From Mesostigma viride (Eukaryota > Streptophyta > Mesostigmatophyceae > Mesostigmatales > Mesostigmataceae), in the NCBI GenBank assembly GCA_009746045.1, contig RPFO01000264.1:1242214-1306213 (forward strand): a stretch of DNA of 64,000 nt, in the 5' to 3' direction. Below the pieces are notes generated by a model. It worked only from the letters and a program-made list of their open reading frames with translations. It searched no databases and was not told where the DNA came from. Position 1 is the first letter of the stretch. The number at the start of each line of letters is the position of its first letter. Made by a program: the position numbers and the translations under genes. Of this stretch, positions 1 to 64,000 are shown piece after piece.

Positions 1-270
1 TTTGGGCTCTGGTCGTGAGCCTGATCCTCTTTCGGCGACAGTTTCTGCGATGCAGGCGCAGATCCAGTCCCTGACGGCGGCCTTCGGGGCCTTCATGGCG
101 GCCCAGGCGCACGCTCCAGCCACGCCAGGTGGGGTGTCTGCCGCAGCTGTGCCCCCTTTCCCTTCGGTCGCCTCGACGTCTACGGGTCCGTCTGGGCCGC
201 GCGAGCCCTCGGCGGCTGCGGCTCCCTCTGTTGCTGCGGCTCCTACGCCTTCGGCTACCTCTGCGCCTGC
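1..270 (+). pseudogene. X2 accessory ORF of G1, N-terminal piece
   Basis: This is the N-terminal part of the X2 protein of gypsy element G1, read in the frame that starts at base 2. It contains a predicted short helix (SAMQAQIQSL followed by an Ala/Phe/Met run) and then an Ala/Pro/Ser/Val-rich linker. The same order of residues is seen in X2 of G2 near 47.5-47.2 kb. The true start codon lies upstream of the window. The reading frame is cut at 270 by insertion of E1 and resumes at 7738, where the CCTGC target sequence is repeated. I recognise no known domain. Confidence 0.75.
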
Positions 271-282
271 AGTTGTAATACG
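271..282 (-). repeat. Remnant of E1 3' LTR (12 bp)
   Basis: AGTTGTAATACG is identical to the inner edge of the intact LTR at 7109-7120. It sits directly at the left target duplication and is followed at once by a copy of internal RT sequence. Nearly the whole 3' LTR is therefore missing while the extreme end remains. Confidence 0.75.
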
Positions 283-612
283 GAACTCCGTGTGGATGTC
301 CCTTTTCCATACAGCAGGCACCCTAACATAGAAAGGCGTCTTGCCCTCCCACTTTTCCTGTGCCACATCTGCATCACCCTCCAGAAATGCCCTTTTGAAG
401 TCTATCACCACTGAGCCATAGTCCAAGCCCTTGTTGAGAAGGCCTAGAAAGACACACAGCAGCAGCCTCCAAGGATCATGCAGCATGCCAGGGGTATACA
501 ACTCCTCAGCAGTGCACTCACCAGTACCCTTGAACTCATTCAGCACTGGCCTGACATGTGGTACCTTGACCCCGTCCACCTCCTTCATCTTGATGACAAA
601 CTTGAAGCTTGA
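282..612 (-). pseudogene. Duplicated fragment of E1 reverse-transcriptase gene
   Basis: About 330 bp here match 2546-2875 with only a few differences: two substitutions were noted (near 376 and 476) and one extra A near 606. Both copies have the same orientation. In the parent gene the segment encodes the RT region around the catalytic D765 box. The fragment lies between the E1 3' untranslated region and the 12-bp LTR end. This fits a template switch before integration, or a post-integration rearrangement that used the GGAAC microhomology at 282 and 2546. Confidence 0.85.
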
Positions 613-1471
613 ACAGATGTCTTTAATGGCCATTGCCATTCCCCCAGCCCTTTCTTTTAAGGAACTGGAAAAGAAACAGATCTGCCACAGGGAAAACCAT
701 TTCATGAGAAATGGAGAAAACCTATGGAAGTGGCATTACAGAGTACCACCAGATATTAGAAGCACACAAAATTAAATACATACAGGTTAATTCTATGAGG
801 TCTTCTCCAGGAATTAATCCCATCACCTCGGTAGAGCCTCCAGTACAATGACCTTCTGGCGGTGAGTTACATTAATCCCAGATACTAATCCCATAAAACC
901 CAGTACATATTCAATATAAGTACAATAAATCCATGACAATTAAAATACCACTTGACAAAGTAAGGCGTATTACAATAGTTTGCCTGTCATTCTCTCAACA
1001 GGGGTCTATTGGCGCCCGTCTTACGGCGCCCGTCTACTTGCCAGATGGTAAACTGCCACAGCAAACAAATGACAAAATGAAACACATAGGCAACAATTAA
1101 ATCCTGCCCTGGGGAACTAGGGAAGTCTGAACAGGCAAACACCTGAACAGGCCAGCTTGTAGAAACATAATACCAGGGAATCGAACCCCGCCCTATAAAC
1201 CCCAGAATAAAGGTTCCCAGACCATTGTGAGAGTATGTACAAATATACATTTCTTTTAAAATAGAATACATGGTCTGTAATGGACCTGTCAACCTTGTGT
1301 AGTCAACAGCATGAACCCCAGCCAAAACCTGGCTGTATCCTGATTAAAATCAGAGTGAGTGTACCATGGTCCATGAGCCTTAGTACAGACTAAAATACAG
1401 GTATTATGCCAGTCACAATGCTGACACTACCACACAATCTGCTCTCCAATGCCCTATAACCATGCACCAGC
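613..1471 (-). other. E1 3' non-coding region
   Basis: This stretch lies between the RNase H stop and the duplicated RT fragment. I found no convincing ORF on either strand. It would be the 3' untranslated region of E1. No polypurine tract can be assigned because the normal LTR junction is lost. Confidence 0.5.
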
Positions 1472-2215
1472 TTAGACAGCTTGCTGAGATGGGTCCATCA
1501 GAGACTGAAGAACCTTGTATTGCACTGCTGCCTTCTGCACTAGCTTGGTCAAAGCATCAGCAGGATTGTCAACCCCAGGGATATGCTCAATATTGGCCAA
1601 GGAGGACAACTCCTTAAGAAGGAGATAATCCAAGTCCCTACTTCTGGCCATCTGCCTGTGCACAAACTGCACCATCCCCATGGAGTCTGTTTTTAGAAGA
1701 GTGGTAACCTGAAGTGGCCAAGGAGTGTTAGAAGTCATCTGATGAAGCAACTCCTTCAGATAAAGGCTTGTGTGAATGCCTTCACAAATAGCCCTGCATT
1801 CTGCCACATCACTGCTGACAGCCACCCGTTTGTGCAGGCGACTAAACCAGCTCACCAAACTCCCCAGGCCTTCCTGTCTGAGCACAAAGAGCCCTGCAGC
1901 CCTGCCCCTGACCTTGGAGACCTGCCTGCTGTCCATTGAGCTATCCACATACAGCTCCATGCAAATGGGTTGTGATAAATCCACTGCAGACAACAGAATG
2001 CCAGATGAAGCCCTGACCTGATCAGCCACCTTGGCAGACCCTAGCTCCACCAGCATGTCATCAGGCAACCTGGCTATGACCATAAGGTCTGGCCTGGAAA
2101 TGCCTGCCACCCAAGCAACCATGCCCCTCACCATGGGACACAGTGCCTGTGTGATGGTTGGAGGAAGCTTGCTAATGAGGGTCTCTTGATAGTCATTGCC
2201 CCCCACCAGCAGCAT
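1472..2215 (-). CDS. E1 RNase H domain (copia-like)
   Basis: RNase H removes RNA from the RNA:DNA hybrid during reverse transcription. Acidic residues in the expected order are visible: the first Asp in YVDSSMDSR, Glu in SDVAECRAI, and Asp in LLKTDSMGM. The C-terminal copia-type tail VDNPADALTK follows. The frame is shifted relative to the RT ORF that ends at 2193. The two overlap by about 23 bases near a run of six C on the plus strand (about 2199-2204), so a slip there would restore one polyprotein. The E2 counterpart is at 41870-42748. No start codon context is implied; it is normally part of Pol. Confidence 0.8.
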   Translation of the reverse strand: MLLVGGNDYQETLISKLPPTITQALCPMVRGMVAWVAGISRPDLMVIARLPDDMLVELGSAKVADQVRASSGILLSAVDLSQPICMELYVDSSMDSRQVSKVRGRAAGLFVLRQEGLGSLVSWFSRLHKRVAVSSDVAECRAICEGIHTSLYLKELLHQMTSNTPWPLQVTTLLKTDSMGMVQFVHRQMARSRDLDYLLLKELSSLANIEHIPGVDNPADALTKLVQKAAVQYKVLQSLMDPSQQAV

Positions 2216-4958
2216 ACGCCACTCCCCCCTTCTTCTTCACCAGTGTGGCCTCCATGCCCACAAACAGCAGAGGCTCATTCTCCACCTGCCATTGCTCCCT
2301 ACCCAGAGGAAACTTGGACTTAATGATGGAGATCAGCTCCTTAAGCCACGACGTGGGAGCTATCAGATGTAGGTCATCCCCGTGCAGCGAAGCATACACT
2401 GGCAGGCCTTCCCATTGCCCCAGAAACAGACAGGGGTCTACAGGAGAGACCTTCAAGTTGCAATGCTCCTTCAGGAAACGGTTGAGAGTCTCCCTCCAGA
2501 TTATTGGACTTGACCTCAGGCCCTCCAGGCCCTTGAGGATTTTAAGGAACTCCGTGTGGATGTCCCTTTTCCATACAGCAGGCACCCTAACATAGAAAGG
2601 CGTCTTGCCCTCCCACTTTTCCTGTGCCACATCTGCATCACCCTCCAGAAATGCCCTCTTGAAGTCTATCACCACTGAGCCATAGTCCAAGCCCTTGTTG
2701 AGAAGGCCTAGAAAGACACACAGCAGCAGCCTCCAAGTATCATGCAGCATGCCAGGGGTATACAACTCCTCAGCAGTGCACTCACCAGTACCCTTGAACT
2801 CATTCAGCACTGGCCTGACATGTGGTACCTTGACCCCGTCCACCTCCTTCATCTTGATGACAAACTTGAGCTTGAGTAGACGTCGTGCAGGAGGCAGGTC
2901 ATTGACAGGTTCCACGCATTTCTTGGAGATCCAATCCTCCCCAGATTTAATGAGACCCAGTGTGACCTGGGGACACATAATGGGAGAGGACATGAGCTTC
3001 ACCAGGCCTTGGTAGTTGATAGGGCTGTGTCCAGCAAGTGAGTGAGGACCAATGCCCAAACTGCTTGGATGACTAGCAGCTGGCAGTATGAGGTCATCAA
3101 CCAAGGGCTCCTGCCCCTGGCACACTTGCACACGCTTAACCGTCCTGGTTACTGCACGTGATAGGTGAGTGGTCCTGAAATTAATCAGTGGGACCTGACC
3201 AGCCCCTTCCTTAGTCAGGAGAGAGGACGTGATCACTACCCCATCCTGGCATAGGAAATTCTGCCCCAGAAGAGCAGGTCCTTGATAGCCCTCCAAGACA
3301 CAAAAAGCAGTGTCCTGTCCAAGGATAGGAATGAATACCTCACCCAGTACCTTCACGTGTACCCCGCCACTGAAGTCAGACACAAACTGATAGCTGGGTT
3401 CAGACATGCTGTACCCTGCTGCAGCCCTGGTCCCAATAATGGAGACCTGAGAATTAGTGTCTACCTCTAAGGCAGTGTCCAGCCCCAGATTGCCATGCCA
3501 CCTGAGCTTGGCTACCTTGGGCTGCTTCTTGGCCCTTTGTAGAGCCCCAATCAATCCAGCCAAACTTGTCCCCCTGGGCTTGGTTAGTGCCTTGGGCTTG
3601 ACAGTTGACTCCCCAGCTGTTGACCTTGCAGCCTGTTCAACAAGTACCTCTGCAACCTGGCCAGGGCTGACAGATTCCCCTGCAACAGATGTGGTCGTTG
3701 CGTCAGTGATGTCACCTGGGACCTGAAAATCCTGCAGATCCTGTGAGCCTTGTGCCTGACTGCCCTCATTCATCAGGTTAGGCTTGACATATGACCAACT
3801 CAGCCGGTGTACATGCTTTGGTTCGTCCTCCATGCTGACCAAGCATGCGTGGCTAGCTTCATCAACCTGGGTAACCACCCCAGGACTCCAGCTACCACGT
3901 TTGCCATAAAGGCTAGGTTCCTTCCAAGCTAGGACCTTCTGACCCACTTGTGGCTCCAGCATCTTCCAACCCCGGTCCTTCTCCCTCAGCTTGGCAAAGG
4001 TGACATGTGCAGCATGTTTCCAGCCCTCCAGCACATGTGGTGGGCACAGGCCATGATATAGACCCATTGGGCTGACAGCAACTCCATCATAGTAGAAGTT
4101 AACCCTGCTGTTCAGCTGCTGCTCCACGTTCCTCAGCCATGCACTCCTGACAAGTGCAGGTGCAGACAAGGGTACCCAGTCTTCAGAGATGATCAATTTC
4201 TTGACCTCCTGGATTGCCCTCTCGATAGCACCCTGCTGCCCATGAGCCTCCCTAGGTGTAACCAGCAACTCAGGAAGGGTAGGATCACCCTTGAGATGCT
4301 GAAACTGCATGTCCACCTGGATCCTTGTGGTAGGAAACTTGGCTCTTACATTCTGCAGGGCAGCCAGCAAGTACCTGTTCTTCATAGAAGGTAAATGCTC
4401 TAGCACCTTGTATTTCGTGTACCTGTCCACGCACACCAACAGTTGCATGCCCCTGATGTGTTGGATATCACACTGCAGATCACCAATGCTCTGAGGTAGA
4501 GCTTTGGCATGTGATTTCCTGGGCTTGTTGGAGGACAACTGGCACTTACACCGTGAGGCAGCTTGCTGACACGCCTTAAGAAGGGGTGCCCTGCCCATAC
4601 GGAAGGCAAAGTTGTTTGACAGAGAAGTGGCATGCCCAAACATGTTGTGGATTCGGGCACCCAACTCCTGGTACACAGAGGAAGCAGTCCCTGGCACAGT
4701 CAGGACTGTGCTGTCAGGTTGTCCAGCATCACCATGCTGACTTCCATCCTGTTCTGACTCAGAGCCTGAGTCACCCTGCTCATGCCCAACACCTGGACCG
4801 CCAGCAGGGACCACATGCATACCACCAGAGGCCTTCACACCCCTCTGTGGTTGTACATTGGTTTCTCTCAAAATGAGAGGTCCACCCTCGTGCCCAGCAC
4901 GAGGATGCATAGGGTCAGACATACTTACAGCTGCATCAGCTGTCAAGGACGTCTTCAT
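2193..4958 (-). CDS. E1 Pol: integrase - protease - reverse transcriptase
   Basis: This 921-residue polyprotein segment has an unusual order. Integrase: H104, H109, C130, C137 and C139 form a zinc-finger-like region; the catalytic triad is D164 (CDIQHI), D216 (VDMQF) and E246 (GAIERA), with 29 residues between the last two; an SH3-like C-terminal domain spans about 338-395. Protease: DTNS at 500-503, then an ALLGQNFL motif at 562-569, after the integrase rather than before it. RT: VVIDFKRAF (D765) and HGDD at 859-862 in place of the usual Y-x-D-D. The first about 95 residues are low-complexity. The Met at 4958 is the first in frame; the real protein may be made by frameshifting from gag, whose ORF ends at 5100. 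Confidence 0.85.
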   Translation of the reverse strand: MKTSLTADAAVSMSDPMHPRAGHEGGPLILRETNVQPQRGVKASGGMHVVPAGGPGVGHEQGDSGSESEQDGSQHGDAGQPDSTVLTVPGTASSVYQELGARIHNMFGHATSLSNNFAFRMGRAPLLKACQQAASRCKCQLSSNKPRKSHAKALPQSIGDLQCDIQHIRGMQLLVCVDRYTKYKVLEHLPSMKNRYLLAALQNVRAKFPTTRIQVDMQFQHLKGDPTLPELLVTPREAHGQQGAIERAIQEVKKLIISEDWVPLSAPALVRSAWLRNVEQQLNSRVNFYYDGVAVSPMGLYHGLCPPHVLEGWKHAAHVTFAKLREKDRGWKMLEPQVGQKVLAWKEPSLYGKRGSWSPGVVTQVDEASHACLVSMEDEPKHVHRLSWSYVKPNLMNEGSQAQGSQDLQDFQVPGDITDATTTSVAGESVSPGQVAEVLVEQAARSTAGESTVKPKALTKPRGTSLAGLIGALQRAKKQPKVAKLRWHGNLGLDTALEVDTNSQVSIIGTRAAAGYSMSEPSYQFVSDFSGGVHVKVLGEVFIPILGQDTAFCVLEGYQGPALLGQNFLCQDGVVITSSLLTKEGAGQVPLINFRTTHLSRAVTRTVKRVQVCQGQEPLVDDLILPAASHPSSLGIGPHSLAGHSPINYQGLVKLMSSPIMCPQVTLGLIKSGEDWISKKCVEPVNDLPPARRLLKLKFVIKMKEVDGVKVPHVRPVLNEFKGTGECTAEELYTPGMLHDTWRLLLCVFLGLLNKGLDYGSVVIDFKRAFLEGDADVAQEKWEGKTPFYVRVPAVWKRDIHTEFLKILKGLEGLRSSPIIWRETLNRFLKEHCNLKVSPVDPCLFLGQWEGLPVYASLHGDDLHLIAPTSWLKELISIIKSKFPLGREQWQVENEPLLFVGMEATLVKKKGGVAYAAGGGQ

Positions 4959-5099
4959 AGGAACCTGTACCTCTCCAGGTGACCTGGGGCCACACTGAAC
5001 CTGGAGATCACCCTCTTGTTGCCCAGATATAAAATCTGCATTGGAGCACCTGGCCTCCCCCTTGGGTGAATTAAGGTGTGTAGGGGTTGCCTCAGACAG

Positions 5100-6214
5100 T
5101 CACTGCTCCTTGTTGTCTTCTTGCTGACTGCCCTTTGAAGGCTGGCCTGCCTGGGACTTGTTGTTGTTCTTCTTGTTGTTGTTGTTATTCTTGTTGCTGC
5201 CCTGGCCCTGGGACTTCTTGAAGCTGGGACACTCCTTCTTGATGTGCCCCCACCCCTTGCACAGGTAGCATTGTATCTTGGACTTGCCCTGGCCACTGCC
5301 CCCATTGTCAGACGCGTTGCCCTGCTTGGGCTGACCACCCACCCGCCTGAACACCGACTTGGAGTGTGACCTCCTGTCAGAATCAGGTGAATGATCTCCC
5401 TTGCGCTTGTGATGGTTGCCCCTACGCCCTCCTTGGCTTCGGTCAGCCTCAGACGTCTTGGAGCCACCCTGGGTACGCCCGCCTGCCTGGGTAGCCTTCA
5501 CTGCTGGCACTCCACCCTCAAACAGCTCCTCTGCCTCGAGAGCTTGTTTAATGATGACCTTGTAGGCCTTCAGGGTAGAGTGTGGGGCACACATGACTTT
5601 TAAGGAGCCACGTGTCGCCTTATCCAGCCCAGAAACCTTGAGCCAGTTGGTTAGGGCTATGTTATCAGCGACATTAAAGCCGTGAGCCCTGCCCTCCTCA
5701 ACCATCTTACAATAGTTGAGAAAGTTCTGGATCAGGTCCCCCTTGACCTCCCACCCTTGGTACTTGTCCTGCCAATGGATGCCCACTTCTTCCTCTGATC
5801 CTCCAGCAGCTCCTTCAGCTCAGCCACGTACAGTGCCCAGGCCTTATTGGCCTTTTTGCACTCCCTGGTTAGGTCCTTAATCTGGTCAGTACACTTGCCA
5901 AAAGTGCTACTGCCTATCCAGATTTGATAGTAATTTGTACCACCGTACAAGCTAGGGAACCCTTCCAATCCCTCCACAAACTCTTCAGCCTGCTTAGGCT
6001 TGGAGTCTGAGGTTACAGGCTGCAACTGATTGACAATTAAAAGACCCTGTGTGGTAAGATCAAAGCCATGAATAGCTTGTGCATTATTATTATTGTGAGG
6101 AAGGTTGGTAATCTCTCCGGTAAGCCCCACGTCATCTACGTGAGCGGTTCCACTACCAGCACCCCCATTATTATTCCCACTGGCTGGACCCTTGCTACGG
6201 CGTCCCTCAGCCAT
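5100..6214 (-). CDS. E1 Gag with one CCHC zinc knuckle (frameshifted)
   Basis: Two overlapping frames make one Gag. The first, 6214-5732, starts MAEGRRSKG and contains a hydrophobic capsid-like stretch (GLEGFPSLYGG...CTDQIKDLT). It is followed by 5786-5100, with IQNFLNYCKMVEEG and a zinc knuckle CYLCKGWGHIKKEC (C-x2-C-x4-H-x4-C). An Asn/Lys-rich tail follows. The frames overlap by about 55 bases, so a single indel near 5780 would rejoin them. Gag would form the particle and bind RNA. The Asn-rich tract next to a zinc knuckle recurs in E2. Confidence 0.75.
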
Positions 6215-6559
6215 CCTGCACTACCAGCTATTCAAAGAACACCTTAACGAAGCAGCAGAAAATATGTACAAAATTTTTGTGTCGCCTCTGCCGCCTGCGC
6301 CGGTGTCGCTGCCGCCCCCGCGAATTGCCGCCGAAATTCGACAAAAAAATGTCGACAAGTACTGCAGAAGAAAATTAGGCCGACTAGTAGTCAAGGCCCC
6401 TGAAGTCGCAGTACGTGTATACGAACTCACGATCCTCCATATCCAGCTCCGGACCTGCACCGGTATGAATTAAAACCGGCGTGCTCCCCGCCGCGTAAGT
6501 TGCGACGCGCCGACGCGCGACGAGGCGCAGAGGATGTGTAAAGATCGTCAATAATTCCC

Positions 6560-7088
6560 ACCCCGCGGGAATCCACTCTCGCACAGAGGCGAGAAATGCC
6601 ACCAGGTTAATTAAAACCTGGCGCTCACGACTGCGTACGCCGCGAGTGAGCAGCGATAGCAGCGCGAGATCCTGAAACAAATTTGTTGACACCGCCGGCG
6701 CGCCCCCCGTGCGAGCGATGCCCAGTTTTGCAGGTTTCTCTGGTAACCGGTGAGTGAAGAGAGGACGTTGTCCAACTCCTCAATGGCAGTCGTGACTTCG
6801 GTCACCGACCGCAAACCTCCCCGCACCTGGACCGTAAATGTCGATAAAATGTTGCGATCTGGTCCAACATGCGCGAGCCGGCACCAGTGCTGGCAAATCG
6901 GGGTCCTCGGGGTTATCCCCGAGCAATGCGTGAGCTGCACGCTGCTGACGATGAAGCTCGTCGAGCGAAACTGTAACTTCGTCGAGCAATTGTTGCCACG
7001 ACGGCACAGTTGGTCTTGACGAAGAACCAGCCGGCGGAGCGGCTATTTCCTCATCGTCCGGAATCCGAAATTCTTCCGAATTTGGCAT
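6560..7088 (-). pseudogene. E1 pre-gag ORF (function unknown, frameshifted)
   Basis: An ORF starts at 7088 (MPNSEEFRIPDDEE), about 20 bases inside the 5' LTR. Its N-terminal part is acidic with a heptad-like helix (LLDEVTVSLDELHRQQRA). The first frame ends at 6780, while a second frame (6940-6611) gives another helix-like segment (TTAIEELDNVLSSLTGY), so at least one frameshift is present. I recognise no family. It lies where a leader or extra gag-like protein would be. The stretch 6215-6559 to its left shows no supported ORF. Confidence 0.45.
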
Positions 7089-7108
7089 CTTTTTACGAGT
7101 GTAATACG

Positions 7109-7737
7109 AGTTGTAATACGAGTTGTGAGGGTAAGAATGCCACGAATTCCGCCATGGTTCTTGCAGGAAGTTGCCTTTATTAATAATCAGGAAACACAGA
7201 CGTAAGTCACGTCACTTCCAAGACTGCACGCAGCACAGACGACAGGGTCGCAGTGCCAAGAGAACGTGCACGCAAGAACTAGCGTCCCGGTGTGACCAAG
7301 TCACTCATATAGCTTACTAGGGACGCGTCCAAGTATTCAGCTGCACTGTCACAGCTGAACTGTCAATCAATTGATTACACAGACTCTGGCACGCCTTTGG
7401 CGCGCAGATCTATCAATTGTCCATACGGCAAGTCCTGTGGACCTATCCGTACACTAGTCAGCATCAATTGTCTCATAGGTCCTGGCGCGCTACAGTGCGC
7501 CTACCTATCAATTGACCATCAAGTCCTGTACAAGTCCTGTCAACGTCCTGCGGACTATCAAAGTGACACTTGTACATCCTGTGTCCGTACGCGCCCACAG
7601 TGGCGCGCCGGGTACTGTCGGCACAGCCTAGGAAACGTCATAACTTTTACGTTCCTTAACCAAATGAGGCGTTCAAGGTGCCGTTGGAAAGAGCGTAACA
7701 ATCTCTATCCATCTAACGTAAATCCTTTACGTTAACT
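7109..7737 (-). repeat. E1 5' LTR (629 bp)
   Basis: On the plus strand it begins AGTTGTAATACGAGTTG and ends TTACGTTAACT, next to the CCTGC target duplication. The inner edge matches the 12-bp LTR remnant at 271-282. The termini are AGTT...AACT, the same as E2. No TGG-type primer-binding site is evident on the inner side. Confidence 0.75.
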
Positions 7738-9162
7738 CCTGCCACCGACGTACCTGCACCTCGGCGCGAGTCCGCCGTCCCAGCGGCCGCGCCCGTCGCC
7801 GCCGCGTCCGAGCCGCCCACCACGTCAGCGCCGCCCGCGCGGGGTTTCTTCAGCGACCCGGGCGGTCTTCCCAGGCTTTGGGAGGGCGGTCCTCCGCAGA
7901 GGATCCCGGTGCCTGACTGGAGCTTGGACGGTAACCAGTCGTATGCCGGATTGCCTGTCCCCACGGGCCCTATTTTCAACATGTGGCCTGGTGGTGCTCC
8001 GCCCCCAGAGACCGGCGCGCCAGCTGCGGAGGCGGGTCCGTCGCGACCCCCTGCGGCATCGGGTCCGACGCGGCCCCCGGTTGTACCGGCGTCGTCTGCG
8101 TCTGTGCCGGTTCCTACCCCTTCGTCGGCCCCTGTTCCTTCGGCCCCGCGGTCTTTGGCTGCGGTTGTTCGGTCCAGTGGCTCTGACCCTCGCGCCACCC
8201 GCGCTGCCGATTCCCTTCGGGAGTTGTCAGAGGGCGATCGGGATCGGGCCCCTTCTGTGGTGCATGCGACTCCGGAGTCGCGCGACACGCCTGTCTTTGG
8301 GTACGGTATGTCTGCGCTCGCCTGCCGCCAGTGTGACCTGCCGCGCGTCTCCGCCGAGCTTGCCATTTCGCCCATGTCCTACGGGTTCTCCCAGGTGTGT
8401 CGGGCGCCGCGGGACCGTGGCCTACCAGTTGAGACTGATCGGCCTCCTTTCGATATGGTTATTTTAGCTGATCCGGTGTTCCAGGGTGAGATCCTGGTTC
8501 GGCGCGTCCTGTATCGCTGGGCTAGGCGCCACAATGACTTGGACACCTACGGCGGGTTCCAGTGGGCTTACCCTCCGCCTCTGGGCATTATGGCCTCAGA
8601 TGCCCTTACGGTAGAGTTTCCTGCGGTGCCGGGTGCCACGTACAGCACGGTCCTTCAGCCCATCCTAGAGTGGGATGCCCGTCGTCCAGCGCCCATCCCG
8701 GGCCAGGGTTTGGACTCTCGTGGTCATCCTCCTCCCCGGGCTAGCGACTACCTCGAGACGTTCGGGTCGCGACAGTGTGCCCGTCGGTGGCGCTCCCGTG
8801 AGATTCGGCATATCCGGTTGTGGCCGTCCAACGTGGAGCCCTTGGTAGATCTGTTTTTCCCGACGGGTATGCGCCCTCGGATCCGGTACCATCGCCTGCT
8901 CCTGCGGGCTCTCTGCCTGATCGCGGTAGAGCCTTTCCTACGCCTCTTTGCCTGTGGTTTCCTGGACTGGGCCAGGGGCCAAGTCGTTCTTACGCAGCAT
9001 AGGTATTACTGGGCCTTCCTGGGTCTTTTTCCTGACGGCGTGTGGGCCGATGTTTTCCTCACTGTAGATAGGCACGACAATGCTGAGGATGTGTCCCACT
9101 ACCAGGCGTACCTGGATGTCCTGCTGGCCTCCCGTGGTACTTACCAGACGGATGGCCATTAG
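7738..9162 (+). CDS. X2 accessory ORF of G1, main part
   Basis: After the E1 insertion the X2 frame continues to a stop at 9162. It has an Ala/Pro-rich linker, then a compact region that starts near YGMSALACRQCDLPR and contains PLGIMASDALTVEF, SRQCARRWRSRE, LWPSNVEPLVDLFFPTG and HRYYWAFLGLFPDG. X2 of G2 (47548-45783) is nearly identical in protein, and many of the DNA differences fall at third codon positions, which suggests selection on the protein. There is no transmembrane segment, protease, RT or integrase motif. It sits where some gypsy elements carry an env-like or additional ORF. Its function is unknown. Confidence 0.8.
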   Translation, partial: PATDVPAPRRESAVPAAAPVAAASEPPTTSAPPARGFFSDPGGLPRLWEGGPPQRIPVPDWSLDGNQSYAGLPVPTGPIFNMWPGGAPPPETGAPAAEAGPSRPPAASGPTRPPVVPASSASVPVPTPSSAPVPSAPRSLAAVVRSSGSDPRATRAADSLRELSEGDRDRAPSVVHATPESRDTPVFGYGMSALACRQCDLPRVSAELAISPMSYGFSQVCRAPRDRGLPVETDRPPFDMVILADPVFQGEILVRRVLYRWARRHNDLDTYGGFQWAYPPPLGIMASDALTVEFPAVPGATYSTVLQPILEWDARRPAPIPGQGLDSRGHPPPRASDYLETFGSRQCARRWRSREIRHIRLWPSNVEPLVDLFFPTGMRPRIRYHRLLLRALCLIAVEPFLRLFACGFLDWARGQVVLTQHRYYWAFLGLFPDGVWADVFLTVDRHDNAEDVSHYQAYLDVLLASRGTYQTDGH

Positions 9163-9258
9163 ATAGAGGGCCTTAGGCCCGACCTGAGGGTGTTGTCCCT
9201 CCGGTATATAGAGTCGCCCTCACGTTCTGGCCAATTGACTGGTCGTTCTTGGTCCTTG
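9163..9258 (+). promoter_or_regulatory. X2 3' flank with TATA-like motif
   Basis: Just after the X2 stop the sequence CCGGTATATAGAG occurs around 9200-9212. It is conserved in G2 (about 45737-45749, minus strand). It could be an internal promoter, or chance conservation within a young family. Confidence 0.3.
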
Positions 9259-9267
9259 GTACTGATG

Positions 9268-9932
9268 TTCTGATCAGACACTCCGCAAAGGTGAAAACCT
9301 TTGCGTTCAGTGCCGGGCCGCGGAAAACGCGGAAAACGCGATCTACAAATGAATCCGACCTGAATCGAACTGGGGACCTCTCGCACCAAATTTTGCTGAC
9401 AATAGGACGGACGTCTCCGGTTACCATGGCATCGCCAACTTACACCTATAGTCATCCGCAAAATTTCTCCTGTCCGGGGAGTGATGCAAGCCTTTCGGAT
9501 TTGGTACTAGATAAATCACTCGAGATCTGTGTGTAGGAGTACTACACACGTGTCTGCACGCGAGACTTGTTCAGTCTCGCACCGTGAGACGGGCTGAACA
9601 CGGCTGAAACCTTCTCTCGAAGGGGGCGTAGCCGGTACTATCGAAATCAGCCAAGCGTATATTCTGATCAGACACTCCGCAAAGGTGAAAACCTTTGCGT
9701 TCAGTGCCGGGCCGCGGAAAACGCGGAAAACGCGATCTACAAATGAATCCGACCTGAATCGAACTGGGGACCTCTCGCACCAAATTTTGCTGACAATAGG
9801 ACGGACGTCTCCGGTTACCATGGCATCGCCAACTTACACCTATAGTCATCCGCAAAATTTCTCCTGTCCGGGGAGTGATGCAAGCCTTTCGGATTTGGTA
9901 CTAGATAAATCACTCGAGATCTGTGTGTAGGA
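9268..9932 (-). mobile_element. SINE-like dimer, copy A
   Basis: The structure is repeat R (9268-9540), spacer I (about 9541-9661), repeat R (9662-9934). The two R copies align without gaps. A 9-bp target duplication GTACTGATG (9259-9267 and 9933-9941) flanks it, and the matching G2 sequence near 45.69 kb has no insertion. On the minus strand R contains CAGTTCGATTC, close to a Pol III B box, and TGGTAACCGG about 50 bases upstream, a weak A-box match. The 3' end (left side) carries an 8-bp-stem hairpin CGCAAAGG/CCTTTGCG. No protein is encoded. Copy B is at 18385-19188. Confidence 0.7.
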
Positions 9933-9941
9933 GTACTGATG

Positions 9942-10206
9942 TGTTTACTCTGTGTGTCCTGCCCAGTGCCGTTTCCCCCCGGCAAGGACTTTGTTCCAGG
10001 CAGTTAGGGGAACCTACCACCAGGCTTGGTGCTGGCTAACCCTACACCTCCCGGCGTGGTGGTGGAGACCGAGTTATTCGTTGGTGCCTTGTATCTTGGA
10101 TGGTCTGCCGACTGTGTTGGTGTGTGCTGGGTGCATTAGGTTTCCTACCCCTTGTTTTCCTCCCTGTGCGTAGGGAGAGGGCTCCCTACCTTTGTGGGGG
10201 GGGAGG
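9942..10206 (+). other. G1 3' untranslated region and polypurine tract
   Basis: Collinear with 45683-45418 of G2 on the opposite strand. It ends in GTGGGGGGGGAGG immediately before the LTR, a good polypurine tract for plus-strand priming. I see no ORF that is conserved between the copies. Confidence 0.7.
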
Positions 10207-10769
10207 TGTTACGTCGCGTAACAATTCGTTGTAGTTACGGACGTAAATTAGGTCTTTTGCCTCGGTTGTCCCTAGGTTTACGTGTAGCTCCTACCGGGGC
10301 ACTATTGTCCTCGCTACAGTACCGTGGTACATTGGGTGCCTTTGGGCGCCGCGCCGCGTACTTTACTAGTGGTCCTTATCCTTTGGTAGAATGTAGTGGA
10401 CCAGCGTGCATCTGTATCTGTGCCGGTGCATCTGTAGGCGAGGGCCATGTCGGCCCGAGCGTGTTGGACCGTTGGTGACCATTTATGCACGTTCTACCCC
10501 TCGTGTGTTCACTCGGCGTGTGTTAAATGAATTAACACATTTAGGCTTGGGTCACGGCAGTGTAGTTGTGTTTCCTTCCTCTATTCCTGGAGTAAACGGG
10601 TTGTGTAAATGGCTTATGGCGTATTATAGTAACACTTACGTTAATGCATTGAGATCTGGATCGTCTCGTTCGTCTTTCGCTAGGGGTTTAACTAGAGGAG
10701 GCTTGACTAGTTTAGGTAGCATCAGGCCAGGTAGAGGTAGAGGTAGTGGTAGATACCCGCGGCGTAACA
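10207..10769 (+). repeat. G1 3' LTR (563 bp)
   Basis: Begins TGTTACGTCGCGTAACA and ends GGCGTAACA. It matches the G2 LTRs (44860-45417 and 61224-61779). It includes the LTR-embedded reading frame that starts ATGGCGTATTAT at 10619, which encodes MAYYSNTYVN followed by an Arg/Gly-rich segment. Confidence 0.85.
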
Positions 10770-10905
10770 TCTACGTTGCCTTTACTGCACTCTGTCCTAG
10801 AGGAGCTTGATGCCACTGTAGATGACTATGACCAGTGGGGTGGTGAGGATGGGCCGGTGTGCTGGGGTGAGCCTGAAGGGCATCTTGGATCACATGACCC
10901 TTAGG
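10770..10905 (+). pseudogene. Possible coding remnant downstream of G1
   Basis: Directly after the LTR a 45-codon open frame reads STLPLLHSVLEELDATVDDY and then an acidic Trp/Gly-rich stretch to a TAG near 10905. It may be the C-terminal end of a gene into which G1 inserted. The other side of the target is outside the window, so this cannot be confirmed. I recognise no family. Confidence 0.25.
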
Positions 10906-10909
10906 GCAA

Positions 10910-12299
10910 TCATGCCAGGCTGTGCAGTTTATGGCTTGTGATGTATTGATGCAGCGGGTGAAGCAGGTTGTCGTTGCCGTGGCCTGTGTTAGTGAACTCG
11001 ATCTCTTTTAACTTACCCAAAGCCCCCCTAGACCTAAACTGCCTCGCCTTCTTTGAGGGGTTGCCTTCTTTGAGGAGTGCCATGTCTTGAAAGGCTTGTT
11101 GGGGCCCTGGCATTTCAGAGTAGGTTGAGGTGGAGAGGGGTGGCACACTGCTAGGTGATGGCAGGGCCATCAATGTGATGCACCTTACGTTTGGATGGGG
11201 ACCATGCATTTGTTCGTGTTGCTAGCATGGGCAGGGTGAGCGGCTGGGAGTAAGGTGTAAGTGCTACTTGTGCCACTGTCCGAAAGGGGAGCTCCATGCG
11301 GTGGGCAAACAGCGTTGCAAGCGTACACTTAATTAACACAAATGTGGTCTGATGCACTCAGCTGACCTGCCATTTCTCTTGTTAATTGATGCACCAAACC
11401 ACACTAAAGGCTTGATATAGCCGGTAGGAAATGCATGTGCATGCAGTGTCAAAAGCAGAGAGGGACATTGTTAGCACATGAGTTTGATTGTAAACCGATG
11501 AGTGTGAGCCTCCCCGTGCCATCCCATGCATTTTACACCTATTTTTGGCAATCCCCCATCACGCCGCAGTTATGCACCGCCTATGCAAGGGGGATGAATA
11601 GACAGTTCTTGGTGTGTTGAGGGATGAGATAAGGATAAACATGAGAAGCCATGCAGGCTAAAAAGGATGGGCGATGTCAACAGTGTGTTTGCCCAGATGT
11701 TGATGTCAGGAGGGGCTGAAAGATCAGTGGCCACGATAAACCTAGGTGGATTACATGAGAGATGACACGACCATGAGAGGGTGGTAGATGAGTTCAACTG
11801 AGAAGAGCTAGCATTACATGCACAGATTCTTAAAGAACTTTGGACTGTCCAAGGGTTGGAGTTCAGTGCACGTTCCAAAGACTATGATGAGCATGACAAT
11901 GATGGCAAGGGGGCGGGGGGGCGCAATTAGGACAGGCACTGATGCAGAATCATGTTGTACAGCAGCTAGGTGCTGAGCTCAATTGAATAGCAGCCCAAGC
12001 CGCTGCTGTCCTTGATAGATGAATGCGCTTTGTATTTCCATGTAGCAGAGAGGCACCTGGCAGATATATATTTGGATTAGCTGCTATAAGACACGCACAG
12101 CAGGGGTGCCCAGCAGAGTGGGCCAAGTACTGCAAAGGAGATTAATAACAGACCTTGATACTCCTGAATTAAATCCTTATAGGATTTCTGGATTTATTGA
12201 AGCGCTACCCTGTTGTTTTATTGTGTGTGCTGCTGAGCGGGGCCCGTTTAGAAAAGAGACTGGTCAGCCGACAGGCACGACTGGTCAGCCAAGCTCCCC
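10910..12299. other. Unique region, no gene recognised
   Basis: About 1.4 kb between the G1 target and the HL1 insertion. Only short shadow ORFs occur on either strand, with no repeat boundaries and no RNA gene that I can support. Confidence 0.5.
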
Positions 12300-12769
12300 T
12301 TCTTGAGGCTTAATTAATTAATTAATTAGGAACATCACTCCGTTGGGAGTCAATGTAGCACATATCCCTGAGAAGGGGCATATGGCTTTTAATATGTACA
12401 TTCTGGGCTACTTCCTGCAAGGCTAGGGTGTTAACTACTGGGAATGTAAGCGACCCTTGCTCTAGGTGCACCAAGGCACCTGCACCCTCATAATCTTCAC
12501 ACTATGCCCAGCTAAGGGGGAGTATGTTATGTGGGGGAAGGTCATCATGGCTATACAAGAGCTAGGACATGGCTTCTCTACAGAGAGCATCTCTCTGCAT
12601 GGCATAGCATGGCTAAATTCTTAATGCAACATCCATGGGGGTCCCGTTATAGGCATGGCTTGGCTAAATTCTGTAGGCAACATCCATGGGGGCCATTACG
12701 GGCGCACATGCGCGGGGGCCACATGCTAGGCTAAGCCTGACTAATCTACACTACTGGTATGAATTCCCT

Positions 12770-13603
12770 AGTCTGAGGTGGCAGGAGGGGGCTGCCAGGG
12801 CTTGTGGTCAACGTGGATGACCGCCCCCCTCCAGTATACCGGCTTCCCCCCTGCGCTTTGCCGGAGCTGAAGGTAGGTCGGCCATAGCTCGCGTCGCCGC
12901 TGTTGCTGGGCCAGCTAGGGTCAAGTCGTCGTCCAGCGTGAAGCGAGTCCTCGAGAGCTTCTTGCGGCATTTAAGGAACGACAGCTTGTCCGCCATGTAC
13001 TTAAAGGTGAGGAGCACGGGTGCCGGGCCAGCCTTCCCCCGCGCGCGGGGGAGGCGGACAGCCGACATGTCCAGCTCACCAGTGAGTAACATGGGGGCAA
13101 GAATGGGGCGCTTAAATGCCTCAAGAAGGCTCGTGGAGGTCTCACCTGCCGGCTGGTCGAAGTGCTTAATTGACGATGACATTGTGGCTGCGCCGGGCGA
13201 TGTCGGCTTCCTCGCGAAGGTCGAGGGCTTGTTGCTTGAGTTGTGCCGAGATGGTGGAGGTGGTGGAGGTGGTGTGCTGCTTAAGCAAGTCCGCCCAGGT
13301 GGAGGGAGCATCGCCAGCCGGGCCAGCAGGCGCCGGCTGGGCGGCGATGTCCTTCACCGCCTGGGCGGTGAGGCCGGCGGTGTCGTGCAAGCTCTCAAGG
13401 GCGTTGGCGGTGGCTTGAAGGCGTTGGTCGAGGTCGAGGAGCTGGGCTTTGATGTCGGCAGTGGAGGCGGAAATGGCAGTGGAGGTGGAGGCGGCGGCGG
13501 TGGAAATGTGAGGAAGTTCAGCAGTCAGCGTGCCGCCGGTTGCTGCTATGTCGGCAGCAAGGGGGGTCACGTGCTGCTGGAAGGCTTCCGTGAGGATGGA
13601 GCG
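12770..13603 (-). pseudogene. HL1 ORF1, C-terminal part
   Basis: The frame at 13603 downward reads RSILTEAFQQHVTPL, then a long Ala/Thr/Leu helix-rich segment that could form a coiled coil, to about 13170. After a frameshift (a TTAATT insertion near 13168, compared with HL2) comes a nucleic-acid-binding module of L1 ORF1 type: APVLLTFKYMADKLSFLKC, then TRFTLDDDLTLA. The end is frameshifted again near 12910 relative to HL2, which keeps QQQRRRELWPTYLQLRQRARG. The protein would bind LINE RNA as a chaperone. It is broken here. Confidence 0.75.
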
Positions 13604-14219
13604 TGTCAAAAATGTCATGCTGTGACCATGGGAGGTTGTTGATATTACATTAATAATGATGACCTCATTTACGACTTTGTCATGATGGAAATATTTTGTC
13701 AACCACCATGGCTGAAAGGTGCCATTTTCTAGAATAGTGGTGGTCAGAAAAGATGAACTGGCGTGTAGCCCAGCCACCACCTATATGGCTGGTCGGCAGG
13801 ACCACAACATAATTAACTTAACATGACAGCTAGGCAACACTTAACCAGTGCTAGATGCTGCCTGCTGGCAAATCATGGTTGTACCATGGCAGACAGAATT
13901 AGGTACGCCTAGCTGACGGTCCAGGTACCACGAATTGAATTATTGGCGCCTGTCCTATATGGGCCATGCGCCACATGACACGACATGGATTGTACTACAG
14001 TGCCGTATAGTGACCAGGCACATATATATGAAAAGACTCATAACTTTCTACCTAGAGCTCAGATCAAGGTGATTCTAGTGGCAAAGTTGTAGCCAAACAT
14101 GAGCTCTACGCAGTCATACTGGCGTTGTAGGTTGTTCTGACTTAACTACGGACTACCCGAACTTTATCTAGATTAGTAAGTGCTAGACTTGTCAGGCATA
14201 TTGGGGCATATTCCTGACA
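13604..14219 (-). repeat. TR1 3' LTR
   Basis: 616 bp, same sequence as 15702-16317. Begins TGTCAAAAATG and ends ATTCCTGACA. Confidence 0.85.
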
Positions 14220-15701
14220 TGCCCCTTGCACCAAATGCCGTATACAAGCTCACCCCCCCTGGCAAGTAACACATGGATAGTGAGGGTAGTCGGGTATAAA
14301 GAAACCCAAGCTCTCCCCCCCTTACACGGCTAACCCGGTCATGCTGAAAGGAGAAATAGGCAAGAGTAGCAGTTGGAGCTAAGGGTCACATGGCCCCCAA
14401 GTGGCCCTGGGAGTGCGCCAGGTGAAGAACAGGGTGCCCCAGGTCACGTAGAAATACTGGGAAAAAAAACAAGGACTGGATCCAGCTCGGCCCCGTGTGT
14501 AGATGCCCCTGGAAGGGTGCCCCCCTTGGAGTAATAATCAGCAGAAATCGTGGACGTAAAAGCTGGTAATGGCAGGAGTCGCTCTGGAATCATTTATCAG
14601 GAGCTGGCGACGACCGCAGTGGGTGTGAGCAGCTACAGGCACCTAGCTGCAGTGACTACTAACCGCTGACTAGACGGCTGCGTACTGCTGGCTGGTGGCA
14701 TTGATGCTGGTCTGAAGTGGCGATTTGGCTGGCAGGTACGTGCAGCTGGCTGCAACTACTACTAAGAGCTGATCAGGCTGCTGTGTGTTGCTGGCTGCTG
14801 CGACTGTGTGCTGCCATGCTGATGGGGTGCTGGTAGGTATCTGCAGCTGGTTGCAACAACTACCACAAGCGAGTCAGGCTGTGGTGTGTGGCTGACTGCT
14901 GCTACTATTTCCTATCATGCTGTATGGCGCGTGCTGGGTACTGCACTACGGCTGCGTGCGGCAGTTGGCTGTCACTGGCCACTTAACTAATGACGGCTGC
15001 TGCGGCTGGCGAGCGGCATTTAAACGAGCTGTTTCCCATTGAAGAAAAGCCAAGGGTGCGAGAGGAGAACCAGGTGGATGCTGCAAGATTTCCCCGCACC
15101 GACGTGGGATGGAGCATTGTAGTTGATGCCGTTGTAGTGGTCCGTGCATAGCTGCTCTTGTACGATGGTGCTTCCAAACCATGGCGACTGGCAAAAAATC
15201 TGAATAATGCTTGGCTGGAACTAGGAAAAAGAAACCCCATGTCGCCTGGAAGGTGGCCCACCGTTTAAAACATTTGTGGTCGCTTTATATAGGCGCCATC
15301 AAGCTCGTTGTATTCTCAGAAGAACAAAGGGGTCTTGGGCTTTGCAAGGCTGGTCACGGCTGGCAACCGGTAGTCACCCAGGGTAATAAAATAAAGCGTG
15401 AACCGCTGCGCCCAAGTGCCGACAATGTAGAAATCTGAATGTTTAGTGAAGCTCATGCAAGAGGTCGTTTAAGGTCGAAATTCGGAGCAAACAGGGCCTG
15501 CCGCAAGAAAATTCGTAGCCGACGCAATACTCCACGGAATGACGCCGGACTTGGTTCAATAGATGCGCAATTTGATGCTGATTCCGTGGACATGTTGAGT
15601 GGCACCAACGGATTAGAATTCCGAAAGTTCTTGCCGAAATGCTGCCCAGGCAAAAATTTGCCCGATTTGGAAAGATCACAACCCCCCTCATTCCGATGCC
15701 A

Positions 15702-16317
15702 TGTCAAAAATGTCATGCTGTGACCATGGGAGGTTGTTGATATTACATTAATAATGATGACCTCATTTACGACTTTGTCATGATGGAAATATTTTGTCAA
15801 CCACCATGGCTGAAAGGTGCCATTTTCTAGAATAGTGGTGGTCAGAAAAGATGAACTGGCGTGTAGCCCAGCCACCACCTATATGGCTGGTCGGCAGGAC
15901 CACAACATAATTAACTTAACATGACAGCTAGGCAACACTTAACCAGTGCTAGATGCTGCCTGCTGGCAAATCATGGTTGTACCATGGCAGACAGAATTAG
16001 GTACGCCTAGCTGACGGTCCAGGTACCACGAATTGAATTATTGGCGCCTGTCCTATATGGGCCATGCGCCACATGACACGACATGGATTGTACTACAGTG
16101 CCGTATAGTGACCAGGCACATATATATGAAAAGACTCATAACTTTCTACCTAGAGCTCAGATCAAGGTGATTCTAGTGGCAAAGTTGTAGCCAAACATGA
16201 GCTCTACGCAGTCATACTGGCGTTGTAGGTTGTTCTGACTTAACTACGGACTACCCGAACTTTATCTAGATTAGTAAGTGCTAGACTTGTCAGGCATATT
16301 GGGGCATATTCCTGACA
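15702..16317 (-). repeat. TR1 5' LTR
   Basis: 616 bp, same sequence as 13604-14219. It is taken as the 5' LTR because a TGG-type primer-binding site adjoins its left edge on the minus strand. Confidence 0.8.
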
Positions 16318-16851
16318 GAGCGGAGGGTGGGGGCGGAAAGGGATGGAGCCCAGATCTCGCCGTCAGACTTCTGGAGAAGAGAGTTGAGGACGGCATGCTG
16401 GAGTTGGGGGCGGGGGACACCCGAACATCTGGCTGATGTTGTGCCAGCGTCGGCCGTCGGTGACGAGGAGGCGTCCAGTGGCGTGGAGATGGAGGCACAG
16501 GTCGTAAAGCGAGGCGTAGTCCCCGAAGAAGATGCAGTGCAGAGCATGGTACGGAGAAATGGTGGTCCAGTCGTAATCATCGACCTGGAAAGGTTGGAGC
16601 CGACAGCGCGGTTCTGAGAAGCGTGTTTCCGAGAAGCGTGGCCCTCCAGTTTTGTCGGCGGGGCGGGCGCGTTTAGGGTCAGGCGATGCCGATGGCGAGG
16701 CATTGAGGCCGGGAGGTTGGGCAACCACCAGTGCACGACTAGTGTCACCGCTGCCTGCCGGATCTGGCGAAGCGGCAGCCTCAGCTGCCGCATTGTCAAA
16801 GGCGAGCGCATCCGCCAAACTGCGTTGCGTCGACGGGCGTTTGCTCGTCAT
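16318..16851 (-). pseudogene. HL1 ORF1, N-terminal part
   Basis: Starts at 16851 (MTSKRPSTQRSLADALAF). A low-complexity basic/proline region is followed by a globular stretch with FQVDDYDWTTISPYHAL and LHATGRLLVTDGRRWHNISQ. A frameshift near 16410 in a G/C-rich run moves the frame to AVLNSLLQKSDGEIWAP, which continues exactly across the TR1 insertion into the C-terminal part at 13603. The presumed leader, 16852-17011, has no ORF. Confidence 0.7.
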
Positions 16852-17023
16852 ATATTGCGTTGTAGATTCGGAAAATTATATCAGCATGTGCGTCTTAGAA
16901 AGACAAAGCGATAGTGATATTCACGACTAAATTCGGTGCTCAAACGTGAAAGTTATGAGCTCCGACAGCCATGGCTACCTCGTGGCTCGTGGCTCGTGGC
17001 TCATTGATTGATTCTTGAGGCTT

Positions 17024-17767
17024 GTAGGCACTATGGTGCTTGTTCCGAATGCCAGCATCTACTGTGATTGATGGTGATTTTGTCCCTTGATGATCGCTTT
17101 TTTAGTCTGTGTTGGCAAATGTATCCAGCCCCAGTGGCATGTATATGAATCCCATGACAGCCATGACGATAATTGAGTGAAGAATGCAAAGTTTTCCAAG
17201 ACAATGGCGCAGAATATAGAGTATTTTGGCAAAAATCGCTCTATTTCTGCTTGCATCCGTCACTATTAGTGGGCCGGCAGTGGTCCTAATATGTCCAACT
17301 TGTGTTCTAGTGTAAATTCAAGTATTGTGCTATTAATGTCACGAATTTTGGCATGATTGGGCCACATATGTGCTGGCAGGGGCTTCATAAGTTTGAAAAT
17401 AATGCACTAAAACGGTGATTTGGCTCATGTATGCCAGAATTATAGCACATATTTTGGTCCTACATGGCATACTTAGGGGCGGTTTTTGTCTTTGGATGTA
17501 AATTAATAAGCATGACCATTTCCAGCTGAATTGGACTACATTTACTACTTGTGTGTGGCTGCTATGCCTCCTTATGCCTGGAAAACATCGCTTTTTGCAC
17601 TTTTCCACGTCGCGGTTTGATGCTAAAAATAGGTCAGTTGGCCCCCCAATTTATGTGATGTGAACAGGGTCCTAGGGGGACCTCAAGTCCAGAAAGGCAC
17701 CCCGATCTGACTATATGTGTGGGAGATATGACCCCATGTAACCAAAAGGGCCATTTTTAGGTGATGT
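17024..17767. other. Non-coding stretch between HL1 and the satellite
   Basis: No gene, repeat boundary or RNA gene recognised. Only short shadow ORFs. Confidence 0.5.
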
Positions 17768-18055
17768 GTTGCGTTTGCGTTTGCGTTTGCGTTTGCGTTT
17801 GCGTTTGCGTTTGCGTTTGCGTTTGTTTTTGCGTTTGCGTTTGTTTTTGCGTTTGCGTTTGTTTTTGCGTTTGCGTTTGCGTTTGCGTTTGCGTTTGCGT
17901 TTGCGTTTGCGTTTGCGTTTGCGTTTGCGTTTGCGTTTGCGTTTGCGTTTGCGTTTGCGTTTGCGTTTGCGTTTGCGTTTGCGTTTGCGTTTGCGTTTGC
18001 GTTTGCGTTTGCGTTTGCGTTTGCGTATACATTTGCATGTGCGCTTGCGTTGCCG
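17768..18055. repeat. (GCGTTT)n hexanucleotide satellite
   Basis: About 45 units of GCGTTT, nearly perfect, with a few GTTTTT variants near 17825-17870 and decay at the right edge. Open frames through it (Cys/Val, Arg/Leu or Gln/Thr repeats) are by-products of the six-base period. Confidence 0.95.
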
Positions 18056-18384
18056 TTTGCTTCTGCGTCCCAATGTTTATCTGGCTTTGGGCAATTCTAT
18101 TTCCTTGTTGTTGGGATATGAGTGGGTGCTGGCGGTGGTGTTACTGTCGGCTGCAGGTAGAGTGGCAGTGGCTTCAACTTCTGTTGCTTTTTCATTGCAT
18201 TTGCATTTTCATTGGGTTTGGGTCTCTGCATTGGGGAGGTGGCACCCCAAAAACCTTAAAACTTTACCCATGCTAATGTCACTTGAATTTCAGTTGCACC
18301 ATGCTAAATTATGATTGGGGGCACTAAATAACATCTCTAGTGAGTTGTCCATGCACTTGTTGGGGGTACTACCCCCACATATAC

Positions 18385-19188
18385 TCAGACTGATCAGGCA
18401 CTCCGCAAAGGTGAAAACCATTTGCGTTCAGTGCCGGGCCGCGGAAAACGCGGAAAAACGCGATCTGCAAATGAATCCGACCGGAATCGAACTGGGGACC
18501 CCTCGCACCAATTTTCGCTGACTATAGGACGGACGTCTCCGGTTACCATGGCATCGCCAACTTACACCTACAGTCATCCGCAAAAGTTCTCCTGTCCGGG
18601 GAGTGATGCAAGCCTTTCGGATTTGGTACTAGATAAATCACTCGAGATCTGTGTGTAGAGTACTACACACGTGTCTGCACGCGAGACTTGTTCAGTCTCG
18701 CAACGTGAGACGGGCTGAACACGGCTGGATCCTTCTTTTATTAGAAGGGGGCGTAGCCGGTACTATCGAAATCAGCCAAGCTATTTCTGATCAGGCACTC
18801 CGCAAAGGTGAAAACCATTTGCGTTCAGTGCCGGGCCGCGGAAAACGCGGAAAAACGCGATCTGCAAACGAATCCGACCGGAATCGAACTGGGGACCTCT
18901 CGCACCAACTTTCGCTGACTATAGGACGGACGTCTCCGGTTACCATGGCATCGTCAACTTACACCTACAGTCATCCGCAAAAGTTCTCCTGTCCGGGGAG
19001 TGATGCAAGCCTTTCGGATTTGGTACTAGATAAATCACTCGAGATCTGTGTGTAGGAGTACTACACACGTGTCTTCACGCGAGACTTGTTCAGTCTCGCA
19101 AAGTGAGACAGGCTGAACACGGCTGGATCCTTCTTTTATTAGAAGGGGGCGTAGCCGGTACTATCGAAATCAGCCAAGCGTACATAAG
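18385..19188 (-). mobile_element. SINE-like dimer, copy B
   Basis: An 11-bp target duplication CCCACATATAC (18374-18384 and 19189-19199) flanks the order R-I-R-I, about two full units of roughly 395-400 bp. R matches copy A. On the minus strand it carries CCAGTTCGATTCC, a good B box. The left end, the 3' end of the minus-strand RNA, is shared with copy A, whereas the right end extends one spacer further. Copy A is therefore 5'-truncated relative to this one. Spacer I has the hairpins GAGACT/AGTCTC and CCTTCT/AGAAGG. Confidence 0.75.
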
Positions 19189-19577
19189 CCCACATATACG
19201 CCAATATTGCGCTATAAATAGAAAAAGACGCTAATTAGGGCTATGTATGCCCCAGCCCATGCACTCATTTGTTGGAAAAAATAAATGTAGCGTCTATAGT
19301 TCCCTGAGTTTGTAGCTTGCTGAGCTATTTGCATAATGATAATGACAAAACCTTGAACAGTTATTAATTTCCCCGCAAAAGTACCCTTTTCTTACCGGAC
19401 ATTGGGAATAAACATGTCATAAACACTTCAGATTAGGCAACAAAATTTAGGGAAAGTCCGGCTATCAGGGGGACAGCAGTGGTCCAAGTCCCAGGTCATT
19501 CCGACAAGTCTAGCTCAAGTTATTGCGTTTGGCGCGTTAGAACAAAAATGCCCGCTAAACCAGAAATTGTCACTATT

Positions 19578-19856
19578 TCAGCCCTTGTAAGCATCCTGCA
19601 CAAGGCAGGCAGGGCAAAACCAATCCCCCTTGGGCTCCTTAGTCAACGGGGGGTCAGTGCAGCACCCATGCAATCCTCCCTTGCACCCGAATGTGCTGCA
19701 CAGCAGGAAAGGGACACCGTCAATTTCATCCGGGGACCCACATGCAAGGCAAGGAATATCATCAACATCATTCTCATCATCACTACTACCTTCCCCATCG
19801 TCCCCCTGCCCCTCCCTTTGCATCACGTCGTGGCAGCCACCCTTAAAACAGGTCAT
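19578..19856 (-). CDS. PHD-finger reading frame (exon or gene fragment)
   Basis: This 92-codon frame holds one complete PHD finger with ligand order C4-H-C3: CLACG, then LLC, FGC, a His in GGLHGC, and GDWFCPACL. PHD fingers usually read histone H3 tails in chromatin proteins. An acidic stretch (DDGEGSSDDENDVDD) precedes it. The ATG at 19856 lies inside a repeated sequence, AGGTCATTCCGACAAGTCT, which also occurs at 19492, just beyond the other end. The frame is therefore flanked by direct repeats of about 30 bp. It may be one exon of a host gene, a duplicated exon, or a captured fragment. No partner domain is seen nearby. Confidence 0.6.
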   Translation of the reverse strand: MTCFKGGCHDVMQREGQGDDGEGSSDDENDVDDIPCLACGSPDEIDGVPFLLCSTFGCKGGLHGCCTDPPLTKEPKGDWFCPACLVQDAYKG

Positions 19857-19889
19857 TCCGACAAGTCTAGCTCAAGTAATAAGGTTATG

Positions 19890-21440
19890 CGTGCTAAAAC
19901 CTGAACATAAGGGGGGGTTTCTTTGTATATGGCCACTTAGGCATGCTGTTTTCCATCCAAAAAGCCAGAAAGCATGCCCCACTCGATCACAAAACATAAG
20001 CAAACGGCTAGGCACCACATCTGCCCTCACCTGCCCTCGGCATGGCCAACCTTGCCAGCGCAAGCATAGCAACACTATTGCTAGGCATGCATGCCAAGAG
20101 AGCATACACTATACTCTACCTAAGGTTACCTTGTAAACGTCATGCCAAGAACTCAGCAAATCTATGATCAAAAGCACATATAGCTAACTCTAGCACACTG
20201 ATGACGACACATGCTCAAGGTTGGGGGTCACTGTGGCACGCACTGATGGGTTTCCTAGACGACCACTCACCACCTGACGAGGCGCTAAGGACCACTCAGA
20301 AAGCAAGTAAACACAATCACACTTTACATGCCATCAACATCGATCAAATCCATGCTGAATATGTTATGAAGTACAAAGGGGTGGCCACGCACCTCATACT
20401 CCTTCACTGTCCCTCGAGCATGGCCAGACTTATAAGTACGTGAATAGCAATAATGATGATGGCACTCACATGCATTACCAGCACTTTCTATGTTTCTCCC
20501 AGGTTAGAATGTAAGGGTTATGCCAACCAAGCTTACCAGCACAGCAACAACTCCTTAACTGCCCTACCCGACATGGGCAACAAACTGGAACTATGGAGGG
20601 CAAGGAACCAAGGAGATCATGGCATACAAAGCTTGCATGCAGTCAGCCATGTCAACCATGGTTGGCTCAGCACATTGCTGTCTTGTCACATCATCATAAC
20701 AATGAAAGCTCAAATAAACCAATGATGGCAGCTATCTACATGCAGTCAAACAAATGCAATATCTCCAACATGATCGTCGATAAAAAACCTTCCTTCCCTG
20801 CACGATCAAATGCAAAGAAACCAGTGGCGGCCGTTCAGCTTCTGACCGCTGTGATGCCGCTGCGAGGAAAGGGTGCGCCACTATCACACAACAAGAAGCG
20901 TCCATACGCACAACATCCTTGCCAGAACACGTGCTATGAAATCCCTTACGCCTTCCCTAGGATCTATCGGCTGAGACTGAAGCGGATTTGATCAAGACAT
21001 CAACGAAAACAAGCTAAAGCTGCCAGGTATTCGTCAACACGACGGCGAGCAACGGAGACTTAACTGGCGGAAACTGACCAAAACGAACGCAAAAAACTTC
21101 GAACGATGAGCTCTTCGAAGAAAGAACTGATAATAGATAACAGTCGCCACAAATCTATACCTTGCCCTCGTAGATCCCTCGCCCAGGCGCGAAACAACGG
21201 CCGTTCTTCCATGGAAGGTTCCGACATGCACTGCGCAGGCCTGAAGAAATACTTACCGATAATGGCCGAAAATGTAGCAAAAAGCACCCGTTCGGTTTAG
21301 AACTCGATGCTACCGATAAGAATGCATCCTTCACGGTAAAAAAGACCCCCAAAACTCAGAATTTACTGCCGCAATCACGAATTCTATTCTATTCCGCGCG
21401 ACCAAAAAATGCAGATTCCCCCCCATGCCGATGGCAGTAT
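19890..21440. other. No gene recognised
   Basis: Moderately AT-rich sequence with short ORFs that I cannot support. Part may be intron or upstream region of the PHD-finger gene or of the ORF that starts at 21576. Confidence 0.4.
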
Positions 21441-21575
21441 AAGAAAGCAGCGATATTGTAAACCAGCCACTTGCCGCCGCAACCCAACATCATTAAATCA
21501 TCGTCTTCAACATCCAAGCATTCTTTTTGCATTTCTCTTGCCCTACATTGCTAGTTTCGCCTAAACGCAGTCGCC

Positions 21576-21725
21576 ATGGCCACTGCCGCAAGTGGTGCGC
21601 GCACGGAGCACCCACTTTTCACGGTACGGCCGGTGCCGCGAATTTTTTCGGCGCCAAAATATTCGGCGCGCCACGTCCCGTTATGCTTTAAATATCTTTG
21701 TTTAGTAGCCGGCTTCAGCTGTAAG
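21576..21725 (+). CDS. Possible host ORF start, cut by copia insertion C1
   Basis: An ATG in good context (GTCGCCATGGCC) opens the frame MATAASGARTEHPLFTVRP and continues 50 codons to the C1 insertion at 21726. About 120 bp upstream there is AGTATAAGAAAG, a TATA-like motif. The target duplication GTAAG (21721-21725 and 29742-29746) could also be a 5' splice site. The frame is not clearly continued after 29746. I recognise no family; it may be chance. Confidence 0.3.
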
Positions 21726-22153
21726 TGTCAGAATAACAAAAATTTATTCCTTATAATATCATACGGCAAACTTGCTCATCCTCGAAAATGTTGGCCTCGG
21801 CCAGAGAACCAGCTGCTGGAAGCAGTACGAGATAGTGAGAGAGTCCAAATAAAAATGGTCACGTCATTATATACAAATGACGAGCTAGCGGGCAGTAGCA
21901 GAGTGTGCATGCCACACGCCACGTGTGTCACTGCGTGACCACCACGTGGTCTACACAAGTTATGACCAATCACAACAAAATTGTCCAAGTAGCAAACCAG
22001 CTAACACAAGGACTAATTATTTCTTGACGGAAAACTCATTCCGTACAACTCCACAACATCTAGTCTAGTCAGTATCTAAATTCTGCCACAAATGTAAATA
22101 CTTTGACCAAACTATTTACTTATTCCAGGGCAGGTGTATCGATACTTCTGACA
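21726..22153 (-). repeat. C1 3' LTR
   Basis: 428 bp, matching 29308-29741 with small indels, for example a duplicated CTAGA near 29644. On the minus strand it includes a TATATAA motif near 21870. Confidence 0.85.
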
Positions 22154-22304
22154 CCCCCCTTCGGTACACATGCCATCATGATTGCCATGCCACACTAAGT
22201 GCTATTCCTGATAATGCAGCACTCAGCACTCGATCAGACATTACACTGCTGTCCCAGAGTGCCGACTACACCGGTCAACAGGGCTGCCAGCACTGACAGA
22301 TGGC

Positions 22305-22790
22305 TCATATGCCCATCATCTTGTCCCTGAGCATCACAAAACGTGGCTCAGGAAGTGCCTTGGTAAGCATGTCGGCGATCATGTCCACCCCAGGGAGGTG
22401 AATCACCTGGATGGTGCCATCGGACACCTTCTCGCGGATGTAGTGATACTTCACATCGATGTGTTTCGTCCTCTTCGGATGGACGGGGTCACGCGTCAGC
22501 GCAACCGCACCAGTGACAGTTGTCAGAGTACACTGGAATTGGCCCAGGAGTCAGATCGCCCAGCTCCCTTGCGATGGTGATCAGGGGGACCACCTGCTGC
22601 GTGACCCCCCCCAGGGCCATGTACTCGGCCTCGCAGCTGGACAGGGCCACGGTCTGCTGCTTGCGGCTGTTCCACTCCACAGCAGCACCGCGGTACATGA
22701 CCACGTTCCCCGTGACCGACCGTCGGTCCACAGGGTCGTTAGCCCAGTCCGCGTCGGAGTAGGCCAGCATCCCCCCCTCACCCTGATAGA
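22305..22790 (-). pseudogene. C1 RNase H
   Basis: Copia-type RNase H: YSDADWANDPVDRRS, then SSCEAEYMAL, then a stretch ending ADMLTKALPEPR and a stop at 22305. The frame is broken near 22500 (VYSDN followed by out-of-frame sequence) and again at about 22785, where it should join RT. It closely resembles the same region of C2. Confidence 0.8.
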
Positions 22791-24329
22791 GTAGGCCCAG
22801 GCCTTGGTATGCACCAGGTACTGCAACACCCGGTATGCCAGGGCAAGAAGGGCCTCCGTCGGGTTCTGCATGTGCTGGGCCAGCACGTTGACCACATATG
22901 CCAGGTCAGGCCGCGTCCACCGCATTGCGTCCATGAATGCCCCGGTGAGGCTTTGGTAAGTGCGTTTGTCATCCGCACTCAACAGCCCCCCCTCGCCACG
23001 GGGGGTGTCGGGAGTAATGGGCGTCCGCACCGCCCGAGGGGAGATACCAAAGCGGTCGGCGAGGGCATCGATGTAGGGGCCCTGATGCAGGAACACCGTG
23101 TGCGCCGTCGAGTCGATGTCCATAGAGACCCCGAGGAACAAGGAGGGCGCGTCAGACTCAGTGATCTGGAACCGGTGAGACACCTGCTGCATCCACTGGG
23201 ACAGCCACGCCGCAGAGGAGTGAGAGACCAAGAGGTCGTCCACATGCACAAAAGCGAACCCGCCGGTGTACAGGAACAAGCAGGTGTCCGTCCTGCTCTG
23301 GACGGCACCCATCTCCTGCACGAGGTACTCGCGTAGCGTCTGATGCCAGTTCCGTGGCGCCTGCTTGAGGCCATACAGGCTCCGCTTGAGGAGCCAGAGG
23401 AGCACTTGCCCGGAGGCATCCCGCTCCTCAAATCCCTTGGGGGGAAGAGCGTAGACTTCCTCATCCAGAGGCGCGTACAGGAAGGCGGTGCGGACATCCA
23501 GCTGCCAGATTGGATGGCCAGCAGTGCTCGCATGAGCCAAGCCCATGCGTACAGTGCCCGCGCGGACGGTGGGAGCAAAGGTCTCACCGAAGTCCAGCCC
23601 CTCGCGTTGCGCAAAGCCCTTGCACACAAAACGAGCCTTGGCACGGCCGTCGGTCTTGCGGGCAAACACCCACTTGGTGGGGAGGACCTTGGCGCCAGGC
23701 GGAAGGTCATGCACGGACATGAGCTGATAGACGTTGTGCTCGCGGAGGCTCGTCAACTCACTCTCCATGGCCTGGCGCCATGCCGGCTGCCGAAGGGCGG
23801 CGGCGGGAGTGGAGGGAACATCCGCAACCTGGCTGTGGTAGGCGACAACGTCGCACATCTCGCGGAGCGCGGTGTAGTTTGCGAAAAGCCGCGGAGCCTT
23901 AGCCGGGGGCTCCAGAGGGTGCGAGCCCGACCCCCAAGTGTACCCATCGGCCCAAGAGGCCAGCTCGAAGCCGTCAGCAGGGGGCCGAAAGGAGGGAGCC
24001 TCGAAAGGCGCAGGGTAATCGGCACTGCCCTGAGAGTACGCCGGGGTGGGAAAACCAGGTGGGCGCCCCCCTGAAGACGCGGAGCTGGAAAAGCCAGGCG
24101 GGCGACCCCCTGAAGATGCCGAGCCAGAAAAGCCAGGCGGGCGACCCCCTGACGACGCCGAGCCAGAAAAGCCAGGCGGGCGACCCCCTGACGACGCCGA
24201 GCCAGAAAAGCCAGGCGGGCGACCCCCTGACGACGCCGAGCCAGAAAAGCCAGGCGGGCGACCCCCTGACGACGCTGAGCCAGAAAAGCCAGGCGGGCGA
24301 GACGGGTAACTGTCAGCCGTGCTCGTCAC
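22780..24329 (-). pseudogene. C1 reverse transcriptase
   Basis: The copia RT is complete in motifs: WVFARKTDGRAKARFVCKG, QLDVRTAFLYAPL (catalytic Asp), SLYGLKQAPRNWHQ, and FVHVDDLLV with the DD pair. It is followed by the connection region RPDLAYVVNVLAQHMQ. The N-terminal part holds six tandem 13-residue repeats. The frame shifts at about 22785 before RNase H, and the upstream join to integrase is split by a TIR element at 24337-25105. Confidence 0.85.
24052..24300 (-). repeat. Coding minisatellite, 39 bp x about 6
   Basis: Nearly identical 39-bp units encode PPGFSGSASSGGR in the linker between integrase and RT of C1. The units differ by a few bases, so the array expanded recently. Confidence 0.9.
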
Positions 24330-24336
24330 ATTACAA

Positions 24337-25105
24337 TTCGTTCAAGTGGCCCGCCGGAGCGGCTGTACAATTTTTCCCAGTGAGCGCGCTGCCAAGTGTA
24401 CTTGTGGGCAAATTTTTAGGTGCCCCGTCACTTCGAGGTACTAAAAATTAGGCTACGGTACGAATTCAGCGAATTTCAGCGAATTTTCAGTCGAACCAAA
24501 GGAAGTGACGGCAACTACCAAAAAGTTTCCGTTACGAATTTTCAGCCCAACACTCGCGCAAAATGAATTGACGGCAACTACCAAAAAGTTTCCGTTACGA
24601 ATTTTCACTCCCACACGTTTGCACAAGAGGAAGTGACGGCAACTACCAAAAAGTTTCCGTTACGAATTTTCAGTCCCACACTTTGCGCAAATTTTAGTAG
24701 GGCTGCACGCAAGCTACCTTTCAAAATTTTGCGCTAGTATGGAACGCATTTCATTCGTCTGGATGAACGCTGCCCGCCAACTACCCCCGTTCAGAATGTT
24801 CCGCCGAAATTTACTTGAGATTTGGAAATCTGAACGTGCGCGCAAATTTTAGTAGGGCTGCACGCAAGCTACCTTTCAAAATTTTGCGCAAGTATGGAAC
24901 GCAATTCATTCGTCCGGAGGAATGCTGCTCGTCAACTGCCCCCGTTCAGAAAGTTGCGCCGAACTTTACTTGAGATTTGGAAATCTGAACGTGCGGTTGG
25001 AGTTTCGCGGGGAAACCCAAGTTCCCGAGTAATTCACCAATGACGCGCTTCGAACACTTGCCCGCTAAAACCTAAGCAGCCGCTCCGGCTGGCCACTTAA
25101 ACGAA
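24337..25105. mobile_element. TIR element (MITE-like), copy 1
   Basis: 769 bp with inverted ends of about 29 bp: TTCGTTCAAGTGG followed by GCCGGAGCGGCTG on the left, and the complement on the right. Inside are three to four copies of a GGAAGTGACGGCAACTACC unit and two copies of a longer unit beginning GCAAATTTTAGTAGGGC. No transposase. It separates C1 integrase from RT. The target duplication is not clear. Confidence 0.7.
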
Positions 25106-27009
25106 ACGGGATGCAGGTCGTCCGAGGGCGGCGGAGAGCGGACAGGGGTGGCAGGCCCGCGGCCGTCCGACACAGGCGCAGAGCGCACCGGCGTGGCAGG
25201 CCCACTAGCGGCTGAAAGGGACGAAAGGCGCACTGGCGTGTCAGGCCCACTAGCGTCTGAAAGGGACGCAGGGCACACTGGCGTGTAGGACCCACCCTCA
25301 CCAGTCACAGTGTGGTGCAAGCCGGTGCCAGGCGCAGCCGGGGAGGCGGCAGAGGCTTCAGCGGGTGAAGCAGGTGGGGTCCGCACGAGAGCCTTGATGG
25401 CGGCCGCAGCGGCCGGGGGGAGCACGTAAGGCTCCGGCGTGCCGCCGATGCTAACAGTAGACCCGGACGCCGCCGGCTGAGCCGTCGAGTCCTCCGAAGG
25501 GGCAGAAGACAGGAGCAACGGGGCAGCCTGCAGCAGCTCCTCCGGAAAGACATCCGCAGCCAAAAAACGGGCTACGGGTGGCCAAGGCCCCGGCGTGTCG
25601 TATGGGGCCACCGGAAGGTACTGCCGGGCCGGCCATGGCCGAGAACGCCACTGCTCGTCAAACCACGCGTGCTTGCGGACGATCACCTTCCGCTGGTCGG
25701 GCAGCCAGAAGCGGTAGCCCGGAGACTCCAGGTGGTAGCCCACAAAGACAGCTAACTCCGTGCGGGGAGACAGCTTCTCTTGGGCCTCCTCCACGAGGAC
25801 GTGCGCGTGGCAGCCAAATACGCGCAAGTGCGTCAGGCAAGCGTGACGGCCGTTCAGCAGGTAGTAGGGTGTCGCCGAGTCTGCGTTGCTGACACAAGGC
25901 AGCCGGTTCAGGAGGAACGTCGCGCACTCAAACGCGAACCCCCAGAACTCCTTGGCAAGCCCGGCATGGGCGAGCGGGCTGATGGCCATGCTGGCCGTAC
26001 CCCCCCACGAACGCTCAGCGACACCGTTCTGCTGGGGAACGTAGGGCGAGGAAAATTCCTGGTGAACGCCGAACTCGGCACAGACATTGCGCCAAGGACC
26101 GCCTTGAAAGACACTGTCGTTATCCGAACGCAGCGTGATGTCGCCCTGGCGGAAAGGCTTGACCTCCCGGGCAAGGAAAGTGCGCAAGCTGGCGGGGGCT
26201 GCGTCCTTGGTGGGCAAAAGGTAGGTCCAACGAAACCTGGTGGCCTCGTCCGTTAGGCCGAGGACGTACCGCATGTTGCCGTGAGCAGGCGTCCGCATAG
26301 GCCCGAACAGATCGCAGTGCAAGCGACGACGCGGCACGGTTTCACGGGGCCGGTCGCTGGGCGGGAAGCTGCAGCGGCGCATGTGCCCAGCCGGGCAGGC
26401 AGGGCAGAGGGGCGCCGCAGGGCCCGCCACAGACATGCCGGAGTCGGGGATGGCTTGCAGGCGGGCGATGCGGTCGCGGCTTACATGACCCAGGCGGAGA
26501 TGCCACTTCATCTCCTCTTCAGCCTGGACCTTCGTCGCCAGGACGTAGTCAGCCGGGGCGCACAGGAGGTAGACGCCGTCCCTTGCTTCCAGTGGGAAGC
26601 TGACAGCACGACGGTGCGCCTGGAAAGTAATGCTGCAGGCCGCAAAATCCACATGATGGCCGGCAGCCAGCAACCCATGAACGGACAGCAATCGCGCGTG
26701 AAGGGCCGGGACGTAAAGGGAGTCATACAGCGGGATCACGTGGGATCCCAGCCTCAGGTTCACAGCCCCCCAGCCGTGAGCCGTCATGTTGCCACCTGAG
26801 CCAGTAATGGGCAGCTGCGCCTCATGTGACAGACCGGGGCCAAAGTCCTCGAGATGGGGCGTCATGTGGCGACTCGCGCCGCTGTCAATGACCCATTCCT
26901 GCGCAGGAGCTGTCGGCGATGCGGCAGCCGAGCAGCGAGACGCCTCTGTGGCGCACGCATGGAGGCCCCCTCCAGGGCGCACATGCTGGATCGACCGGCC
27001 AAGCATCAA
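25106..27009 (-). CDS. C1 protease-integrase
   Basis: Copia polyprotein segment. Protease: VIDSGASRHMT with the normal DSG triad. Integrase: zinc finger WHLRLGHVS...CPACPAGH, first Asp in LHCDLFGPM, second in LRSDNDSVF, and Glu in QQNGVAERSWG. The tail has three or more repeats of a (S/A)GPATPVR-like motif. A TIR element follows at 25105 and another precedes it at 27012, so both ends of this frame are artificial. Otherwise it is open throughout. Confidence 0.88.
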
Positions 27010-27011
27010 GT

Positions 27012-27780
27012 TTCGTTTAAGTGGCCAGCCGGAGCGGCTGCTTAGGTTTTAGCGGGCAAGTGTTCGAAGCGCGTCATTGGTGAATTACTGGGGAACTTGG
27101 GTTTCCCCGCGAAACTCCAACCGCACGTTCAGATTTCCAAATCTCAAGTAAAGTTCGGCGCAACTTTCTGAACGGGGGCAGTTGACGAGCAGCATTCCTC
27201 CGGACGAATGAATTGCGTTCCATACTCGCGCAAAATTTTGAAAGGTAGCTTGCGTGCAGCCCTACTAAAATTTGCGCGGACGTTCAGATTTCCAAATCTC
27301 AAGTAAATTTCGGCGGAACATTCTGAACGGGGGTAGTTGGCGGGCAGCGTTCCTCCAGACGAATGAAATGCGTTCCATACTAGCGCAAAATTTTGAAAGG
27401 TAGCTTGCGTGCAGCCCTACTAAAATTTGCGCGAAGTGTGGGACTGAAAATTCGTAACGGAAACTTTTTGGTAGTTGCCCTCACTTCCTCTTGTGCAAAC
27501 GTGTGGGAGTGAAAATTCGTAACGGAAACTTTTTGGTAGTTGCCGTCACTTCACTTTGCGCGAGTGTTGGGCTGAAAATTCGTAACGGAAACTTTTTGGT
27601 AGTTGGCGTCACTTCCTTTGGTTCGACTGAAAATTCGCTGAAATTCGCTGAATTCGTACCGTAGCCTAATTTTTAGTACCTCGAAGTGACGGGGCACCTA
27701 AAAATTTGCCCACAAGTACACTTGGCAGCGCGCTCACTAGGAAAAATTGTACAGCCGCTCCGGCGGGCCACTTTGACGAA
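27012..27780. mobile_element. TIR element (MITE-like), copy 2, inverted
   Basis: 769 bp, the reverse complement of copy 1 with few differences. It separates C1 gag from protease. The shared bases extend slightly beyond the TIR on one side (CATTACAA), so the exact ends are uncertain. Confidence 0.7.
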
Positions 27781-29013
27781 TTGTAATGGAGGAGAGGACC
27801 CGTAGCCGGCGCCAGTTGCATAGGCGTACGTCGGATCCACCGGAGGAGGCGGAGGAGTATCTGCCGCGGTGTGGTTAGCGCGCGCGGAGTTGCCGTCACG
27901 GACGTGGGAGGGACGCTGGGCAGGGTACTTCGTCCAACACGTGTCGACGGTATGACCCGGCTTATCGCAGACCGGGCAAGGGGTCCCGCGGCCCCGCCCA
28001 TTGCCCCCCCCCACACGGCCACCACCTCGATCACCAGAGTGAGGGCCAGCGCGCCCCCCGCGCCCCCCACGACCCCTCCCAGTGTTGGCGGCGCTGTGGC
28101 CCGGGCCGGTGCCGTAAGTGCCGTCGCCGTTGCCGCGGCCACCGCGGCCGCCCGCCCGCCCCAGACCGCGCCCCCGGCCGGAGGTGTGAAAGGCCTGGCC
28201 AGAGGCCGGGGCGTCTGGCGCGAGGTATCCCCCGGTGAGGAGGTCCTCTACCTCTATAAGACGGTGACGGAGACCTGTGATGGTCGTTTCGGCCCCGAGG
28301 CGCAAAGCCACCACAAGGGGCCGGTACTCGGCACGAAGGCCACTTAATACGCCGGCCAGGAAGACCTCCACAGGGAGGTCTACGTGGGCGACTTGGGCCC
28401 GTGCGTAGAGAAGCTCCGACCGGGTAACATACGTGTCGACACCCTCGCGTGAAGCTTGGGCAAGTTGCGACAGCTGCTTCCGCAGGGACAACCGCAACGA
28501 CTCGGTGATTTTTGAATCGCGGTAGCGCAACACCAAATCCGCCATGGCGGCGCTCCCGCGGTGTTGCTCGGGGGCCAGGAGGCGCACACGCTCCTTGGCG
28601 TCTCCCGCCAGGCGGACCAGCAGAGCCACATACAACAGGCGGTCTAGCGGCGCGTCATGCCGACGACCCTCGAGTACATCAAGGAGCCCGGGAAACAGGT
28701 CGACGTGCACGGTAAAATGGTCCAAAAAGGATGGAAAGTGGAGATGATCCCTGCCATCAAACGCAGGAACCGACCGAACATCGCGCAAAAGAGCTTTACA
28801 CTCGTCATACGACGCAAAGCCCGGGCCGGCGGCTAGCCGAGCGCCGGGCGGACCCGTACCCGCCTCACCCGGGGGCAGCAGGGCATGAGCGCCCAGGTCG
28901 CGGGTAGCAGAAGCGAGAGAAGCGGCCAGCTCCTCCTCATATGCGCTGTTGGCTGTGACAGCGGCAGCGGCGGCAGCAGCGGCGGCTGCCGTAGCAGATC
29001 GAGTGGTTGCCAT
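27781..29013 (-). CDS. C1 Gag
   Basis: It starts at 29013 (MATTRSATAAA) with an Ala-rich N terminus. A copia gag core (VPAFDGRDHLHFPSFLDHF and VFLAGVLSGLRAEYRPLV) is followed by an Arg/Gly-rich stretch and a zinc knuckle CPVCDKPGHTVDTC. The frame runs into the TIR element at 27780, so the natural C terminus and the link to protease are lost. The leader, 29014-29307, has no ORF. Confidence 0.85.
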
Positions 29014-29307
29014 AAATGCAAGTCTGCGTCGACCCCAAAGATCGCCTCAAAAAAGGCTGGCAACACCCGCGTAGCCAACAGAGAAAAAAAAAAAAAAGAA
29101 CTCCGGTTCCTGCCGGGAACCGAACGCAGGTCTTCAATAGTCGAGGCTGGTAGACCCTACGACCGAGGCAAAACGTACCAGATAAGGCGAAATTTGCCAA
29201 AATATCCTGTGGCAACAGTGGAGCAGCACCGGCCAGGTGCGCACCGAAACGGTGTTAACGCAGGTAGAAAGACCGCGAACCGGATGCGTATGATAAATCC
29301 GATACCA

Positions 29308-29741
29308 TGTCAGAATAACAAAAATTTATTCCTTATAATATCATACGGCAAACTTGCTCATCCTCAAAAATGTTGGCCTCGGCCAGAGAACCAGCTGCTG
29401 GAAGCAGTACGAGATAGTGAGAGAGTCCAAATAAAAATGGTCACGTCATTATATACAAATGACGAGCTAGCGGGCAGTAGCAGAGTGTGCATGCCACACG
29501 CCACGTGTGTTCACTGCGTGTCCACCACGTCGTCTACACAAGTTATGACCAATCACAACAAAACTGTCCAAGTAGCAAACCAGCTAACACAAGGACTAAT
29601 TATTTCTTGACGGAAAACTCATTCCGTACAACTCCACAACATCTAGACTAGTCTAGTCAGTATCTAAATTCTGCCACAAATGTAAATACTTTGACCAAAC
29701 TATTTACTTATTCCAGGGCAGGTGTATCGATACTTCTGACA
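29308..29741 (-). repeat. C1 5' LTR
   Basis: 434 bp, matches 21726-22153. The primer-binding site TGGTATCGGATTTATC follows on the minus strand. Confidence 0.85.
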
Positions 29742-29746
29742 GTAAG

Positions 29747-30026
29747 GTAATCCACCCGGTTAAGGGCCACACCCGCTAAGGGCCACCCCTGGAAACCCCC
29801 CCCCCCCCCAGGATTTTGCGCAATTTGGTTTGAAATGACCAGAATATTTAACAACAGGTGCGGCGTAACCAGGGGTGGTGTCCAAAAACAAGAAAATTTA
29901 CACGACGCTGGATTCGAGTAGATCTCGCGAAAACAAGCATGTTTGCCACTGGTCGCAACCCCAGGGGGTCTCTAGGTTAGAAGTTACAGCGCCTCAAAAA
30001 CCGTTAACTTGAAGGGTAGGTAGGTG
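29747..30026. other. C1 right flank, no gene
   Basis: Contains a run of about 14 C (near 29797-29810) and a repeated TAAGGGCCAC motif. No ORF. Confidence 0.5.
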
Positions 30027-30344
30027 TTACATCGCGTAACAATCTGTCGTAGTTACGGACGTAAATTAGGTCCTTTGCCTCGGTCGTCCCTAGGTTTACG
30101 TGTAGTTTGGGTACTGGTGGACACTGTTGTCCTCGTAACAGTACCGTGGTGCATTGGATGCTTTTGGCGTCGCGCCGCGTACTTTAGTAGTAGTCCTTAT
30201 CCTTTGGGTAGAATGTAGTGGACCAGCGTGCATCTGTGCATCTGTAGGTGAGGGCCATGTCGGCCCGAGCAGGTTGGACCGTTGGTGGTCATTTATGCAC
30301 GTTCTACCCCTCGTGTTGGCACTCGGCGTGTGTTAATGGATTAA

Positions 30345-31247
30345 TTAATTAATTAATTATCAACATCGCTCCGTTGGGAGTCAATGTAGCACATATCCCT
30401 GAGAAGGGGCATATGGCTTTTAATACATCCTAGGCTACTTCATGCAAGGGTGGGAATGTAAGCTACCTCTGCTCTAGGTGCACCAGGGCACCTGCCCCAC
30501 CATGCTGTCTCAGGTTCAACCCGCCTAAGGGGGGGGTCCTGGCACGGGGAGGAAGATCATCATGGCTATACAAGGGCTAGGGCATGGCTTCTCGGCAGAG
30601 AGAATCTCTCTGCATCAGCATAGCATGGCTAAATTCTTAATGCAACATCCATGGGGGTCCCATTATAGACAAAGCATGGCTAAATGTTGAAGGCATCACC
30701 CATGGGGGCCATCATGGGCGCACATGCGCGGGGGCCACATGCTAGGCTAAGCCTTACTAATCTACACTACTGGTATATATATTCCTAGTCTGAGGTGGCA
30801 AGAGGGGGCTGCCAGGGCTTGTGGTCAACGTGGATGACCGCCCCCCTCCAGTATACCGGCTTCCCCCTTGCTCTCTGCCGGAGCTGAAGGTAGGTCGGCC
30901 ATAGCTCGCGTCGCCGCTGTTGCTGGGCCAGGGTCAAGTCGTCGTCCAGCGTGAAGCGAGTCTCCGAGAGCTTCTTGCGGCATTTAAGGAACGACAGCTT
31001 GTCCGCCATGTACTTAAAGGTGAGGAGCACGGGTGCCGGGCCAGCCTTCCCCCGCGCGCGGGGGAGGCGGACAGCCGACATGTCCAGCTCACCAGTGAGT
31101 AACATGGGGGCAAAAATGGCGCGCTTAAATGCCTCAAGAAGGCTCGTGGAGGTCTCACCTGCCGGCTGGTCGAATGAGTGCTTGACGATGACATTGTGGC
31201 TGCGCCGGGCGATGTCGGCTTCCTCGCGAAGGTCGAGGGCTTGTTGC
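30345..31247 (-). mobile_element. HL2: 5'-truncated ORF1-only LINE
   Basis: An 11-bp target duplication TAATGGATTAA (30334-30344 and 31248-31258) flanks 903 bp. The left end is an AATT-type simple tail. The insert contains the last about 150 codons of ORF1 and the same 3' region as HL1, and no endonuclease or RT. Its 5' truncation inside ORF1 is typical of LINE target-primed insertion. Confidence 0.85.
30785..31247 (-). CDS. HL2 ORF1 C-terminal domain (5'-truncated)
   Basis: The frame is open from the 5' truncation to the stop at 30785. It has the end of the coiled-coil-like segment (LREEADIARRSHNVIVKH), then the nucleic-acid-binding module (FAPMLLTGELDMSAVRLPR, APVLLTFKYMADKLSFL, TRFTLDDDLTLAQQQRRREL) and ARGKPVYWRGAVIHVD. 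This is the order seen in the C-terminal half of L1-type ORF1 proteins. It serves as the unbroken reference for HL1 ORF1. Confidence 0.75.
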
Positions 31248-31290
31248 TAATGGATTAACACATATTAGCTAGGGTCATGGCAGTGTATTT

Positions 31291-31555
31291 TTCATTAGCA
31301 TCACAAACACGGTGTGCCGAGCTATGGATGCCGAGAATGCTCATAACTTTTGACTCCGGGCATGAAATTTGGTCGGGTAAATTGCAACAGACTCGCCTTT
31401 TGATGACAAACACGCTGATCTAATTTTTGGCCGCCATCGCCCAGGATTTCGATGGTTATCGCCAGCGGCCTGCCCAGCAGATATCGCTATTTTTCTGCAC
31501 GTTATGGCGGCACCACGCACGTGAGCCGTGCGCCTGCGCCCCCTGCCATCGTCTA
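31291..31555 (+). other. Presumed 5' flank of LINE L
   Basis: Sequence between the truncated LTR G3 and TR2. Because TR2 has a GTCTA duplication on both sides, this stretch was originally joined to 34100, just upstream of the LINE L ORF1 start at 34119. It may be the LINE 5' untranslated region. No ORF is supported. Confidence 0.45.
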
Positions 31556-32065
31556 TGTCAAGAATCCTGTCTTGAATGTGCCCATTATGCTGACCGTGCA
31601 GAAATCTATAATACGGGCAATTGTATTCGAGCCCTAATTAACAAATAGATATGCTCGGATAGTAGTACCTAAGTGGGATTTGTCCTATGTGAACAGACAC
31701 TATGACTATGTGCCAAGTTGTACAATGGCACTAGGACCGTTGGTCACTATCTTCACCAGATTATAGTATTGTGTCATGTGCATGTCATAGCATGCCGTAC
31801 CGAGTCATGCATGCGCATGCACCATGTTCCAACATACCAGCTGTCGTTATCGACCCATTGTCGGCCCATGCGCATACCAGGGCCGCCGCCACTACTCACC
31901 TACCATAATTACCAATGTTCACGCTACCTTGAGGTAGCCATGGAAAGCCACACCATATGGACGTAATAAATAATTTTCCTGGCTCCTGACGCTTAAGTTG
32001 GCAATGATTCGTCACCTACAAACTATTAATTTAAGTCCCCATAATAATCACACATGCCTTTAACA
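31556..32065 (+). repeat. TR2 5' LTR
   Basis: 510 bp, followed by the primer-binding site TGGTATCGGAGG. Confidence 0.85.
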
Positions 32066-33584
32066 TGGTATCGGAGGTCCGGGGCAAGATCTTTCGACGG
32101 AATTAACCAACCTCTAAGCGGCAGCTCACATTTTATTGAGCGCCTTGATCATAGTTTATATTTTTCATATACGGAGCAGCTTGGTCGAATTCTTGTACTT
32201 GATACGACCATGATTATGGCGCAGATGCTACCGTGAAATTCAAGGCTTTCAATCGACTTACTTCAACGTGTGGTAACACCAAATGTTCGGGGTGACACCT
32301 ACCGTCGCGAAAATCCGTCAAGAATTTCCCAAGCTCCGGTGCGCAGGCCAGATCTACGCTTTTATACTTATATATGCCCGAAACTGATCAAACGCCAACA
32401 TTTCGGTGATGGGGACGTCGGCACTGAAGCCTGGCACTCAAAAGGTGCCGGCTCTGGTTCCAGGCAGCGCCAGTGATTTTTTACCTGGCAGCACACTTTT
32501 GGCCGAGTGCAGTGCGTTCAATCGGCGCGGGGTCACTGACGGGCTCCCACTGAGCCGCGCGAGCTGTGAGCATCGACGAGAAATCGGCGGAGCTGTTTAC
32601 CTCAAGAATTTTTCATGAGAACCGGTCTTTCTTTTGTACCGGCACCATTTCGCGTGGCATCAACATTCTTTTGGGCGCATTCTTTTAAACCGGAATTCCT
32701 TTTTTAAACGGTCATCACTTCAAGAGCCCAGAACCTGCCGTGCTCCAAAAAAAGGGAATATTCCCTGGGTCCTGCTCTCAAGGCCAGCCTGCTGACACAG
32801 CTGCACACCACACTAAGGAGGGTGCTCACTAACCCCCACGTTGTTTTCAGCACTAGTTGCAGTTTTATCATTCAGTCCCATCAGCACCATCACACTGGCA
32901 TCAACAAGCACAGCAGGCAACACCAGCAGGAACAGAGTACACTGCATAGTCCATGCAGGCAGCTACCCACGCTTGCCTAGCCAGCAAGGAGAAGTAGTAG
33001 CACCCAGCAGCACATGCATGACTCTCCACCACAGGCGTAGAGTAGATAGTAGCTGCAGTCAGCTGCACGCACTTGTCTAGCTAGCAAGTAGCAGTCCAGC
33101 AACCAGCTCTACATCCTCACGTCACAGTTCACCTTGTAGTAGTTGCAGTAAGTTGCATCAAAACCTGTTGGCAAACAAGTCAAAGTAGCACTACCAGCAC
33201 CACACAAGACACTGTACCCACACACAGCATAGATCGTGTGTGCACACACAACAGCTGACGTCACCGGTTTACCAGCAGCTACCAGTACAGTACCCAACGT
33301 TTCCAGCTGCAACCCTGGCATCAACCAGTACCGGCTACAGTCTGCATCCAGACTCAACACTGAGCAACCAGTCTTTACAATTTAAGAGCCTGTTTCCAGT
33401 TTGGCTCCACCCTCGTGTCGCACTCCATGTGACAATATGGGGCTACACAACCTTGCCTTCATTTCATTGCTGTTTTACATCAAGACCAGGGTGTCGTGTA
33501 AGGAGGGAATCCACTTAGGTACCCGACTACCCTCGCCCAGGATCTAGCATTTGTATTTATAGACAGCATCATGTGCAAGGAGGG

Positions 33585-34094
33585 TGTCAAGAATCCTGTC
33601 TTGAATGTGCCCATTATGCTGACCATGCAGAAATCTATAATACGGGCAATTGTATTCGAGCCCTAATTAACAAATAGATATGCTCGGATAGTAGTACCTA
33701 AGTGGGATTTGTCCTATGTGAACAGACACTATGACTATGTGCCAAGTTGTACAATGGCACTAGGACCGTTGGTCACTATCTTCACCAGATTATAGTATTG
33801 TGTCATGTGCATGTCATAGCATGCCGTACCGAGTCATGCATGCGCATGCACCATGTTCCAACATACCAGCTGTCGTTATCGACCCATTGTCGGCCCATGC
33901 GCATACCAGGGCCGCCGCCACTACTCACCTACCATAATTACCAATGTTCACGCTACCTTGAGGTAGCCATGGAAAGCCACACCATATGGACGTAATAAAT
34001 AATTTTCCTGGCTCCTGACGCTTAAGTTGGCAATGATTCGTCACCTACAAACTATTAATTTAAGTCCCCATAATAATCACACATGCCTTTAACA
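33585..34094 (+). repeat. TR2 3' LTR
   Basis: 510 bp, preceded by the polypurine stretch CAAGGAGGG. Confidence 0.85.
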
Positions 34095-34118
34095 GTCTAG
34101 GTGCTATTAAACGTAGCC

Positions 34119-35290
34119 ATGGAGGTCCCCGCATCGTCTCCAGCTCTTGCTGCCGAATTTATCGATGTCCACATTGCTGCAAACAAAATCGCCAGCGACA
34201 TTGCCGCCGCCAAGAAAGCCGCCAACAAGCGCACCAAGACTTCGGCAGCGACTTCGGAAGCAACTCCGATAGCGGCTGAAACCTCCTTGCCGGACTCCAT
34301 TTCTTCCTCATTCTACACAGACAAACGTTTGAGCCTGGACGACATCGCTGCCTTCCTCGGCTTCAGCGACGCCGAAGTGCTCAACGTGCTGAAGCTCCGC
34401 AACGCACACGACGCCCCGATTCGCCACCCTCGCACCGGCCAGGTTATGGAGGCTGCTTCGGATGAGTGGCCTAAGTGGGAGCCCAAAGATTGCCGTCTTG
34501 CCTGTCTTATTTCGTGCTGCCCTGAACTTGTCGAGCTGCCGACAACGCCCATCGCCAGGCCCGCCCCTGCGACCGATAGTACCGTGCTGCAGGACCTCGC
34601 ACAGTCTTTTACGACCGTGCAGGGCGACATTACGGTCCTGAAGGAGACGATGCTGGAGCTGAAGAAGGCCATGGCAGCCCCTGCCAAAACTACCACGTTT
34701 GCCGATGTCACCGGCAAGCAGCTGACCACCATCGTTCAACAGGCGGCCAAGTCTGCAGCTACCGCTGCGGTCACCCAGAATGCAGTGCAGCAACGCCAAA
34801 GCAATATGGTAATCAAGCACTTCCAGAAAGGCGAGGCACATGAGACAGCACACTCACTTGCCGAAGAGCTGCGCGGCCCAGCGTTTCTGGGGAAGCTGCA
34901 GCTCCAGAACCGTGTTGCCATTGAACGTGCCATTCGGCTGCCAGGCCCTCTGGGCCTGGTCGTCGTCACCATGGCCTCCATGCATGACAAACGCCTCGTG
35001 CTGGGAGCACGTCGTCTGCTCCAACGCGGTGACTTCAGCCTCGACGAGGACTACACGCCGGCTCAACTGAAGGCGAGGAGCGCGGTGTGGAACAGCCCCA
35101 TCGTCCAGGAGACCAAGCAGCACGAGTCTGACCCCGAGTAAGCGCATTAAGCTGTGTCTGCTTCAGGATGGCTCCTTCGCAGCATTCTTTGGTGGGAAGC
35201 CGCTTAAAGGTGTTCAGATTAACACCCCGGGAGCGGAGTCTCGTGAGGTGTCTAGCAGGACAGGTGCTGCCTCCGGTGGTGTCCGTAGGT
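34119..35290 (+). CDS. LINE L ORF1 (nucleic-acid-binding protein; one frameshift)
   Basis: It starts at 34119 (MEVPASSPALAAEF). It holds an Ala/Lys-rich N terminus, a globular part (KRLSLDDIAAFLGFSDAEV and WEPKDCRLACLISCC), a helix (FTTVQGDITVLKETMLELKKA) and a C-terminal module (MVIKHFQKGEAHETAHSLA, PLGLVVVTMASMHDKRLVL, FSLDEDYTPAQLKAR). This follows the same plan as HL1/HL2 ORF1. The first frame stops at 35141. The expected ending (DGSFAAFFGGKPLKGVQIN) continues in the next frame from about 35130, so one indel in a C-rich run is likely. It would coat LINE RNA. Confidence 0.75.
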
Positions 35291-35362
35291 AGACAACCTT
35301 CCTCGTCGGCTCGCGGCTAACAGGCTTCGGGGACAGCCTCTAAACAGTCCTGTTCCACTACC

Positions 35363-35784
35363 ATGCCTCGACCTAACCGTCGGGTGAAAGCCATGGTGGT
35401 GCCGGTATTTCGGGCCAGAACCTCATCTGTCAAATGTCAGATTCGTAAAACCCAACGTTTGCTAGATTACCTACGCCTCGGCGTAGTGCAATCAGCCCCA
35501 ACACCGAATACCCCGAGCAAGCGGCAGGCTCGCATCCTACGCTTGCAGGACAAAATAAATGCGATGAAAAGCACTATTTCTACCGCTTCCCTTTCCCCCT
35601 CCGTTTCACCCCCACCTCCACCCCCCGCCGCATCCACCCCCATCATCCATCGTCGTCCTCCCCTGGTGGGCCAGCAGGCATCCTTGGCCCTTGCCACTTT
35701 TAACACCCGCACATTGCTAGTAGATGACGACCATAGCTGCCGGGTAGAGGAGCTAGTCGCTTTTTGCATTGAGCATCGTGTATC
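35363..35784 (+). pseudogene. LINE L ORF2, N-terminal part: start of AP endonuclease
   Basis: It starts at 35363 (MPRPNRRVKAMVVPV), 70-odd bases after ORF1. A Pro/Ser-rich linker leads to LALATFNTRTL, the first strand of an AP-type endonuclease (Asn of the catalytic centre), and VEELVAFCIEHRVS. It is cut by E2 at the GTATC duplication. The frame resumes at 44273 with ILGVQEHRR. Confidence 0.8.
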
Positions 35785-36242
35785 AGTTAGATGAGATGCT
35801 TAGGCTGACACACGGATTTCCGGCCTGCGCGCCGCGTATTGCCTACCGCGGCTGAGCGGGACACCTCAGTACTGTACGGCAGGGCGTACGGTACTGAGGC
35901 GTCATGTGGACTGACGTGCAGTTAGTGCCAGACTGTTCCTAGGTGCTAGATCGACCCGCCAGGTCCGGTGTAGCCGGGCCTGACGGGCCGAGTCTTAGCT
36001 GGTGGCTAGTGACGTGGTCGCATGGCATTGCAGTGTCCAGATGTCCACTGGCAGGTGCTGCAGTGAGCACTGCCATAGGCATATAGGCGTAGCACTGGGG
36101 AGTGCCGCAGCACCCGAGTTTGCCCAGACGTTCCATTCTGAGCCCTCAAGCTTACACTACTCTCATTGTATTATTGCTAATACAACCATCATTCCATTTC
36201 AGCTTTCGGCAGTTGTCCTTCGTCTTTAGACGCGTTCCAACT
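35785..36242 (+). repeat. E2 5' LTR
   Basis: 458 bp, paired with 43808-44267. The termini AGTT...AACT depart from TG...CA. The primer-binding site starts at 36243. Confidence 0.88.
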
Positions 36243-36284
36243 TGGACTGAAAAGCCTTTTTATTTTTTCCGAAAAACAAAAAAC

Positions 36285-37818
36285 ATGGCTTCCAACAACG
36301 TCAAGGACAACAAGAAGGCGGGGAAGGCGCCTGCCAGGCGCACATCACCCCGACTCTCGCCGGAGGGCTCGCCCTCCGCCAACGATGCACGAGGGTGACG
36401 CCTAGCGTCACCTTCCGCACGGTGATCGCCGATCACCCCAGGCGTCGGACCCCGCAGGTGGGGACCGGCGCCCGGGGGATGGCGAGCGGACGCCCGTTTG
36501 CCACTGGCGGCTCGTCCGCCATGGCACCCGGGGGGCAGGACCCCCGGGCACGTGATACCCCCATCGCAGGTGATGGGGGTCGTGAACGAAGCGACTCCTC
36601 GGAAGAGGACGGGGAGGTGCAGCCTGTGAGGCCGCGGCCTTCGCTAGAGATTTCTTCCCAGACGCCGGCGACGTCTGGTAATCTTTCGGTGGGCCGACAG
36701 ATGGCCATCCTGGACATTGACCGATATGGGGCGCATGTTCCGCCGCCTGTCGAGTTCGGGCGCTACCGTACTTCTTCCCATCGGGGAAGATGACATCCCA
36801 GCGTTCATCTCGGTGAACGGCTGGATCATTCGTCAGCGTTTTCAGCTGACCGCCGATGAGCCGATGCATGCGATCGATGTTCATCGGACGCACACGATGC
36901 TCGAGCGTCGTCTGCGGATGCAGTTCAACTGATCCAGGTGGCGTTTGGATGTGGTGCTTTGCCAACAGGCCGAGGAGCAATCCAGGCACTGTGGATCAGT
37001 GGGCGTCCAGGCAGCGTCAGAGAGAGGCGCTGCGCGTGGTCGCCAAGCAGGAGATCGCGCTGACTCCGTTGCCGCCGTGGCCCCAAGTCACGCCAGTTGG
37101 CTGGGGCCCGGAGGCGTGAGGCGGCTGCGATGCCGCCTGCGACGGAGCGCGGGGCGGCAGACGCCCCTACCACGCCCATGGGTGGTGAACCACCCAGGAC
37201 CCTCTGGCAGGTCAGAGGGTCCAACCTCAGCAGCGGGCTCCCCCGCCCAGCGTGGGGGGCCAGGTGGCTGAGGAGGCCACCGGGGTCGCAGGGACCCCGG
37301 CGGCGACGCCAGCTCCCGGGGTCGCAGGGACCCCGGCAGCGACGCCGGCGCCTCCGGCGCTGGCGGGGGATGCAGCCCCCATGGAGGGTGTCACGGGCAC
37401 CTCCAGCGGCTCTGGGGGGCAGGCCCCCTCTAGCCGCACCAAGGACAAGGCCCTGGCAGGGCCGGAGGGGCCTCAGGGTCCCACCTTGGCAGGGCAGCAG
37501 CCGGCACGGCTGGAAGGCGACCTGGAAGGTCGGGACTTCATCACCCTGGGTGATGAGGCCGTGTGGCGTGCCATACAGACAGCCACAGCCTCCTTCCGTG
37601 GGCTGGCCGACCGGAGCCAGCAGATGCATGTTGCGGAGGCGGGCAGCCTGGTGTGTGCGATTATCACGCACATCCTGGGCTTGCCCAACCTCCACGGGAC
37701 ACGCAGGGTGTGTGACGACTTGCTGCCTGCCCTGCAGGCCCTCCTCTCAGGAGGAGGGTGCAGGGTAACAGGGTTCGCCTGGTGCGACTCCTGGAGCTCC
37801 TGCACAATGCCATCCTGA
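36285..37818 (+). pseudogene. E2 pre-gag ORF region (function unknown, frameshifted)
   Basis: An ATG at 36285 opens MASNNVKDNKKAGKAPARR, which ends at 36398. Further open segments follow in shifting frames: Pro/Arg-rich with ERSDSSEEDGEVQ to 36793; IPAFISVNGWIIRQRF to 36932; WASRQRQREALRVVAKQE to 37119; and a 188-codon segment 37252-37818 with FITLGDEAVWRAIQTATASF and AIITHILGLPNLHG. Together they look like one long decayed protein upstream of gag, as in E1, but I see no sequence similarity to the E1 pre-gag ORF. Confidence 0.45.
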
Positions 37819-38117
37819 AGGGGCGGGTAGGTGGTTGCCTACCTGGCTGCATCATGACTTACTAACCCTACTGACGATGAAGTGTCCCTCTCTCCCACCT
37901 TCCATGATTGGGAGGAGGCCCGCAGCAGGAGGCGGGAAGTGACACACACTCACACCCCCACCCAGCCCACCCCTATGTTGCCTAACCCTCCTACACAGCC
38001 CATGTTTGCCCTCCTGCTCAGCTCACTCAAGTAGCACTTCCCTCTCAGCATGTCTCTCCTGTGAATGCTGCAGCAGCAACACCATCTTCTCCCTCTCCCC
38101 CTGCATCCCCCTCTAGG

Positions 38118-38964
38118 TGCCCACTTACAATGAAAACCGTCCTGTGGATAGGATTAATGTCAGGGGGCTGCCTGAGGGGTATACTAGGGAGCAGGGGAAT
38201 CATGCACTTCTCTCTCTCAGCTGGCTAGGGAGGAACTGAATGTCAAGAATTGGTTTGGATCTCTCATGCAGGGGGATTTTTACCATCAGTCCTCCTCTCA
38301 GATTCAGAATCTCATCCTTGTCTTCCAGCGTAGGTATCCCAAGTGGCAGGACACGCAGGCTAGGGCAGTTTGGGAGGCTTTCATGAAGGAGCTAACTGAC
38401 CTCCTCTCCACCCCCTCATCTGTGGACATATATGGGGCATTCAGGTGGGTAGAGGAATACAGGGTCACATCAGTGGACTATGTGGCTGAGACAAAGAAAT
38501 ATGAGCTAGCCATCAAAGCACGTCCTGATGTCCAGCAGCTAGATCACAAGTTCTTGCTGCGTTCCTTCCTTGAGAAACTCAAACTTGACAAAAACACCTA
38601 CGCTATGCTTGCAACAGGAATGGCAAAGTACTGGGAGGACATGAAGGAGGCATTGGATTATATCAAGCTGGCCTTGGCTCCCCTTAGCCAGGGGGCCATG
38701 GGCACCTCTGTAAAGAGGGTCAGGGGGGAGAGAGGGAGGAGGAGGATAGGGAGAGGGAAGACAGGAGCAAGAGACCTGTCACCATGGCAGAAGTGAAGTC
38801 CCTGCTGGGACAAATGTTTAAGGGCAAGGGCAAGGGCAAGGGCAAGGGCAAGGGCAAGGGCAGGGGCTGGGGCAAGGGCAAGGGTAAGGGGCAGTCTCCC
38901 TCCAAGGGGGGCAGCTCCAGCAACAACAACAACAGCAACAACAACAACACAACAACAACAAAAC

Positions 38965-38995
<31 letters not shown>

Positions 38996-39351
38996 AACAA
39001 CAACAACAACAAGCAGGACAAGGAGGACAAGTCTTCTCAGCGGTGCACCCGCTGTGGCATGAAGTACCACCTGCGGCCCACCTGCCGCAAGAACGTGGAC
39101 GAGCTGGGGCATTTGGACGTCCTGTGCCACAAGTGCCACGGGCCGCCCCACGGTGACCCCAAGGACTGCAAGCGGCCTCCTTACGGCAAGAAGTGTGAGT
39201 CTCCCTCTCATGCTGGCTTGAGTGTGCCTGCTTCACCTCTTTCATCTGCATGCCCCACTGTCAGAGCAGTGAGCAGTTCTGGAAAGGTGCTACAGCTGGT
39301 TTCAGAAGATTATGTCTCTAAACCAACCTTCACATCTATGGTTCCCAAGGT
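38118..39351 (+). pseudogene. E2 Gag with two zinc knuckles (frameshifted)
   Basis: A capsid-like region runs from about 38118 (PVDRINVRGLPEGYT) and, after a shift near 38222, through YPKWQDTQARAVWEAFMKEL and FLEKLKLDKNTYAMLATG to 38796. A Gly/Lys repeat (GGGCAA units, 38822-38888) and a CAA/AAC-rich tract (38920-39013) follow. Two zinc knuckles are then in frame: CTRCGMKYHLRPTC (39044-39085) and CHKCHGPPHGDPKDC (39124-39168). The Asn-rich tract next to a CCHC knuckle is shared with E1. The frame ends at 39436; pol opens in the -1 frame. Confidence 0.75.
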
Positions 39352-40836
39352 GTGCAGAGTGTCCCCTCAGAGGATGCTCATATCAGTTTTCAGGAGCTTG
39401 CTTTGCAGTTGCATTTCCTTTATGGGCATGAAGTGAGTGCAGAGGTGGTGGCAGCAGCAATAGGGGGGGCAGCACTCAGACGTGCATGCCAGGTGGTCAG
39501 ATCCCACTGCCAGCATTGTCAGTTCAATGCACCCAAACCCCCTAAGTGGCATGTAGCTACCCCACCTAAGTGCAAGGGCAGGGTGGTAGGAGATGTCTTT
39601 CATATCAAAGGACAATCTTACTTGGCACTTAAAGATGCATGGTCAAGGTACACAACCATTGAACCATTACCTGGAATGGACAAGACACAGTTGCTCAGGG
39701 CTCTCTTGATTGCTCAGGCCAGGTACTACCCTGTGGAGGCATTGTTACTGGATCAGCAGTTCACGTGTCTTGCCAATGAACCAGGGTGTGAGGCTATTGA
39801 TCTGGCTGGGCTAGAAGATCATGAGAGGCAAGGCATTATTGAAAGGGCCATCAGGTCCATTAAAACCCTTGTAGCCAAGGAAGATGGCAATCTGCTGGCT
39901 GACAGTGGGTCATATGCTGACAGAGCTCTGTGGTCCACCAGGTTGTGCCAAGTCCTCAACAGGAGGCCACTCATGAAAACCCCACAAGGGGTGATCATTA
40001 CACCAGATGGATTGCATGCAGGCATTTATCCACCTGAGGTACTAGCCCTATACAACGCACAGCGAGCACAGACAGCTAGCAGGTTAGCTGTCAAGGATGC
40101 AAAGCATCCACGTCCCACCTTCAGAGAAGGGGATCAGGTCCTATTCTACAAGGAGTCGGGACTAGGCAAGGTGGGTACCTGGCATGGGCCAGCCACCATC
40201 CTAAAGTTTAACACCACTGGCAGGACAGTGTTAGTTAAACACAATGACACGGGAAAGATTCACAGGTGTTCACCTCACAGGATGAAATTGTATTTTCCAA
40301 CTGTGTCAGACGTGGCAGAGGAGGAAGAGCTGTTGGCCGACAGCCCTGTACAGTTGCCTGGCATCCCAGCGTTGCCCAGTGAGTGGTTGTTTGGAACACC
40401 CACTGGTGAGTGTGAGAGCCACACCCACTGTGACACCCAGGTCACCCTTGATGATTGTAGGCAGTCACTGCAGGATTGGCCCCCTGCAGCAGAGGGTCAC
40501 ATTGGCAAAACAGGTGATCAGCAACCTATCACCTCTTCAAGTGTGAACATAGCTCAGCCACTAGCTGCACCTTCCAAACGCAGCCTAGCAGACGCTGTTC
40601 GCATTTTACAAGCAGCTCATAGAGCTAAAGCTCAAACTGCTGCAGGATCAGCTAAGGTGGGGAAGGTTGGGCAGAATGACAATAGCCCATTTATGGTTGC
40701 AGTGGACACACAAGCCCAGGTCAGCATTATCAGTGCCCTGGCTGTGCCCCATATGCCTTTGGAACCTTCACCCTGGCACCATGTGGCTGATTTCTCAGGG
40801 CAGTCATCCCTCAAGGTACAGGTCAGGTCATGTTGA
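39352..40836 (+). CDS. E2 integrase followed by protease
   Basis: The 494-codon frame starts inside the integrase. Zinc-finger residues are H21, H26, C46, C53 and C56. Catalytic residues are D81 (GDVFHI), D134 (LLDQQF) and E164 (GIIERA), with 29 residues between D134 and E164, exactly as in E1. An SH3-like C-terminal domain (GDQVLFYKESG...WHGPATIL) is at about 260-315. After a linker comes a protease-like active site VDTQAQVSII (D452), where the normal Gly is Gln. The frame then stops at 40836; the second half of the protease (LEGYKGNALLGDPFL) continues in another frame. Confidence 0.85.
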   Translation: MQSVPSEDAHISFQELALQLHFLYGHEVSAEVVAAAIGGAALRRACQVVRSHCQHCQFNAPKPPKWHVATPPKCKGRVVGDVFHIKGQSYLALKDAWSRYTTIEPLPGMDKTQLLRALLIAQARYYPVEALLLDQQFTCLANEPGCEAIDLAGLEDHERQGIIERAIRSIKTLVAKEDGNLLADSGSYADRALWSTRLCQVLNRRPLMKTPQGVIITPDGLHAGIYPPEVLALYNAQRAQTASRLAVKDAKHPRPTFREGDQVLFYKESGLGKVGTWHGPATILKFNTTGRTVLVKHNDTGKIHRCSPHRMKLYFPTVSDVAEEEELLADSPVQLPGIPALPSEWLFGTPTGECESHTHCDTQVTLDDCRQSLQDWPPAAEGHIGKTGDQQPITSSSVNIAQPLAAPSKRSLADAVRILQAAHRAKAQTAAGSAKVGKVGQNDNSPFMVAVDTQAQVSIISALAVPHMPLEPSPWHHVADFSGQSSLKVQVRSC

Positions 40837-41903
40837 CTATACTTGGTATCCCCACTCCTTTTCAGGTATTGGAAGGTTATAAAGGGAATGCTTTGTTGGG
40901 GGATCCTTTTCTCTGTTACCCTGGTGTCATTATCTCCAGTGATAGACTATCCATCCAGGACATGGGTGGTGTTGATCTGAATCATTTCAAAATTTCTCTT
41001 GAAAAACTTCTTAACACCAACATTGCTTCTGTAAAATTTGCTACACCCAAGTATGCCCCAGGGCAAGAACCCTGTGTGGCAGACTTGGTTCACAACCAAA
41101 AACTTCATCCCACTCATTTGGATTGGGCAAGCATGATGTGGCTAAAATGTCTCCTCTTTCTTATGAACAGATAGAGCAAGACTGTCGCACACACATAGGA
41201 TTCCTAAAATGGGTGGAGGCCTTTAACAAGGCCAGGGAAGAATGGGTAGTGCCAGATCCTCTTAGCCCTCTCATACTCCACCTGTCACACCTATTGACAA
41301 AAAGCCTGCAGGGTGCAAGCACTTGCGCCTGAAGTTTGTGTGTAAACATAAGCCAGCAGCAGATGGGTCAGTCATTTTCATGCTAGACCTTGTGTGACAG
41401 AGTTCAAGGGCACCACTGATCTGACAGAGGCAGAGTTGTACACGCCAGGCATTCAGCAAACATCCCTAAAAATCTTGCTGTCTGTCTTTGTGGGTCATCT
41501 CAATGATGGGGATGACTATGTATGTAAGGCTACAGACATTAAAAGGGCTTTCCTGAAAGGCTCACCTGAGATAGCACAACAAGTGTGGCATGGTCAGGTG
41601 TATGTAGTCTCCACTCCCAGAGTTTGGGCAAAACACATCCCTCAGCAGTACCTGAAAGCTAACATAGGTGTTGAAGGGCTGCAATCAGCTCCTCGAATTT
41701 TCAGGATGTCAGCTCAGGCTGTGTTTGAAAAGCTAGGGGCTAGATATGATGACATAGACCCTTGCTTCTTTGTGGTCCCACACCCTCATGGCATACTCAC
41801 CTTTGTGTGGCATGGGGATGATCAGCTGATTGCTGGGCCAAGGCGTGCTGTGATGATTTTATTCAACAAGTGTCACAGCATTTTGAGATTGGCAAGCAAG
41901 TAG
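40830..41903 (+). pseudogene. E2 protease end and reverse transcriptase (frameshifted)
   Basis: Three frames cover this region. 40830-41174 has the protease C-terminal motif ALLGDPFLCYPGVII. 41123-41332 is an RT N-terminal piece. 41394-41903 is the RT core with LYTPGIQQTSLK, ATDIKRAFLKG (catalytic Asp), GVEGLQSAPRIFR (counterpart of the copia YGLKQAPR box) and VWHGDDQLIAGP. The HGDD box equals that of E1. At least three indels have occurred, so no intact RT is made. Confidence 0.8.
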
Positions 41904-42748
41904 AGCTGGGCACCACTGCCATAAAATTTTGTGGCACAATGTTACAACTCCAGCAGCATCAAAACCAGTGGGTGTGTGCACTTTACTCTCCCAATGATTA
42001 CATGCACAGCTGCTTGGAGGTTTTGCAAACAAAAATCAAACCTGGAGCCTGTCCTACCATTAGAGGCAAGCTGGGGTGGTTGTGCTCAACGTGTGCACCT
42101 CACCTGGCTGTGGTTAGCAGAGTTGATGATGATGTCTTGATGCAAGTAGGTCACAAAGCCATCACCAAAACTCTCCAGGAAGGCCCTCCCCTTATCTTGC
42201 ACTCCTTGGATCTCCACAAAACCATTCACATCCAAGCTATGATGGATAGTTCCATGGAGTCCAGGCAGATTACCAAGTTGCAGGCAAGGGAGTCAGGCTT
42301 GTATTTTGTGCAGAATGATGATGCACCCTTGTCTCTCATTTCATGGTACAGCCGGTTGCATAGACGCAAGGCTGTCAGCAGCAATGCTGCTGAGTGCAGG
42401 GCAGTGGTGTCAGCAGTGCTTCATGCCAGGTACTTGAATCATGTGCTGGTTTGGTTGCAGATGCAAGCAGGCAGCAATGCTGGGGTGGTGGCACACTTGC
42501 TCACTGACAGTCAGTCAGTCCTCAGTTTCCTTGCTAACCCCTATGCTGTGCACACTGATCTTGACTGGGTGGTCCTTAAACAGGAGTCCACCTACTGGGA
42601 GTCCACCCGTCACGTGGAGGACAAACACAACGCTGCTGATGCACTCACTAAAGTGCCTCAGCAGGCAGCTGAACAATATCAGCTGTTGTACCACTTGATG
42701 AACCCCTATGGCAAGCAGGCAACCCTGCCCCATAGGGGGGACGCCTAG
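41870..42748 (+). CDS. E2 RNase H
   Basis: This frame overlaps RT by about 34 bases. It carries the thumb and connection region (FEIGKQVELGTTAIKFCG) and RNase H: MMDSSMESRQ (first Asp), NAAECRAVVSA (Glu), LLTDSQSVLS (Asp), and the tail KHNAADALTKVPQQ. It ends at 42748. It is the part of E2 pol that remains open, and it aligns with the E1 RNase H. Confidence 0.8.
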   Translation: MSQHFEIGKQVELGTTAIKFCGTMLQLQQHQNQWVCALYSPNDYMHSCLEVLQTKIKPGACPTIRGKLGWLCSTCAPHLAVVSRVDDDVLMQVGHKAITKTLQEGPPLILHSLDLHKTIHIQAMMDSSMESRQITKLQARESGLYFVQNDDAPLSLISWYSRLHRRKAVSSNAAECRAVVSAVLHARYLNHVLVWLQMQAGSNAGVVAHLLTDSQSVLSFLANPYAVHTDLDWVVLKQESTYWESTRHVEDKHNAADALTKVPQQAAEQYQLLYHLMNPYGKQATLPHRGDA

Positions 42749-43807
42749 CAGGGTCCTGTTCACCAGGGCCGCCTAGGTAACCCAGTACCCCTTGGGCAGG
42801 TCCAAGGGGTAGGTTGTGGCTTCCAGCAAGGGGGGTTGGTTGGAGTCTGTTTTCATACATCTGCGTGCCCTATGCCAATAAAATCTGTTTTGATTTTTTC
42901 AACACCATGGAATTTCGTTATGCACACCTTCATAGGTGGGCATGGGATGTATCTCACACTCTTTATCCATAGGGCGTATGCCTTGGTGGATTGGCCTTGA
43001 GCTCAGTGGCTCAGGTGCCCCCATTCAAGTGGAGGGTCAAAGCTCCCTTGACAGGTGGTTACCCAGGACCCCAGTTCACTGTGGATATCCTGGGCCACCT
43101 GGCCTCACTGTTCAGTGGCAGTAAAGGCATGGGTGCTGTCATGTTGTCTAGTACAACGTGCTCAGCACAGGTGCAGGATGAAATATTCCTGTCACCTGTC
43201 ACCAGGACTTCAGCCACCATGTGCAGGGCAGGGGTGGCTGGTCTCACACGTTGTGCAGGTGCAACGTGGCCAGGTCCAGGATGTCATAGTCCTGTCACCT
43301 GTCACTAGGACTTCAGCCCCCTCTGTGCAGGGCAGGGGTGGCTGGTCCTCACATGTTGTGCAGGTACAACATGGACAGTGCAGGGTGCAATAAACCTGTC
43401 CTGTCACTCCTCAGGTTGCAGGTAACCTGAGCTCAGTTGACCCAGCCTGGCTGGGTATTTTTCTCTGAGTGGGCGATGATGATGGAACAACATGGAACCT
43501 CTTAAACGGTTACCTTGGCATTTTTACAATGGCTCTCTTGGCTGGTGATGCACTCCCTGGATAGGCAGACAGGCATAGCTATCTCCCTTGTGAGCTCGCG
43601 AGGAGGAGGAACTCCCCGGGCATGTTGAGCTAAACGTGATGCCATCACAAGTATTGCACGAGTTCTGGGGCCCATCTTTTTCAGTCCAGATGTTGCAGTA
43701 TGGGTGTCAGTTGCTCAGCACCTCAGTCAGCTTGGAGTCAGTCTCCTAGCTGGGCAGGGTCAGGCTTGAAGTCGCTAGCCTTCAACCTGAAAGGAAAACA
43801 TAATGGG
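42749..43807 (+). other. E2 3' non-coding region
   Basis: AATAAA motifs lie near 42882 and 43391. Two diverged tandem copies of a roughly 100-bp unit with GTCACCTGTCAC and GCAGGGCAGGGGTGGCTGGT lie at about 43190-43385. A polypurine stretch (43790-43807) abuts the LTR. No convincing ORF. Confidence 0.6.
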
Positions 43808-44267
43808 AGTTAGATGAGATGCTTAGGCTGACACACGGATTTCCGGCCTGCGCGCCGCGTATTGCCTACCGCGGCTGAGCGGGACACCTCAGTACTGTAC
43901 GGCAGGGTGTACGGTACTGAGGTGTCATGTGGACTGATGTGCGGTTAGTGCCAGACTGTTCCTAGGTGCTAGCTCGACCCGCCAGGTCCGGTGTAGCCGG
44001 GCCTGACGGGCCGAGTCTTAGCTGGTGCTAGTGACGTGGTCGCATGGCATTGCAGTGTACAGTTGTCCACTGGCAGGTGCTGCAGTAGCACCGCCATAGG
44101 CATATAGGCGTAGCACTGGGGAGTGCCGCAGCACCCGAGTTTGCCCAGACGTTCCATTCTGAGCCCTCAAGCTTACACTACTCTCATTGTATTATTGCTA
44201 ATACAACCATCATTCCATTTCAGCTTTCGGCAGAACTTTGTCCTTCGACTTTAGACGCGTTCCAACT
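43808..44267 (+). repeat. E2 3' LTR
   Basis: 460 bp, paired with 35785-36242, ending TTCCAACT before the GTATC duplication. Confidence 0.88.
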
Positions 44268-44272
44268 GTATC

Positions 44273-44859
44273 TATTCTAGGCGTCCAGGAACACCGCCGC
44301 AAGGTGCCACTTGGCATGGTGAGCACTGATCGCTTGGCGGGTGGCTGGCGGTTCTACTTCGCTGGCAGCGGTACGCCTGGCCAAGGTGGTGTTGGTCTTT
44401 TGTGTTCGCCGCTGGCAGTTGCTAGCCTCAGCACGCTTAAGTTTCTAACCCCACGCTTTATGGTAGCACATTTCACCTCCGTCGAGGGGCGGTCTAAACA
44501 CCACCTCACGGTGGGGGTGGGCTACGCACCCCATAATAGTGGTCTACCTGAGTCGGCCCGTGAGGAGTTCTTCGAATCCTTGCATAACCTTGAGGGGGTC
44601 ACTCCGGCCCGCCACTTTTTGGTTATGCTGCTCGACGCCAATGCCACGCTCCCCGTGGGCACTGCTGGCAGCCGCTTTGCGCCTGCTGACACTACTGCTA
44701 ACGACAACACTCCCCTGTTTTCTGCCTTTTTGCGGGATAGCGGGATGGTTGCTGTCAACTGCCACTTCCAACGTCCCTCACAGGACTTGGTCACTTTTCG
44801 TGGCCCTAACGGCCGTCAGGCCTGTTTGGACTACGTGGTGGTACTGTACGGCAGTCCAG
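44273..44859 (+). pseudogene. LINE L ORF2, middle part: AP endonuclease core
   Basis: Resumes the frame after E2. It has ILGVQEHRR (catalytic Glu), GGWRFYFAGSG, QGGVGLLCSP, VMLLDANATLP (Asp-x-Asn), DLVTFRGPNGRQ and ACLDYVVV. These are the ordered motifs of LINE AP endonucleases that nick the target. The frame is cut at 44859 by G2. The closing Ser-Asp-His motif is not seen here. Confidence 0.85.
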
Positions 44860-45417
44860 TGTTACGTCCTAAACTTCTACCACCACCTCTACCTCTACCC
44901 GGCCTAACCCAACCTACATTAGTCAGGCCACCTCTACTCAATCCCCTAGCGAAAGACGAACGAGACGGAGCTGATCTCAATGCATTCACGTATGTATTAC
45001 TGTAATACGCCATAAGCCATTTACACGAACCCGTTTACTCCAGGAATAGAGGAAGGAAACACACTACACTGCTGTGACCCAAGCCTATATGTGTTAATTC
45101 ATTTAACACACGCCGAGTGCCAACACGAGGGGTAGAACGTGCATAAATGATCACCAACGGTCCAGCATGCTCGGGCCGACCTGGCCCTCGCCTACAATAT
45201 TTGCACAGATGCACGCTGGTCCACTACATTCTACCCAAAGGATAAGAACCACTAGTAAAGTACGCGGCGCGACGCCCAAGGGCATCCAATGCACCACAGT
45301 ACTGTCACGAGGACAACAGTGTCCCAGTACAAACTACATACACGTAACCTATGAACGACCGAGGCAAAGGACCTAATTTACGTCCGTAACTACAACGAAT
45401 TGTTAGGCGACGTAACA
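44860..45417 (-). repeat. G2 3' LTR
   Basis: 558 bp, pairing with 61224-61779. The polypurine tract at about 45418-45430 adjoins on the internal side. Confidence 0.9.
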
Positions 45418-45782
45418 CCTCCCCCCCCACAAAGGTAGGGAGCCCTCTCCCTACGCACAGGGAGGAAACCAAGGGGTAGGAAGATCATAATGCACCCAGC
45501 ACACACCAACACAATCGACAGGCCATCCAAGATACAAAGCACCAACATGTTAACTCGGTTCCACCCCGAGTGGTGTAGGGTTAACCAGCACCAAGCCTGG
45601 TGGGAGGATCCCCTAACTGCCTGGCACAGAGGCCTTGCCAGGAGGGACGGCACTGGGCAGGACACACAGAGTAAACAAATCAGTACCAAGGACGAAGAAC
45701 GACCAATCAACTGGCCAGAATATGAGAGCGACTCTATATACCGGAGGGACAACACCCTCAGGTCGGGCCTAAGGCCCTCTAT

Positions 45783-47548
45783 CTAGTTGCCATCAGTCTG
45801 GTAAGTGCCACGCGAGGCCAGCAGAACATCCAGATACGCATGGTAGTGGGCCACGTCATCGGCATTATCATGCCTATCTACGGTGAGGAAAACATCGGCC
45901 CACACGCCATCAGGAAAAAGGCCCAGAAAGGCCCAGTAATACCTATGCTGCGTAAGAACGACCTGGCCACGGGCCCAGTCCAGGAAGCCACAGGCAAAGA
46001 GGCGTAGGAAGGGCTCTACCGCGATCAAACAGAGAGCCCGAAGGAGTAGGCGATGGTACCGGATCCGAGGACGCAAACCCGTCGGGAAGAACAGATCTAT
46101 CAGAGGCTCCACGTTAGCCGGCCACAACCGGATGTGCCGAACCTCACGTGAGCGCCACCGACGAGCGCACTGTCGCGACCCGAACGTCTCTAGGTAGTCG
46201 CTAGCCCGTGGGGGAGGATGGCCACGGGAGTCCAGGCCCTGGCCCGGGAGGGGCGCTGGACGACGGGCATCCCACTCCAGGAGGGGCTGCAGGAGAACCG
46301 CGCCGTACGTAGCACCCGGCACCGCAGGAAACTCTACCGTAAGGGCATCTGAGGCCATAATGCCCAGAGGTGGAGGGTAAGCCCACTGGAAACCACCGTA
46401 GGTGTCCAAGTCATTGTGACGCCTAGCCCAGCGATACAGGACTCGCCGAACCAGGATCTCGCCCTGGAACACAGGATCAGCTAGAATAACCATATCGAAC
46501 GGAGGCCGATCAGTATCAATGGGTAGGCCACGGTCCCGCGGCGCCCGACACACCTGGGAGAACCCGTAGGACATGGGCGAAATGGCCAGCTCGGCAGAGA
46601 CGCGCGGCAGGTCACACTGTCGGCAGGCGATCGCAGACATACCGTACCCAGGAACGGGCGTATCGCGCGACTCCGGCGTCGCATGTACCACAGAAGGGGC
46701 TCGGTCCCGGTCGCCCTGGGACAACTCCCGGAGGGAGTCAGAAGCGCGGATGGCGCGATGATCAAGGCCGCTGGCCCGAACAACCGCAGCCAAAGACCGC
46801 GGGGCCGAAGGGGCCGGAACTGAAACAGGGGTAGGAACCTGCACAGGCGCAGACGGCGCCGGTGCCACAGGAGGCCGCGATGGACCCGCTGCCGAAGGAG
46901 GCCGCGACGGACCCGCCACCGCAGCTGGCGCTCCGGTCTCCGGTGGAGGCGCACCCTCAGGCCACATGTTGAAAATAGGGCCCGTAGGGACAGGCACGTT
47001 AGCATAAGACTGGTTACCATCCAGCCGCTCCAGTCTGGCACTGGAACCCTCTGCGGGGGACCACCCTCCCAGAGCCTGGGAAGCCCGCTCGTATCGCCAA
47101 AGAAGCCCCGCGATGGCTGCGACGGAGCTTGTGGAGGCTCGGAAACAGCGACGGCGGGCGCGACCGCTGGGGCAGAAGACTCGGGCGAAGGCGCAGGTAC
47201 GGCGGTCACAGGCGCGGAGGCAGCCGGAGGCGTAGGAGCCGCAACAGCAGACGAAACCACAGCGACCGAGGGCTCGCACTGGGACGCAGGCGAAGCCGTA
47301 GTCGCCGAGACAACAGGAGGGGTAGGTGGCACGGCAGCAACAGACGCCCCACCTGGCGCGGCTGGAGCATGCGACTGGGACGCCATGAAGGCCCCGAATG
47401 CCGAGGCCAGGGACTGGATCTGGGCCTGCATTGCAGACACAGTAGCCGCAAGATGGTCAGGCTCGCGATCCAAACCCGGAGGGGTAGGCTCCACCGACAC
47501 GCGCTGGGTCGACCGTGGTGAAGACGGGACAGGGGAAGGAGCCGACAC
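45783..47548 (-). pseudogene. G2 accessory ORF X2
   Basis: It starts at 47548 (MSAPSPVPSSPRSTQRV). N-terminal helix AMQAQIQSLASAFGAFMA, then a Pro/Ala/Val-rich linker, then the conserved C-terminal region ending ASRGTYQTDGN. Compared with G1, an extra two bases near 47025 (AGCGGCTGGATGG against AGCTTGGACGG) shift the frame, so this copy is broken. Undisturbed, it would be close to 590 residues. No known domain is recognised. It lies between X1 and the 3' LTR. Confidence 0.78.
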
Positions 47549-47581
47549 GGAGGAGGAGGACGCTGCAACGGAGGCCGAATA

Positions 47582-48109
47582 CTACGGCGTATACTGCGCC
47601 TCTACAGGTGCATCCAAAGGAGAAGGATCGCCATGTGCTAACATCCCCGCCGATTGATCTGCAATCTCCATAAATTGAACCGCCCGTAGGAGGTCACAGG
47701 GGTGTTCATCTACCTCAGCCTCGCCCTCGACTGGAAGCCAAGGGAAAACCTCCCGAAGGCAGGAGCGTCCCACAGGGGTAGACAGGTAGGAGAAAACCCT
47801 AGGGCACTGAAGAATGGCGTCTATTTGCCCCAAGGCAGGGCAGCGGGAACCACACTCCAACAGGCAGTGCCCAGCGTCGTCAAACCCATGAACAACCAGC
47901 TGCTGCGGTTCATTGGGGTCTGGACCGAACCAAGAGACCCCAAAGAGGGCGGCCCGGACCAAGGTCGCATGATGAGCCTGAAGGGCAGGTTGAACTGGGC
48001 CACCCGGATGACTGGAACGGGAAACCCACCGGCCCGGAAGGGCCTCATAGTAGAACTCTGGATCAGGGGTAGGCGGCAAGGTCTCCGTCGGAGGGGTAGG
48101 TTCCGCCAT
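47582..48109 (-). CDS. G2 accessory ORF X1
   Basis: 175 codons from 48109 (MAEPTPPTETLPPTPDPEF) to 47582. It begins 76 bases after the chromodomain stop and ends 33 bases before X2. A proline-rich start is followed by a compact region with LVRAALFGVSWFGPD, VHGFDDAGHCLLECG, VFSYLSTPVGRSCLREVF and LLRAVQFMEIADQSAG. The frame is also open upstream to 48235, overlapping the chromodomain ORF, so a frameshift link is possible. I recognise no family and see no membrane segment. Confidence 0.65.
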   Translation of the reverse strand: MAEPTPPTETLPPTPDPEFYYEALPGRWVSRSSHPGGPVQPALQAHHATLVRAALFGVSWFGPDPNEPQQLVVHGFDDAGHCLLECGSRCPALGQIDAILQCPRVFSYLSTPVGRSCLREVFPWLPVEGEAEVDEHPCDLLRAVQFMEIADQSAGMLAHGDPSPLDAPVEAQYTP

Positions 48110-48185
48110 GATGGCTGCGGAGGGGAGGGGACAACCAACCACCCGTCGACAGCAGGCGTAATATAAGGGAGGGGCAGGTCGACCG

Positions 48186-48837
48186 CTAGAGCTGATGCAG
48201 GGTTTTGTAGTCCTGCAACAAGCGGCTACAACCATCTAACTCACTCTCTGTGTACCATACTTTATCTACCTCGCTACGAGCATACATCCACTTCACCTTA
48301 TACTGGCGTTGAGTACCGCGGCCCTTTTTAATATCCCTATGGGCCACGATACTCTCTACCTCGTCTTCTACCTCACCAGTATCAGGGTTATGCTCTAAAG
48401 GGGCAGGGGCTAATTCTCTACCAGCGAACGTGCTTTGGTGATAAAGCTTCAGCTGGCTCCTATGGAAGGTGCGTGAATGGGTCTGCCAAGAGGTAGGGAT
48501 ATCTATCTCATACAAGAAATTTCCTACTCTAGACAACACACGGAAGGGTCCTAAGAAGGCGGGCCTAAGTTTCACTTTAAGTTCAGCTTCGAACTTGTGA
48601 GCAAATCGGCCAACACGGGGGCCTTCTACTAAGACTAAATCTCCTATATCTATCTCAGGTGCTCTTCTATCTAAGGAGGCACGCAACCTAGCAAGGTACT
48701 TGGCCTGAGCCCTCTGGTACCCTGAAATAGCGTGGTCATGTGCATTTTTCATTTTATCTAATAAGGCCTGCACACCTTCTACGGTATCCCGGGACACATC
48801 GTCCCTGTCCCTTAAAGGACTAGCTAAGAGAGAGGAG
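48186..48837 (-). CDS. G2 integrase C-terminal domain and chromodomain
   Basis: The frame continues integrase after the palindromic insert. It has a GPY/F-type module (IGDLVLVEGPRVGRF and LRPAFLGPFRVLSRVG) and then a chromodomain: VESIVAHRDIKKGRG, QYKVKWMYAR, WYTESEL. Chromodomains of this group direct integration to modified histones. The ORF ends at 48186. Confidence 0.85.
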
Positions 48838-48992
48838 TTATAAACATCGATTCCTGCGGAATCGATACTCTAAGCGCTTAGTATCGGCCTTAGCCTTGCC
48901 GGCGCAAGCAAAAGTTTTAGTTATAAACATCGATTCCTGCGGAATCGATACTAAGCGCTTAGTATCGATTCCGCAGGAATCGATGTTTATAA
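48838..48992. mobile_element. Palindromic mini-element in G2 integrase
   Basis: A 143-bp insert (48844-48986) is flanked by TTATAA on both sides (48838-48843 and 48987-48992). Its right part, 48918-48995, is a perfect palindrome of 78 bp with centre AAGC/GCTT. The left part repeats the same half-site (ACATCGATTCCTGCGGAAT). The 149-bp addition shifts the pol frame. No coding capacity. Confidence 0.8.
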
Positions 48993-48995
48993 CTA

Positions 48996-50132
48996 GAGGT
49001 AGGGGTAAGAGGCTGTCTACCTGTATCTAGGAAGAAAGGCGTATAGCCATGCGCAGCCTGAGGGCAATTGTTAAGGGAGAACTCTACCAGGCATAGATAA
49101 TCCTCCCAATCACTCCCAGAACCGTTCACATAGTGCCTCAGCGCTTCTTCCACTACCCTATTAAGACGTTCTACTAGATGAGAGGAGGAGGAGTGGTAGG
49201 CAGTACCGAACGTAACCTTGGTACCGATAGCAGCGAAAAACTGCTGCCAAAAGTCAGAGGTAAATAGCTTATCTTTATCAGAAATAAACTGCCTACTCAA
49301 AGCATGATATCTATAAACGTTATTAAGGTATAGGCGTGCGCAATCGCGTGCGGTGAGTTCTAAAGGACACGGCACGAGATGACACATACGAGTAAAACGA
49401 TCTACAAAAACAAGGATCTGGGCGTTACCTCTATCATTCTTCCTAAAAGGTCCTACAAAATCCATCATAATGGAGTCCCACGGCATGATGGGATCAGGTA
49501 GGGTCCTAGGTTCTGCTATCTGTCCTATATTGTTGGGTTTCATCTCCTGACACGATTGGCAGGTCCTAACATACTCATCTATATCTTTTAAAAGGGAAGG
49601 CCAGTAGTAAGAGCGAGCTACTAGGTCCCGTACCCGTTTACCACCCTGGTGAGCAGCTAAGTCATGCAACTCAAAGAGCAGGGAGGAGCGACAGATAGGA
49701 GGGACATACAGGCGCCATTGAGGGGGAGAATCTGTTATCTGCACATATAAAAACCCACCTACAAATTTACAGGGGTGTTTGCCTAACTGTTGGGGATGGG
49801 AGGCAATGGCAGCTAAAGCTTCCGGCTCAGTGGCCGTAAATCTACTAATAAGGCGTTCAAGATCAGAGGTAGGCATCGCTACGGAGGTGTCCAGAACAGG
49901 ACAGTCTCCTACCGCCTTGCCAAAGAGAAGGGGAGGTCCTAGAGGGACTATGTTATCATAAGACTTTCCTGACCTAGTCGCTGTATGGCTAAGCGGTATA
50001 GAAATTTTATTTTTATCCTCCCCCCCCACAGAGACCACAGGAAGGGCCTCACACGGGAGAGAGAGTCCTACGTGAGAAAGGAGATCAGGCATGCGAACAG
50101 CTGTATGAAAGAGATAGGCATAAGATTCATCA
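48996..50132 (-). CDS. G2 integrase (HHCC and DDE core)
   Basis: The frame is usable from about 50131 (DDESYAYLFHTAV). The zinc domain has His residues in LHDLAAHQGG and CQSCQEMK. The catalytic core has Asp in IMMDFVGPF, Asp in FISDKDKLF, and Glu in SHLVERLNR. The residue pattern before the Glu (YHSSSSHLVE) departs from the usual YHPQTDGQTE. A one-base change at about 50131 separates it from RNase H, and the palindromic insert cuts its end. Confidence 0.85.
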
Positions 50133-52234
50133 TCAGGTTACTAGTTCACCATAAGGGATTACACCAATAGTAGTAGGAACTAGAGTAGTATTGAGAACAT
50201 CCAAGTCCTCGAAAAAGGAGTAATCTGCGCGACGGGAGAGTGCATCAGGTACTATGTTATCTACACCTTTAACATACTGAAGTTTAAAAGGGGAAAACTG
50301 TGCTAAAAACTCCATCCAGCGCGCTTGACGAGGGGTAAGGTTGGGTTGGGAGAGCAGATGGGTAAGGGGACGGTGGTCCGTTTGTATAACTAATCTATAC
50401 GGATCTATCTCACAGGGTTCATTCAGGCAAACATCAAATTGGGCACCTTTAAGAAAGTGCTGCCACGCGTGGCAACAATACACCACAGCTAAGAGTTCCT
50501 GCTGGTGTACAGGATAGTTACGCTCCGCAGGGAGCATTGTCCTAGAGATATACTCAATTGGCTGTAAGCCCTGACCCTGATCCTGGAGAAGGACGCCCCC
50601 TATTGCTACCTTACTAGCGTCTGTAGCTACCACAAAGGGTTTGGTAGTATCGGGTAGGATGAGTACGGGAGGAGAGAGGAGTAGGGATTTTAAACACTGA
50701 AAAGCAGACTGACACTCACTACTCCAGATGAAGGGGATATCTTTGTTTAATAAATGATTGATAGGGGCTGCTATAGTTGCGAAACGAGGGATAAAACGCC
50801 TATAGTAAGAGGCAATCCCTAGGAAACTACGTACACTTTTAACGTCGGTAGGGGTAGGCCATTCCTGGATTGACTTAGTTTTATCCGAGTCAGTAGCGAC
50901 ACCGGCATCTGACAAAACATGTCCTAAAAATGGTACACTCCTACCAGAACGAACTTTAGCACTGCGAGCCCACAAGGAATTTTCAGACATTATTTCTAAG
51001 ACTTTCTTTAAATCACGTAGGTGCGTTTCAAAATCAGGGGAGTAAATAAGGATGTCATCTAAGTAAGCCTGAGCACAAGAACGATCGTGCTCAGCTAAAG
51101 AAACAGAGGAGAAGGAAGGATCCTTTAAATCAGAGGACACTTGGGGAAGGTGAGAATTACCCATAACAGGTCTAAGCACTTCATTCATCAACATTTGAAA
51201 AGAGGCAGGAGAATTACAGAGTCCCATAGCCGCTACTCTAAACTGATAATGACCAAAAGGGGTAGCAAAGGCGGTTTTATGGCAATCCTCGGGCGCTATA
51301 CGCAGTTGCCAAAAACCATCTGCACAATCCAGTACTGTGAAACACGTAGAACCTTTAACCTTATTAAATATATCATCAATACGAGGTAGAGGGTATTTAG
51401 ACTTCACAGTAATATCATTTAACTTCCTATAATCAGTAACTAAGCGAAACTTGCCATTTGGCTTAGGGACTAACAGGACACCAGCTGAGTAGGGGGAGTT
51501 ACTAGGCTCTATCAATCCTGCTTCTAATAGTGACACTAAAATCTGTTTTAGTTCCTTTAACTCGGTAGGGCCCATTCTATACATCGGAGAGTGCGTAGGA
51601 ACTGCACCGTCCTTAATAACTACACGGTGTAAAACAGAACGAGGAGGAGGATAAGAAGGAGTCTTTTCTTCAAAAACTTTGGAGGAATCTATCACAGCCA
51701 TGTATCTTACTATTTCGTTTTCAGTAAATCCCACCCCTATTGTATCCACTGTGTTCACATCTATATCCACACTATTATTAGAGATAGGTATCTCCTGTAC
51801 TTCTAACTGAAGGAACATACATAATAAATATCCATATTCCATATTTTCAGATCGCAATTCATCATTGGACATTAATACTTCAGGTATAGGTCTTACGGGA
51901 GGATCAACAGGTGTAGGAGGAGTAATATCTACCAAGGATAAATTTTCTACTCTATAATGACGTTCCGGTACCCAGTAAGAGCTATCTGGAAACCAAATGA
52001 CCATGGTATCATAATTAATAGTAATCTTACTATCCTGGTGCCAATCTAATCCTAATAATACATCAGCGGTAGTGATAGGGCCTATAGTGGCCGTCAGGTT
52101 AACAGTACTTACGTCCTTGTATGACCAGGGGAAGGGACACCGTACCCGGGGAATGACTGGTGCGACCGTCAGCATAATGGACAGTGACAGGTTTGGTGTG
52201 AGGGATAGGGACTAGTCCTAAACGCCTAACTAGG
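50133..52234 (-). CDS. G2 protease end, reverse transcriptase and RNase H
   Basis: The first bases continue the protease after C2 (LVRRLGLVPIPH, then, after a frameshift near 52105, ADVLLGLDWHQ). RT: LLEAGLIEPSNSPYSAGVLLVPK, FRLVTDYRKLN, FTVLDCADGFWQL, AQAYLDDILIYS with the DD pair. RNase H: FVVATDASKVAIGGVL, HQQELLAVVYC, VIQTDHRPL. This is standard gypsy order. The frame ends at 50133 with ELVT. Confidence 0.9.
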
Positions 52235-52239
52235 GCCTC

Positions 52240-53016
52240 TGTTGGAAAGGTAGAGGAAACTAATGGGTTTTACACAATGCCTTGTGCTTGGCCTTGTTAC
52301 CCTTGCACCTTGCAGGTGATGAAAGACTGAGCTTGAAGACAATGGAAGAGAGACCAGAAAAAAAGTTTTATTTCTTAGGCTGAGAGGTTAGGAAAAGAGG
52401 TACCTGGCCTTAGGAGCCAGTTTCTTTTTATACCTTTCTAGCTAGGAAGGATGACATCAGATGCTGATGTCATCATAGAAGCTTGTAGAAACATCTAAGC
52501 ATATTCCCAGCATATTCTCAGTATATTCCAGGAATATTCCTGGTATATTCCTAGAACATTCCAAGGTCATTCTAGAAAGGTTCTAATGAGCTGGCATGAC
52601 AGTTGATTGCCAAATGTCCTCTGAACAATGTGCCACATCTAATGCTTAATAAAGTGACACATGGTTTCTACTTGGAATGACAAGTGTAATCCAATGAGTC
52701 TATCCACTTGTCAGTCAATGGAATGCAACACTTGTCACTATGAGCTTCCAACACATGTCAGCTCATGGAATGGACACTTGTCTACCAAAGAAGTACACCA
52801 CTTGTCAAGCATGGAAGTGATGCTACTAGACCAACTCAGGTACAAGAGATCTATGGCCAAATATAGGACTATGGCACATGAACATTGATCAGCTCATTGA
52901 GAGCAATTCATCTAACTTATCAATCTATCAAATTCTCAGCCCTTGTGAAGTAAAACAAAGAAGAAGAAAGTCAGGCTGGAATATAGTGTGGGCAGGTGGG
53001 TATATGATCCCCAACA
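52240..53016 (-). repeat. C2 3' LTR
   Basis: 777 bp. On the minus strand it has a TATAAAAAG box near 52432, AATAAA near 52366, and a cluster of ATATTCC/GAAnnTTC motifs at 52500-52580. Confidence 0.92.
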
Positions 53017-53044
53017 CCCCCCTTAGCCAGCTGAACACAAAGGA

Positions 53045-56000
53045 CTAAGTTGACATGAGTTTGCCACGCAGGGCAGTGAACCTGGCACGTGAAAGTGCCT
53101 TCGTCAGAAGATCAGCAAGCATGTCCTCCCCAGGACAATGCTTCATGGCGATGAGTCCCCCCTCCACCTTCTCCCGGATGAAATGGAAACGCACGTCAAT
53201 GTGCTTCGTGCGCTTGGGATGAACAGGGTCACGAGCGAGTGCCACGGCGCCTGTGTTGTCGCAGAAGACAGGCGTGGGCCCCTGAACTGGATGCCCCAGC
53301 TCCCCCAACATGTGCCTCAGTGGAAGCACTAGCTGGGTTACGCTGCTAGCAGCAATGTACTCCGCCTCGCAGGAAGACAGGGCGGTAACGTGCTGCTTGC
53401 GGCTGCACCACTCGACTGCGGCCCCCCTGAACATCACTACATTGCCAGAGACAGATCTGCGTGTCTCAGGGCAGTTCCCCCAATCGGCATCCGTCCACCC
53501 CTCCAGCCCCCCTTGGCCACCATAGCGCAGTCCCAAGTCCTTGGTGTGGACAAGGTAGCGCACCAATCGCTTGGCCAGCTCCAAGTCGCCCTCCGTGGGT
53601 GCCTGCATGCATTGGGCCAGCTGGTTGACAGCAAAAGCAATGTCTGGGCGCGTCCATGTCGCGGCGTACATGAGAGCACCAACAATCTGCTGAAAGAGTT
53701 GATGGTTTGGGGCATCACACATTCCCCCCTCGCGACGGGGACTACCAGGCACTATAGGGGTGTGCACAGGGTGAGGGGTAGAAAGCCCAAAACGGGCAGC
53801 AATAGCTTCAATGTAGGGCCGTTGGTGCATGGTAAGGGAACGAGACGCAGGGTCGATAGTAAGGGAAACACCGAGGAAAAGAGAGGGATTGTCCGACTCA
53901 GTGATTTGAAAAGTATTAGCCAAACGGCGAGACCAGGATGCCAGCCAGGAAGGGGAAGGATGAGCAGCAAGAATGTCATCGACGTGCACGAACACGAAAC
54001 CACGAGACGAAGGGTAGTAATACAGGCACGCATCAATTTGGCTTTGGATGGCGCCGTCAGAAAGAAGGTGTGCACGGAACGTTTTATGCCAATTGCGTGG
54101 CGCTTGCTTGATGCCATACAAGCTGCGGTGCAGCTTCCACACAAGCACATCGCCATTGGCATCCCGCTCTTCAAAGCCAGTAGGGGGACGCACAAAGACA
54201 TCCTCCTGTAGGGGAGCATAGAGAAAAGCGGTTCGGACATCGAGCTGCTTGACAGTAAAGCCAGACGTGACAGCTAAAGCAAGAGCAAGTCGCACGGTGG
54301 ACGCACGAACAGTGGGGGAAAAGACTTCATTAAAGTCGATACCTTCACGTTGGGCAAAACCTTTCACGACAAACCTGGCCTTGTGACGGCCGTCGGACTT
54401 GACAGCAAATACCCACCGGGAAGGGAGGACCTTGGCACCGGCGGGCAAAGTACGCGGGCTCACAAGCGAGTATACTGCATGATCACGAATGCTATTAATT
54501 TCGCTCAACATCGCAGCCCGCCACTCTGGACTGTTGTTAGCCTCAGTAAAGGAGACGGGAAGGGAAACGTCACTGCCAGTAAAATGCACTGTGTCAAAAA
54601 GATCACGAACTGACTGGTAATGCGGAAAAAAACGAGCCCATTTAGGCGACACCGTGACAGGGGGAGCATAGGTAGTAATCTCCATCGCGAGGGGTTCACG
54701 GGTGCTACCGCAAAACATCAGCTCATCAGCAGTTGCCATGGCGACATTACCAGCTGGGTTACGTCGCAGCGCAGAGATTGTACTTTGCAGTCGAGCAGCA
54801 CTTGAAGTGGCAGTGACCGGTGGACCAGCAGACAGCTCCCGTGCGTCACTTGGGGAGACGTCGTCAGTAGTTAGGACGGGCTGTGAAAAGTTTGGAGCAC
54901 CGTCGAGCGCCTCCGGAACTGGTCTAGGACTTGGGACGTTGACTGCATCAGGACTTGGTGCGTCCGCTCCCTCGTGGCGAAGCTCCTCAGGAATATCCCT
55001 TCTGGTGGCGTCCAGAAACCTCGCCTGAGACCGGGTGACCGGTCCGCTAGGTTCGGCCAGAGAATTTGGCTGAACTTCTGCTACAGCCGGAAGATCAGTT
55101 GGTGAAGTTTCCTCCAGTGCGGCAGAACTTTCCAGAAGCGGCGCAGGAGTTGGCATGGCCCCATTGCGCCAGGCCTCATTGAAGGTGACATGCAGGCGGC
55201 GAATGACATCCTTGGATTCTGGACGGTAAATGAGGTACGCCGGCGATTCCAGATCATAGCCGACGAAGATTCCAGGCAGAGCCTTGGCCTCCAGCTTGCC
55301 ACGTGGGCCCTCCACCCGATAGAAGGCAGGGCAGCCGAAAATTCGAAGATTCGAGAGATCCGCATTGCGACCGGTGAGCAGGAAGTGTGGCGTGGCACCT
55401 CCAGGATTCGAGCTAGACGGCAGGCGGTTAAGTATATAAACCGCGCAATTGAAGGCTAGTGCCCAGAATCCTTTGGGCAAACCGGCATGCGTGAGCATTG
55501 CCAGTGTCATGCCCATGGCCAGACCCCACAGCCGCTCCGCCACTCCGTTCTGCTCAGGAGTGTAGGGGCTGGAGAACTCCTGGTGCACTCGGTGTTCAGC
55601 GCAGACGGCCCGCCACGCCTGCCCAGTGAAGACTGCGTCGTTGTCGGTCCGGAGAAGAATCGAACCGTTGTAGAAGGGGCGAATTTCGCGCGCGAGCAGC
55701 TGCTGTAGGGCGTCAACAGCCTCGTCCTTGTGTCGAAGCGGAAAGCACCATCGCCAGCGGGTAGCATCGTCGGTGAAGCCGAGCATGTAGCGGGCGCCTC
55801 CAATTGCTGGCTGCATCGGCCCGAGAATGTCGCTGTGAAGCTTGGCTCGGGGAACAGTCGATCGGAGCTGTCCAGGCGAAAATGAGCGCCTCTTGATGAA
55901 GCCAGCAGGGCAGGATGGGCAGCCAGGCGATGACAGGCGCCTCGAAAAAAGGTTAGACTCCGGAATGGCGGCCAGCCTCTTGATCCGATCTTCGCCAGCA

Positions 56001-57388
56001 TGCCCAAGACGCCAGTGCCAGAGCAGGCTCGCCGGCCGCTCGATGGCCGTGGCAGCCATTGCCGCCTCGTCGCGCTCCGCAGGTAACACGTAGATGTTGT
56101 TCTGCAGCGCAATCTTGTGCGTCTCGTTGTCCAGCACCACTGTCTGCTCGGTGAGGTCGACTTTGTGGCCGTCCTTGGCGAGCTGCCCAGCTGATAGCAG
56201 TCGGGCGCTCAAGCCGGGCACGAAGAGCGCACCATTCAGGTGCACATGCTGGTTGGGCAGTTTGAGCCGAATCGTGCCCACTCCCGTCGCGCGAAGACGT
56301 CCTCCTGATCCGACGATGTTCCTAGTGGTGGGGGTGAGGGACACAAAGTCAGTGCGGCATGGGGACATGTGGCTGCTTGCAGCGGAGTCCAGAACCCAGG
56401 CAGGGGGCTTGGGGCTATACTGCGTGAGTGCAGCAGCCTCCTGCGACGGCGCCGACTCGGCGATGGTGGTGAAGACGAAGCCCTCCGGCAGCTCCGCGGC
56501 CTCCTGGGTGTTGTTGGCCACGCTTCCGCCAGGTGAGGTCTCCTTCTTGGTCGCTTGGTTGCCCCTCCTGCGCTGGTTGCCCCGCCGTCCTTGGTTCTTG
56601 CTTCGTGGCTTGAGCTGGGAGTTCTTTTGCCAGCACTGGGTCTCCGCATGCCCACTCCTGTTGCAGTAGGCGCAGTGCTTCCTCTCACCACCCTTGTTGG
56701 CAGTGTGGAAAGCTTGACCTTGGGCTGGCTCCTCCTTGGTAGCTTGAGAAGGCCGTCCTCCCAGCAGCATGTCCTCCGCCTCCAGCAGCGCAGCCTTGAC
56801 CTCCTCCAAGCTGTCCTCCTCTTTGAAGTGCGCTGAAATCAGGGCAGGGCGATATCGGTCAGGCAGGCCGCTCTTGAGGATAGCCGCAAAATCTTGGTCG
56901 CTCATGACGCCTCCCACCGCACGGTAGTCCGCCAGCAGCAGCAATCCACGTAGGATATACTGCCCCATGGTCTCCCCAGGCTTCATTTGCAGCCGGTGAA
57001 GCTGAATCCTGAGGTCCATGCGGTGACTCTTGGTGAGCTTTTGTTGCTCGTAGACCTCCCTCAGCGTCTTGTAGAGCTTGCTGCCAGATTGGTCTGGCAC
57101 GAGCGATAGGATGCGCCTCGCTTCTCCCACAAGTGCAGCTGAGATGACAAGGCCAACAGCTTGGTCAGCCTTGCGGTCCTGCCTGGTGCCCAGCAGGACG
57201 TCCTTAACCTCATAGAAGGAACAGAAACCCTCAAGAGATGTCTTGGTCTCCTCCCAGCCACGTAGGCTTGTGCCATCGAATTTCAGCACCATCTTGGAGC
57301 ACACATTCAGCATAGGAGTGTAGTCGACGTCGCTTGCCATGGAGCTTGTAGCTGGGCTGGGTTTCTTGGTGGTCTTCTTGGAGCTCAT
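53045..57388 (-). CDS. C2 Gag-Pol polyprotein (intact)
   Basis: It starts at 57388 (MSSKKTTKK), directly after the primer-binding site. Gag core is at about 30-215 (MVLKFDGTSLRGWEETK and ILKSGLPDRYRPALIS). Zinc knuckle: C239-C242-H247-C252. Protease: WVLDSAASSHM with D334; note DSA in place of DSG. Integrase: WHWRLGHAG...CPSCPAG, LHSDILGPM, LRTDNDAVF, EQNGVAERLWG. RT: QLDVRTAFLYAPL, SLYGIKQAPRNWH, FVFVHVDDILA. RNase H: WTDADWGNCPETRRS, SSCEAEYIAA, DMLADLLTKAL. 1447 residues is normal for single-ORF copia. No break was found. Confidence 0.95.
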   Translation of the reverse strand: MSSKKTTKKPSPATSSMASDVDYTPMLNVCSKMVLKFDGTSLRGWEETKTSLEGFCSFYEVKDVLLGTRQDRKADQAVGLVISAALVGEARRILSLVPDQSGSKLYKTLREVYEQQKLTKSHRMDLRIQLHRLQMKPGETMGQYILRGLLLLADYRAVGGVMSDQDFAAILKSGLPDRYRPALISAHFKEEDSLEEVKAALLEAEDMLLGGRPSQATKEEPAQGQAFHTANKGGERKHCAYCNRSGHAETQCWQKNSQLKPRSKNQGRRGNQRRRGNQATKKETSPGGSVANNTQEAAELPEGFVFTTIAESAPSQEAAALTQYSPKPPAWVLDSAASSHMSPCRTDFVSLTPTTRNIVGSGGRLRATGVGTIRLKLPNQHVHLNGALFVPGLSARLLSAGQLAKDGHKVDLTEQTVVLDNETHKIALQNNIYVLPAERDEAAMAATAIERPASLLWHWRLGHAGEDRIKRLAAIPESNLFSRRLSSPGCPSCPAGFIKRRSFSPGQLRSTVPRAKLHSDILGPMQPAIGGARYMLGFTDDATRWRWCFPLRHKDEAVDALQQLLAREIRPFYNGSILLRTDNDAVFTGQAWRAVCAEHRVHQEFSSPYTPEQNGVAERLWGLAMGMTLAMLTHAGLPKGFWALAFNCAVYILNRLPSSSNPGGATPHFLLTGRNADLSNLRIFGCPAFYRVEGPRGKLEAKALPGIFVGYDLESPAYLIYRPESKDVIRRLHVTFNEAWRNGAMPTPAPLLESSAALEETSPTDLPAVAEVQPNSLAEPSGPVTRSQARFLDATRRDIPEELRHEGADAPSPDAVNVPSPRPVPEALDGAPNFSQPVLTTDDVSPSDARELSAGPPVTATSSAARLQSTISALRRNPAGNVAMATADELMFCGSTREPLAMEITTYAPPVTVSPKWARFFPHYQSVRDLFDTVHFTGSDVSLPVSFTEANNSPEWRAAMLSEINSIRDHAVYSLVSPRTLPAGAKVLPSRWVFAVKSDGRHKARFVVKGFAQREGIDFNEVFSPTVRASTVRLALALAVTSGFTVKQLDVRTAFLYAPLQEDVFVRPPTGFEERDANGDVLVWKLHRSLYGIKQAPRNWHKTFRAHLLSDGAIQSQIDACLYYYPSSRGFVFVHVDDILAAHPSPSWLASWSRRLANTFQITESDNPSLFLGVSLTIDPASRSLTMHQRPYIEAIAARFGLSTPHPVHTPIVPGSPRREGGMCDAPNHQLFQQIVGALMYAATWTRPDIAFAVNQLAQCMQAPTEGDLELAKRLVRYLVHTKDLGLRYGGQGGLEGWTDADWGNCPETRRSVSGNVVMFRGAAVEWCSRKQHVTALSSCEAEYIAASSVTQLVLPLRHMLGELGHPVQGPTPVFCDNTGAVALARDPVHPKRTKHIDVRFHFIREKVEGGLIAMKHCPGEDMLADLLTKALSRARFTALRGKLMST

Positions 57389-57390
57389 GA

Positions 57391-57407
57391 AGATTCCTCC
57401 GATACCA
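57391..57407 (-). other. C2 primer-binding site
   Basis: Minus strand TGGTATCGGAGGAATCT begins immediately at the 5' LTR edge. It is similar to the plant initiator-Met tRNA site TGGTATCAGAGC. The same TGGTATCGGA start is used by TR2 and C1. Confidence 0.8.
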
Positions 57408-58188
57408 TGTTGGAAAGGTAGAGGAAACTAATGGGTTTTACACAATGCCTTGTGCTTGGCCTTGTTACCCTTGCACCTTGCAGGTGATGAAAGACTGAGC
57501 TTGAAGACAATGGAAGAGAGACCAGAAAAAGAGTTTTATTTCTTAGGCTGAGAGGTTAGGAAAAGAGGTACCTGGCCTTAGGAGCCAGTTTCTTTTTATA
57601 CCTTTCTAGCTAGGAAGGATGACATCAGATGCTGATGTCATCATAGAAGCTTGTAGAAACATCTAAGCATATTCCCAGCATATTCTCAGTATATTCCAGG
57701 AATATTCCTGGTATATTCCTAGAACATTCCAAGGTCATTCTAGAAAGGTTCTAATGAGCTGGCATGACAGTTGATTGCCAAATGTCCTCTGAACAATGTG
57801 CCACATCTAATGCTTAATAAAGTGACACATGGTTTCTACTTGGAATGACAAGTGTAATCCAATGAGTCTATCCACTTGTCAGTCAATGGAATGCAACACT
57901 TGTCACTATGAGCTTCCAACACATGTCAGCTCATGGAATGGACACTTGTCTACCAAAGAAGTACACCACTTGTCAAGCATGGAAGTGATGCTACTAGACC
58001 AACTCAGGTACAAGAGATCTATGGCCAAATATAGGACTATGGCACATGAACATTGATCAGCTCATTGAGAGCAATTCATCTAACTTATCAGATCTATCAA
58101 ATTCTCAGCCCTTGTGAAGTAAAACAAAGAAGAAGAAGAAAGTCAGGCTGGAATATAGTGTGGGCAGGTGGGTATATGATCCCCAACA
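57408..58188 (-). repeat. C2 5' LTR (promoter)
   Basis: 781 bp, the same motifs as the 3' LTR. It drives the gag-pol ORF that begins 20 bp downstream. Confidence 0.92.
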
Positions 58189-58193
58189 GCCTC

Positions 58194-58517
58194 GCTCACA
58201 AAGGAGCTAGCCGCACCGCTATCAACTAACACAGAGACATTCAAAAGTTCATCAGCATGCAAGAAGGGGTCTACAACAGTGTGGGGAACGGTTAAGCCAC
58301 CATTCAAAAACATAAGAGGACGGACACGTAGTGGTAGGGATGATTCAGCTCCTACAGAGGTTATAAAAACAGGCAGGCAAAAATTTTTATCTGGGGTACT
58401 ATCTAAGGACCTGTCCAGGTTACCCCCGGCTGACAGGCCTACTGTTCCCCCTCCCCCCCCGAATCCATAGGAACTAACCCCGAAGAAGACCCTGGCAAAA
58501 AAGCCACTGCTGGAGGG
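58194..58517 (-). pseudogene. G2 protease, N-terminal part
   Basis: Minus-strand frame with VVDPFLHADELLNVSVLVD and then SGAASSFVSEA: the DSGA active site of a retropepsin. It is cut at 58189 by C2; the frame resumes at 52234 with LVRRLGLVP. Confidence 0.8.
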
Positions 58518-60092
58518 TCACGAGGGAGCGAAGAGGGTGCAGGAGCCTGACTGATTATCATAGGGGAACCCTGAGGGTCCTGTCTGCACAGCATTCAGCC
58601 TACTAGGGGTAGCTGAGGGAATGCGTCCTGGAGTGGGACGAATAGGAGCACGCTGAGGGGTACGAGGAGGGCGAGCATCGGGATGAGGGGGAGCACCCGA
58701 AAGGAACTTGGGGCACTCACGTTTAAGATGACCTACTTCCTTACAATGATAGCATGTGATATGAGAGACATCCAGAGCTGAAAGGTCAGTAACGCAAATG
58801 TCTAATTCTTCTACATAGGAGTTCTCCTCCTCAGGGGTAAGGCTAATGTTATTAATACGGGAACGGGTAGGAAGAGAAGGGGTGGTGAAGAAATCTGCTA
58901 CTCGTAAGAGATGCTGGCGCACATGCTTGAGGGGTAGATCAGTAAAACGGTAGGCAGAGAACTGGCGCTTTACCTCACGTAATAAGGGTCTACTGAGGCC
59001 TTGTAGGAAACGAGCATGTACTTCTGCGCCCGACAAATCCCTAATTCGTACCATCTGTGCATCAAATTCTTTCATATATTCCCTAAACGATTTAGTACCC
59101 TGCTGCAAAGTACCAAAGGCTAATCTATCCTGCCAATCTGCATCAGGAGGAACTAAATGGTTTTCTAAACGCTTAAACAATTCTGCTACTGAGTTAGGAT
59201 AGGCATGAGAGGCCAAGGATTCACACCATGGATGAGGTTAGCAAGCTCAGGAGTAATACAGGTAGTAAGATAGTGAGGGACTAATACAGCATCAGAGAGA
59301 CGCCACCTATTATGATTTTGCCACGACTCTAGAGCTGTGTTCTGGGTAAGCAACATAATAAAAGTGAAAAACTGTTGAGGGGTAGACTTGACATCCAACT
59401 TGGGAAGGTTAGCAAAGAGGGGAAGAGCAGGGGGCTTAGGGGGATTGGAAGGGTCAGATTTACCTATAGGACCACTGTCTTCGACTGCTACATAAGAGGG
59501 ATAGAAAGAAGGAAGAGGAAAGGTTTTGGATAGGGGTCTAGAGGGGGCCACCGTTTCAGGATGGTGCCCATAGGAGAAGGGAACAGTATATTGCTCACGA
59601 AGGGAGGAGTAGGCAAAATGATCATAATTTCTGTCATCTAGAGGCATGGTGCTGAAGTCACTATTAACTTCTAACTCAGCCACACGGGTAGGGACCTGGG
59701 CAGCCTCGTAGGCCGTATCAGGGTAGGACCAAGAAGCAGGAGGATAAAATGGAACTGCACTAGGGCGACCAGAAGGGCCAACAGGGGCAGAGGTACGACC
59801 CGTGTTATAAGCAGGGATGGAAGGCACAGGGTGAGGAGGAGGTCTAGAAGCATTGTCAGAGAGTGAGGACCTAATTGAGGGTGGAGCCAAGGTTGCAGGA
59901 GGGGCAGGGGCCTGGTTCAGGGTAAAAGAGGGGTCATCACTAAATCAGACACGTTGTTCAAAGGTAGGTGGGGTACGTGAGGGACGACGGCGACCACCAG
60001 TAGTAGGAAAAGGAGGTGAGGTACGCAGATTACCTTGAGGAGTGAGATGATGCACCGTTTCCAAGGAGTCCCGTCGGTTACCACGAGTATTG

Positions 60093-60134
<42 letters not shown>

Positions 60135-60181
60135 GTATTATTGGTAGGTATAGGCGACATATCTCCACCCACTGGATCCAT
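58518..60181 (-). pseudogene. G2 Gag (one stop and one frameshift)
   Basis: It starts at 60181 (MDPVGGDMSPIPTNN), with a poly-Asn tract encoded by an ATT/AAT microsatellite (about 60092-60135). An in-frame TGA near 59944 is followed by continued open frame (DDPSFTLNQAPAPPATLAPP). The capsid region has PLFANLPKLDVKSTPQQFF and WQNHNRWRLSDAVLVP. A frameshift near 59215 joins ASHAYPNSVAELFKRLENH. It ends with the zinc knuckle CYHCKEVGHLKREC and a Pro/Arg-rich tail. Confidence 0.8.
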
Positions 60182-60303
60182 GTTTAATTAATTAAAAGGA
60201 AAAGCAATGAAAATTGTCTTCAGAAAAGGATATGAAGCTGAATTGAAGCAATGAAGGCAAAAGGAAAAACCTTGAATGTCTTAAGCAAGGAAAACAATTA
60301 AAA

Positions 60304-60698
60304 TCAATCCTTTTTAACCACAGTAATGGATAGGGAACCAAACTCTAAGGTGAGAGGAGTATCTGAGCTAGATGAGGATGCAGCCCGTCTAGGGGGAGAA
60401 GAAGGGGGGGTAGCAAAGACTAGAGATTCCACGGGAGGACGACCATGAGGAATAGAGCGTACATGTAGGCCTAAATCTGATTCACTATGGTCTATAAGGA
60501 ACTGCTGAGCTTCTTCAAAGGTCACAAATTTCTTATACCTATAACTACGTTATATATACGGTTCTGAACTATCTTCCTAGCGTCGGACCAAGAAAGGAAA
60601 ATGGCGGACCATTGAGGCGTAATCACTACGTAATATTTGGCTAAGCTATTATCGCTGGAAGAATGGGAAGGAGCAGTAAAAGCACGACGCTGGCTCAT
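60304..60698 (-). pseudogene. G2 ORF0 with RNase H1-type hybrid-binding domain (viroplasmin/Cauli_VI fold)
   Basis: It starts at 60698 (MSQRRAFTAPSHSSSD). The domain reads KYYVVITPQWSAIFLSW, then DARKIVQNRIYN, then, after a one-base shift near 60532, YKKFVTFEEAQQFL. The YYVV...SW...V...KKF.T.EEA..FL pattern is that of the small domain at the N terminus of RNase H1 and in plant pararetrovirus inclusion-body proteins, which binds RNA:DNA hybrid or dsRNA. A Ser/Pro-rich tail ends at 60304. It lies between leader and gag. I assign the fold by motif only. Confidence 0.7.
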
Positions 60699-61080
60699 GG
60701 TAACGCACCTGGTAGGTCTTGTGACGTCACGCTAGAAGTAGAAGGAGTAGGCGACTTATCTGGGTGATCTGGATCACGGAAAGCAGCACGAGGGCGGCAA
60801 TAGTCCAGCGCCCGTCCTAAAATCAGCGACCCGTCTCTCTGCGGGTGCGGCCGTCTAATAAAACAGCAGCACGAAGGAAAAGGTGTCGTCTACCACGACG
60901 CTAATCGTCTCTTTAATGCCGAACCGAACAATTATCACCTATCTACGACAGGAAGCAACCATACGCAGGAAAACAAAGCGAAGGAGCTATATAGCAAAGC
61001 GAAGGAGCTATCTATAAAAGGGTTTTTCCGCTACGAGCAGGTCTAGCATCTAGGCAGAGCGTGTCCCGAACCGGGCAGCA

Positions 61081-61377
61081 CTACTCTCCCAGCTTGACCC
61101 GCCCATTACCTGTCAAGAAAGTGTCGTCTTCGTTTTCCTGGACGCGGAAGGGTTCTTGCAAAGGCGTATGTGACAAGGGACCGTCGTCTCGTTCTCTACC
61201 TACGAAAGTTCCTCCGGAACCATTGTTACGTCCTAAACTTCTACCACCACCTCTACCTCTACCCGGCCTAACCCAACCTACATTAGTCAGGCCACCTCTA
61301 CTCAATCCCCTAGCGAAAGACGAACGAGACGGAGCTGATCTCAATGCATTCACGTATGTATTACTGTAATACGCCAT
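61081..61377 (-). CDS. Leader ORF starting inside the G2 5' LTR
   Basis: 98 codons from ATGGCG at 61377, in the 3' part of the LTR, through the primer-binding site to 61081. N-terminal MAYYSNTYVNALRS and an Arg/Gly-rich segment RPGRGRGGGRS. In G1 (10619 onward) the same frame is kept although the DNA differs: in the first 14 codons all the differences I see are at third positions. Ty1 of yeast also starts its first ORF in the LTR. The function would be RNA binding if it is real. Confidence 0.5.
   Translation of the reverse strand: MAYYSNTYVNALRSAPSRSSFARGLSRGGLTNVGWVRPGRGRGGGRSLGRNNGSGGTFVGRERDDGPLSHTPLQEPFRVQENEDDTFLTGNGRVKLGE
61205..61223 (-). other. G2 primer-binding site
   Basis: Minus strand TGGTTCCGGAGGAAC begins one base inside the 5' LTR edge. 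The sequence TTCCTCCGGAACCA on the plus strand would be the tRNA 3' end. Confidence 0.7.
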
Positions 61378-61779
61378 AAGCCATTTACACGAACCCGTTT
61401 ACTCCAGGAATAGAGGAAGGAAACACACTACACTGCCGTGACCCAAGCCTATATGTGTTAATTCATTTAACACACGCCGAGTGCCAGCACGAGGGGTAGA
61501 ACGTGCATAAATGATCACCAACGGTCCAGCATGCTCGGGCCGACCTGGCCCTCGCCTACAATTGCACAGATGCACGCTGGTCCACTTACATTCTACCCAA
61601 AGGATAAGAACCACTAGTAAAGTACGCGGCGCGACGCCCAAGGGCATCCAATGCACCACAGTACTGTCACGAGGACAACAGTGTCCCAGTACAAACTACA
61701 TACACGTAACCTATGAACGACCGAGGCAAAGGACCTAATTTACGTCCGTAACTACAACGAATTGTTACGCGACGTAACA
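61224..61779 (-). repeat. G2 5' LTR
   Basis: 556 bp, TGTTACG...CGTAACA, with about five differences from the 3' LTR. Confidence 0.9.
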
Positions 61780-61784
61780 TCCAC

Positions 61785-62164
61785 ATGCAGCTCGGTCCTG
61801 GACACCCGAGTGTCGCGTCCGGGATCTATCACGTCCGCAATTCAGATTTTGGCGTAATTCTGACGTCCGCAGCCTTGTGCGGGTTGCTATACCGCGGCCC
61901 GGTACTGACGCCGCGGATCTCAGTTGTACTTTCGCGCCAAGTCCGCTGAATTTGCTGACGGAACTTTTGTGCGGACCTGAATTTCACTGGCATTCATCAC
62001 AAGGGCAGTTTGCCGAATGCTGGTACACAGCAAGCTGGAGAGGCGCTGAGCAGCTGTGCAATTTCAGGATTTCAACGTGGGACACCAGACACAAATGCAA
62101 GGAAGCCCCAGGCGGTGCCTGGCATGGCCGACAGATTTGCCCTTGTATATTTGTGTTCGCTTGA
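61785..62164 (+). pseudogene. LINE L ORF2, continuation after G2
   Basis: The frame entering G2 at 44858 (VLYGSP) continues here in register for 127 codons to TGA at 62164 (CPCIFVFA), as expected for a true insertion site. The Ser-Asp-His motif that closes AP endonucleases is not recognisable and no RT follows within the window. Either ORF2 is truncated or this part has diverged beyond recognition by eye. Confidence 0.55.
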
Positions 62165-62668
62165 CAGAAAAAGCTTGAAGTTAAGCTTGTCGGAAATTAG
62201 ACAATGTTATGATTGGTTGATGTCAAAAGTGGTGCTAGTGGCGCCAGCCGCCAGGCTTGAGCTTTGAGCAGTATAGAAGAATGAGCAACGAACCATGGTG
62301 GTCGTTGTTCGTCCGTTTCTCTCCCTCACAACTAGTTTGTTGTCTTCATGGGGTTAAACTTCTCGAACAGCCCGGAGCAGCCCCCGTGAGTGGTTGCATG
62401 TCGTTGCCATGACGATGGTTGATAGGATTGACAGTGGTTTGATCCGGTTGGGATGTTGTTGGCATTGTGGACGAGAAACGTTCTGCTGACCCGGGAACAG
62501 TCCCGGGAAAGGGCCGGTTTGTCGTTGGCCAGTGTGCCAGTAACTGGGACATGAGCGCAGAGTCACACAGTTGATATAGATTATGACGTAAGTAAACACT
62601 GTTTCGCCACAGTGGCGTCATGGTCGGTCTGTGGTGATTTCGATGGGTCTCAAGGGTAACGCGAGACT
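62165..62668 (+). other. Spacer between LINE L ORF2 and methyltransferase
   Basis: No supported ORF. It contains short inverted repeats such as CCGGGAACAGTCCCGG near 62500. It may be the 5' untranslated region or promoter of the methyltransferase gene. Confidence 0.4.
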
Positions 62669-63985
62669 ATGCGCAAGCGGGTGACTGAGGCGGTCGTCAC
62701 CGTTCCTCAGATGGCCAGCCATGGCCTCACTTTGGTGCAACCGGGTGTCTCGGAGGCCCAATGTAACTTTTCTGCTGCAATCTTACCGCAGGCCCCTGAT
62801 TTTGCCAAGGGTGCGGTAGTGTTGGAACTGTTTGCGGGCATCGGAGGGGGCATTGCAGGCTTTTTGGCCGCAAGCGGCGTGTGCCGTAAACTCATCGCGG
62901 TAGAGCCATCGCACAAGGCGCGTCAGGTGTACTTCAGTCACTGTGGCGTGTTGTCGCGAGAGTATCCCGCGCAGTTTCCGCCATCAGCATGGCGTGACCC
63001 GTTTGGGGAATGTCCTCAAGATATCCGAGCCATCGGTGAGGTGCAGGTGCAGCAGTTGTTGCGCAGGCATCATGCCATCGACTTGGTAATCGCGGGTTGG
63101 GAGTGCCAGGGCCTGAGCCAGGCAGGGCACGGGCGGGGGCTAGCGGATCCGCGTAGCGTGCTGTTCTGGGAACTGTTGCGTGTGGTGGGACTGTTGCAGT
63201 CGCGTCAGCCCCATCCGCCTGCGTATCTGTTTGAGAATGTTGTGGCGGGTGACAGCCCACATCAGGCGGTGCGGGAGGACTGGGCTACAATCGTGGCACT
63301 CCTGGGGGAGCCCATCGTGTGTGACAACGCAGGGCTGGGTGGGCTCACGCATCGTTTGCGTGCCTATTGGACCAACGTGGCGTGTGCGACCGGTGTGCAG
63401 GCGGTCTTGGGGGCGGTAGCAAGGCAGCATCCGAGTGTGTCTGCGGAGGTAGCATTGCCTTCCCACCTAGTCACGCAGAAGGTGGATAGCGAGGATCGCC
63501 CACCGTATGCACGCGTCAACCGGGTCGGGAGCCCCATGTGTGCACTGCCGACCCTGGTCAGTTACCAAGGGTCGACAGCATACCGTGATCGGGGTACGGG
63601 TCTTGTTTGGGACACTACCACCGGTCTGTTGGTGCAGCCACCCGCAGAATTTCGTGAGGCCAGCATGGGTTTTCATGTCGGGGCCTCGGCGCTGCCGGGC
63701 GTGCTCGAGAGTGAGCGCTGGTCTTTGATAGGCCAGGCTATGTCGGTGTTGCAGGTCCGGTATGTGCTGCTTGCATCAGTTGCCGTGCGCCAGTCTGGGG
63801 GGGCGTCCCCAGCCAATCCGCCTCAGCAGGATTTGCGCAGCAACTTGTCAGCAGAGCTTGTGAGCTCCTGGTCCTTGCCGGCTGGAATGACCCTAGGCTG
63901 CTGGCTAGCAACCTTTATCCTCACACCAGGCCTACGACCCTCGATAGGCTCGCCACTCGTCGTGACGACCAAGGTTCGTGTGTGA
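62669..63985 (+). CDS. C5 cytosine DNA methyltransferase
   Basis: This 438-codon ORF contains the full ordered motif set for adding a methyl group from S-adenosylmethionine to cytosine C5. Motif I VLELFAGIGGG (51-61); motif II acidic Glu in AVEPSHKA (79); motif IV GWECQGLSQ with nucleophile C146; motif VI FENV (E189); motif VIII THRLRAYW (R229, R231); a target-recognition stretch (about 240-325); then a motif IX/X-like REASMGFHV and IGQAMSV (354-360). The usual Pro before the catalytic Cys is Glu. The start at 62669 is the first Met; Met 15 is an alternative. No chromatin-reader domain is fused. It ends 15 bases before the window edge. Confidence 0.85.
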   Translation: MRKRVTEAVVTVPQMASHGLTLVQPGVSEAQCNFSAAILPQAPDFAKGAVVLELFAGIGGGIAGFLAASGVCRKLIAVEPSHKARQVYFSHCGVLSREYPAQFPPSAWRDPFGECPQDIRAIGEVQVQQLLRRHHAIDLVIAGWECQGLSQAGHGRGLADPRSVLFWELLRVVGLLQSRQPHPPAYLFENVVAGDSPHQAVREDWATIVALLGEPIVCDNAGLGGLTHRLRAYWTNVACATGVQAVLGAVARQHPSVSAEVALPSHLVTQKVDSEDRPPYARVNRVGSPMCALPTLVSYQGSTAYRDRGTGLVWDTTTGLLVQPPAEFREASMGFHVGASALPGVLESERWSLIGQAMSVLQVRYVLLASVAVRQSGGASPANPPQQDLRSNLSAELVSSWSLPAGMTLGCWLATFILTPGLRPSIGSPLVVTTKVRV

Positions 63986-64000
63986 AGACGCTCGTTGCCT

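What the first reader, a model, noticed from the sequence alone, without database searches (positions are those of the whole stretch)
271..7737. E1: LTR element with integrase first, then protease, RT and RNase H
In the minus-strand pol the ordered domains are integrase (H104/H109/C130/C137, D164, D216, E246), protease (DTNS at 500, ALLG at 562), RT (D765, HGDD at 859) and RNase H. Known orders are PR-INT-RT-RH (Ty1/copia), PR-RT-RH-INT (Ty3/gypsy) and PR-RT-RH-INT (Bel/Pao). A protease between integrase and RT changes how the polyprotein would be cut. E2 shows the same order independently, so it is not a local rearrangement.
Basis: partly seen in the sequence, partly recalled or inferred. Interest (0 to 1): 0.9.

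Follow-up and report, generated by a model that had tools for sequence, protein, structure and literature searches.

The report
Retroelement with integrase before protease
Two families of jumping genetic elements in what is likely a green alga's genome carry their integrase first, then a likely protease, then reverse transcriptase and RNase H, an order that none of the standard families has, so their proteins would be cut apart in a different way.

Summary
The order integrase - protease-like domain - RT - RNase H occurs in two families, E1 and E2, 34% identical in pol. It is no local rearrangement: 49 E1 and 85 E2 near-identical hits were scored (lower bounds), 29 of 49 E1 hits keep a pol frame of 1207-1209 aa, and one E2 copy holds gag-INT-PR-RT-RH in a single 1507-aa frame. 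The integrase is supported by profile; RT and RNase H are copia-type. Scans found no protease upstream of the integrase. The domain between INT and RT is the best conserved part of pol (48% against 26-37%) and has a retropepsin layout, but its triad reads DTN/DTQ, not DTG; family and PDB matches are weak (E 0.05-0.1, none for some queries), and two AlphaFold models were too poor to decide. Order confirmed; protease identity likely, not proven. The only close protein relatives found carry Mesostigma names, and no paper seen describes the order. New variant of a known kind.

The parts
7738..7742 (-). 5-bp target-site duplication GCAGG, 5' side of E1
   Evidence: repeated at 266-270
7121..7737 (-). 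E1 5' LTR (617 bp, AGTTAAC...CACAACT; here followed by an extra 12-bp repeat to 7109)
6384..7088 (-). remnant of ORF0, frame-broken here (236 aa and open in 5 of 10 fetched copies)
5100..6214 (-). gag with CCHC zinc knuckle, in two frames here (5732-6214 and 5100-5819); 372-373 codons and open in 4 of 10 fetched copies
5100..5102 (-). in-frame TGA between gag and pol (CAG TGA CTG), candidate read-through stop
2193..5099 (-). E1 pol, open from the TGA to a frameshift between RT and RNase H (P0001 from its first ATG, 4958)
3774..4667 (-). integrase: zinc ligands H104, H109, and Cys among 130/137/139; D164, D216, E246 (29 residues between second D and E); SH3-like C-terminus by eye
3204..3476 (-). 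PR-like domain: VDTNSQVSII at 499-508, ALLGQNFL at 562-569; best conserved segment between E1 and E2 (43/89)
2244..2876 (-). reverse transcriptase of copia type (RVT_2); D765, HGDD 859
1475..2008 (-). RNase H of copia type, after the frameshift
279..621 (-). RT fragment of a related copy that stands where the 3' LTR should be
271..282 (-). last 12 bp of an E1 LTR end, followed by TSD GCAGG (266-270)
35785..44267 (+). E2, second family with the same domain order; LTRs about 35785-36250 and 43807-44267
39385..40371 (+). E2 integrase (HFLYGH, CQHC, D-D-E)
40684..41000 (+). E2 PR-like domain (VDTQAQVSII ... ALLGDPFL), frame-broken in this copy, open in others
41015..42745 (+). E2 RT and RNase H (frame-broken in this copy)

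Best explanation
E1 and E2 are two families of Ty1/copia-related LTR retrotransposons whose pol reads integrase, then a likely aspartic protease, then reverse transcriptase and RNase H, and the protease would cut the integrase free on its N-terminal side and the reverse transcriptase on its C-terminal side. Shown: the order, the frames, the lower bounds on copy number, LTRs, 5-bp target duplications (E1), copia-type RT and RNase H, an integrase by profile, and no protease found upstream by motif and Pfam scans. Inferred: the 495-585 domain is a retropepsin-like enzyme that works as a dimer with Asp500, although the third residue of its triad is Asn (E1) or Gln (E2) instead of Gly. In E1 pol is likely made by read-through of the single in-frame TGA after gag; in E2 gag and pol are one frame. 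The order most simply arose when an integrase was inserted between gag and the protease, one slot upstream of its place in Ty1/copia (between protease and RT).
For: Motifs at the stated places. One frame in many copies: 29 of 49 E1 hits at 1207-1209 aa; 6 of 85 E2 hits lie in open frames of 1500 aa or more, one read in full with gag, INT, PR, RT and RH (1507 aa); INT+PR in one frame in 24 of 30 E2 loci, 2 of them reaching the RT motif inside the short fetched stretch. Integrase: a profile of three families hits 98 PDB sequences up to E 10, best E 9.3e-4; the 60 shown are named integrase or retroviral Pol. RT: RVT_2 E 3.5e-6 (E1, below cut-off) and 2.1e-9 (E2, above cut-off); the E1+E2 RT and RH profiles hit the window's copia elements (RT 2.1e-9 and 8.2e-7; RH 3.3e-4, and 3.5e-4 for a stretch beside the second copia) and not its gypsy element in the 12 rows shown. 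PR: 48% identity E1/E2 against 26-37% elsewhere in pol; E2 segment to gag-asp_proteas over 6-90 of 92 positions, E 0.069 and 0.11; 9 of 10 PDB hits of the E1 segment, the best 8 among them, are 203-aa tethered retroviral-type proteases (three named HIV-1), E 0.047 at best. All pattern matches read VDTNS (20, in 19 partly overlapping E1 loci) or VDTQA (30, in 30 E2 loci), and VDTQA also in a Mesvir1 gene model, P0005. Upstream: no D[ST]G in ORF0 or gag of E1, in ORF0 of E2 or upstream of INT in P0004, and no Pfam protease there apart from one chance-level entry named below. LTR pairs 98.9-100% alike and 5-bp TSDs in 7 of 10 copies.
Against: The D[ST]G triad, nearly invariant in active retropepsins (recalled), is not met. 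Profile matches are not significant alone: no Pfam hit for the E1 segment, for the trimmed E2 core or for P0005; the E2 segment has no PDB hit and the E1+E2 profile reaches only E 0.64 against retroviral protease; the E1 PDB matches cover the LLG half and not the Asp (query 64-116); the reversed E1 segment reached E 0.087 against unrelated PDB chains. NCBIfam gave nothing for the segments. Both AlphaFold models are poor (mean pLDDT 33.7 and 40.6), and the structure rows shown hold no aspartic protease, though some proteases of other folds. The third family (P0002) could not be read at the PR, because the genome search stopped answering. E2 has DSG at 558 and DTG at 673 of P0004, inside the integrase and without a following LLG motif. 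The only protease name upstream is a Pfam entry for a vacuolar protease transmembrane domain at E 1.5 in the Asn-rich stretch of P0004. No read-through signal stood out downstream of the TGA (z 0.80).
Confidence: 0.7

Rival explanations
1. The domain between INT and RT is a retropepsin-derived or other beta domain without protease activity, and gag-pol is cut by a host protease or works uncut.
For: The Gly of the triad is Asn or Gln in both families; family and PDB matches are weak or absent and the models inconclusive.
Against: Asp-Thr and the LLG motif are kept in both families, and this is the most conserved part of pol; the scans found no other protease candidate in either element.
Confidence: 0.22
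2. A true, very diverged protease lies upstream of the integrase (in ORF0 or gag), and the order is the ordinary copia one with an extra domain.
For: ORF0 and gag have no Pfam match that tells their function, apart from the zinc knuckle in E1 gag (E 0.0052, below cut-off). LLG-like words occur in both ORF0s (ALLGDN in E1, HILGLP in E2), without D[ST]G.
Against: No D[ST]G in E1 ORF0, E1 gag, E2 ORF0 or P0004 upstream of its integrase; a DSG at pol residue 110 of E1 sits in a polar stretch without a following LLG. In E2 only 73 residues lie between the last Cys of the knuckle region (322) and the first integrase His (395) of P0004.
Confidence: 0.06
3. The order is a local rearrangement or an assembly error.
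For: The window copy is frame-broken and lost its 3' LTR.
Against: At least 49 and 85 near-identical hits on many contigs, uninterrupted frames, TSDs, and Mesvir1 gene models P0002 (integrase, closer to E1) and P0005 (97% to E2; integrase C-terminal part through PR) from another gene set.
Confidence: 0.02

Closest known systems
Ty1/copia (Pseudoviridae)
   Same: RVT_2-type RT, copia-type RNase H at the C-terminus, integrase upstream of RT, 5-bp TSD in E1
   Different: Protease-like domain between INT and RT instead of upstream of INT; no Pol_BBD hit; E1 LTR ends AGTT...AACT, not TG...CA; very diverged integrase with 29 residues between the second D and E (35 usual, recalled)
Gmr1 (Ty3/gypsy with copia-like integrase position)
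   Same: Shows that the integrase position can move (PMC2774666, passages)
   Different: Gypsy RT, and its order as recalled is PR-INT-RT-RH; E1/E2 have copia-type RT and the PR-like domain after INT
Ty3/gypsy and retroviruses
   Same: The integrase profile matches retroviral integrases in the PDB (the PDB is rich in these); the C-terminus (E2 WHGPATI) resembles their GPY/F module (recalled); gag-TGA-pol resembles gammaretroviral read-through (recalled)
   Different: Order PR-RT-RH-INT and RVT_1-type RT in those
Retropepsins (clan AA; gag-asp_proteas PF13975)
   Same: V-D-T-x-[SA]-Q, then LLG-x-x-F about 60 residues on; one domain of about 90 residues
   Different: Third triad residue Asn or Gln instead of Gly; profile scores below cut-off

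Membership tests
Ty1/copia | RVT_2-type reverse transcriptase | tested here: met
   E2 37.8 bits against cut-off 31.6; E1 27.2 bits, E 3.5e-6, below cut-off; RT profile hits the window's copia elements
Ty1/copia | domain order GAG-PR-INT-RT-RH | tested here: not met
   order INT-PR-RT-RH in E1 and E2; definition in PMC6317226 (passages)
Ty1/copia | copia-type protease (Pol_BBD) upstream of integrase | tested here: not met
   no such hit listed up to E 10 in ORF0, gag or pol (HMMER filters drop most weak hits), while the window's two ordinary copia elements hit it
Ty1/copia | 5-bp target-site duplication | tested here: met
   7 of 10 fetched E1 copies and the window copy; E2 not tested
Ty3/gypsy and retroviruses | RT-RH upstream of INT, RVT_1-type RT | tested here: not met
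   no RVT_1 hit listed; INT precedes RT
Bel/Pao | order PR-RT-RH-INT | tested here: not met
   order as in PMC12440569 (passages)
Gmr1 | gypsy-type RT with copia-like order | tested here: not met
   RT is of copia type
Retropepsin (clan AA) | D[ST]G active-site triad | tested here: not met
   DTN in E1, DTQ in E2
Retropepsin (clan AA) | hydrophobic-hydrophobic-Gly motif about 60 residues after the Asp | tested here: met
   ALLGQN, ALLGDP, 62 residues after the Asp
Retropepsin (clan AA) | profile match above curated cut-off | tested here: inconclusive
   E2 14.2 and 13.6 bits against 28.2 for gag-asp_proteas; none for E1
Retropepsin (clan AA) | retropepsin fold | tested here: inconclusive
   AlphaFold pLDDT 33.7 and 40.6 with two sequences each
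Retropepsin (clan AA) | proteolytic activity | not testable with these tools
   needs an assay

The most novel reading that the evidence does not exclude
A separate lineage of LTR retrotransposons, so far seen only in Mesostigma, in which an integrase was captured one slot upstream of the protease, giving gag-INT-PR-RT-RH, and whose protease runs on a DT[NQ] active site instead of DTG.
Probability: 0.4. Interest if true: 0.8.

Novelty: new variant of a known kind. Interest (0 to 1): 0.62.

Why it matters
Pol domain order is used to define the LTR superfamilies, and at least one large survey removed elements with domains in an unexpected order as likely mispredictions (PMC6317226, passages seen), so such elements can be missed by design. 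A further order in two abundant families makes the question of how integrase joined reverse transcriptase testable, and the DTN/DTQ triad offers a natural test of whether the active-site glycine is needed.

Tried and rejected

More families: the three protein searches gave P0002, nothing, and P0005 plus one distant copia-type RT, P0006 at E 1.3e-3. Viral-contig scans gave no relative; two scans with the window's gypsy and copia, meant to fetch reference proteases, gave none. NCBIfam showed nothing for the four PR segments given; PHROGs only one family of unknown function at E 0.18-0.32 for the two E1 segments. PDB searches with the whole E1 pol gave only unrelated chains at E 1.4 or worse; with the E1+E2 pol profile one integrase at E 0.051.

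Controls: one reversed and four shuffled strings of the E2 segment and the reversed E1 segment had no Pfam hit (0 of 6). The reversed E1 segment did hit unrelated PDB chains at E 0.087, so E near 0.05 means little alone. A two-part motif pattern, written after seeing the motifs and from a PROSITE pattern recalled, occurred in 2 of 5000 shuffles of E1 pol and 0 of 5000 of P0004; the short word VDTx[AS]QVSII in 0 of 2000 each.

RNA structure after the TGA: not better than shuffles. Literature: nine searches of a library of open-licence PMC papers; in the listings, abstract starts and passages that I saw, no paper describes this order.
Full report
What is there. The window lies in a 440-Mb genome of 2243 contigs. 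It is likely Mesostigma viride: the two close protein relatives carry Mesvir1 names, and the published NIES-296 assembly is 441.8 Mb in 2363 scaffolds (PMC6947507, passages). E1 occupies 271-7737 on the minus strand, flanked by GCAGG on both sides. The flanking DNA matches a related repeat at 45679-47477 on the other strand where E1 is absent: the unaligned gap is about 265 bases on both sides once E1 is left out (inverted pairs I2-I4), which agrees with an insertion. The window copy has lost its 3' LTR: the internal region runs to about 601, then comes a 343-bp RT fragment (279-621), then the last 12 bp of an LTR end. Its ORF0, gag and RT/RNase H junction are frame-broken.

Anatomy from other natural copies. 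In ten fetched copies the LTR is 617 bp, AGTTAAC...CACAACT, with small changes in a 12-bp repeat at its end; LTR pairs are 98.9-100% identical (one pair seen only in part, one is a tandem arrangement), and a 5-bp TSD was found in 7 of 10 (one of the other three runs off the locus). Between the LTRs lie an ORF0 (236 aa, open in 5 of 10), gag with a CCHC knuckle (372-373 codons, open in 4 of 10), a single in-frame TGA and pol. The TGA was read in 10 of 10 fetched copies, in the window and in 8 of 8 further loci; three of those 8 overlap copies already counted, so 16 distinct copies. Among 49 E1 hits scored in the genome, 29 have a pol frame of 1207-1209 aa, 17 of 967-968 aa (cut near the RT/RH junction, as in the window) and 3 of 936-957 aa. 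The tool scores only the best candidates, so 49 is a lower bound and leans towards good copies.

Domain order. In P0001 and P0003 the order is integrase, PR-like domain, RT, RNase H. E2 (window 35785-44267, plus strand) repeats it: L050 holds gag, INT, PR-like, RT and RH in one 1507-aa frame, and 6 of 85 scored E2 hits lie in open frames of 1500 aa or more (only this one was read through its whole length). Of 30 fetched E2 loci 24 have INT and PR in one frame, and 2 of these reach the RT motif (flanks of 1500 bases limit this). E1 and E2 pol are 34% identical, so the order most likely predates their split.

Integrase. Single sequences give weak rve matches (E 0.006-0.06), but a profile of E1, E2 and P0002 hits 98 PDB sequences up to E 10, best E 9.3e-4, and the 60 shown are named integrase or retroviral Pol. 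The His, Cys and D-D-E residues are invariant in the three families, with 29 residues between the second D and the E in E1 and E2, where 35 is usual (recalled). The window's copia and gypsy integrases are not among the 12 rows shown for this profile.

RT and RNase H. RVT_2 is the only RT family listed (E1 E 3.5e-6, below cut-off; E2 E 2.1e-9, above). The E1+E2 profiles find the window's ordinary copia elements, not its gypsy element, in the 12 rows shown. So RT-RH is copia-related but remote.

The PR-like domain. Residues 495-585 are the most conserved part of pol (43/89 identical; other parts 26-37%). They read (L/V)-(E/A)-V-D-T-(N/Q)-(S/A)-Q-V-S-I-I, a glycine-containing stretch, and ALLG-x-x-F 62 residues after the Asp. 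The E2 segment matches gag-asp_proteas over 6-90 of its 92 positions (E 0.069; 0.11). Nine of the 10 PDB hits of the E1 segment, the best 8 among them, are tethered retroviral-type proteases, three named HIV-1 (E 0.047 at best); they cover the LLG half, not the Asp. In the E1+E2 profile, which scores less (E 0.64), the LLG motif lies on the NIIGRN motif of these chains. Against this: no Pfam hit for the E1 segment, the trimmed cores or P0005, no PDB hit for E2, reversed E1 at E 0.087 with unrelated chains, and failed structure models. What speaks for a protease is the agreement of motif, spacing, conservation and clan of the weak hits, and the absence of another candidate. What speaks against is the missing Gly in both families. 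I put a retropepsin-like fold at about 0.8 and activity at about 0.65 (judgement).

No protease found upstream. ORF0 and gag of E1, ORF0 of E2, and the part of P0004 upstream of its integrase lack D[ST]G. Pfam lists no protease there except a vacuolar-protease transmembrane entry at E 1.5 in an Asn-rich stretch of P0004, which I take as chance. The E1 DSG at pol residue 110 is followed by no LLG; E2 has DSG and DTG inside its integrase, also without LLG. In P0004 the knuckle region (to Cys322) and the first integrase His (395) are 73 residues apart.

How it likely works. E1 makes Gag and, by likely read-through of TGA, Gag-INT-PR-RT-RH; E2 makes one polyprotein. PR would dimerise in the particle and cut on both sides of itself. 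Compared with copia, INT must be freed from Gag rather than from PR at its N-terminus, and PR could stay joined to RT. This is inference.

Known background. [quoted passage not shown] that survey removed elements with unexpected order as likely mispredictions (PMC6317226, passages). Gmr1 is a gypsy lineage with copia-like integrase position (PMC2774666, passages). Troyka keeps the gypsy order (PMC12440569, passages). I also saw passages of PMC3036077 and PMC2836005; those passages do not describe the order. Nine searches showed no paper with INT-PR-RT in what I saw of them.

Verdict. The order is real and, as far as these searches reach, undescribed. By the membership test it cannot be filed as Ty1/copia, because the order and the protease type were tested and not met, though its RT-RH and TSD are copia-like; nor can the domain be filed as a retropepsin, because the triad was tested and not met, though it likely works like one. 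New variant of a known kind; interest 0.62.

Noticed in passing
5100-5102 (minus): Single in-frame TGA (CAG TGA CTG) between gag and pol of E1 in all 16 distinct copies read; candidate stop-codon read-through, without a notable downstream RNA fold.
   Followed up: partly
279-621 and 271-282: 3' LTR of the window's E1 replaced by an RT-gene fragment plus the last 12 bp of an LTR, with the TSD intact; could be a template switch during reverse transcription or a later deletion.
   Followed up: partly
L050:6276-8381 (minus): E2 has a long ORF0 (702-codon frame) ahead of gag without Pfam match; E1 has a 236-aa ORF0 in the same place.
   Followed up: partly
48186-59944: A likely gypsy element is split by a copia element whose two LTR stretches (52240-52539 and 57408-57707) are identical, a nested insertion.
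   Followed up: no
24329-27788: A copia PR-INT piece lies between two 786-bp inverted arms (98% complementary), each with a 155-bp tandem duplication; the RT part lies just outside at 22584-24341.
   Followed up: no
7717-9162 and 45783-47456: Two related long ORFs of a repeat family (89-91% over about 1.35 kb, opposite strands); E1 is inserted next to the first.
   Followed up: no
62660-63985 (plus): ORF that looks like a C5 DNA methyltransferase from its LELFAGIGG start (recalled motif, not searched).
   Followed up: no
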